Assembly (NCBI GenBank): GCA_902764575.1
Contig: CACWWI010000002.1
Span: 1 to 33,923, forward strand
Length of the DNA stretch: 33,923 nt
Reading direction: 5' to 3'
Origin: an uncultured Coriobacteriaceae bacterium
GTDB lineage: Bacteria; Actinomycetota; Coriobacteriia; Coriobacteriales; Eggerthellaceae
In this document: positions 1 through 33,923 of the stretch, piece after piece
Numbering within the stretch: position 1 is the first letter of the stretch
Layout of the letters: each line of letters starts with the position of its first letter
The notes under the pieces: model-generated
Told to the model about the DNA's origin: nothing
The model's input: the letters and a program-made list of their open reading frames with translations, nothing else
The model's database searches: none
Program-made: the position numbers and the translations under genes

Positions 1-2
1 GG

Positions 3-281
3 ATATCGGCCAGTTTCCCCGTCGGCGCGACACGCACCGCACGCTCCCTCTTCGAGGACGGCGGCCCTGCGGCCGAGCTCTTGAGCGCAATTGAGCGCAG
101 GGGGCTTTCCGATGATCGCTGGCGACATATTCCGAGCACGATGTTTTCCAAACTCGTGCGAACCGACGACGCTCACATCGCGCTGTATTGCATGCCCACA
201 TTCGTCAAGCTGCGCATGCGCGACGGCCGGCCCCTCGACGCCAAGGTGTACCTGCAGGCGGAGGCCTCCACATTGGGCTAG
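3..281 (+). CDS. C-terminal end of an unrecognised protein (partial, enters from the left edge)
   Basis: The frame is open from the first bases of the window to a TAG at 279-281 and encodes about 92 residues. Codon use is G/C-ending like the neighbouring genes, which supports a real gene whose start lies outside the window. The visible tail is mixed alpha/beta in character, with no membrane segment and no motif that I recognise. A TTG at 81 could be proposed as an internal start, but there is no reason to prefer it over a truncated longer gene. The gene converges on the AI-2E transporter gene with only 19 bases between the two stop codons. Its function cannot be named from this fragment. Confidence 0.55.
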   Translation: MSASFPVGATRTARSLFEDGGPAAELLSAIERRGLSDDRWRHIPSTMFSKLVRTDDAHIALYCMPTFVKLRMRDGRPLDAKVYLQAEASTLG

Positions 282-300
282 CAGCCCCACCCTGCGCTTA

Positions 301-1452
301 TCAGAGCGAGTCCCTGAGCTTCTCGAGCGGGCTGCGCTCGCTTTCGGAAAGCTGCTCGCGACGTGCGAGGTCCGCCTCCACGATGCGGAAGATCGTGGCG
401 GTGAGGGGAACGCCGATGAACGCGCCCACGAAACCGAACAGGGCCACACCGAGCGTAACGCCGATGAGCGGCCACATACCGTCGAGCCCCACGTGCTTGC
501 CCACGACCCTCGGGTAGATGAAGTTCGCCTCGATCTGCTGCAAGATGAGGAACAGGACGAAGAATATGATCGCCTGCTGCCACGAGGTGGCCAGGATGAT
601 GATGGCACCGAGGACGGCGCCGATGAGCGCACCGACCATGGGGATGAGCGACATGACGCCCACGAGCGCGCCGAGCATGACCGCATCGGGCATGCCCGCT
701 ATCGTGCAGGCTATGGCGACGATGGTGCCGAAGATGCAGCCCTCGAGGGCCGCCCCCGTGAAGTAGCCGCGGAAGCACTTGTCCGCAACCGCGATCGCGT
801 CCGAGAACTTCTCATCGGCCCACTTGCCGAGGTACGTCTTCACGAGCTTGTGCACGCCGGCCGAGAGCCGGTTCTTCTCGCCCAGGAACCAGAACGAGAG
901 GATGATGCCCATGAAGCAGGCGCCGATTCGGCCGAACACCGACAAGATCTGGGGCAGCGAGTCCGAAAGGCCCGACTGCAGCCAGCTCGCCGCGTCCATG
1001 ACGACCTTCTCCCAGTCGATAGACTTTATCTGCTCGATTATTCCCGGGGGGATAGCCGAGGCCAAGAACGCATTCTGCTCGATGGAATCCATCACGCTCG
1101 GAGCCGCCTCCGCCAGCTTGATGATGGCCCCGATGAGGTTGGGAATTACGGCGACCAGCAAGAATAGCACCACGATCACGGCGCACGCATACGACAGCAG
1201 CATCGCCAACATGCGGTTGCGCGTGCCGTCGCCCGTGGGGCCGGGCAGCTTGCCCTCGAAGAAGCGCAGCGGGATGTTCACGATGTAGGCAATGACGAGG
1301 CCCGCGATGATCGCCAGCATTCCGCCCAGGAGCAGTTCGAGGAACTTCTCGAGCGCACCCCAGCAATAGGCCACAAAGGCCACGGCCAGCACGGTGACGC
1401 CAATCCTTATGCAGGCCTTCCAGCTGATTGTAAATTCGTGCTTTTCGTCCAT
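301..1452 (-). CDS. AI-2E family transporter (PerM/YdiK-like membrane protein)
   Basis: This 383-residue polytopic membrane protein has the layout of the AI-2E/PerM family. Two hydrophobic segments lie near the N terminus and another near residue 85. A soluble, amphipathic middle section follows, and then a dense block of membrane helices from roughly residue 215 to 355. Family-like features are the 'SLIPMVGALIGAVLGA' segment and the later 'FIYPRVVGKHVGLDGMWPL' and 'GVPLTATIFRIVEADL' segments. Members move small molecules or ions; autoinducer-2 export is shown for only a few, so the substrate is unknown. The start at 1452 follows an AGGAG ribosome site. The gene diverges from the VOC gene and has no obvious functional partner here. 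Confidence 0.9.
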   Translation of the reverse strand: MDEKHEFTISWKACIRIGVTVLAVAFVAYCWGALEKFLELLLGGMLAIIAGLVIAYIVNIPLRFFEGKLPGPTGDGTRNRMLAMLLSYACAVIVVLFLLVAVIPNLIGAIIKLAEAAPSVMDSIEQNAFLASAIPPGIIEQIKSIDWEKVVMDAASWLQSGLSDSLPQILSVFGRIGACFMGIILSFWFLGEKNRLSAGVHKLVKTYLGKWADEKFSDAIAVADKCFRGYFTGAALEGCIFGTIVAIACTIAGMPDAVMLGALVGVMSLIPMVGALIGAVLGAIIILATSWQQAIIFFVLFLILQQIEANFIYPRVVGKHVGLDGMWPLIGVTLGVALFGFVGAFIGVPLTATIFRIVEADLARREQLSESERSPLEKLRDSL

Positions 1453-1492
1453 TTCGCGACTCCTCTGCGGCGATTCGGCAAACCTTCTCCCT

Positions 1493-1498
1493 TTTATA
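1493..1498 (-). promoter_or_regulatory. Candidate -10 element for the AI-2E transporter gene
   Basis: On the minus strand a TATAAA hexamer preceded by TGTGA lies about 40 bases upstream of the ATG at 1452. It sits in the only AT-rich patch of the 191-base divergent gap. No good -35 hexamer is visible, so this may be an extended -10 promoter. It is a visual call only. Confidence 0.35.
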
Positions 1499-1603
1499 TC
1501 ACAGGCGAGCTACATCGACTCGGCAATGCTTCTGCGCCCCGGCGCGGCCCGGCGCTCGCCGTTCGGGCAAAAGAGCCTCGGCAACGAGGGCCTTCTTCAC
1601 GTG

Positions 1604-1609
1604 TAGAAT
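1604..1609 (+). promoter_or_regulatory. Candidate -10 element for the VOC/dehydrogenase operon
   Basis: TAGAAT lies 34 bases upstream of the chosen VOC start. A small GC-rich hairpin with a GCAA loop (1575-1590) lies just before it. The -35 region is poor, so confidence is low. Confidence 0.25.
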
Positions 1610-1643
1610 GGTCGTATTCGAAACCCCGACCGAGGAGGCCTCT

Positions 1644-2027
1644 ATGCAGGGAACGTTCATCCACTGGTGCATCCACGTGCTCGACCTTGAGAAGTCGCTC
1701 GAATTCTACGAGAAGGCGCTGGGCTACACCGTCCACCACACGATGGGCCCCGAAGACGGGTCGTGGTCGAACACCTACCTGGTCAACGACCAGACGCCCT
1801 TCCAGATCGAGCTCACCTGGAACCGCGGGCGCACCGAGCCCTACGAGAACGGCGGCAAAGACACCCACATCGCCTTTACTGTGCCCGACTTCGACGCGGC
1901 GCACAAGCTCCACGAGGAAATGGGGTGTATCATCAGGGAGAACCCGCGCATGGGACTGTATTTCATCGAAGACCCGGACGGGAGCTGGATCGAGATACTC
2001 CCCGTGAAGAACGCTACGGGAAACTAG
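1644..2027 (+). CDS. VOC-family protein, glyoxalase I-like
   Basis: This 127-residue protein has the two beta-alpha-beta-beta-beta halves of the vicinal oxygen chelate fold. Likely metal ligands are His11 (in WCIHVLD), Glu56 (in QIELTW), His75 (in THIAFTV) and Glu117 (in GSWIEIL). This is the His/Glu/His/Glu set of glyoxalase I, and the length is typical of lactoylglutathione lyase-like proteins. The start at 1644 is preferred over an upstream GTG at 1608 because an ideal GAGGAGG ribosome site precedes it and the conserved fold begins there. The FAD-linked dehydrogenase gene follows after 40 bases, so the two are probably co-transcribed. Such a pair could handle methylglyoxal to lactate to pyruvate, but other VOC substrates are possible and no thiol cofactor is known here. 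Confidence 0.85.
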   Translation: MQGTFIHWCIHVLDLEKSLEFYEKALGYTVHHTMGPEDGSWSNTYLVNDQTPFQIELTWNRGRTEPYENGGKDTHIAFTVPDFDAAHKLHEEMGCIIRENPRMGLYFIEDPDGSWIEILPVKNATGN

Positions 2028-2067
2028 GGAACTGGGCACGGCACGACAATTTGGAGCGGAGGACACC

Positions 2068-3492
2068 ATGAGCACATTTGCAGAGCTGAGCACCGAGCTC
2101 GCCGACCAGCTGAAGGCGATCGTCGGCGAAGATAACTTCCAGTTCGGGGAAGACGTCAACGAGGACTTCTCGCGCGATGAGATGCCCATCTACGGCACGA
2201 AGATGCCGCAGGCGGTGGTATTCCCGGCGAACACGCAGGAAGTCTCGGACATCATGAAGCTTTGCTACGACAACGATGTTCCCGTGACGGTCCGCGGCGC
2301 GGGCACGGGCCTCGTGGGCGGATGCACCCCGCTCGCAGGCGGCGTAGTGCTGTGCACGATGAACATGAACCAGATCCTGGAGTACGACCTGAACAACCTG
2401 AACGTGCGCATCCAACCTGGCGTGCGCCTGTGCGACCTGGCCGAAGACGCGCTCAAGCACGGCATGATGTACCCGCCCGACCCGGGCGAGAAGACGGGCT
2501 CCGTCGGCGGCAACGTCTCGACGAACGCCGGCGGCATGCGCGCCGTGAAATACGGGACGACACGCGATTACGTCTTGGCCATGACCGTGGTCCTGCCGAA
2601 CGGCGAGATAATGGAAGTGGGCCGCGCGGTGACGAAGACCAGCTCGGGCTACAGCCTCCTGCACCTCATCATCGGCTCGGAAGGCACGCTCGCCATCATC
2701 ACCGAGCTCACGATGAGGCTTATCCCCAACCCGCCCGAGAACACGAGCTTCATCCTGCCGTTCGAAGACATCGACGCCGCGCTCGGCGCGGTCCCCAGCA
2801 TCAAGCTGGCCGGCCTGAACCCACAGTCAATCGAATTCATGGAACGCGATATCGTCGACGCATCGGCGGCGCATACCGGCAACAACATCTTCCCGACGAA
2901 CGTCGAGGGCGAAGAGGTGGGCGCCTACATCCTGGTCACGCTGGACGGCGACGATCCCGACGAGATCTTCCAGCGCGCCGAGAAGCTGCTCGAGGTGAGC
3001 ATGGAGCACGGCGCCTACGACGCGCTCGTGGTGGACCAACCCGCCGAGAAGGAGGCGGTCTGGGCAGCGCGCAGCGCGTTCCTCACCGTCATCGAGAACG
3101 ATTCGGAGCTGCTCGACGAGATGGACGTCGTCGTCCCCACCGACAAGATCGCCGAGTTCCTGCACTACATCAACGGCGTCGGAGCCGACCTGAACATGCG
3201 AATCCGCTCGTTCGGCCACGCGGGCGACGGCAACCTGCACATCTACTGCGCGGCTGACGACATGCCGGTCGACGACTTCCTCGCGACGTCCGCGAAGGTG
3301 ATGGAAGCCGCCTACGCGAAATGCGCCGAGCTGGGCGGCCAAGTGTCCGGCGAGCACGGCATCGGCTACGCCAAGAAGGAGTACCTGCGCGAGTCGGTGG
3401 GCGACACGGCCATGGGCCTCATGGCCGGCATCAAGCAGGTGTTCGACCCGAAGGGCATCCTGAACCCCGGCAAGATCTGCACCGACCTGTGA
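2068..3492 (+). CDS. FAD-binding 2-hydroxyacid dehydrogenase (GlcD/D-lactate dehydrogenase type)
   Basis: This 474-residue flavoprotein would oxidise a 2-hydroxyacid such as D-lactate or glycolate to the 2-oxoacid. Residues 50-220 form a PCMH/FAD_binding_4 domain, visible as VTVRGAGTGLVGG, DPGEKTGSVGGNVSTNAGG and LIIGSEGTLAIITELT. The C-terminal FAD-oxidase domain carries the metal/substrate histidines in GHAGDGNLH and SGEHGIG and ends with the family tail VFDPKGILNPGKI. Length and motifs match the GlcD/DLD family throughout. The start at 2068 has a strong GGAGCGGAGG site. It is downstream of the VOC gene. No Etf or Fe-S (GlcF-like) partner is encoded next to it, so the electron acceptor is unknown. 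Substrate choice between lactate, glycolate and 2-hydroxyglutarate cannot be made from sequence. Confidence 0.9.
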   Translation: MSTFAELSTELADQLKAIVGEDNFQFGEDVNEDFSRDEMPIYGTKMPQAVVFPANTQEVSDIMKLCYDNDVPVTVRGAGTGLVGGCTPLAGGVVLCTMNMNQILEYDLNNLNVRIQPGVRLCDLAEDALKHGMMYPPDPGEKTGSVGGNVSTNAGGMRAVKYGTTRDYVLAMTVVLPNGEIMEVGRAVTKTSSGYSLLHLIIGSEGTLAIITELTMRLIPNPPENTSFILPFEDIDAALGAVPSIKLAGLNPQSIEFMERDIVDASAAHTGNNIFPTNVEGEEVGAYILVTLDGDDPDEIFQRAEKLLEVSMEHGAYDALVVDQPAEKEAVWAARSAFLTVIENDSELLDEMDVVVPTDKIAEFLHYINGVGADLNMRIRSFGHAGDGNLHIYCAADDMPVDDFLATSAKVMEAAYAKCAELGGQVSGEHGIGYAKKEYLRESVGDTAMGLMAGIKQVFDPKGILNPGKICTDL

Positions 3493-3541
3493 ACGATGCC
3501 CAGAATTAACGGCTGAGGAGCATATCCTGGGCCCGCGAACT

Positions 3542-3547
3542 TACAAT
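3542..3547 (+). promoter_or_regulatory. Candidate -10 element for the partner-switch operon
   Basis: TACAAT lies 38 bases upstream of the phosphatase ATG in the 93-base gap after the dehydrogenase gene. The matching -35 is weak. I see no SigB-like consensus. Confidence 0.3.
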
Positions 3548-3585
3548 AGGGAGAACAGCGTTTCGTCGAAAGGATTGCCTGACCC

Positions 3586-6060
3586 ATGGATGCCGCCGCC
3601 GTCGCTCAATTGGCAGTAGCCACGTTATTGCCCGCAGTAGCGTGCATCGTGCTCACGCTGCTCAGAGAGCGCACAAAGGTCGCCAACATCTCCAATAAGG
3701 GGTGGCAGGTGATCGTGGGGGTCGTCTTCGGCCTCATCGCCATCTACGGCACCGAGGCGGGTGTCCCCGTGGATGGGGCCGTGCTCAACGTGCGCGACGC
3801 AGCACCGCTGGCGGCGGGCATATTCTTCGGCGGGCCGGCAGGCATCATCGCGGGCTTCATCGGCGGAATCGAGCGCTGGCTCGCCGTGCTGTGGGGCGCG
3901 GGCGAGTTCACCCGCGTGGCGTGCAGCCTGGGCACCATCTTCGCCGGCTTGTTCGCGGCGGGTCTTCGCAAGTACGTGTTCAACTACCACATCCCCACGC
4001 TGTCGTTCGCGCTCGCCTCCGGCGTCGTGGCCGAAGTGATGCACCTGACGCTCGTGTTCGTCACGAACCTCGACCAAACGGCGAAGGCGTTCCAGGTCGT
4101 GCATACCTGCCTGCTCCCCATGGTCCTCTGCGTCGGCATCGCCACGATGCTCTGCTCCCTGTCGCTCCTGCTGATGAACCACAAGCCCCTGGTAACGCCC
4201 GCCGGCCAGCGCAACGTCGTGAGGATCCTGCACAACCGCATGCTCATCGCGATCGTGGCCGCGTTCTTCCTAACCGTGGGCTTCACAGCCATCGTGCAGA
4301 CGAGCCGCTCCCTCGCCGACAACACCAGCCTGCTCAACCAGAGCATCGCGGACGTCGAGAGCGACATCGTCGACGCGTCCGACACGAACCTGCTCGACCT
4401 AACGGGGCATGCCGCCGCGGCCATCCCCGTGGTGGCCGACGCGACCAGCGAGGACTGCACGCGGGTCGCGACCGAGCTCGGCGTCACCGAGATAAACGTC
4501 GTCGACGCCAACGGCATCATCGTCGCCAGCACCGAGCCCGCTTTCGTCGGCTTCGACATGGCTTCGGGCGAGCAATCCGCGGAGTTCCTCGCGCTGTTGC
4601 CGCGCCGCGGGCAGACCCAGCTCGTGCAAGCCTACCAGCCTATCGCCTACGACGCCGGCACGTCGCGCAAGTACGCCGGGGTGTCCGTGGTGGGAGGCTT
4701 CGTGCAGGTCGGGTACGACGCGAAGGACTTCACCGACGACATCGCCGCCCAGGTGAGCGCATCGGTCAAGAACCGCCACGTGGGCCAGACCGGCGCCTTC
4801 GTCGTCGTAGACGAAGCCGGCTCCGTTATCAGCACGCACGAGGGAGCCGACGTCCAGTCGGCGGACAACCTCATCGCCGACGCCGAGGCCGCGGCCCCGG
4901 GCCAGCTCTTTACCACGAAGCTCTCCGGCGAGGAATGCTACGCCTGCTACCAGGAGGTTGAAGGCTACCGCATCATCGCCCTCCTGCCCACCGCGGAAGC
5001 TAACGCCTCGCGCGATGACTCGCTGCTCCTCGTCGCGCTCATGGAGGTGCTCGTCTTCGCCGCGCTGTTCCTGGTCATCCACGCCGTCACGAAGCTCGTC
5101 GTCATCCGCGGTATCAGGCGGATGACCGTGCAACTGGCCGAAATCACGAGGGGCGACCTCGACGTCAAGGTGGACGTGCGCGACGCCACGGAGTTCGTAT
5201 CGCTGTCCAACGACATCAACCTGACGGTCGGAGCGTTGAAGGAATCCCTTGCCACCGTGCAGGCCGACCTCGACATGGCCGCCGAGATCCAAGCCAACGT
5301 GCTGCCGACCATCACGCGCGTCATCTCGGCGCGCGACGAGTTCGAATTGTTCGCGAGCATGGAGCCCGCCAAGGAGGTGGGCGGCGACTTCTACGACTTC
5401 TTCATGATCGACGACGACCATCTGGCGCTCGTCGTTGCCGACGTAAGCGGCAAGGGCGTTCCGGCAGCGTTGTTCATGATGCTGTCGAAGACCGTCCTGA
5501 AGATGGAGGCGCTCTCCTCCCGCGACCCGGCTGCGGTGCTCCTGCGCGCCAACAGCGACCTATCGGAGAAGAACGACGACGACATGTTCACCACCGCCTG
5601 GATCGGCGTTTTGGAGATATCGACCGGCACGCTGACGTATGCCGATGCGGGGCACGAGAAGCTCGCCTTCTACCGCAACGGCACATGGGAGCTGCCGCGC
5701 AAGCCCAACGGCGCCGTCGCGTTGGCTGCGTTCAACCAGGAGGATTACGAAGTCCTGGCCGACAAGTACAAGTTCCGCAACCATACGGTGAAGCTGCAGC
5801 CGGGCGAGGCCGTGTTCCAATACACCGACGGCGTTACCGAGGCCACCAGCGCAGACGAGGAACTGTTCGGCGAAGAGCAGCTCATCGACGCCCTGAACGA
5901 TGCGCCGAGCACCTCTCCCGGCGTGATCCTGCCCTTCGTTCGCAAGCGAATAGCGAACTTCGTGCAAGATGCCCCGCAATTTGACGACATAACCATGCTA
6001 GGATTGCGTTACTTGGGAAAACAACAGGGCAAAGCAACGAAAACAACCGAGGAGGAATAA
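3586..6060 (+). CDS. Membrane SpoIIE/RsbU-type serine phosphatase with LytS-like 5TM sensor, extracytoplasmic domain and HAMP
   Basis: This 824-residue protein is a sensor phosphatase. Residues 1-200 are multi-membrane and match the 5TM-5TMR_LYT sensor fold (for example LNVRDAAPLAAGIFFGGPAG and IIAGFIGGIERW). A further helix near 215-240 leads to a region of about 240 residues that is probably extracytoplasmic and Cache-like. A membrane helix (about 480-505) and a HAMP segment with a helical linker (about 510-580) follow. The C terminus from about 586 is a SpoIIE PP2C domain with metal-binding signatures GGDFYDFF (Asp601), VADVSGKGVPAALFM, YTDGVTEA and DDITMLGL. Its expected job is to dephosphorylate the STAS protein encoded three bases downstream when it senses an outside signal. 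LytS-type 5TM domains are better known on histidine kinases, so this combination is uncommon. The signal is unknown. Confidence 0.9.
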   Translation: MDAAAVAQLAVATLLPAVACIVLTLLRERTKVANISNKGWQVIVGVVFGLIAIYGTEAGVPVDGAVLNVRDAAPLAAGIFFGGPAGIIAGFIGGIERWLAVLWGAGEFTRVACSLGTIFAGLFAAGLRKYVFNYHIPTLSFALASGVVAEVMHLTLVFVTNLDQTAKAFQVVHTCLLPMVLCVGIATMLCSLSLLLMNHKPLVTPAGQRNVVRILHNRMLIAIVAAFFLTVGFTAIVQTSRSLADNTSLLNQSIADVESDIVDASDTNLLDLTGHAAAAIPVVADATSEDCTRVATELGVTEINVVDANGIIVASTEPAFVGFDMASGEQSAEFLALLPRRGQTQLVQAYQPIAYDAGTSRKYAGVSVVGGFVQVGYDAKDFTDDIAAQVSASVKNRHVGQTGAFVVVDEAGSVISTHEGADVQSADNLIADAEAAAPGQLFTTKLSGEECYACYQEVEGYRIIALLPTAEANASRDDSLLLVALMEVLVFAALFLVIHAVTKLVVIRGIRRMTVQLAEITRGDLDVKVDVRDATEFVSLSNDINLTVGALKESLATVQADLDMAAEIQANVLPTITRVISARDEFELFASMEPAKEVGGDFYDFFMIDDDHLALVVADVSGKGVPAALFMMLSKTVLKMEALSSRDPAAVLLRANSDLSEKNDDDMFTTAWIGVLEISTGTLTYADAGHEKLAFYRNGTWELPRKPNGAVALAAFNQEDYEVLADKYKFRNHTVKLQPGEAVFQYTDGVTEATSADEELFGEEQLIDALNDAPSTSPGVILPFVRKRIANFVQDAPQFDDITMLGLRYLGKQQGKATKTTEEE

Positions 6061-6063
6061 GAA

Positions 6064-6366
6064 ATGCTTTCTGTTAGCAGCACCGTAAACGGAGACGTCA
6101 ACGTAGTGAAGCTCGTGGGGCGGCTCGACGTGAAGGCCGCGAGGGATGCCGAGGAGGTCTTCGCCGAGGCGTCCTCCAAAGCGAAGAACGTCGTCCTCGA
6201 CCTATCCGAGCTCGACTACATCGCCAGCGCCGGCCTGCGCGCGCTGAAGCGTCTGCGCGGCGACGTCAACGCAAACGGTGGCACCCTGGTGATCAGGAAC
6301 GTCCAGGAGGACGTTATGGAGGTTTTCGAAATGACCGGTTTCGCGGCTATGCTCACGTTCGAGTAA
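6064..6366 (+). CDS. STAS-domain anti-sigma factor antagonist
   Basis: This 100-residue single-domain STAS protein is of RsbV/SpoIIAA type. The phosphorylation loop DYIASAGLRAL is present, with Ser55 as the probable phospho-acceptor. In the known partner-switch scheme the unphosphorylated form binds the RsbW-like kinase and frees its client, and the SpoIIE phosphatase keeps it unphosphorylated. It begins three bases after the phosphatase stop behind a GAGGAGGAA ribosome site and is followed 25 bases later by the kinase-like gene, so all three are one operon. Sequence and length are ordinary for the family. Confidence 0.92.
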   Translation: MLSVSSTVNGDVNVVKLVGRLDVKAARDAEEVFAEASSKAKNVVLDLSELDYIASAGLRALKRLRGDVNANGGTLVIRNVQEDVMEVFEMTGFAAMLTFE

Positions 6367-6391
6367 CCGCACGAGGGAGAGGATCCCTGCT

Positions 6392-6799
6392 ATGAGGAGC
6401 ATCACGATTCCCGCCACCGACGAAGATCCGGAGCCCATCGTCGAATTCGTGGGAGAAGAGCTCGCAAAATTCGATTGCCCGCAAAAAGCGCTCTATCAGA
6501 TCGAGGTCGCCATCGAGGAAATCCTCGTGAACATCGTCAGCTATGCCGGGCTGAGCGACGCCGACGGCGTCGAGGTCCGATGCGAAGTCCTCGACGACCC
6601 GCTACGCGTGGTCGTGCAGTTCCTCGACGGGGGCGTTCCGTTCGACCCCTTGGCGAAAGCCGACCCCGACATCACGCCCGAAGCCATCATGGAGCGCGAA
6701 GGGGGCCTCGGCATTTTCATGGTGAAGAAGATGATGGACGACGTGTCCTACGTCTACGAGAACGGCAAGAACACGCTTACGATCCTGAAGCGCTTATAG
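6392..6799 (+). CDS. RsbW-like anti-sigma factor / serine kinase (HATPase)
   Basis: This 135-residue GHKL-fold ATPase is of RsbW/SpoIIAB type. The N box is IEEILVNIVSYA, the G1 region is FLDGGVPFDPLAKAD, and the G2 region is EGGLGIFMVKKMMDDV. These bind Mg-ATP and would phosphorylate the upstream STAS protein on Ser55. Family members otherwise hold a sigma factor or another client inactive. No sigma factor gene is adjacent in this window, so the client is unknown; it could be encoded elsewhere or might not be a sigma factor. The next gene downstream is the first export cassette, after a gap with its own candidate promoter. Confidence 0.9.
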   Translation: MRSITIPATDEDPEPIVEFVGEELAKFDCPQKALYQIEVAIEEILVNIVSYAGLSDADGVEVRCEVLDDPLRVVVQFLDGGVPFDPLAKADPDITPEAIMEREGGLGIFMVKKMMDDVSYVYENGKNTLTILKRL

Positions 6800-6800
6800 C

Positions 6801-6827
6801 CGCCCCTCCGCTCCATCAGGAAGGGCG
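6801..6827 (+). terminator. Weak hairpin after the partner-switch operon
   Basis: CGCCC pairs with GGGCG and, past one mismatch, TCC with GGA around a 9-base loop directly after the stop codon. There is no T-rich tract behind it, so it is at best a poor intrinsic terminator. Confidence 0.25.
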
Positions 6828-6841
6828 CAGGCCACTCGCGT

Positions 6842-6869
6842 TCGACGCGCATGTCATAATGGGTACAAT
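6842..6869 (+). promoter_or_regulatory. Candidate promoter of export cassette 1
   Basis: TCGACG and TACAAT are separated by 16 bases, and the expected transcript start is about 30 bases before the ATG at 6906. This is the best promoter-like pair in the gap between the signalling operon and the exporter genes. Confidence 0.4.
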
Positions 6870-6905
6870 GGCGCTAGGTCATTATTCAAACGGAAAGGGG
6901 CGCCG

Positions 6906-7322
6906 ATGGGCGGCGACGGCGAACAGCTGCAGGACACCCGTAGGATATCCTCGCCCGAACAACTCAACGACTACCTGAAGGTGACGAGCCCGAAAATCTG
7001 GGTGCTCCTTTCTGCAGTCATCCTGCTCGTCGCCGGACTACTGCTCTGGAGCAGCTTCACGACCATCGAGAGCTACGCCACGGGCACGGCGCAGGCCGTC
7101 GGTGGCGAGCTCGTCGTCACATTCGACGATCCCGAGAAGGCGAGCAAAGTGCAGCCCGGCATGGAGATGGAAGTCGGTGACGTGGAAACCGAGGTCCTGG
7201 CCGTCGGGACGAACGAGAACGGCGACCTGATTGCATCCGCACACGCCCACATCCCCGACGGCTCGTACAAGGTTCGCGTGGGATACAAAGCCACGCAGGT
7301 CATCTCGATGCTGCTCAACTGA
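6906..7322 (+). CDS. Short NHLM-type membrane-fusion-like protein (HlyD stub), cassette 1
   Basis: This 138-residue protein has a cytoplasmic lead with SSPEQLNDYLKVTSPKIWVLL, the usual opening of NHLM bacteriocin-system secretion proteins. One membrane helix (about 31-50) and a small outside beta domain of about 85 residues follow. Typical NHLM secretion proteins are HlyD-like and roughly twice as long, with a coiled-coil hairpin; that hairpin is absent here. The start at 6906 follows GGAAAGGGG. A paralogue opens cassette 2 at 12305. It likely docks on the ABC proteins encoded 18 bases downstream. In a bacterium without an outer membrane a long periplasmic tube is not needed, which may explain the shortness. 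The role is inferred from context and the N-terminal signature. Confidence 0.7.
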   Translation: MGGDGEQLQDTRRISSPEQLNDYLKVTSPKIWVLLSAVILLVAGLLLWSSFTTIESYATGTAQAVGGELVVTFDDPEKASKVQPGMEMEVGDVETEVLAVGTNENGDLIASAHAHIPDGSYKVRVGYKATQVISMLLN

Positions 7323-7340
7323 CGGGTGGTGGCGTAAACG

Positions 7341-9506
7341 TTGGCGAACCATCCGATAGAGAAAGGCGTGGCCAGGGTTCCCCAGGTCATGCAGATGGAG
7401 TCGCTCGAATGCGGCGCGGCGGCGCTCGCCATGATCCTGGCATACTATGGCAAGTGGATGCCGCTCGAGCAGGTGCGCGTCGACTGCGGCGTGTCACGCG
7501 ACGGCGCAAGCATCGAGAACATCGCCAGGGCAGCCCGCAGCTACGGCCTCAGCGTCGAGGGTTTCCAGCGCGGCATCGACGCGCTGCGCGACCAGGGCCC
7601 GTACCCCTGCATCGTCACCTATGGCGCAGGCTATGTCGTACTCTGCGGCTTCAAGGGCGACCGCGTCTACGTGAACGACCCCGCAAAGGGCTCGCGCAAG
7701 ATCACGACCGAGGACTTCGCCCGTTCCTACGGCGGCATCTGCCTGACCTTCGCCCCGACGGACGACTTCGTTCCCGGCGGAAAGCGCAAGAGCACGGTCG
7801 AGTTCGCCCGCCACCGCCTGCGGGGAGCGGGCGTTGCCGTCGCATTCGTCGCCCTCACCACGCTCGTCGGCTACCTGCTCGAGATGCTCACGCCCGCGTT
7901 CACGCGCTTCTTCATGGACCATCTGCTTACGGGCGAGAACTCCGAGCTGCTCATGCCGTTCATCGCCCTGCTCGCCACCGTCGCCGTGTTGCAGGTGATC
8001 GTGGTAGCCGTGAAATCCATCTACTCACTCCGGATTAACGGCAAGATGGCCATCATCGGATCTTCCACGTTCATGTGGCATGTGCTGCGCATGCCCATGG
8101 TGTTCTTCTCGCAGCGCAAGGCCGGCGACATCCAACGCCGCAAGAACACGAACGCGGTCATCGCCGAAACGCTCGTGAACACGTTCACCCCGCTCGCGCT
8201 CAACATCGTCATGATCGTGTTCTACCTCGTGGTCATGATCCGCCTCTCGCCGCTGCTCACCTTGGTCGGCATTGCCGCCATCGTCATTAACACGCTGCTC
8301 GCGCGTTACATTTCCCACAAGCGCGTGAACATCACCCGCGTGCAGATGCGAGATGCGGGCCAGCTCGAGTCGTCCACCGTCTCGGGCATCCAGATGATCG
8401 AGACCATCAAGGCGGCGGGCGCCGAGAACGGCTACTTCGCAAAATGGGCGGGTTACCAGGCGTCGGTGAACACGGCCACCACGCGCTTCGCCAACCTGAA
8501 CCTGTACCTCGGCATGGTGCCCAACTTCCTGACGAGCCTCGCCAACTACACCGTGCTGGTCCTCGGCGTGTTCCTTGCCATGCAGGGGCAGTTCTCGCTC
8601 GGTATGGTCATGGGATTCCAAGGTTACGTCTCGCTGCTCATGAACCCCGCCATGACCACGGTCAAGGCGGGGCAGACGCTGCAGGAGATGCGCACGCAGA
8701 TGGAGCGCGTCGAAGACGTGATGCAGTACCCCGTCGACGCGAGCTACCGCGACGAACCGCTCAGCGACGAGGCCGATTACGACAAGTTGTACGGCAAGGT
8801 GGAGCTGAAGAACGTGACGTTCGGCTACGCGCGCCTGGGAGACCCGGTCGTAGAGGATTTCTCGATGACGGTCGAGCCAGGTGCGAGCGTGGCGTTCGTC
8901 GGCGCGTCGGGCTGCGGCAAGTCCACGCTCTCGAAGCTGATCGCCGGCCTGTACCAGCCGTGGAGCGGCGAGATCCTGTTCGACGGGAAGCCGGCATCGG
9001 AAATAGACCGCAGCGTGTTCACGGGCTCTGTGGCCGTAGTGGACCAGGACATCATCCTGTTCGAGGACACCATCGCCAACAACATCAGCATGTGGGACGA
9101 ATCCATCGAGGACTTCGAGATCATCCTGGCGGCCCGCGATGCGCAGATCCATGACGACATCATGGCGCGCGAGGGCGGCTACGCCAGCAAGATCGCCGAA
9201 GGCGGCCGCGACCTATCGGGCGGCCAGCGCCAGCGCCTCGAAATCGCCCGCGTGCTCGCCGCCGACCCGAGCATCATCATCATGGACGAGGCGACGAGCG
9301 CGCTCGACGCTAAAACCGAGCATGAGGTGGTGCGCGCCGTGAAGGACCGAGGGGTCACCTGCATCATCATCGCGCACAGGCTCTCCACCATCCGCGATTG
9401 CGACGAGATCATAGTGCTCGACCACGGCAAAGTCGTCGAGCGCGGAACGCACGAAGAGCTGTACGAGGCGGGCGGCGTGTACGCCGACCTGGTATCCAAC
9501 GACTAG
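7341..9506 (+). CDS. NHLP-type C39 peptidase/permease/ATPase exporter with degenerate peptidase, cassette 1
   Basis: This 721-residue protein has the NHLP peptidase-ABC architecture. A C39 domain covers residues 1-135, an ABC exporter membrane domain covers about 155-430, and an ATPase domain covers about 480-715. The ATPase has Walker A VGASGCGKST (about 521), signature LSGGQRQR and Walker B IIIMDEATSALD. In the C39 domain the nucleophile Cys24 and oxyanion Gln18 are present, and so is Asp113. The histidine expected in the 'HFVVL' strand is missing (AGYVVL; Gly97), and the only His in the domain is His4. The peptidase is therefore probably inactive and may only bind leaders. The start is a TTG with GGTGG upstream; a GTG at 7368 is an alternative. 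The paralogue at 12830 keeps the full triad. Confidence 0.88.
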   Translation: MANHPIEKGVARVPQVMQMESLECGAAALAMILAYYGKWMPLEQVRVDCGVSRDGASIENIARAARSYGLSVEGFQRGIDALRDQGPYPCIVTYGAGYVVLCGFKGDRVYVNDPAKGSRKITTEDFARSYGGICLTFAPTDDFVPGGKRKSTVEFARHRLRGAGVAVAFVALTTLVGYLLEMLTPAFTRFFMDHLLTGENSELLMPFIALLATVAVLQVIVVAVKSIYSLRINGKMAIIGSSTFMWHVLRMPMVFFSQRKAGDIQRRKNTNAVIAETLVNTFTPLALNIVMIVFYLVVMIRLSPLLTLVGIAAIVINTLLARYISHKRVNITRVQMRDAGQLESSTVSGIQMIETIKAAGAENGYFAKWAGYQASVNTATTRFANLNLYLGMVPNFLTSLANYTVLVLGVFLAMQGQFSLGMVMGFQGYVSLLMNPAMTTVKAGQTLQEMRTQMERVEDVMQYPVDASYRDEPLSDEADYDKLYGKVELKNVTFGYARLGDPVVEDFSMTVEPGASVAFVGASGCGKSTLSKLIAGLYQPWSGEILFDGKPASEIDRSVFTGSVAVVDQDIILFEDTIANNISMWDESIEDFEIILAARDAQIHDDIMAREGGYASKIAEGGRDLSGGQRQRLEIARVLAADPSIIIMDEATSALDAKTEHEVVRAVKDRGVTCIIIAHRLSTIRDCDEIIVLDHGKVVERGTHEELYEAGGVYADLVSND

Positions 9507-9520
9507 GGGGAGGTGAGGAC

Positions 9521-11701
9521 ATGGGCATTTTCGACGATCAGATCCGCCAGCGCAAGCATGGCGACCAAGAGCTGTTCGAGGATTCGATCCTGCGCATGGC
9601 CTCCGCCGTCGTGGGCCAGGAGGTCGCCGGCTCGATGGCCACCGAGCGCATCGTGACGAAGGAAGCCGTCGACGACATCCTGAAGTACTACCGCATCAAC
9701 CCCGTCGACATCCCCCACCACGTTACCGACCCCGACGAGCAGCTGGAGTACGCCCTGCGCCCCCACGGCATCATGCACCGCATGGTGGCGCTGCAGAAGG
9801 GATGGTACAAGGACGCGTTCGGGCCGATGATCGCCTACCGCAAATCCGACGGGGCGCCGGTGCCGATGTTCCCGAAACCCTACCTGGGATACTGGTTCCG
9901 CGACGAGAACGGCCGCAAGACGACGGTGAACTCCCGCAATGAGGGCGATTTCGCACCCGAGGCCCGCTGCTTCTACCGTCCGCTGCCGCTGGGCAAGGTC
10001 GGCGTGCGCGACCTGTTCGGCTACATGCGCCAATGCCTGAACGTCACCGACCTCGCCCTGCTCGTCGGCATTACCCTGCTCGTGACGCTCGTCGGCATGC
10101 TCCTGCCGCCCATCGCGAAGATCCTTACCGGCTATGTGGCAAACACGGGCAGCTATGCAGTCCTGTGGTCCACGGCGGCATTCCTGCTGTGCACCGCACT
10201 GGCGCATCAGATGATGACGGCCTCTCGCGAGATAGCCGTCAACCGCATCCGCACGAAGACCTCGACCCAGCTATCCTCCGCATTCATGATGCGCATCCTC
10301 AGCTTGCCGGCAACGTTCTTCCGCGATTTCAGCGCCGGCGAGCTGGCGAGCCGCAGCATGGCCGCCGACGCCCTCGTCGGGCTCGTCGTGTCGAACGTGC
10401 TCGCCCTCGGTACAACAGCCCTGTTCTCGCTGCTGTACGTGGCGCAGATCGGGGCCTTCGCCCCGGCCCTCATGTGGCCGGCCCTTGCGATCATCGCCGC
10501 CACCATCGCGGTGATGCTGGCCACCTCGATCGTTCAGATGCGCGTCACGCGCCGGCAGATGGAGTACGCCGCCAAAGAGAACGGCAAGAGCTTCTCCCTC
10601 ATCTACGGCGTGCAGAAAGTCAAGCTTGCCGGCGCCGAGAAACGTGCTTTCGCCCAGTGGGCACGCGCCTACACGAAGAGCGCCGAACTGCAGTACAACC
10701 CCCCGTTCTTCCTGAAGATGAGCAGCGCCCTGAATTCGGCCATCTCGATGGCGGGCGCCATCGTTCTGTACTACCTCGCCGCCACGTCGGGCGTGACGCC
10801 CTCGGACTACATCGCGTTCTTCGCGGCTTACGGCATGGTCATGGGCGCGTTCGCGTCGCTCGCCGGCGTAGTGCAGGCAACCGCGCAGATCAAGCCCAAC
10901 CTCGATATGATGCGCCCCATACTCCAGGCCAAGCCCGAGGTGGCCGAAAACAAGGAGATCCTCACGAACCTGGGCGGCCGCATCGAACTTTCGGGCGTGC
11001 GGTTCCGTTACGGCGAGGGCATGCCCTACGTCATCGACGGCATGGACCTGACGATCCGTGCGGGCGAGTACGTGGCCATCGTGGGCAAGTCGGGTTGCGG
11101 CAAGTCGACGCTCGTGCGCTTGCTACTCGGCTTCGAAACGCCGGAGAAGGGCGCCATCTACTACGATGGCAAGGACCTGACGAGCATCGACCTGCGCTCG
11201 TTGCGCCGTCGCATCGGGGCGGTCACGCAAGACGGCAGCCTGTTCCAGGAAGACATCTACTCGAACATCACGATCTCGGCGCCGGGCCTGACGGAGGAGG
11301 ACGCCTGGGAGGCAGCCGAGATTGCCGGCATTGCCGATGACATCCGCGCCATGCCGATGGGCATGAAGACCATGATCTCAGAAGGCTCGGGCGGCATTTC
11401 GGGCGGGCAGAAGCAGCGCCTCATGATCGCCCGCGCCGTGGCTCCCAAGCCGCGCGTGCTCATCTTCGACGAGGCCACGAGCGCGCTGGACAACCGCACC
11501 CAGAAGCAGGTGTCCAAATCGCTCGACGCGCTGAACTGCACGCGCATCGTTATCGCGCATCGGTTGTCGACCATCAAGAACTGCGACCGCATCCTGTATC
11601 TGGAGGACGGCCACATCGTCGAGGACGGCACCTACGACGAGCTCATCGAGAAAGGCGGTCGTTTCGCCGAGCTCGTGGAACGCCAGCGCCTCGACGCATG
11701 A
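9521..11701 (+). CDS. NHLP-type ABC permease/ATPase without peptidase, cassette 1
   Basis: This 726-residue ABC exporter half is the second ABC component of NHLP-type systems. The first 160 residues are a soluble domain with the family pattern in which a short helix bundle is followed by a beta segment (GWYKDAFGPMIAYRKSDGAP) and no C39 residues. Membrane helices run from about 180 to 450. The ATPase has Walker A VGKSGCGKST (about 523), signature ISGGQKQR and Walker B VLIFDEATSALD. The ATG at 9521 is chosen over an open upstream frame because GGGGGAGGTGAGG precedes it and the upstream part overlaps the previous gene in another frame. It lies 14 bases after the peptidase-ABC gene, with which it presumably forms a heterodimer. 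Its end is 7 bases from the convergent gene's stop. Confidence 0.88.
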   Translation: MGIFDDQIRQRKHGDQELFEDSILRMASAVVGQEVAGSMATERIVTKEAVDDILKYYRINPVDIPHHVTDPDEQLEYALRPHGIMHRMVALQKGWYKDAFGPMIAYRKSDGAPVPMFPKPYLGYWFRDENGRKTTVNSRNEGDFAPEARCFYRPLPLGKVGVRDLFGYMRQCLNVTDLALLVGITLLVTLVGMLLPPIAKILTGYVANTGSYAVLWSTAAFLLCTALAHQMMTASREIAVNRIRTKTSTQLSSAFMMRILSLPATFFRDFSAGELASRSMAADALVGLVVSNVLALGTTALFSLLYVAQIGAFAPALMWPALAIIAATIAVMLATSIVQMRVTRRQMEYAAKENGKSFSLIYGVQKVKLAGAEKRAFAQWARAYTKSAELQYNPPFFLKMSSALNSAISMAGAIVLYYLAATSGVTPSDYIAFFAAYGMVMGAFASLAGVVQATAQIKPNLDMMRPILQAKPEVAENKEILTNLGGRIELSGVRFRYGEGMPYVIDGMDLTIRAGEYVAIVGKSGCGKSTLVRLLLGFETPEKGAIYYDGKDLTSIDLRSLRRRIGAVTQDGSLFQEDIYSNITISAPGLTEEDAWEAAEIAGIADDIRAMPMGMKTMISEGSGGISGGQKQRLMIARAVAPKPRVLIFDEATSALDNRTQKQVSKSLDALNCTRIVIAHRLSTIKNCDRILYLEDGHIVEDGTYDELIEKGGRFAELVERQRLDA

Positions 11702-11708
11702 GCGGGCG

Positions 11709-12221
11709 CTACTCGTCGTCCGTAGGCACTTCCACCGTTTTCTTCTGCTCCTGCGTGAAGCACAGCACGAAATCGACGGGCATCCCAGCCCAAACGCTGG
11801 TGACGAGCGAGTGCGCGTAGATGTCGGTGGCCCTCACGATGTTGCCCTCGCCCAGCTCGATCTGCACCGGGACGCTCTTCAACGGAAGCTTCTTGTCGAT
11901 GTCGTGCAGCTCGTCGAACAGCTTCTCGACCGTCAAGACCCTGTCGCCATGGCTGACGGTAAACGTGACGCAATTATCATCGCTCAGATAGACCTTGCCC
12001 ACGTTCCAGGTTGCCGTTCCGGGAATCCACTCGCGCATCTCGTTGAACGCGTTGCGCGCGATCTTCACGGGCGAAGCATCGTTCATTCGCTTGAGGGATT
12101 TCAACATCAGAGCGTAATCGAGCTCCGGCAATGCCTCGGGATGAGCCTTCTTGTAATCACTAACCTTCTCGCGAAGGATCTTCTCGCCACGATCGGTGCC
12201 CTGCTGCTTGTCGTCTGACAT
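11709..12221 (-). CDS. Hypothetical protein between the two export cassettes
   Basis: This 170-residue soluble, acidic protein is one I do not recognise. The N-terminal 60 residues are helical and charged (GEKILREKVSDYKKAHPEAL). The rest looks beta-rich, and the tail is polar and ends in acidic residues. There is no signal peptide, membrane segment or double-glycine motif, and only two cysteines, so it does not look like a leader peptide. An AGAAAGG site precedes the ATG at 12221 and a perfect TATAAT lies upstream. It is transcribed towards cassette 1 and divergently from cassette 2, sharing an 83-base promoter region with the latter. A regulator, chaperone or immunity role for the export locus is possible but is inferred from position only. 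Confidence 0.7.
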   Translation of the reverse strand: MSDDKQQGTDRGEKILREKVSDYKKAHPEALPELDYALMLKSLKRMNDASPVKIARNAFNEMREWIPGTATWNVGKVYLSDDNCVTFTVSHGDRVLTVEKLFDELHDIDKKLPLKSVPVQIELGEGNIVRATDIYAHSLVTSVWAGMPVDFVLCFTQEQKKTVEVPTDDE

Positions 12222-12304
12222 GAGCGGCCTTTCTCTTCATTGGAGCTACGGAATCCATTATATGTTATCGAGCATTGATATATTATGGTAGCACTCAGGA
12301 AAGG
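12222..12304. promoter_or_regulatory. Divergent promoter region between the hypothetical gene and export cassette 2
   Basis: This is one of the few AT-rich patches in the window. On the minus strand a perfect TATAAT occupies 12257-12262, giving a leader of about 28 bases to the ATG at 12221. On the plus strand a TATATTAT stretch at 12279-12286 would start transcription about 12 bases before the ATG at 12305. The two -10 elements are about 20 bases apart, so the polymerase sites overlap and the two transcripts may compete. -35 elements are weak on both strands. Confidence 0.5.
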
Positions 12305-12829
12305 ATGGCTAAAACTCGCATGGCCGAAATGGAATCGAGCATATTCAACAGGAAAGCAACCGAGAAGCTCAAGAGCCCTGACGACCTGGACAAGTACGTC
12401 CGTGTAACCAACCCGAGCGTATGGATGGTGCTCGCAGCCTGCATTGCCTTCCTCATCGGCCTGCTAGCCTGGGGCACGTTCGGCACGGTGAGCACGAACG
12501 TGACGGCGCCGGCAACCTGCGTCAACGGGAAGGCCATGTGCTTCCTGCCCACCGATGACGGGTCGAAGGTCCATGTGGGCGACACCGTCACCATCGAAGG
12601 GGACCAGTTCACGGTGGCCTCGATATCGAACGTGCCCATTTCCCACGAGGAGGCGTCGGATATCCTCGAGAGCGACTACCTGGTGAGCGCGGTCCTCAAG
12701 AACGACTGGGCCTACCTCGTCACGCTCGAGGGCGACACGTCCGATTTACCCGACGGGGTGCCACTCACCTCGAGCATCACAATCGCACGCACCGCTCCTA
12801 TCACCCTTCTCTTCGGAAGAAAATCGTAA
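12305..12829 (+). CDS. Short NHLM-type membrane-fusion-like protein (HlyD stub), cassette 2
   Basis: This 174-residue paralogue of the protein at 6906 has the signature KSPDDLDKYVRVTNPSVWMV before a single membrane helix (about 40-58). An outside beta domain of about 115 residues follows. The outside part contains a barrel-sandwich-like stretch (VHVGDTVTIEGDQFTVASIS), but no coiled-coil hairpin, so it is far shorter than canonical HlyD-type adaptors. I chose ATG 12305 because AGGAAAGG abuts it; the spacing is tight, and ATG 12320 is an alternative that loses five residues. The stop at 12827-12829 is immediately followed by the ATG of the peptidase-ABC gene with no gap, which indicates translational coupling within cassette 2. 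Confidence 0.7.
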   Translation: MAKTRMAEMESSIFNRKATEKLKSPDDLDKYVRVTNPSVWMVLAACIAFLIGLLAWGTFGTVSTNVTAPATCVNGKAMCFLPTDDGSKVHVGDTVTIEGDQFTVASISNVPISHEEASDILESDYLVSAVLKNDWAYLVTLEGDTSDLPDGVPLTSSITIARTAPITLLFGRKS

Positions 12830-14992
12830 ATGGCCCGGGGCGTCGCAAAAGTTCCTCAAGTCATGCAGATGGAGGCGCTGGAGTGCGGCGCCGCCTGCCT
12901 GACGATGATATTGGCCTATTACGGCAGATGGGTGCCGCTCGAGCAAGTAAGAGCCGACTGCGGCGTCTCGCGCGACGGATCGAAGGCTTCGAACATCCTC
13001 AAGGCCGCACGCAGCTACGGCCTTACCGCCAAGGGCATGACGTATTCCACCAAAGCGCTGCGCAACAAGGGCAAGTTCCCCTGCATCATCTTCTGGAACT
13101 TCAACCACTTCGTGGTCCTCAGCGGGTTCAAAGGCAAGTACGCGTACATCAACGACCCCGCGCGCGGCCAGGTGAAAATTCCCATGGAGCAGTTCGAGGA
13201 CTCGTTCACGGGCATCGCGCTCGTGTTCGAACGCACCGACGCCTTCGAGGAGGGCGGGAGCAAGCCCAACACCAGCAAGTATGCGCGCAAGCGCCTGGAG
13301 GGCCTCGGGCCCGCTATCGCGTTCACAATGCTCACGGCGGCCATCACCTCGCTCGTGGCCATCTTGAGCACGTCGATGGGGCAGGTGTTCATAGACCACA
13401 TCCTCTCGAAAGAAGACCCCGATTGGCTGGCCTCGTTCACGGTGATGATGCTGATCCTGGCAACCGTCTCAGGCATCTCGTCCATCATGAACGCCGTGTT
13501 CCTCTTGCGCATACAGGGCAAGATCGCGGTCGTATCGTCGTCGCGGTTCATGCGCCACCTGCTGCACCTGCCCATCGGATTCTACGCACAACGCATGGTG
13601 GGCGACCTCCAGCAACGCCAATCTGCCAACGAAACCATCGCCTACCAGCTCATAGGCCAGCTCGCCCCCGTGCTCGTCAACGGCATCATGCTGATACTGT
13701 ACCTGGTCGTCATGGTGAACTACAGCGTGCTGCTGACGATCGTGGGCTTGCTGGCGGTCGTGGCGAACGCGCTTTTGGCGCGAAACATCTCCAAACAGCG
13801 CGTGAACATCTCGCGCGCGGGCGCCGCCAATGCCGGCAAGCTCTACGCAACCACCGTAGGCGGCATCGAGATGATCGAGACCATCAAGGCCGCTGGCGCC
13901 GAGCAGGGATATTTTAGCCGGTGGGCGGGCTACCAGGCTGCGGTGAACGAGTCGGATGCCCGCACGACGCGCCTGAACGAATACCTGGGCGCCGTTCCGC
14001 AGGCGATGACCCAGATCGCGAACATCGCCGTACTCGTGCTGGGCATATGGCTCATCGTGGAGGACCTGTTCACGCCGGGCATGCTGCTGGCGTTCACGGG
14101 CTTCCTCTCCGCGTTCATGGCGCCAGTGAACCAGATGATCCAACTCGGCCAAGCTGTCCAGGAGATGCAAACCCAGATGGAGCGCATCGAGGACGTGATG
14201 AGATATCCGGTCGACGTCCCGGAAGAGCCCGAGGAGGCTGCCGTCAACGTGGACGAGCTCGACCGCGAGAAGCTGAGCGGCCAGGTGGACCTGAACGGCG
14301 TTTCGTTCGGATACTCGCCCCTCGAGCCGCCGCTCATCGAGGACCTCGACCTCCACATCGAGTCCGGGAAATGGGTTGCCCTCGTTGGAGGATCGGGCTG
14401 CGGGAAGTCGACGATAGCCAAGATCGTTTCGGGGCTCTACACGCCTTGGACTGGCGAAGTGAAGTTCGACGGCATGCCCATCGCGGAAATCCCGCACCCC
14501 GTCTTGCGCGGGTCGCTCGCAGTCGTGGACCAGGACATCATCGCCTTCGACGACACGATTTCCGACAACATCAAGCTGTGGGACCGCTCCATCGAAGACT
14601 ACGAGGTCATTCTCGCCTGCCGTGACGCCGCCATCCACGACATCATCTCCAGCCGTGAAGGCGGCTACATGAACCGCGTCCTGCCAGGTGGCCGAAACTT
14701 CAGCGGAGGCCAGCTGCAGCGCATGGAAATCGCGCGCGTTTTGGCGCAAGACCCCACCATCATCATCTTGGACGAGGCAACGAGCGCACTCGACGCCCAG
14801 ACCGAGGCCGAAGTGGTGCGCCGCATCCGAGACCGCGGCGCCACGTGCATCGTGGTGGCGCACCGCCTTTCCACCATACGCGACTGCGACGAGATACTCG
14901 TGCTCGACGACGGCAAGGTGGTCGAACGCGGAACCCATTCCGAACTTCTCGCGGCCAATGGCGCCTATGCGGAGTTGGTGCGCAATGACTAA
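12830..14992 (+). CDS. NHLP-type C39 peptidase/permease/ATPase exporter, intact triad, cassette 2
   Basis: This 720-residue exporter should cleave a leader, typically after a Gly-Gly or similar site, and pump the cargo out. The N-terminal C39 domain keeps oxyanion Gln13, nucleophile Cys19 (EALECGAAC), His93 (NHFVVLSGF) and Asp109 (NDPARG), so it is probably active. Membrane helices run from about 155 to 430. The ATPase domain has Walker A VGGSGCGKST (about 518), signature FSGGQLQR (Phe for the usual Leu) and Walker B IIILDEATSALD. It overlaps the next ABC gene by 8 bases. It is a paralogue of the protein at 7341, and both belong to the NHLP bacteriocin export family. No leader-peptide gene is adjacent, so the cargo is unknown. 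Confidence 0.92.
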   Translation: MARGVAKVPQVMQMEALECGAACLTMILAYYGRWVPLEQVRADCGVSRDGSKASNILKAARSYGLTAKGMTYSTKALRNKGKFPCIIFWNFNHFVVLSGFKGKYAYINDPARGQVKIPMEQFEDSFTGIALVFERTDAFEEGGSKPNTSKYARKRLEGLGPAIAFTMLTAAITSLVAILSTSMGQVFIDHILSKEDPDWLASFTVMMLILATVSGISSIMNAVFLLRIQGKIAVVSSSRFMRHLLHLPIGFYAQRMVGDLQQRQSANETIAYQLIGQLAPVLVNGIMLILYLVVMVNYSVLLTIVGLLAVVANALLARNISKQRVNISRAGAANAGKLYATTVGGIEMIETIKAAGAEQGYFSRWAGYQAAVNESDARTTRLNEYLGAVPQAMTQIANIAVLVLGIWLIVEDLFTPGMLLAFTGFLSAFMAPVNQMIQLGQAVQEMQTQMERIEDVMRYPVDVPEEPEEAAVNVDELDREKLSGQVDLNGVSFGYSPLEPPLIEDLDLHIESGKWVALVGGSGCGKSTIAKIVSGLYTPWTGEVKFDGMPIAEIPHPVLRGSLAVVDQDIIAFDDTISDNIKLWDRSIEDYEVILACRDAAIHDIISSREGGYMNRVLPGGRNFSGGQLQRMEIARVLAQDPTIIILDEATSALDAQTEAEVVRRIRDRGATCIVVAHRLSTIRDCDEILVLDDGKVVERGTHSELLAANGAYAELVRND

Positions 14993-17171
14993 GTGGTTGG
15001 AATCGCAAATCGAGGCACGCACGCGTTTCGACGCGGAGCTCACCGAGCGCGCCTACGCCGAGCTTGCCGCTAGCGTATCGGACCCCGACGCCACACCGCG
15101 CGTCTCGTTCGACGATATGGAGCAAGCGGACGTCGCGGCGAAAGCCTGCCTCGCGCATATCGGCGTCGAGGCGGGTTCGGTTCCCCCGGGCATTACCGAC
15201 CCCGAGGAGCGCCTCGACTGGCTCTGCCGGCCCTCCGGCACCATGCGGCGCACCGTCCATCTCGAAGCCGGCTGGCAAAAGCAAGCGTTCGGCGCGCTGC
15301 TCGGGCAGCTCGACACCGGGGACACCGTGGCGCTGCTGCCCCGCACCCCGCGCGGGTACTACTATCTGGAACCCGGTTCGGGCCGCAAGGTTACGGTTAC
15401 GCCGAACGACGCCTGGCGCATCAAGCCGGAAGCCGTGCTGTTCTACAAGCCCCTCCCTCCCAAGCCCCTGAAGGTGACCGACCTCGTCGCGTTCGTCTTC
15501 CGCGCGTTCGACCGCAGCGACTACGGGCTCGTCATCATCGCAACACTCTTCGCAACGCTCATCGGCCTAGCCCCCGCCTGGGCAAACCAGGTGGCATTCG
15601 GCGTCGTGGCCCCTTCCGGCCAAGCGCAGCTCATCTTGCCCATCGCCGCGCTACTGTTGGGCGTTGCGATATCCGCCGCCCTCATCGGCATATGCCGCAA
15701 CTTGGTTATGGGACGCATATCCCTCAAGCTCGACCTCATCGTCGAAGCCGCAACATTCGCACGCGTCCTCGCGCTGCCCACCGCGTTCTTCAAGCAGTAC
15801 TCTTCGGGCGACCTCGCCAGCCGCGTGGCCAACATGACCATGTTCACGAAGCTGATCGCCTCGGTTGTCCTCGGCACGGCGCTCACGGCGCTGTTCTCGC
15901 TCCTCTATATCGTTCAGATCGGCTTCTTCGCCCCAGCGCTCGCCCTCCCTGCGTTCTTGATCCTCGTAGCGCAGATCGCGGTCGCCCTCATAGGGACGCG
16001 CGTCACCGCACGTTACGAGATGTCGGCGATGGAAGCCAACGCCAAACTGTCGGGCGAGGTGACGGCGCTCCTGAACGGCATCCAGAAGATCAAGCTCGCC
16101 GGTGCCGAAGACCGCGCGTTCGCGAAATGGGCCCACAGCTATTCGGCCTATGCGCGCCCCGCCTACAACCGGCCGGTGCTGGTGCGCGCGCTGCCCGCCA
16201 TTGTGGCGCTCATCGGGACCTTAGGCGTTATCCTCCTTTACTACGTCGCCGGCTCGACCGACGTGAGCATTGCGAATTACATGGCGTTCAACGCGGCCTA
16301 CGGCCAGGTTACGGTCGCCGTCATGCAACTCGCGTCCATCTCGGGGCAAGTTGCCCAGATCAACCCCATGCTCGAGATGATGGCGCCGATCATGGAGGCG
16401 ACGCCCGAAGTGGCCGAAGACAAGCCGTCGGTCGAGTCGGTTTCGGGCGGCGTGGAGATGTCCAACGTGTCGTTCCGCTACAGCGACGACACCCCCAACG
16501 TCCTGGACAACCTCTCCTTCAAGGTGAAGCCTGGCGAATACGTCGCAATCGTCGGCAAGAGCGGATGCGGCAAGTCCACCATCGTGCGCCTCTTGCTGGG
16601 ATTTGAGAAGCCCGAGCTCGGCAGCATCTTCTACGGCGGTTACGACGTGCAGAGGGTCAACCTGCGCAGCCTGCGCCAATGCATCGGCGTTGTCATGCAG
16701 GACGGCAAGCTGTTCATGGGCGACATCGCGAGCAACATCACCATATCCACGCCCTCTGCCACGCTCGACGACGCCTGGGAGGCAGCCGAGATCGCCGGGG
16801 TCGCCGACGACATCCGCAAGATGCCCATGGGCATGCAGACGCTCGTCACGGAAGGCGGGGGCGGCGTTTCCGGCGGCCAGCGCCAGCGCCTGATGATAGC
16901 CCGCGCCGTATGCGGCAAACGGCGCATCCTCATCTTCGACGAGGCCACGAGCGCGCTCGACAACATCACGCAGAAACACGTGATCGAATCCCTCGACAAG
17001 CTGAACTGCACCCGCATCGTGGTGGCCCACCGCCTGTCCACCGTGCGTCATTGCGACCGCATCCTGGTGATGGACCACGGCACCATCGCCGAAGAGGGAA
17101 CGTACGAAGAGCTTATCGAGAAGGACGGCTTGTTCGCCGAGCTCGTGAGGCGGCAACGTCTCGAGCAGTAA
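14985..17171 (+). CDS. NHLP-type ABC permease/ATPase without peptidase, cassette 2
   Basis: This 728-residue protein is the second ABC half of cassette 2 and a paralogue of the protein at 9521. The N-terminal 170 residues are soluble and lack C39 residues. The membrane region runs from about 185 to 450. The ATPase has Walker A VGKSGCGKST (about 523), signature VSGGQRQR and Walker B ILIFDEATSALD. The start at 14985 lies inside the end of the preceding gene (overlap 14985-14992) and matches the length of its paralogue. The longer open frame upstream runs antiparallel to good sense in the previous gene and is discarded. It probably pairs with the peptidase-ABC protein. The radical SAM gene follows after 42 bases with only a weak GC hairpin between, so the operon likely continues. 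Confidence 0.9.
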   Translation: MTKWLESQIEARTRFDAELTERAYAELAASVSDPDATPRVSFDDMEQADVAAKACLAHIGVEAGSVPPGITDPEERLDWLCRPSGTMRRTVHLEAGWQKQAFGALLGQLDTGDTVALLPRTPRGYYYLEPGSGRKVTVTPNDAWRIKPEAVLFYKPLPPKPLKVTDLVAFVFRAFDRSDYGLVIIATLFATLIGLAPAWANQVAFGVVAPSGQAQLILPIAALLLGVAISAALIGICRNLVMGRISLKLDLIVEAATFARVLALPTAFFKQYSSGDLASRVANMTMFTKLIASVVLGTALTALFSLLYIVQIGFFAPALALPAFLILVAQIAVALIGTRVTARYEMSAMEANAKLSGEVTALLNGIQKIKLAGAEDRAFAKWAHSYSAYARPAYNRPVLVRALPAIVALIGTLGVILLYYVAGSTDVSIANYMAFNAAYGQVTVAVMQLASISGQVAQINPMLEMMAPIMEATPEVAEDKPSVESVSGGVEMSNVSFRYSDDTPNVLDNLSFKVKPGEYVAIVGKSGCGKSTIVRLLLGFEKPELGSIFYGGYDVQRVNLRSLRQCIGVVMQDGKLFMGDIASNITISTPSATLDDAWEAAEIAGVADDIRKMPMGMQTLVTEGGGGVSGGQRQRLMIARAVCGKRRILIFDEATSALDNITQKHVIESLDKLNCTRIVVAHRLSTVRHCDRILVMDHGTIAEEGTYEELIEKDGLFAELVRRQRLEQ

Positions 17172-17213
17172 CAGGGGCCCGGGCCCTCTTGGAACGCGAG
17201 GGAAAGGCACAGG

Positions 17214-18605
17214 ATGAACCCCGAGAAGCGCATACGGGAATACGCTGAGCTCAACTTCAACGAGGTGTACCACTGCACCCTGAACCCCGACGGGCCGGGC
17301 GTCGTGCGCATCTTCCTTGTTCCTCCCTTGTTGGGAGACTCCGACGATGTCGGAGCAAGCGTCGCCATCATCAACGGCCAAGACGTCATCCCCGTCAACA
17401 CGTCGTGGAGCATCCTCCTCATCGAGTTCATCCGGGCAGTCAACCGCTACGACGGCAGGGCCGTTTCCGACCAGGACGTCGAGGACATCCAGAAAGCCAC
17501 TTGCAGGGCCGTGCGCAGGGTGTATCCCTTCATAAGCAAGAAGCGCCTGCGCCGCGACATCTACACCATCATGAAAACGTTCAAGCAGGTGGCGCGCGGC
17601 GAGGCCGTAGACGAGCCGATACAGTACGTGCCGCTCGGCGAGTACGCCCCCTTCATGCGCGCCCCGCACCGAATGGACCTCATGGTGAGCGCCATGGCGA
17701 CGGACGGCCGCTGGAACTGCAACCAGAAGTGCGTGCACTGCTATGCAGCCGGCCAGGAGCAAGCGGAGGAGCCCGAGCTTTCCACCGAGGAGTGGAAGGA
17801 GATCATCGACAAGTGCCGCAAGGCGGGCGTCACGCAGATCACGTTCACGGGCGGCGAGCCCACCATGCGCGACGACCTGTTCGAGCTCATCGAGCATGGG
17901 CGCTGGTTCGTCACGCGCCTGAACACGAACGGCATCAAGCTCACGCGCGAGTACTGCGAGCGCCTGCACGCAGCGTCCTTGGACAGCGTGCAGATAACCT
18001 TCTACTCGCACAACGCGGTAGTGCACGACCAGCTCGTCGGCGCCCACCGCTATGCAGACACCGTCGCGGGAATCGAGAACGCGCTGGCCGCGGGTCTCAA
18101 CATGAGCGTCAACACGCCCCTGTGCACGGCCAACCGCAACTACGTGGAAACGCTCGAGTTCCTGCACAACCTGGGCGTCACCTACGTGTCGTGCTCCGGG
18201 CTCATCACCACGGGCAACGCGGCCACAGCCGCGTCCGAGCAGATGCAGCTGAGCCAGGAGGCACTCGAGCAGATCCTGCGGGAGGCCGTGGCCTACTGCC
18301 ATGCGCATGACATGGAGATCAGCTTCACGTCGCCTGGCTGGGTGGAGCCCGGCTTCTGCAGCGGGCTCGGCATAAGCGACCCGGCCTGCGGCGCGTGCCT
18401 CAGCAACATGGCCGTGACGCCAGGGGGGCATGTCGTCCCCTGCCAGAGCTGGCTGAGCGGGTGCGTCCTCGGCGACATGCGCACCGACGGCTGGAAGAGC
18501 ATCTGGTACGGCGAGCAATGCAAGGAGATCCGCGAATCGTCCGCGGCGATGGACGGCAGCTGCCCGCTTCGCCGCCACGCGAACGCCGAGGAGGTGGGAG
18601 CATGA
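17214..18605 (+). CDS. Radical SAM/SPASM protein, likely peptide or protein maturase
   Basis: This 463-residue enzyme has a radical SAM core from about residue 155. The cluster motif CNQKCVHC (Cys169, Cys173, Cys176) and the TGGEPTMRDDL SAM-binding signature are clear. The C terminus is SPASM-like, with seven cysteines (382, 392, 395, 410, 417, 436, 450) including ACGAC and TPGGHVVPC, enough for one or two auxiliary Fe-S clusters. The first 150 residues are an extra domain; residues 65-130 resemble a PqqD-like leader-recognition fold, which is only a visual impression. SPASM enzymes commonly form thioether or C-C links in peptides or oxidise protein residues. The stop overlaps the start of the Cys-Ala-tail gene (ATGA), which makes that protein the obvious candidate substrate. 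The ribosome site is GAGGGAAAGG. Confidence 0.9.
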   Translation: MNPEKRIREYAELNFNEVYHCTLNPDGPGVVRIFLVPPLLGDSDDVGASVAIINGQDVIPVNTSWSILLIEFIRAVNRYDGRAVSDQDVEDIQKATCRAVRRVYPFISKKRLRRDIYTIMKTFKQVARGEAVDEPIQYVPLGEYAPFMRAPHRMDLMVSAMATDGRWNCNQKCVHCYAAGQEQAEEPELSTEEWKEIIDKCRKAGVTQITFTGGEPTMRDDLFELIEHGRWFVTRLNTNGIKLTREYCERLHAASLDSVQITFYSHNAVVHDQLVGAHRYADTVAGIENALAAGLNMSVNTPLCTANRNYVETLEFLHNLGVTYVSCSGLITTGNAATAASEQMQLSQEALEQILREAVAYCHAHDMEISFTSPGWVEPGFCSGLGISDPACGACLSNMAVTPGGHVVPCQSWLSGCVLGDMRTDGWKSIWYGEQCKEIRESSAAMDGSCPLRRHANAEEVGA

Positions 18606-19840
18606 GGGCACGCATCGCATCGGTTCTGCTGGCGGTAGTCCTTGCCCTGGCCCTGCCCCTCTCAAGCGCATGGGCCGCCAAGGGAGACCTGGACGAGATC
18701 GTGAACTACCAGGTAAAGGTGGACGTCAACGAAGACGCTACGCTGCACATGGTGTACCACATCGAGTGGAAGGTGCTCGACTCTACATCGGAGGGCCCGC
18801 TTTCCTGGGTGCTCATCGGCATCCCCAACAAGCACTACGTGTCGGTAAAGGGCCTGAGCAAAACGATCAAGTCCATCAAGTACGACAAGTCGCAGGGTGA
18901 CTGCGTGCGCATCGACCTCGACAAGAAATACTACGCCGGCGAAGTGGTGAGCTTCGATTTCGAGCTCGTGCAAGACTACATGTACCAGGTGGACAGGGAT
19001 AACAAGGGCGAGACCGTCTACGAGTTCACCCCCGGCTGGTTCGACGAGGCGGCGGTCGACAACCTCGAGATACGCTGGAACGCCGACAAGGTCGAGCGCA
19101 TCGCCCCCGCAGCCCAGCAGGACAAGGGCTACTACACCTGGCGCACTGCGCTGAAGAAGAAGGGGCGCTACACGGTGACGGTCGGCTATGCCAACGACGC
19201 CTTCGCCTTCGACATCGACAAGAACATCGAGCAGTGGAACAAGTCGGGCGGCACCAGCTCGTCGAGCAGCGACCACGACTGGGTGTACGGGCTGGTAGGA
19301 CTAGCTGCAGTCGGCCTCATGATGTGGGGGTCCTACCAGTTCCTCAAGGTGATCGCCAACGCGTTCCTGCGCCTGTTCGAAATGGGGTCCGGCTTCACGA
19401 CGGGCAAGAAGATCACGCGCACGAAAGTGGTCTACTACCCCATTTGCCAAGGGTGCGGCGCCCCGCGTCCCGAAGGCAGGGACACCTGCGACTACTGCGG
19501 GCGCAGCTTCATCCAGAGCGAGGAGGTTATCACCGAGAAGGACATCCCCGCTCAGGAGAGGGCCATCCGGGGTAAGAGCACCGAGGGCGAGTACGCCTAC
19601 AGCAGCGAGCCGAACACGTTCCTGCGCGTGCACGTGGTTCCCGTTCCCATATCGACGGGCAGCCGGCATCGCAGCAGCGGGTCGTCGAGCCACTCGTCGT
19701 GCGCATGCGCGTGCGCGTGCGGTTGCGCCTGCGCCTGCGCGTGCGCCGGGGGCGGCAGGGCAGGCTGCACGACGAAGGACTTCTACAACACCAACCTGAA
19801 GCTGAGCCAGCTCGAAGAGGGAGGGGGCGCCAAAACATGA
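18602..19840 (+). CDS. Membrane-anchored protein with zinc ribbon and alternating Cys-Ala C-terminal tail
   Basis: This protein has 412 residues. A signal peptide (1-25, cleavage after AWA) precedes an outside beta-rich domain (26-222) reminiscent of DUF2207/TPM-type membrane proteins. A membrane helix (about 228-250) leads to a cytoplasmic part with a zinc ribbon (Cys282, 285, 296, 299). A Ser/His/Arg-rich linker follows, then the run CACACACGCACACACA (residues 367-382) and, after GGGRAG, Cys389 and a 23-residue tail with KDFYNTNLKL. Eight cysteines alternate with small residues, which fits neither a zinc finger nor a disulfide-rich fold. With N-out/C-in topology the tail faces the cytoplasm, where the radical SAM enzyme encoded just upstream could reach it. 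The start is set by the ATGA overlap and GGAGG. Function is unknown; substrate status is inferred. Confidence 0.8.
   Translation: MRARIASVLLAVVLALALPLSSAWAAKGDLDEIVNYQVKVDVNEDATLHMVYHIEWKVLDSTSEGPLSWVLIGIPNKHYVSVKGLSKTIKSIKYDKSQGDCVRIDLDKKYYAGEVVSFDFELVQDYMYQVDRDNKGETVYEFTPGWFDEAAVDNLEIRWNADKVERIAPAAQQDKGYYTWRTALKKKGRYTVTVGYANDAFAFDIDKNIEQWNKSGGTSSSSSDHDWVYGLVGLAAVGLMMWGSYQFLKVIANAFLRLFEMGSGFTTGKKITRTKVVYYPICQGCGAPRPEGRDTCDYCGRSFIQSEEVITEKDIPAQERAIRGKSTEGEYAYSSEPNTFLRVHVVPVPISTGSRHRSSGSSSHSSCACACACGCACACACAGGGRAGCTTKDFYNTNLKLSQLEEGGGAKT
19700..19747 (+). repeat. Eight in-frame TGC-GCN hexamer units encoding the Cys-Ala run
   Basis: Eight consecutive six-base units each encode Cys followed by Ala (Gly in the fourth). 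The second codon varies: gca, gcg, gcg, ggt, gcc, gcc, gcg, gcc. The amino acid pattern is more uniform than the DNA, which argues for selection on the protein and against very recent slippage. Confidence 0.85.
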
Positions 19841-20871
19841 AGCAATTTACCCATGAAGATGGATACCAGGTTCTCCTCCTGCAAGCGGCGGACGACGGAC
19901 GCGGGCCCATCCTGTTCGGCGACAGCGTCGAGCGGGCCCGCACGGAAGCGCTGCCGTTCCTCCTGGGAGAGGAATTCCCCGACGTCTACTTCGAGTTCCC
20001 GCTCATCGGCGCACCGTTCCTCGACGTCACCTTGCTCTACTCGAAGCTCGACCCCGGCACGCGCGTCGATTCCCCCGCCGCCGGGGAGCATGGGGGGCTG
20101 CTCGATTGGTTTGCCAGCGTTTGCGACGAGCACGAAAGATTGTCCTGCGGTTTCGAGCTCGACACCAAGGAAGCGGTGCTTCCCGAAGCCGCCGTGCACT
20201 TCCAGCCGCGGCAGTCTACCGAACTCGTGCGCCCCTTCTTCGAGGCGATCGGGGAACCGGAACGCGCAGACCTCTACCTGAAAACCGCGGAGAAGATGGC
20301 GCCCGACTGGTCGCTTTCGTTCTTCGGCCTGTTTCGCGGACGCCCCAATTCGCCCCTGCGCGTGTGCGGCTATATAAGCACCAGCGACCATGAGAAGTGC
20401 GCGAAAGACCCTCGCCGTATCACGAGCCTGTTCGACGCGGTGGGTTTTACCGCCTACGACGACGCGATGCTCCAGCAGATATCGGCGCTCATGGCGACTA
20501 AGCCCAAGGGGGCCGACTTCCAACTCGACGTGTACCCAGACGGAAGCGTGAGCCCCGTGTTCGCTGTCGACGTGCAGTTCGGCATCGAGCAGCCCGAGGC
20601 AGTCCGCGCGGCGTTCACCAACGGCCTCGCCTCGCGCGTCATGGGGCTCCTGGAGGGCTGGGGCGCGGCCGATAGCCGCTGGAAACTCGGCGGCGACATC
20701 GCGTTCGCCCGCAGCCTTCCCGTAGAGCTCGACGGAGGAGACACGGGCCGCTATGCGTTCACGCTCATGCCCCAATGGACGAAGGCCCGCTGGATCGACG
20801 GCGTGCTCCAGCCCGCCAAGCTCTACCTTATCGCCAAAGCCGGAATGCTCAGCGAATCGGGCAAGAAATGA
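19837..20871 (+). CDS. Unrecognised 344-residue cytoplasmic protein in the radical SAM operon
   Basis: This is a soluble 344-residue protein with no signal peptide, membrane segment or motif that I can name. It appears to have two alpha/beta halves. The C-terminal half has regular strands such as FQLDVYPDGSVSPVFAVDV and RYAFTLMPQWTKARW, suggesting repeated beta units. Three cysteines are scattered (CDEHERLSCG, RVCGY) and do not form a cluster motif. The ATG overlaps the previous stop as ATGA, with GAGGGAGG upstream, and its own stop overlaps the next start in the same way. Tight coupling to the radical SAM gene and the Cys-Ala protein suggests it acts with them, perhaps as a second modifying enzyme or binding partner. 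That is inference from position only. Confidence 0.75.
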   Translation: MKQFTHEDGYQVLLLQAADDGRGPILFGDSVERARTEALPFLLGEEFPDVYFEFPLIGAPFLDVTLLYSKLDPGTRVDSPAAGEHGGLLDWFASVCDEHERLSCGFELDTKEAVLPEAAVHFQPRQSTELVRPFFEAIGEPERADLYLKTAEKMAPDWSLSFFGLFRGRPNSPLRVCGYISTSDHEKCAKDPRRITSLFDAVGFTAYDDAMLQQISALMATKPKGADFQLDVYPDGSVSPVFAVDVQFGIEQPEAVRAAFTNGLASRVMGLLEGWGAADSRWKLGGDIAFARSLPVELDGGDTGRYAFTLMPQWTKARWIDGVLQPAKLYLIAKAGMLSESGKK

Positions 20872-21932
20872 CGTCCCAGAGCACCGAGAACAAGCCGGCC
20901 GAGCCCACGATCGGCATTCGCCTGTGCCAAGCGTACTTCGTCCTGGCCATGCTCGTCGCGCTCGTGTTCGGGTTCATCTGCGCGCCCTCGCAGTTCGACT
21001 ACGACATCAGCATGATCCGCGTGCTGCTGCTCATGGCGGGCGGGTCGGTGACGCTGTGGCTCATATCGCAGCGCGCCAACAGCGCCCGTGCGGTAGGGTC
21101 GCTCACGGCGCTCATATGCGCGCTGCTGTCCGCCCTCGACCACGCGGCGTTCGGGGCGTACGAGACGCTCGCCGGTTACGTGGGGCAAACCGCCACCACG
21201 GGCCTCATGATCGTGGAGTACATCGGGGCCATCGCGGTCGCCATCTACCTGACGTTTTCGCCGCAGGCCAAGCGCGTGCTGTGCAAACCGCCCGACATGG
21301 AACCGGGGTCCCCCGACCACCACGGATGGGACAAGCCGCTCGGCGAGCGCATTCGCAAGCTCGAGTTCTGGCGCGACCTCCTGATCTACTTCGTCGTGTT
21401 CTCGCTCCTGGGCCATTGGGCCGAGATGCTCTTCTGCCAGCTCATCAGGGCGGGCGTGTTCATGGGCGGGTACGACCCCAGTAACGCGATGCTCTGGGAC
21501 CAGTGGCTATTCCCGTTCACGGCGGAAGGCGCGGCCCTCGTGGCCATCGTGTTCATCCTGCAACCGGCCGCGCAATGGCTGCTCAAGAAGACGGGCAACC
21601 GCATACTGCCGGCGTTGCTGCTGAGCTTCCTGCTCAACATGCTCATATGCACCGGCATCGACTTCACGACCGGCATGGTCGCAAACCAGGACTACCAGCT
21701 ATGGGACTACCGCGACATGCCGTTCAACTTCATGGGGCAGGTGTGCCTGCAGAACTCGCTGGTCTACAGCATCGCCGCCACGCTCATCGTGTGGGTGGTC
21801 TACCCGTTCATGGACTCGGTGCTGCACCGCGCGCCCCGGGGCGTCACGAACGCCATCGCTGCAGGGCTCATCGGCATGTACCTGTTCCTGGCCATGCTCT
21901 ACTTCGTCGACATCACGGCGCTCCGGCAGTAG
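20868..21932 (+). CDS. Polytopic membrane protein, CmpB-like putative ABC transporter permease family
   Basis: This 354-residue integral membrane protein has about eight hydrophobic segments. The first half, to about residue 140, carries four. A cytoplasmic loop near 140-165 follows. The second half matches the 'putative ABC transporter permease' (PF06541, CmpB-like) pattern, notably LLGHWAEMLFCQLI, LWDYRDMPFNFMGQVCL and the closing helices. Despite the family name, no ATPase partner is established for most members. The ATG at 20868 overlaps the previous stop as ATGA and has no strong ribosome site of its own, so it depends on coupling. It is the last gene of the operon and converges with the lipoprotein gene 18 bases away. 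It may be the membrane partner of the Cys-Ala-tail protein, which is speculation. Confidence 0.75.
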   Translation: MTSQSTENKPAEPTIGIRLCQAYFVLAMLVALVFGFICAPSQFDYDISMIRVLLLMAGGSVTLWLISQRANSARAVGSLTALICALLSALDHAAFGAYETLAGYVGQTATTGLMIVEYIGAIAVAIYLTFSPQAKRVLCKPPDMEPGSPDHHGWDKPLGERIRKLEFWRDLLIYFVVFSLLGHWAEMLFCQLIRAGVFMGGYDPSNAMLWDQWLFPFTAEGAALVAIVFILQPAAQWLLKKTGNRILPALLLSFLLNMLICTGIDFTTGMVANQDYQLWDYRDMPFNFMGQVCLQNSLVYSIAATLIVWVVYPFMDSVLHRAPRGVTNAIAAGLIGMYLFLAMLYFVDITALRQ

Positions 21933-21950
21933 CGGCCGCAGCCCGGCAGC

Positions 21951-22577
21951 CTACTGGATGCCTCCTACGAGGATAGCCAGGTCATCGGCGCCCAAGCCGT
22001 AATCGTCATCGCCGCCAAGGCCTTGCACGAGGATGCAGAAGCTGTAGTCGCCAGCCGTCCAGATGGTCTTGGTCGCCTCGCCCTCGCGGTTGCCGGAGCA
22101 GGTGACGTCGACGCCGCCCACGTTCTGGGTCCAGGTGTGGGCGTACTTGTTATAGTCGCCCGAAACATCGCCGTTCTCCGGGGCCACGCCCTTGCGGATG
22201 GTCATCTGCACCGCGGGGAAGGGCACGTCCGCCTCGGCGAGGCCCTCCATGTACCGGTAGTCGTGGGGAACGATGGTGCCCAACGAGATCGATTCGCCTT
22301 CGGGGACGACGAAGCCGCTGATGCCCGATCCGGCAGCCGCGTCGCGTGCGCTCGACACGGTATGCCAAGGGTTCGGCATTCCGACGAGCCCGCTGCTGCC
22401 CGATGCCTCGGACGGCGCCGAGCTGCTCTCGGCCGACGCGCTCGATGCCGCCGACGAGGCCGAGGCCGACGAGCTCGCAGACGATGCCGAGCTCGACGCT
22501 CCGCTTCCCGAGCATCCTGCAAGCGCGAACACGAGGATTCCCGCCAGCGCGGTTAGCGCGATGAGGCTTTTCTTCAT
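21951..22577 (-). CDS. Lipoprotein with Ser/Ala-rich linker, function unknown
   Basis: This 208-residue protein has a clear lipoprotein signal: KK, then a hydrophobic stretch and the lipobox ALAGC with Cys22 as the lipidation site. Residues 23-62 are a low-complexity Ser/Ala linker of the kind that spaces a domain from the membrane. A globular domain of about 145 residues follows, with two cysteines (VTCSGN and SFCILV) that could pair. It contains the stretches HTWTQNVGGVDVTCSG and TIWTAGDYSFCILVQG. I do not recognise a family. It starts 12 bases after the MBL-fold hydrolase gene with AGGAAGG upstream and is the last gene of the rel-MBL-lipoprotein series. Confidence 0.85.
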   Translation of the reverse strand: MKKSLIALTALAGILVFALAGCSGSGASSSASSASSSASASSAASSASAESSSAPSEASGSSGLVGMPNPWHTVSSARDAAAGSGISGFVVPEGESISLGTIVPHDYRYMEGLAEADVPFPAVQMTIRKGVAPENGDVSGDYNKYAHTWTQNVGGVDVTCSGNREGEATKTIWTAGDYSFCILVQGLGGDDDYGLGADDLAILVGGIQ

Positions 22578-22589
22578 AGCACGTCCTTC

Positions 22590-23255
22590 CTACATCCCGA
22601 AGCCGCCGCGGCTCAGCCAGCTTTTTTCGGCCCCGATGCTCGTCATGCTGTTGTGGCCGGGCAAGACGATGGTCTTCTCGGGCAGCTGGGCCAGGCGCTT
22701 GAGGGAGACGACCATGTCGGCGGGGTTGCTCCCTTCGAAATCGGTGCGGCCGTGCGCCCCGTTGAAGAGCGTGTCACCCGACACGAGCACGGGAGCTCCC
22801 GAGGGGTCGGCCCCGAACTGCGGGTCGAGGAACAGGCACATGCTTCCCGGGGTGTGCCCCGGCGTCATGAGCACCTGCCACTTCATACCGCCCACCTCGA
22901 CGGTGTCACCCTCGTCGACCACGCTGTCGACGATGCAGTGCTGGAAGCCGTGATGGCTCTTGTCCATCTTCTTGCTCCCGTCGATAATCGGGGCGTCCAG
23001 TTTGCTCGCGATGACGGTGGCACCCGTCGCCTCGCGCAGCTCCGCCGCCGCCCCCACATGGTCGAAATGAAAATGCGTGAGCACGATCGCCTCGGGCGTC
23101 CGGTCGCCGAGCGCGTTCAGGATGCGCTTCGGCTCGCTCGTCGGATCCACGACGAAGCAACCCTTGCCGTCGTCGACGATGTACACGTTGTTGTCGATCA
23201 TCCCCATGACGAGGTACTCGACCCCCACGCAACCCCCATCAACCCTATAAGCCAT
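22590..23255 (-). CDS. MBL-fold metallo-hydrolase (glyoxalase II-like)
   Basis: This 221-residue metallo-beta-lactamase-fold hydrolase carries the full metal-binding set. HFHFDH covers residues 61-66, followed by the TPGHTPGS histidine, the SGDTLF aspartate and the LPGHNS histidine. Proteins of this size and pattern hydrolyse thioesters such as S-lactoylglutathione or related small molecules; the true substrate is not readable. The ATG at 23255 is preferred to an upstream in-frame start at 23303 because AGGAAAAGGA precedes it and the conserved sequence starts there. It is 53 bases downstream of rel with no terminator seen, so it is probably co-transcribed with rel and the lipoprotein gene. 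Confidence 0.88.
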   Translation of the reverse strand: MAYRVDGGCVGVEYLVMGMIDNNVYIVDDGKGCFVVDPTSEPKRILNALGDRTPEAIVLTHFHFDHVGAAAELREATGATVIASKLDAPIIDGSKKMDKSHHGFQHCIVDSVVDEGDTVEVGGMKWQVLMTPGHTPGSMCLFLDPQFGADPSGAPVLVSGDTLFNGAHGRTDFEGSNPADMVVSLKRLAQLPEKTIVLPGHNSMTSIGAEKSWLSRGGFGM

Positions 23256-23308
23256 TCCTTTTCCTTTCTCCCCGTAACCGAGGGCGGACAACCCGCAAAA
23301 CAAGATTG

Positions 23309-25636
23309 CTACTTGCTAGCACCAACATACTCGCCAGGGTTCATACGGCGAGCCTCGAACACCCCGTCCACGTCGAGAATGCGCGCGAGAATGCCGTCCA
23401 CCTGCGAGACGTCGGACACCTCGAACAGGTACCGCATGCGCACGATGCCGTCGCGGTCGGTGCGCGACGATGAAACGAGCACGTTCACCCCCGCCTCCGA
23501 CAGCGCGGCGATAACGTCGCGCAGCAGGTTCATGCGGTCCATCGCCTCGATATGGGTCTCGATGCGATACGTCGTGGCCACGTTGGGGGCGTGCTCCCAC
23601 TCCACCTCGATAATGCGCTCGGGCTCGTTCATCAGGTCGGCGGCGTTGGGGCAGTCGCGGCGGTGCACCGACACGCCGCGCCCGCGCGTCACGAACCCGA
23701 TGATGTCGTCTCCGAGCACGGGATTGCAGCAGCGCGACAGGCGCACGAGCACGTCGTCGAGCCCCTTCACGACGATGCCGTTCGAGCTATGGGTCTCGTG
23801 GCGCTTGGGGCGCGCGACGCTCGTGATCATGGGCGGCATCTTGCCGGTCGACATGGCCGACTGGCCGATGTCGGGCTTGCTCGCCTCTTCGGTGCCGCGG
23901 TCGACGAGCAGCTTCAGCAGGCGGTTCGTCACGTGCTGGGCGCTCTCCTTGCCGGTGCCGATGTTCACGATCATGTCGTCGGCTTCCTTGTAGCCCAGGC
24001 TCTCGGCAACCGACTTGATCGCGCGCGTCGACTGCGCGCTGGAAATGCCCATGCCGTGCTTCTTCATTTCGCGGGAAAGGCGGTCGCGCCCCTCCTGCAG
24101 GTCGTCACCGCGCGTGATCTTGGCGAAGTAGCCCCTGATCTTCGAGCGCGCCGAGGGGGTCTTCACGATGTTGAGCCAGCCGCGCGACGGAGTGGCGCTC
24201 TTCTGCGTGAGGATCTCGACGCGGTCGCCTGTCTGCAGCTGGTACGTGAGCGGGACGATCTTGCCGTTCACCTTGGCGCCGACGCAATGGTTGCCCACCT
24301 CGGTGTGGATGGCGTAGGCGAAATCGACGGGCGTCGACCCTGCGCGCAGGCTCTTCGCCTCGCCCTTGGGGGTGAACACGAACACCTCGGACTCGTCGAG
24401 GTCCACCTTGAGGTCCTTCAGGAACTCGCGCGAGTCCTGGGCCTCTTCCGACCAGTCGACGACCTGGCGCAGCCAGGCGAGCTGCTCCTCGAACGCGGCG
24501 GAGCCCTTGCCCTTGCGCGCGCCCTCCTTGTACAGCCAGTGCGCCGCAACGCCGAACTCGCTCTTCTGGTGCATCTCCTCGGTGCGGATCTGCACCTCGA
24601 GGGGACGCCCGATGGGGCCGATGACCGTCGTGTGCAGCGACTGGTACATGTTGTACTTCGGCATGGCGATGTAGTCCTTGAAGCGCCCCGGCATGGGATG
24701 CCAGATGGTGTGCACCGCGCCGAGTGCCGAATAGCAGTCCTTCACCGTCGGCACGATGAGGCGCACCGCGATGAGGTCGTAGATCTCGGAGAAGTCCTTG
24801 TCCTTCTTCGTCATCTTCTGGTAGATGGAGAACAGGTGCTTCGGGCGGCCCATCACCTGGGCGTCGATGCCCACCTTCTCCATCTCCTCCTTCAGGATGC
24901 TGATGACCACCTGCAGGTACTGCTCGCGCTCGGACCTGCTCTCGGTGATCATCTTGGCAACCTGCTTGTACTTCGCCGGCTCCAAGTAGAAGAACGCCAG
25001 GTCCTCCAGCTCCCATTTGATGGAGCTGATTCCCAGGCGGTGCGCGATGGGCGCATAGATCTCGAGCGTCTCGCGCGACTTGAAGATGCGCCGGTCTTCG
25101 CGCAGGCTGCCGAGCGTGCGCATGTTGTGCAGGCGGTCGGCGAGCTTGATGACGATGACGCGGATGTCCTTGTTCATGGCGACGAGCATCTTGCGGATGG
25201 TTGCCGCCTGCTCGTCGGACAGGTTGTCCACCTCGATCTGCGTGATCTTGGTAACGCCCTCCACGAGGCTGGCGACGTCCTCGCCGAAGCGCTCGACCAC
25301 GTCCTCGCGCGTCACGGGGGTGTCCTCGATGGTGTCGTGCAGCAAGGCGGCCGCGATGGTCTCTACGTCCATGTGCAGCCCGCCGAGGATGATGGCCACC
25401 TCAACCGGGTGCGCGATGAACGGCTCGCCGCTCTTGCGCCGCTGCCCCTCGTGCGCCTTGTTTGCGAACTCGAACGCCTCCGCGAGCATGGCCTCCTCGT
25501 CTTCCGACAAGTACGACCGGGTTAGCTCCTGCAGGTCGGCGAAGCGCTCCTCGGGGGTCTTCCCCTCGGTATCGCCGAAACCATGTTCGTGGGTGGCCGT
25601 CGCTGCGGCCTGCTCTATAACGTCTCCATACGCCAT
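23309..25636 (-). CDS. rel: Bifunctional (p)ppGpp synthetase/hydrolase Rel
   Basis: This 775-residue RelA/SpoT homologue makes and degrades the alarmone (p)ppGpp during the stringent response. The N-terminal hydrolase HD domain is intact (IAHPVEVA with His76; LLHDTIED with His100-Asp101), so hydrolysis is expected. The synthetase domain includes DLIAVRLIV and GRFKDYIAMPKYNMYQSLHT. A TGS domain (VFVFTPKGEAKSLRAGSTPV) follows. A conserved-Cys region (LSRCCNPVLGDD, HRRDCPNA) and a C-terminal ACT domain complete it. This is the single long Rel typical of Actinomycetota and Firmicutes. The ATG at 25636 is preferred over a GTG at 25645, which lies inside the GGGAGGTG ribosome site. A promoter is proposed just upstream. 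Rel is followed by the MBL hydrolase gene. Confidence 0.96.
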   Translation of the reverse strand: MAYGDVIEQAAATATHEHGFGDTEGKTPEERFADLQELTRSYLSEDEEAMLAEAFEFANKAHEGQRRKSGEPFIAHPVEVAIILGGLHMDVETIAAALLHDTIEDTPVTREDVVERFGEDVASLVEGVTKITQIEVDNLSDEQAATIRKMLVAMNKDIRVIVIKLADRLHNMRTLGSLREDRRIFKSRETLEIYAPIAHRLGISSIKWELEDLAFFYLEPAKYKQVAKMITESRSEREQYLQVVISILKEEMEKVGIDAQVMGRPKHLFSIYQKMTKKDKDFSEIYDLIAVRLIVPTVKDCYSALGAVHTIWHPMPGRFKDYIAMPKYNMYQSLHTTVIGPIGRPLEVQIRTEEMHQKSEFGVAAHWLYKEGARKGKGSAAFEEQLAWLRQVVDWSEEAQDSREFLKDLKVDLDESEVFVFTPKGEAKSLRAGSTPVDFAYAIHTEVGNHCVGAKVNGKIVPLTYQLQTGDRVEILTQKSATPSRGWLNIVKTPSARSKIRGYFAKITRGDDLQEGRDRLSREMKKHGMGISSAQSTRAIKSVAESLGYKEADDMIVNIGTGKESAQHVTNRLLKLLVDRGTEEASKPDIGQSAMSTGKMPPMITSVARPKRHETHSSNGIVVKGLDDVLVRLSRCCNPVLGDDIIGFVTRGRGVSVHRRDCPNAADLMNEPERIIEVEWEHAPNVATTYRIETHIEAMDRMNLLRDVIAALSEAGVNVLVSSSRTDRDGIVRMRYLFEVSDVSQVDGILARILDVDGVFEARRMNPGEYVGASK

Positions 25637-25683
25637 GCGCGGCACCTCCCTTCGCGGATTGCTACTAGCGTGCGTGACCTTAT

Positions 25684-25711
25684 ATTGTAAAGCTTTTCGC
25701 GGCCTGGTGAA
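25684..25711 (-). promoter_or_regulatory. Candidate rel promoter
   Basis: On the minus strand TTCACC and TACAAT are separated by 16 bases (-10 at 25684-25689, -35 at 25706-25711), about 50 bases upstream of the rel ATG. It lies in the 108-base gap after the recJ fusion gene. Confidence 0.45.
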
Positions 25712-25720
25712 CAGCTCAAG

Positions 25721-25735
25721 GGGCGCAGGCCGCCC
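25721..25735 (-). terminator. Weak hairpin downstream of the recJ fusion gene
   Basis: GGGCG and CGCCC pair around a 5-base loop about 10 bases past the recJ stop on the minus strand. The following bases are only slightly T-rich (CTTGAGCTGTT). It would be a weak terminator before the rel promoter. Confidence 0.25.
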
Positions 25736-25744
25736 ATCGCCTGG

Positions 25745-28700
25745 CTAGACCATGCAGCAACCGGGGAGGATGGGTCGCTGGATGCGGCTTTGGAGCTCTT
25801 CGGCGGTTGCGTTGAGGGCCCACTGCTTGAAGGCCTGGAACGTGGCCTGGTCGTCGAGGCCCTCGCGGTAGCGCACCGAGCTCTCGAGCTCCACCTTGTC
25901 GGCGCCGGGCACGACGCGCACCGAGCGCACCACCTCGCCCGACGTGTTGGCGGTGTACGTTTCGATGAGGCCCAGCTCTCGGAACACGGAGATGGCGCAG
26001 GCCGCCGATTCGTGCGACACGGTTGCCCCGCGCTTGGCCGCCCTGTTGGCGATGTCGACGTTGCTCGCCGTGAAGAAGCCGTCGCCCGCCTCGCGCTGGG
26101 CATCGCGCAGCGCGCGGTACATGTGCGCCATGCTATCGCGGTCGGGGGTCATCTCCGCCAGCACGCCGTCGTTCACCTCGGCATCCCTGCGCGTGTAGAG
26201 CAGGTGCACGCCCGCCTTCTCGCCGTCGCGCCCCGCGCGGCCGCTCATCTGGTTGAACTCGATTTCGTTGTAGGGCAGGTGGTAGAGGACGACGTGGCGG
26301 ATGTCGGGGATGTTGACCCCCTCGCCGAACGCGGAGGTGGCCACGAGCACCGACAGCTGGCCCGTACGGAACATCTCCTCGATGCGCGCCCGCTCCTCGC
26401 GCGACATGCCCGCATTGTAGAAGCCGATCATGAGGGCAATCTGAGGGACCCTCCTGCGCAGCTCGCGCGCGAGCTGAACCGAGCTCGTGCGCGAATTGAC
26501 GTAGACGACCGTCTTGCCGCCCTCTGCGATGAGGTTGGCCAGATAGTTCTCGCGCGTCTTGAGCTCGCGATGGTCGTCGACGACCAGGTTGGGCCTCTCC
26601 GTCGGGTCGAACACGCAGATCGATATCGGTAGGATGGTGGCGATGTCGCGGGCGGTATGGCCGTCCGCGGTGGCCGTCAGGGCGAGCACCGTGGGGCTGC
26701 CCAGCGCGCTGAGCGCGCCGCCGAGCTCCTGGTAGGCGGGGCGGTTGCCCGCCTTCGCGAGCCCGATGTGGTGAGCCTCGTCTACGACGACGAAGCCGAT
26801 CCGCCCCGATGCCGCCAGCTTGTCGGAGTGGAGGTGGAGGAACTCGGGCGTGGTGAGCACGATGTCGCACTCGCCCGAAGCGAGCGCTTCGTAGGTCGAC
26901 CGGCGCTCCTCGGGGGAGCTTTCGCCCGTCAGCACGCTCGACACGATGCCGAAGCGCGAGAGCGCGTTGTTCAGGTGGAAGGCCTGGTCTGCGATGAGCG
27001 CGCGCAGCGGGTACACGAACAGGCTCGCCTTGTTGTCGCGCAGCGCGAGCTTCACCGCGTGCACGAAGAACACGAGCGACTTGCCCCGGCCGGTCGCCAT
27101 GACGCACATCGTCGAATGGCCCTCGTCGAGGCGGTCGAGCGCCTCCCGCTGGCTGGGATGGAGGTCGCCGCCGCCGATGAGGGCGCTCACGATCTCGCCC
27201 TCGAGCTTGTCGGGCTGCGTCGCCGCGCGCCTGCTCCAGGCCTCGCGGTTGACGAGGCGGTCTGCCTCGTAGGCTTCCACCTCCTGCGGGGTCGCCTCTC
27301 GCTTCTCGGCGAATTCGTCCTCGCCCGTCGCGTAGAGGTCGGCCACGAAGCGCACGTTGCCCGGGTCGAGACACGCCTCGAGAGCCGCGCATGCTTGGGC
27401 GGGCGCGAGCGATTTGAGCATGGCCTTGACCGAGCGGCGCCCGCGCCACTCGTCGATTTGCACTTCGAAGGCAGCGTTGACGAGGCAGCTCGTATGCGCG
27501 AGCGCCTCGATGTCGTTGCAGTGGAACATGATTCCCGACACGCTCGACTTGCCGTCCGACAGCGCGCACGAAAGGTGGTTCTTCTCGGAGCCGACCGCCC
27601 GGGCGTTCGTGAGCGTGACGTTGGGCGCCAGCAGGCACGGAACGCGGTTCTCCTGCCCGAACGGCGCGAGCATCTGCATCTTCTCGACGTTCTCGAGCGT
27701 CAGCTCGCCCAGCGACACGCACGCGTCAATCTCGACGAGCGGATGGAAGGCCCCTTCCGGCAAGGCGTCCATGTAGGAGCAGAGCCGCTCCGCGAACGCC
27801 TCGAGCTTGCAGGCGGGCAAGGTCACGCCGACGGCGGCCTCGTGCCCGCCAAAGCGCGTGAGCAGGTCGCTCGCGCTCTCGACCGCCTTGAACAGGTTCA
27901 CCTGCCCCACCGTGCGGCCGCTTCCGCGCGCCTCGTCTCCGTCGATGGTGAACAGCAGGCACGGCACGCCGTACGTGTGCACGAGGCGGCTCGCGACGAT
28001 GCCCTTCACCCCCTCGTGCCAGCCCTCGCCGGCAACGACCAGGACGCGCTGGCCGTGATACACCTCGGTCGCCTTGGCGCGCGCCACTTCGGAGAGCTCG
28101 GACTCGATGGTCCGGCGTTTCTCGTTGGTGGCCTCGAGCTCCACCGCGAGCTTGCAGGCGGTGTCGAAGTCGTCGGTCATGAGCAGGTCGAGGGCCACCT
28201 GCGCGTCGCCCAGCCTGCCCGCGGCGTTCAGCCGGGGGATGAGCGAGAAGCTCAGGTCGGTAGCTCCCACCTGCTTGCCCGCCACGCCCGCCTGGCCGAG
28301 CAGGGCCGCGAGGCAGGGGCGCGGGGTCGTGTTGATGCGTCCGAGCCCGTCCGCCACGAGCGCGCGGTTCTCGTCGCGCATGGGCATGAGGTCGGCGATG
28401 GTGCCGAGCGTGGCGAGGTCGGTGTAGGACCGCCAGAGGTGCGGGTACCCGAACCTCCCGCCGAGCGCCTGCACCACCTTGAGGGCCACGCCCACGCCGG
28501 CCAGGATGGAGCTCGGGCACGCGGGGTCGGTCTTCGGGTCGACCAGGGGCACCCCCGTGGGACACATGTCGGAAGGCTCGTGATGGTCGGTGACGATGAC
28601 GTCGATGCCGTCGGCCACGATGGCATCGACCTCTTCCTTGCAGGCGATGCCGCAGTCCACCGTGACGATGATTTCCGGTGCGAGGGTCTTCACGCGCTCG

Positions 28701-29083
28701 ATGGCAGCCTGCGACAGCGCATACCCCTCCTCGAAGCGGCGCGGGATGAAGGGGGTCGCATATCCGCCGAGGGCGCGCAAGCCGCGCGTGAGCACCGTCG
28801 TCGCCGACACGCCGTCCACGTCGAAGTCGCCGAACACCACGATGTGGCGCCGCTCGCGGATGGCCTGCTCGAGCATGTCGACGACGGGCCCGATGCCCGG
28901 CATCTCGTAGGGATCGATCCAATCGCGGTCGAGCGAGGGATGCAGGAAGCGGTCGGCCTCCTCGTCGCCCGAGATGCCGCGCGACGCCATGATCCGAGCA
29001 ATGAACTCGGGCAAATCGAACGTTTCGCGTAGGCGCGCGATGGCATGCGGGTCGGCCGCATTGACCTTGAATTGCGCAGACAT
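25745..29083 (-). CDS. recJ: RecJ single-strand exonuclease fused to a RecQ-like superfamily 2 helicase
   Basis: This 1112-residue protein combines two enzymes in one frame. Residues 1-560 are RecJ: DHH motif I GDFDVDGVSATT, TVDCGI, the DHH triad in TDHHEPSD (about 164-166), and the DHHA1 segment GSGRTVGQVNLFKAVES. These form the metal-dependent 5'-3' single-strand exonuclease used in recombination and mismatch repair. Residues about 600-1000 are a RecQ-like helicase with Walker A MATGRGKS (about 660), DEAH (VVVDEAHHIG, about 768), LALTATA, VATSAFGEGVNIPD and QMSGRAGRDG. The end is winged-helix-like without the RecQ zinc cysteines. Usual RecJ is roughly 570-780 residues, so this is a genuine fusion with no break. 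RecJ and RecQ cooperate in other bacteria. ATG 29083 follows AAGGA. It is divergent from dnaE. Confidence 0.93.
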   Translation of the reverse strand: MSAQFKVNAADPHAIARLRETFDLPEFIARIMASRGISGDEEADRFLHPSLDRDWIDPYEMPGIGPVVDMLEQAIRERRHIVVFGDFDVDGVSATTVLTRGLRALGGYATPFIPRRFEEGYALSQAAIERVKTLAPEIIVTVDCGIACKEEVDAIVADGIDVIVTDHHEPSDMCPTGVPLVDPKTDPACPSSILAGVGVALKVVQALGGRFGYPHLWRSYTDLATLGTIADLMPMRDENRALVADGLGRINTTPRPCLAALLGQAGVAGKQVGATDLSFSLIPRLNAAGRLGDAQVALDLLMTDDFDTACKLAVELEATNEKRRTIESELSEVARAKATEVYHGQRVLVVAGEGWHEGVKGIVASRLVHTYGVPCLLFTIDGDEARGSGRTVGQVNLFKAVESASDLLTRFGGHEAAVGVTLPACKLEAFAERLCSYMDALPEGAFHPLVEIDACVSLGELTLENVEKMQMLAPFGQENRVPCLLAPNVTLTNARAVGSEKNHLSCALSDGKSSVSGIMFHCNDIEALAHTSCLVNAAFEVQIDEWRGRRSVKAMLKSLAPAQACAALEACLDPGNVRFVADLYATGEDEFAEKREATPQEVEAYEADRLVNREAWSRRAATQPDKLEGEIVSALIGGGDLHPSQREALDRLDEGHSTMCVMATGRGKSLVFFVHAVKLALRDNKASLFVYPLRALIADQAFHLNNALSRFGIVSSVLTGESSPEERRSTYEALASGECDIVLTTPEFLHLHSDKLAASGRIGFVVVDEAHHIGLAKAGNRPAYQELGGALSALGSPTVLALTATADGHTARDIATILPISICVFDPTERPNLVVDDHRELKTRENYLANLIAEGGKTVVYVNSRTSSVQLARELRRRVPQIALMIGFYNAGMSREERARIEEMFRTGQLSVLVATSAFGEGVNIPDIRHVVLYHLPYNEIEFNQMSGRAGRDGEKAGVHLLYTRRDAEVNDGVLAEMTPDRDSMAHMYRALRDAQREAGDGFFTASNVDIANRAAKRGATVSHESAACAISVFRELGLIETYTANTSGEVVRSVRVVPGADKVELESSVRYREGLDDQATFQAFKQWALNATAEELQSRIQRPILPGCCMV

Positions 29084-29121
29084 GCTAAATCCTTATAAGA
29101 CGTTCCTCGTTTATCCCCTCC

Positions 29122-29127
29122 ATTGTA
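29122..29127 (-). promoter_or_regulatory. Candidate extended -10 element for the recJ fusion gene
   Basis: On the minus strand TGCTACAAT forms an extended -10, about 39 bases upstream of the recJ ATG. No convincing -35 is present. It lies in the AT-richer half of the 199-base divergent gap. Confidence 0.4.
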
Positions 29128-29181
29128 GCATGCGATTCAAAAACCATAGTTTGTTCGATGGCGAGCGCAGGGCGGCGCTGC

Positions 29182-29187
29182 TATGAT
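29182..29187 (+). promoter_or_regulatory. Candidate -10 element for dnaE
   Basis: TATGAT lies about 95 bases upstream of the dnaE start, which would leave a long leader of roughly 90 bases. The -35 region is weak. The leader 29190-29282 shows no obvious riboswitch or uORF. Confidence 0.3.
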
Positions 29188-29282
29188 GGGTACGTCTGAG
29201 GGCCAGCGGACGGGCGAGCGCGCACAAGGCGGCTCGACCCGTTCCGGTGGCTGGCTATTACGCAACAATTAAGGCTTTGACC

Positions 29283-32200
29283 ATGGCTTTTGTACACTTG
29301 CATAACCATACGGAATACTCGTTGCTCGACGGCATGACGCACGTCAAGGAGATGGTGCGCCAAGCAGCCGAGTTCGACATGCCCGCCATCGCCATCACCG
29401 ACCATGGGGTGATGGGCGGCGTGCCCGAGCTCTGCGACGCCTGCACCGCCGTGGAGAAGGAGACGGGCAAGAAGGTCAAGCCCATCTACGGCTGCGAGGT
29501 GTACTTCACCACCGACGACACGCTGGCACGCGACGGCAAGCCCAAGCTGTTCCACATGATCCTGCTGGCCAAGACCAACGAGGGCTATCACAACCTGCTC
29601 AAGCTCGTCAGCGAGTCCCACGTCGACAACTACTACTACAAGCCGCGCACGACGTTCGCCCAGCTGCAGAAGTACGGCACGGGGCTCATCGGCACGTCGG
29701 CGTGCATCGCGGGCATCATCCCGCGCCTGCTCGACAACCGCCAGTTCGAGGACGCGTGCGATTGGGCGCGCAAGCTGGCGAGCTGCTTCGCCCCCGGCGA
29801 TTTCTACATCGAGCTGCAGAACCAGGGCCCCGAGGTGGTCACCGACAGCGGCATGGGCCAGGTGGAGCTCAATCGCCAGCTGGTGAAGGTGGCCCAGGAG
29901 TGCGGCTTCAAGACCATCGCCACGAACGACTTCCACTACCTGCGCCAGGAAGACGCCCGCGCGCACGACATCATGCTGTGCATCGGCACGGGCTCCAAGA
30001 TCAACGATGCCAAGCGCATGCGTTTCCCCAACGACCAGTTCTACATGAAGTCCGAGGAGGAGATGCGCGAGGCCCTGGCCGAGTTCCCCGAATCGTGCGA
30101 CAACACGGTGGAAGTCGCCGAGAAGTGCAACGTCGAGCTCGAGCGCGACTCCATCCTGCCGAAGTTCCCGCTGCCCGACGGCGAGGACGAGGAATCGTGG
30201 TTCCGCCACCAGTGCGAGGTGGGCCTCATCCGCCGTTACGGCGAGGGCAAGGCCACCACGATGGAGGAGCTGCGCGCGCTGCGCCCCGACGTGTGCGAGC
30301 GCTACGACGTGGAGGCCAAGGTCATCCTTGACGCCGGCTTCCCCGCATACTTCCTCATCGTGCAGGAATACATCGAGTGGGCCCGCAGCCAGGGAATCGG
30401 CGTCGGCCCGGGCCGCGGCTCGGCGGCAGGCGCCATCGTGGCCTACGCCATGGGCATCACCGACCTCGACCCGCTCGAGAACGGCCTGCTGTTCGAGAGG
30501 TTCCTCAACCCCGAGCGCGTGGAGATGCCCGATATCGACGTCGACTTCGAGCAGGGCCGCCGCGAAGAGGTTATCAACCACATCAAGGACGTGTACGGCG
30601 AGGACCACGTGAGCCAGGTCATCACGTTCGGCACGTTGCAGGCGAAGAACGCCGTGCGCGACGCGGCGCGCGTGCTCGACTACCCCTACGGCGTGGGCGA
30701 CCGCATCACGAAGCTCATCGGCGACGAGCTGGGCATCACCATCAGCGACGCCCTGGCGAAGAACCCCGACCTGAAGGCCGCCTACGACAACGAGGACGAC
30801 GTGCACCAGGTGATCGACGCGGCGCTCGGCATCGAGGGGCACCTGCGCGGCGAGGGCGTGCACGCCTGCGCCACCATCATCTGCCGCGACCCCATGAGCG
30901 ACCACGTGCCCATGAAGCGCGACACCAAGGGCGGCGGCATCATCACGCAGTACGACGGCCACTACACGCCCGACCTGGGCCTGCTGAAGATGGACTTCCT
31001 GGGCCTGCGCACGCTCGACGTGCTGTCGATGGCGTGCCGCAACGTGAAGGCGTCGCACGGCATCGACCTCAAGCCCGAGGACATCCCGACCGACGACCCG
31101 CTGGCGTTCAGGCTGATGCAGGGCAAGCTGCGCCTGTGCGAGACCGAGCTGGATACGGACAGCACCGCCGTGCTGAACATGGACGGCCTGTTCCAGGTGG
31201 AGGGCGCGTTGTACGTGAGCCTGTTCAGCCGCATGCAGCCGACCACGTTCGCGCACATCGTGGCATCCATCGCCCTCAACCGCCCCGGCCCGCTCGAGTC
31301 GGGCATGGTCGACGACTACGTCGACGTGGCCGCAGGCAAGAAACCCGTGCACTACTACGACGACCGCCTGCGCCCCATCCTCGAGGAAACGTACGGCACC
31401 ATGGTCTACCAGGAGCAGATCATGCAGGTGTCCATGCGCATGAGCGGCTTCTCCGCCGGCAAGGCCGACAAGCTGCGCAAGGCCATGGGCAAGAAGAAGC
31501 TCGACGTCATGCGCCAGCTGCAAGAGGATTGGAACCAGGGCGCGGTCGACAACGGCTTCGCGCTCGAGATTGCGAAGAAGATCTGGGACGACGCCGAGAA
31601 GTTCGCTAAGTACGCGTTCAACAAGTCGCACTCGGCGGCATACGCCATCCTGGTCATGCGCACGGCGTACCTGAAAGCGCACTACCCCTTCGACTTCATG
31701 GCGGCCGTGCTCTCCAGCTACATGGGCAACACCGACCGCCTCATCCGCTACATCGCCAGCTGCAAGCACTCGGGCATCCCCGTGCTGCCCCCCGACATCA
31801 ACTCGTCCAACGCGGAGTTCACGCCCGTCCCCGAGGGCGTACGCTTCGGACTGGTCGGCGTGCGCGGCATCGGCAAGGCGGTCGCCGACGAAATCGTGGC
31901 CGAGCGCGAGCGCGGCGGAGCGTTCACGTCGCTGCACGACTTCGTGAACCGCGTCGACGCCAAGTGCTACAACCGCAAGGCGCTCGAAGCGCTCATCAAG
32001 GGCGGCGCCTTCGATTCCACGGGCTACACGCGCCGCCAGCTCATGTACTTCGTTGAGGAAACGCCGTTGCTCGACAGCGTGTCCAAGCGCCAGCGCGACC
32101 GCGACGCCGGCCAGGTGAGCATGTTCGACCTCTTCGCCGACGACGAGGGGTCGGGCTTCGAGGAAGAGGTGCCGCCCCCCGACGGCGTGGAATGGCCCAA

Positions 32201-32819
32201 GCGCCAGAAGCTCGCCTTCGAGAAGGAGATCATGAAGATCTACGTTTCGGAGCACCCGCTCGAGCCGTACGAGGCCATGATCTCGAAGATGACGAAGTAC
32301 CAGATAGGCGATTTGGCCGACCGAACGCAGGAGATAAAGTCGGCGACGTTCGTGGGCATGATCTCGAGCGTGGTAACCAAGCTGACGAAGCGCGGCACGC
32401 GCATGGCGACGTTCAACCTCGAGGACACCACCGGTTCCATCGAGTGCATCACGTTCAAGTACGACGAGGTGTCCGACGCCGTGGTGGAAGACGCCATCGT
32501 GAAGGTGAAGGGCAAGTTCGAGCACGGCGACCGCGGTAACCAGATCATCGCCTACGAGGTCGAGGTCATCGAGCTCTCCGAGGACGACCTGCGCCCGGCC
32601 AACTTCGAGCTGCGCGTGCCCTCGAGCGAGCTCAGCCAAGACCGCGTGGCCAGGTTGAACCGCATACTCGAGTCGTACCCCGGGCGCGACTACGTGGCGC
32701 TGTTCGTCCTGCAGGCCGACGGCCGCAAGTTCCGCGCGGAGCTGCCCGTCACCGTGGACTCGCACAACAACGTCATGCGCTCGGAAATCCAAAGCCTGTT
32801 CGGCGCCCCCGTGTGGTAA
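29283..32819 (+). CDS. dnaE: DNA polymerase III alpha subunit
   Basis: This 1178-residue protein is the chromosomal replicase catalytic subunit, DnaE1 type. The N-terminal PHP domain begins immediately with FVHLHNHTEYSLLDG. The polymerase core carries the catalytic aspartates Asp417 and Asp419 in PDIDVDFEQGRREEV and Asp571 in LLKMDFLGLRTL. The fingers and helix-hairpin-helix regions follow, and an OB fold (SATFVGMISSVVTKLTKRGT) lies near residue 1020. Length is normal for the family. I chose ATG 29283 (MAFVHLHNH) over a GTG at 29247 because the family starts right before the PHP motif and AAGG lies 8 bases upstream. It is divergent from the recJ-helicase gene and followed by a hairpin-rich gap. 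Confidence 0.97.
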   Translation: MAFVHLHNHTEYSLLDGMTHVKEMVRQAAEFDMPAIAITDHGVMGGVPELCDACTAVEKETGKKVKPIYGCEVYFTTDDTLARDGKPKLFHMILLAKTNEGYHNLLKLVSESHVDNYYYKPRTTFAQLQKYGTGLIGTSACIAGIIPRLLDNRQFEDACDWARKLASCFAPGDFYIELQNQGPEVVTDSGMGQVELNRQLVKVAQECGFKTIATNDFHYLRQEDARAHDIMLCIGTGSKINDAKRMRFPNDQFYMKSEEEMREALAEFPESCDNTVEVAEKCNVELERDSILPKFPLPDGEDEESWFRHQCEVGLIRRYGEGKATTMEELRALRPDVCERYDVEAKVILDAGFPAYFLIVQEYIEWARSQGIGVGPGRGSAAGAIVAYAMGITDLDPLENGLLFERFLNPERVEMPDIDVDFEQGRREEVINHIKDVYGEDHVSQVITFGTLQAKNAVRDAARVLDYPYGVGDRITKLIGDELGITISDALAKNPDLKAAYDNEDDVHQVIDAALGIEGHLRGEGVHACATIICRDPMSDHVPMKRDTKGGGIITQYDGHYTPDLGLLKMDFLGLRTLDVLSMACRNVKASHGIDLKPEDIPTDDPLAFRLMQGKLRLCETELDTDSTAVLNMDGLFQVEGALYVSLFSRMQPTTFAHIVASIALNRPGPLESGMVDDYVDVAAGKKPVHYYDDRLRPILEETYGTMVYQEQIMQVSMRMSGFSAGKADKLRKAMGKKKLDVMRQLQEDWNQGAVDNGFALEIAKKIWDDAEKFAKYAFNKSHSAAYAILVMRTAYLKAHYPFDFMAAVLSSYMGNTDRLIRYIASCKHSGIPVLPPDINSSNAEFTPVPEGVRFGLVGVRGIGKAVADEIVAERERGGAFTSLHDFVNRVDAKCYNRKALEALIKGGAFDSTGYTRRQLMYFVEETPLLDSVSKRQRDRDAGQVSMFDLFADDEGSGFEEEVPPPDGVEWPKRQKLAFEKEIMKIYVSEHPLEPYEAMISKMTKYQIGDLADRTQEIKSATFVGMISSVVTKLTKRGTRMATFNLEDTTGSIECITFKYDEVSDAVVEDAIVKVKGKFEHGDRGNQIIAYEVEVIELSEDDLRPANFELRVPSSELSQDRVARLNRILESYPGRDYVALFVLQADGRKFRAELPVTVDSHNNVMRSEIQSLFGAPVW

Positions 32820-32848
32820 CACCCGAAAAGCGGATATCCCACGCACCC

Positions 32849-32963
32849 GCGTCCAGAGGACGCCAGAACGCGGTCCAATACCGTGTGGGCGCAATATCGC
32901 CGGTAGGGGCGCACTCCGTGCGCCCGCGCCCGTTAGGGCGCATGCATCAAGAGCGCGAAGCGC
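32849..32963. repeat. Cluster of GC-rich hairpins after dnaE, including a REP-like palindrome
   Basis: The 159-base gap between convergent dnaE and the nuclease-family gene holds a chain of perfect short inverted repeats. GCGTCC-aga-GGACGC covers 32849-32863, GGGCGCAC-tcc-GTGCGCCC covers 32907-32925, and GCGCCC-gtta-GGGCGC directly abuts it at 32926-32941. GCGC-gaa-GCGC covers 32953-32963. None is followed by a clean T tract. The central pair resembles the TAGGGGCG...CGCCC palindromes scattered between genes in some gut bacteria, but a single copy cannot prove a repeat family. The cluster may act as a bidirectional transcription block. Confidence 0.6.
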
Positions 32964-32978
32964 GGCAGTAATCTTCTC

Positions 32979-33479
32979 TTACGCGAAGTCGTCGGGGGAG
33001 ATGTCCTTCAGGAAGTCCTTGAAGTCGTCCACGATCTGCTCTTCGTCGTACGGTTGGCGGAACAGGTAGGGGAACGAGGCCCGTTCGAGCACGCCCTCGT
33101 CTATGTAGATGGGCGCCCCCTGGCGCAACGCCAGCGCGATGGCGTCGGACGGGCGGGCGTCGAGGTCGATGAGGCGTCCGTGCTGGGCGAGGCAGAGGCG
33201 CGCATAGAACGTGCCCTCCCTCACGTCGCAGATGAGCACGTGCTCGATGCGCGCGTCGAGGTTCGTGAGCGCGTCGAGCATCAGGTCGTGCGTCATGGGC
33301 CGCTCGAACCGCGCGTTCTCGAGCACCGCGCCGAGCGACATGGCCTCGGGTGCGCCCACGCAAATCGGGACGACGCGGGACTTCCCCTCGCTCGCCAGGT
33401 CCTCGATCGGCTGGAGCACGAGGAACGAGGGCGATCCAACGCCCGTGACGATCAGTGTAAGCACCTTGAGTTCGACCAT
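32979..33479 (-). CDS. Bifunctional nuclease family protein (DUF151/BFN domain)
   Basis: This 166-residue protein has the DUF151 domain through about residue 135, with the characteristic LIDLDARPSDAIALALR segment and the earlier VVPICVGAPEAMSLG. An acidic C-terminal tail follows (DEEQIVDDFKDFLKD). Plant and some bacterial members have reported nuclease activity, but the bacterial role is not settled. The ATG at 33479 is preferred over an in-frame start at 33527, which would overlap the preceding gene by 46 bases. With this choice the gene starts two bases after the sufU stop, so the two are translationally coupled. No intrinsic terminator is clear downstream, only hairpins. Confidence 0.85.
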   Translation of the reverse strand: MVELKVLTLIVTGVGSPSFLVLQPIEDLASEGKSRVVPICVGAPEAMSLGAVLENARFERPMTHDLMLDALTNLDARIEHVLICDVREGTFYARLCLAQHGRLIDLDARPSDAIALALRQGAPIYIDEGVLERASFPYLFRQPYDEEQIVDDFKDFLKDISPDDFA

Positions 33480-33481
33480 GG

Positions 33482-33910
33482 CTAGTCCAGCATGCCGTCC
33501 AAGGTCCTCCACGCCAGCTCCGCGCACTTCACGCGTGCGGGCATGCGGCTGATGCTCTCGAGCTCGTAGGCTTCGTCGAGGTCTTCCTGTTCCTCGTCGG
33601 ACAGCTCCTCGCCCTGGATCATGCGGATGAACAGCCCGCTGAGGCGCTTCGCCTCCTCGACGGACTCGCCCGTGATGAGGTCGGCCATGATGTCGGCGCT
33701 CGCCTGCGACACGGCGCAGCCCTGGCCGGTGAACGCTGCTTCCTCGATGGTCTTCCCGTCCCCGGAAAGGCGCAGGCGCAGCACCATCTCGTCGCCGCAG
33801 CTGGGGTTTATGCCCTCGTGCTCGTGCGTGAAGTCCTCAAGCTCGAACTTGTAATCCGGATGAGCGTTATGCTCCATCAACGCCGCCGTATATACATTTG
33901 CGTTAGCCAT
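33482..33910 (-). CDS. sufU: SufU-type Fe-S cluster assembly protein
   Basis: This 142-residue protein has the NifU N-terminal/IscU fold. The cluster- or zinc-binding cysteines are Cys38 (NPSCGD, with Asp40), Cys65 (GQGCAVS) and Cys129 (RVKCAELAW). The insertion of about 20 residues before the last Cys is the mark of SufU rather than IscU. In Gram-positive bacteria SufU activates or receives sulfur from the SufS cysteine desulfurase for Fe-S cluster building. The ATG at 33910 is preceded by GAGGGG at the window edge. The rest of a suf operon would be expected beyond the right edge, but that cannot be seen. The nuclease-family gene follows it directly. Confidence 0.93.
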   Translation of the reverse strand: MANANVYTAALMEHNAHPDYKFELEDFTHEHEGINPSCGDEMVLRLRLSGDGKTIEEAAFTGQGCAVSQASADIMADLITGESVEEAKRLSGLFIRMIQGEELSDEEQEDLDEAYELESISRMPARVKCAELAWRTLDGMLD

Positions 33911-33923
33911 TGCTATTCCCCTC

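Follow-up and report, generated by a model that had tools for sequence, protein, structure and literature searches.

The stretch of DNA analysed here (33,923 nucleotides from an uncultured Coriobacteriaceae bacterium, hereafter the window) contains four consecutive genes on the forward strand, linked by three ATGA overlaps at positions 18602, 19837 and 20868. Inspection of the open reading frames found all four genes and the three consecutive 4-base stop/start overlaps where the first-pass annotation had placed them. The features of the locus are as follows.

17214..18605, + strand: radical SAM enzyme (gene 1), 463 aa
18602..19840, + strand: Cys-Ala-tailed membrane carrier (gene 2), 412 aa
19697..19770, + strand: Cys-Ala tail CACACACGCACACACAGGGRAGCT, the presumed substrate, within the carrier gene
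19837..20871, + strand: 344-aa protein (gene 3), of a multi-copy family and outside the conserved pair
20868..21932, + strand: CmpB-like membrane protein (gene 4), 354 aa, PF06541

The CmpB-like label given earlier to gene 4 is supported by its match to Pfam PF06541 (2.8e-18). Gene 2 had been described as a signal-peptide-bearing membrane protein with a Cys-Ala tail, and the carrier was found to have the signal peptide and the tail, SSCACACACGCACACACAGGGRAGCTTKDFY, together with an internal TM helix. Its predicted parts are arranged in this order.

Residues 31-197: DUF2207-like extracellular beta domain, after the signal peptide
Residues 226-262: TM helix
Residues 267-349: cytoplasmic zinc-ribbon domain
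Residues 399-411: C-terminal helix (AlphaFold)

One N-terminal hydrophobic segment and one internal TM segment were present in 54 of 71 carriers, and the charge was more positive after the TM segment in 60 of 65. By this positive-inside bias the Cys-Ala tail is predicted to lie in the cytoplasm, the same compartment as the enzyme, in agreement with the cytoplasmic placement made earlier. Carriers long enough to test belong to one homologous membrane-protein family that extends beyond the tail. No NCBIfam or Pfam family matched the carriers above its cut-off. Against DUF2207 (PF09972) the window's carrier scored 16.7 bits and the others at most 18.2 bits, under the gathering cut-off of 24.4, which sets the carrier apart from DUF2207 proteins. 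The carriers do have the DUF2207 topology of an extracellular N-terminal domain, a TM segment and a cytoplasmic C-terminus. The DUF2207 protein SMU.243 of S. mutans, which affects stress tolerance and biofilm formation, likewise has a large extracellular N-terminal domain, a TM segment and a cytoplasmic end, with a Gly/Ser-rich stretch where the carrier has its Cys-Ala tail (PMC10457818).

CACAGGGRAGC has a single occurrence in the window and none in 100 shuffles. When the exact DNA pattern for CAGGGRAGC was searched across the genome collection, at least 119 stretches matched. At least 84 of these are genuine tails, found in Lachnospiraceae, Oscillospiraceae, Gemmiger, other Clostridia, Anaeroplasma/Acholeplasmatales (Bacilli-type) and Eggerthellaceae. 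Among the matches listed, the remainder are chance occurrences, chiefly in GC-rich genomes; gammaproteobacterial and actinobacterial matches such as L010, which are short or GC-rich, were rejected on this account. The window's own genome has one more Cys-Ala match (C18), which is not a tail of this kind and was also set aside. The genuine matches share the form [CA]n GGGRAGC[ST]xKDFYxTxLK at the C-terminus, although the KDFY-L end is missing from some carriers. Across 104 distinct tails, the uninterrupted Cys-Ala run is 5 or 6 units long in 83, and the spacer residue is almost invariably Ala. The tail codons vary synonymously and the host genes range from 28% to 69% GC, indicating that selection acts at the protein level; a chance run or a DNA repeat is ruled out on the same grounds. 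Mean column identity was 0.81 for the tail, the best-conserved segment of the carrier, against 0.54 in the ectodomain and 0.24 across the TM region; the consensus and conservation of the tail are partly fixed by the search motif, and carriers found through the enzyme agree with them. One of the latter, the G559 carrier, was found without the motif search and has a tail with a divergent end, CACACACACACAVGGRVGCSERGYQVLHWL. AlphaFold predicts the tail to be disordered, with pLDDT below 50 at most of residues 358-393.

A strict run of closely spaced cysteines, preceded by a zinc-ribbon-like CxxC..CxxC in 39 of 71 carriers, might be an unmodified metal or Fe-S binder serving as a metal buffer or sensor, in which case the enzyme would be its partner and not its modifier. 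We regard this as improbable. Chelation would need no Ala at 547 of the 553 spacer positions, the 65 loci compared show no conserved metal transporter or regulator near the pair, and such a role would leave unexplained the obligate pairing of the tail with an enzyme of RRE-bearing peptide-maturase fold.

This pairing was followed from both sides. The tail-first set comprised 88 CxCAGGGRAGC loci: 84 genuine ones from the matches listed, three from the window's family and one chance match. A gene 1 homologue was present at 69 of the 88 loci among the matches listed, counting related genomes separately here and in the genome counts below, and lay nearly always directly upstream on the same strand. 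When the whole genomes of the other 18 genuine loci listed were checked, 14 contained the enzyme. By coordinates it adjoins the tail in 12 of these, and in the remaining two (L060, L087) it apparently lies at a contig break. At three further enzyme-less loci in the list the tail gene is cut by a contig end. This leaves L045, which was rejected as a counterexample: its carrier lacks the signal peptide and the start of the domain, and its genome lacks the enzyme, so that it is best read as a 5'-deleted, decayed remnant. In the window's family the enzyme was found in 4 of 121 genomes, the same four that have the carrier. In the family of genome G122, queries with the enzyme, the tail pattern and the tail-less carrier each matched the same 11 of 103 genomes; across its class the enzyme was found in 11 of 391, and in each case it was accompanied by a tail or its contig ended there. 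The enzyme-first searches found 25 distinct enzyme genes, of which 22 had a visible Cys-Ala tail and three lay at contig ends (G073, G436, G475). Contig ends aside, these searches returned no enzyme without a tailed carrier. An apparent exception, L162/G559, has an insertion sequence (transposase genes) between enzyme and carrier, and the contigs of the seemingly tail-less L160 and L154 end there. Enzyme and carrier distances were strongly correlated (Mantel r 0.89, reached in 0 of 2000 permutations), indicating co-divergence. The expected co-occurrence of the enzyme with (Cys-Ala)n tails was therefore borne out among the matches listed, and carriers regularly occurring without the enzyme were not encountered there, the L045 remnant being the sole case.

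The enzyme and the carrier were the only genes that widely recurred together across 65 loci, and by this comparison of sequences the functional unit consists of these two genes, a strict pair that many gut bacteria possess. At some loci a single enzyme is accompanied by two or three carriers (L014, L030/L035, L102, L157). Gene 3 was rejected as a member: it belongs to a multi-copy family found in 16 of the 121 genomes of the window's family, mostly without the pair, and is not beside the pair in relatives. Gene 4 was rejected likewise, not being beside the pair in relatives other than Eggerthellaceae L079. At L079, CmpB-like genes are near the pair but on the opposite strand. The annotation had proposed a four-gene tail-modification system distinct from a standard RiPP pathway; the enzyme-tail pairing at its core holds, whereas its four-gene extent does not, since genes 3 and 4 fail to accompany the pair in relatives.

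The neighbouring genes in the window could also suggest a RiPP pathway whose precursor is unusually large, with the modified tail released and exported through the NHLP C39-peptidase transporters encoded next to it. These NHLP peptidase/ABC genes stop 42 bp upstream of the enzyme gene, and the GGG of the tail is a possible C39 peptidase site. Among the loci examined, however, NHLP genes next to the pair are peculiar to this window: none lie beside the pair in L149, L151, L153, L051 or L079, and the relatives without such transporters include members of the same family. No exporter, peptidase or immunity gene is conserved across the 65 loci, and the tail ends a signal-peptide-bearing membrane protein. 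We therefore consider a large-precursor pathway very improbable. As neither peptidase nor exporter is conserved, the system does not appear to be a standard RiPP pathway, and its product probably remains part of the membrane protein.

The enzyme matched Pfam Radical_SAM (8.6e-22) and SPASM PF13186 (30.5 bits, above the cut-off of 21.5), and was modelled by AlphaFold with a pLDDT of 93. Three parts were distinguished.

Residues about 19-127: RRE-like N-domain (AlphaFold model)
C169, C173, C176: CX3CX2C of the radical SAM core
C392, C395, C410, C436, C450: cysteines of the C-terminal Twitch-like domain

In the model, the beta strands of the N-domain lead into three helices, as would suit an RRE; this assignment is by fold, as Pfam PqqD gave no match in the enzyme. 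Of the SPASM motif CX9-15GX4C...CX2CX5CX3C...C, the enzyme has the first half, C395-X9-G405-X4-C410. The second half, CX2CX5CX3C, is absent, and only C436 (45/52) and C450 (52/52) follow. C392, C410 and C450 are invariant among the aligned enzymes. The C-terminal end thus looks like a Twitch domain with a single auxiliary cluster rather than a full SPASM domain, an arrangement like that described for SkfB (PMC6231123). The earlier designation as a SPASM enzyme is accordingly corrected to Twitch-like, the Pfam SPASM match notwithstanding. Foldseek with the enzyme model ranked SkfB first (2.4e-15), followed by SuiB and CteB, all RRE-bearing peptide maturases, and SkfB was also the top match in a PDB sequence search. 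Identity to SkfB is only about 20% across the aligned fold, so its chemistry cannot be confidently transferred to the enzyme. No curated equivalog model in NCBIfam/Pfam was passed, the best being NirJ2 at 113 bits against a cut-off of 500.

Beyond the pairing, adjacency, conservation, topology and predicted fold, which are read from sequence, we propose with a probability of roughly 0.6 that these two genes form a system in which the enzyme cross-links the Cys-Ala tail of the carrier, most likely through thioethers that stay on the membrane protein. That the tail is the substrate of the enzyme is very likely. The enzyme would dock, probably through its RRE-like domain, on the part of the membrane-anchored carrier that lies in the cytoplasm, and 5'-deoxyadenosyl radical chemistry together with one auxiliary Fe-S cluster would modify the Cys-Ala run repeatedly. 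The product would most likely contain intramolecular thioether (sactionine-type) links from Cys sulfur to carbons of Ala or nearby residues. We favour the thioether as the likeliest bond because the closest fold is that of a sactisynthase and the strict Ala is poorly explained by chelation; the odds that this is the chemistry on the tail are about even. The stapled tail would remain attached to the membrane protein and might give a sensor or scaffold of the envelope, with DUF2207-like topology, a cytoplasmic end that is rigid and redox- or metal-active; this role for the carrier is a guess and a rather doubtful one.

The enzyme may instead modify the tail in another way: by epimerisation, desaturation, oxidation of Cys to an aldehyde, formation of C-C links, or links that involve the zinc-ribbon or GGGRAGC region. 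Its Foldseek matches include anSME (Cys oxidation) and EpeE (an epimerase) besides SuiB (C-C links), and TvgB offers a precedent for repeated single-residue chemistry (PMC9062424). We judge these chemistries unlikely, given that the top fold match is the sactisynthase SkfB, that CteB also ranks high and that Cys is the best-conserved residue. The motif of anSME is C-x-[PA]-x-R, which was not seen in the tail.

The sactisynthases SkfB, CteB and AlbA are among the nearest described counterparts. The enzyme shares with them an RRE-like N-domain, a radical SAM core and a Twitch/SPASM-type end, by AlphaFold and Foldseek the composition of a sactipeptide maturase, and a Cys-rich target is encoded next to it. 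Unlike in those systems, the target forms the C-terminus of a membrane protein some 300-450 aa long, and neither a leader peptide nor a peptidase, exporter or immunity gene is conserved. The short precursor of sactipeptides, with an N-terminal leader and a C-terminal core, has no equivalent in the candidate substrate, a 412-aa membrane protein. The radical SAM enzyme QhpD also places thioether links in a protein subunit and not in a secreted peptide; its substrate, unlike a membrane carrier tail, is a soluble dehydrogenase subunit that receives Cys-Asp/Glu links. A radical SAM enzyme with a repeated motif is found in TvgB/TvgA as well, where TVGG repeats in a small peptide are repeatedly modified and dioxygenase and transporter/peptidase genes are present (PMC9062424); the carrier is no small peptide. 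The accessible text of that survey, which targeted small peptides and would therefore miss a carrier-tail substrate, reports Asp-Cys repeats (cluster 59) and not Cys-Ala (PMC9062424).

The earlier impression that the system had not been described agrees with the lack of a curated family and of any published account in the literature searched, which covered subscription papers thinly and is weak evidence on this point. The pair apparently represents a radical SAM peptide-maturase type acting in a new and undescribed setting, the tail of a membrane protein. Searches for radical SAM peptide maturases usually look for a small precursor peptide in the vicinity and would overlook a substrate at the end of a membrane protein some 400 residues long. 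Tentatively, and with somewhat less than even confidence, we suggest that a post-translational modification of an undescribed class is widespread among gut Clostridia, Bacilli and Coriobacteriia: a radical SAM system with neither leader nor export would polycyclise the cytoplasmic Cys-Ala tail of an envelope protein and so equip a membrane receptor with a stapled, redox- or metal-active module. Should the tail prove to be modified, the reach of radical SAM cross-linking would widen beyond secreted peptides to envelope proteins that gut bacteria decorate permanently. The Cys-Ala run is a simple, testable substrate, and the tail motif is present in the sequenced strains Gemmiger formicilis ATCC 27749 and Hungatella hathewayi WAL-18680.

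The predicted model of the carrier ectodomain (residues 31-197 of the 18602-19840 product) is similar both to the M1 aminopeptidase N-domain and to ribophorin I / OST1. Outside the window, the enzyme and carrier of genome G559 are separated by transposase genes (L164:9163-13453), and the tail end of this carrier is divergent, VGGRVGCSERGYQVLHWL. A carrier remnant at L045:3631-4446, in a genome without the enzyme, is 5'-deleted and retains the tail. An internal stretch CACACACACACAGAG was observed in an ORF of another locus, and this ORF is unrelated to the carrier family:

L005:803-2872, MOSC-like/cysteine desulfurase ORF, Eggerthellaceae genome

The 344-aa protein (window 19837-20871) had neither a Pfam nor an NCBIfam match. 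Its family is multi-copy and was present in 16/121 genomes of the window's own family.

Three further features of the window were as follows:

3586-6799, SpoIIE-type phosphatase gene with a 5TMR-LYT domain, then an RsbW-like kinase gene
6906-17171, two NHLP-type export cassettes in tandem
11709-12221, minus strand, 170-aa ORF between both export cassettes, on the opposite strand

Both cassettes encode a TIGR03796 peptidase-ABC protein and a TIGR03797-like ABC protein, together with an HlyD-like N-terminal protein that is short in either case (138 aa in one cassette, 184 aa in the other). No obvious candidate for an NHLP precursor was found in the ORF lists, and the 170-aa ORF had no Pfam match. 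The phosphatase and kinase genes, which lie upstream of the export cassettes, possibly encode a partner-switch regulator.
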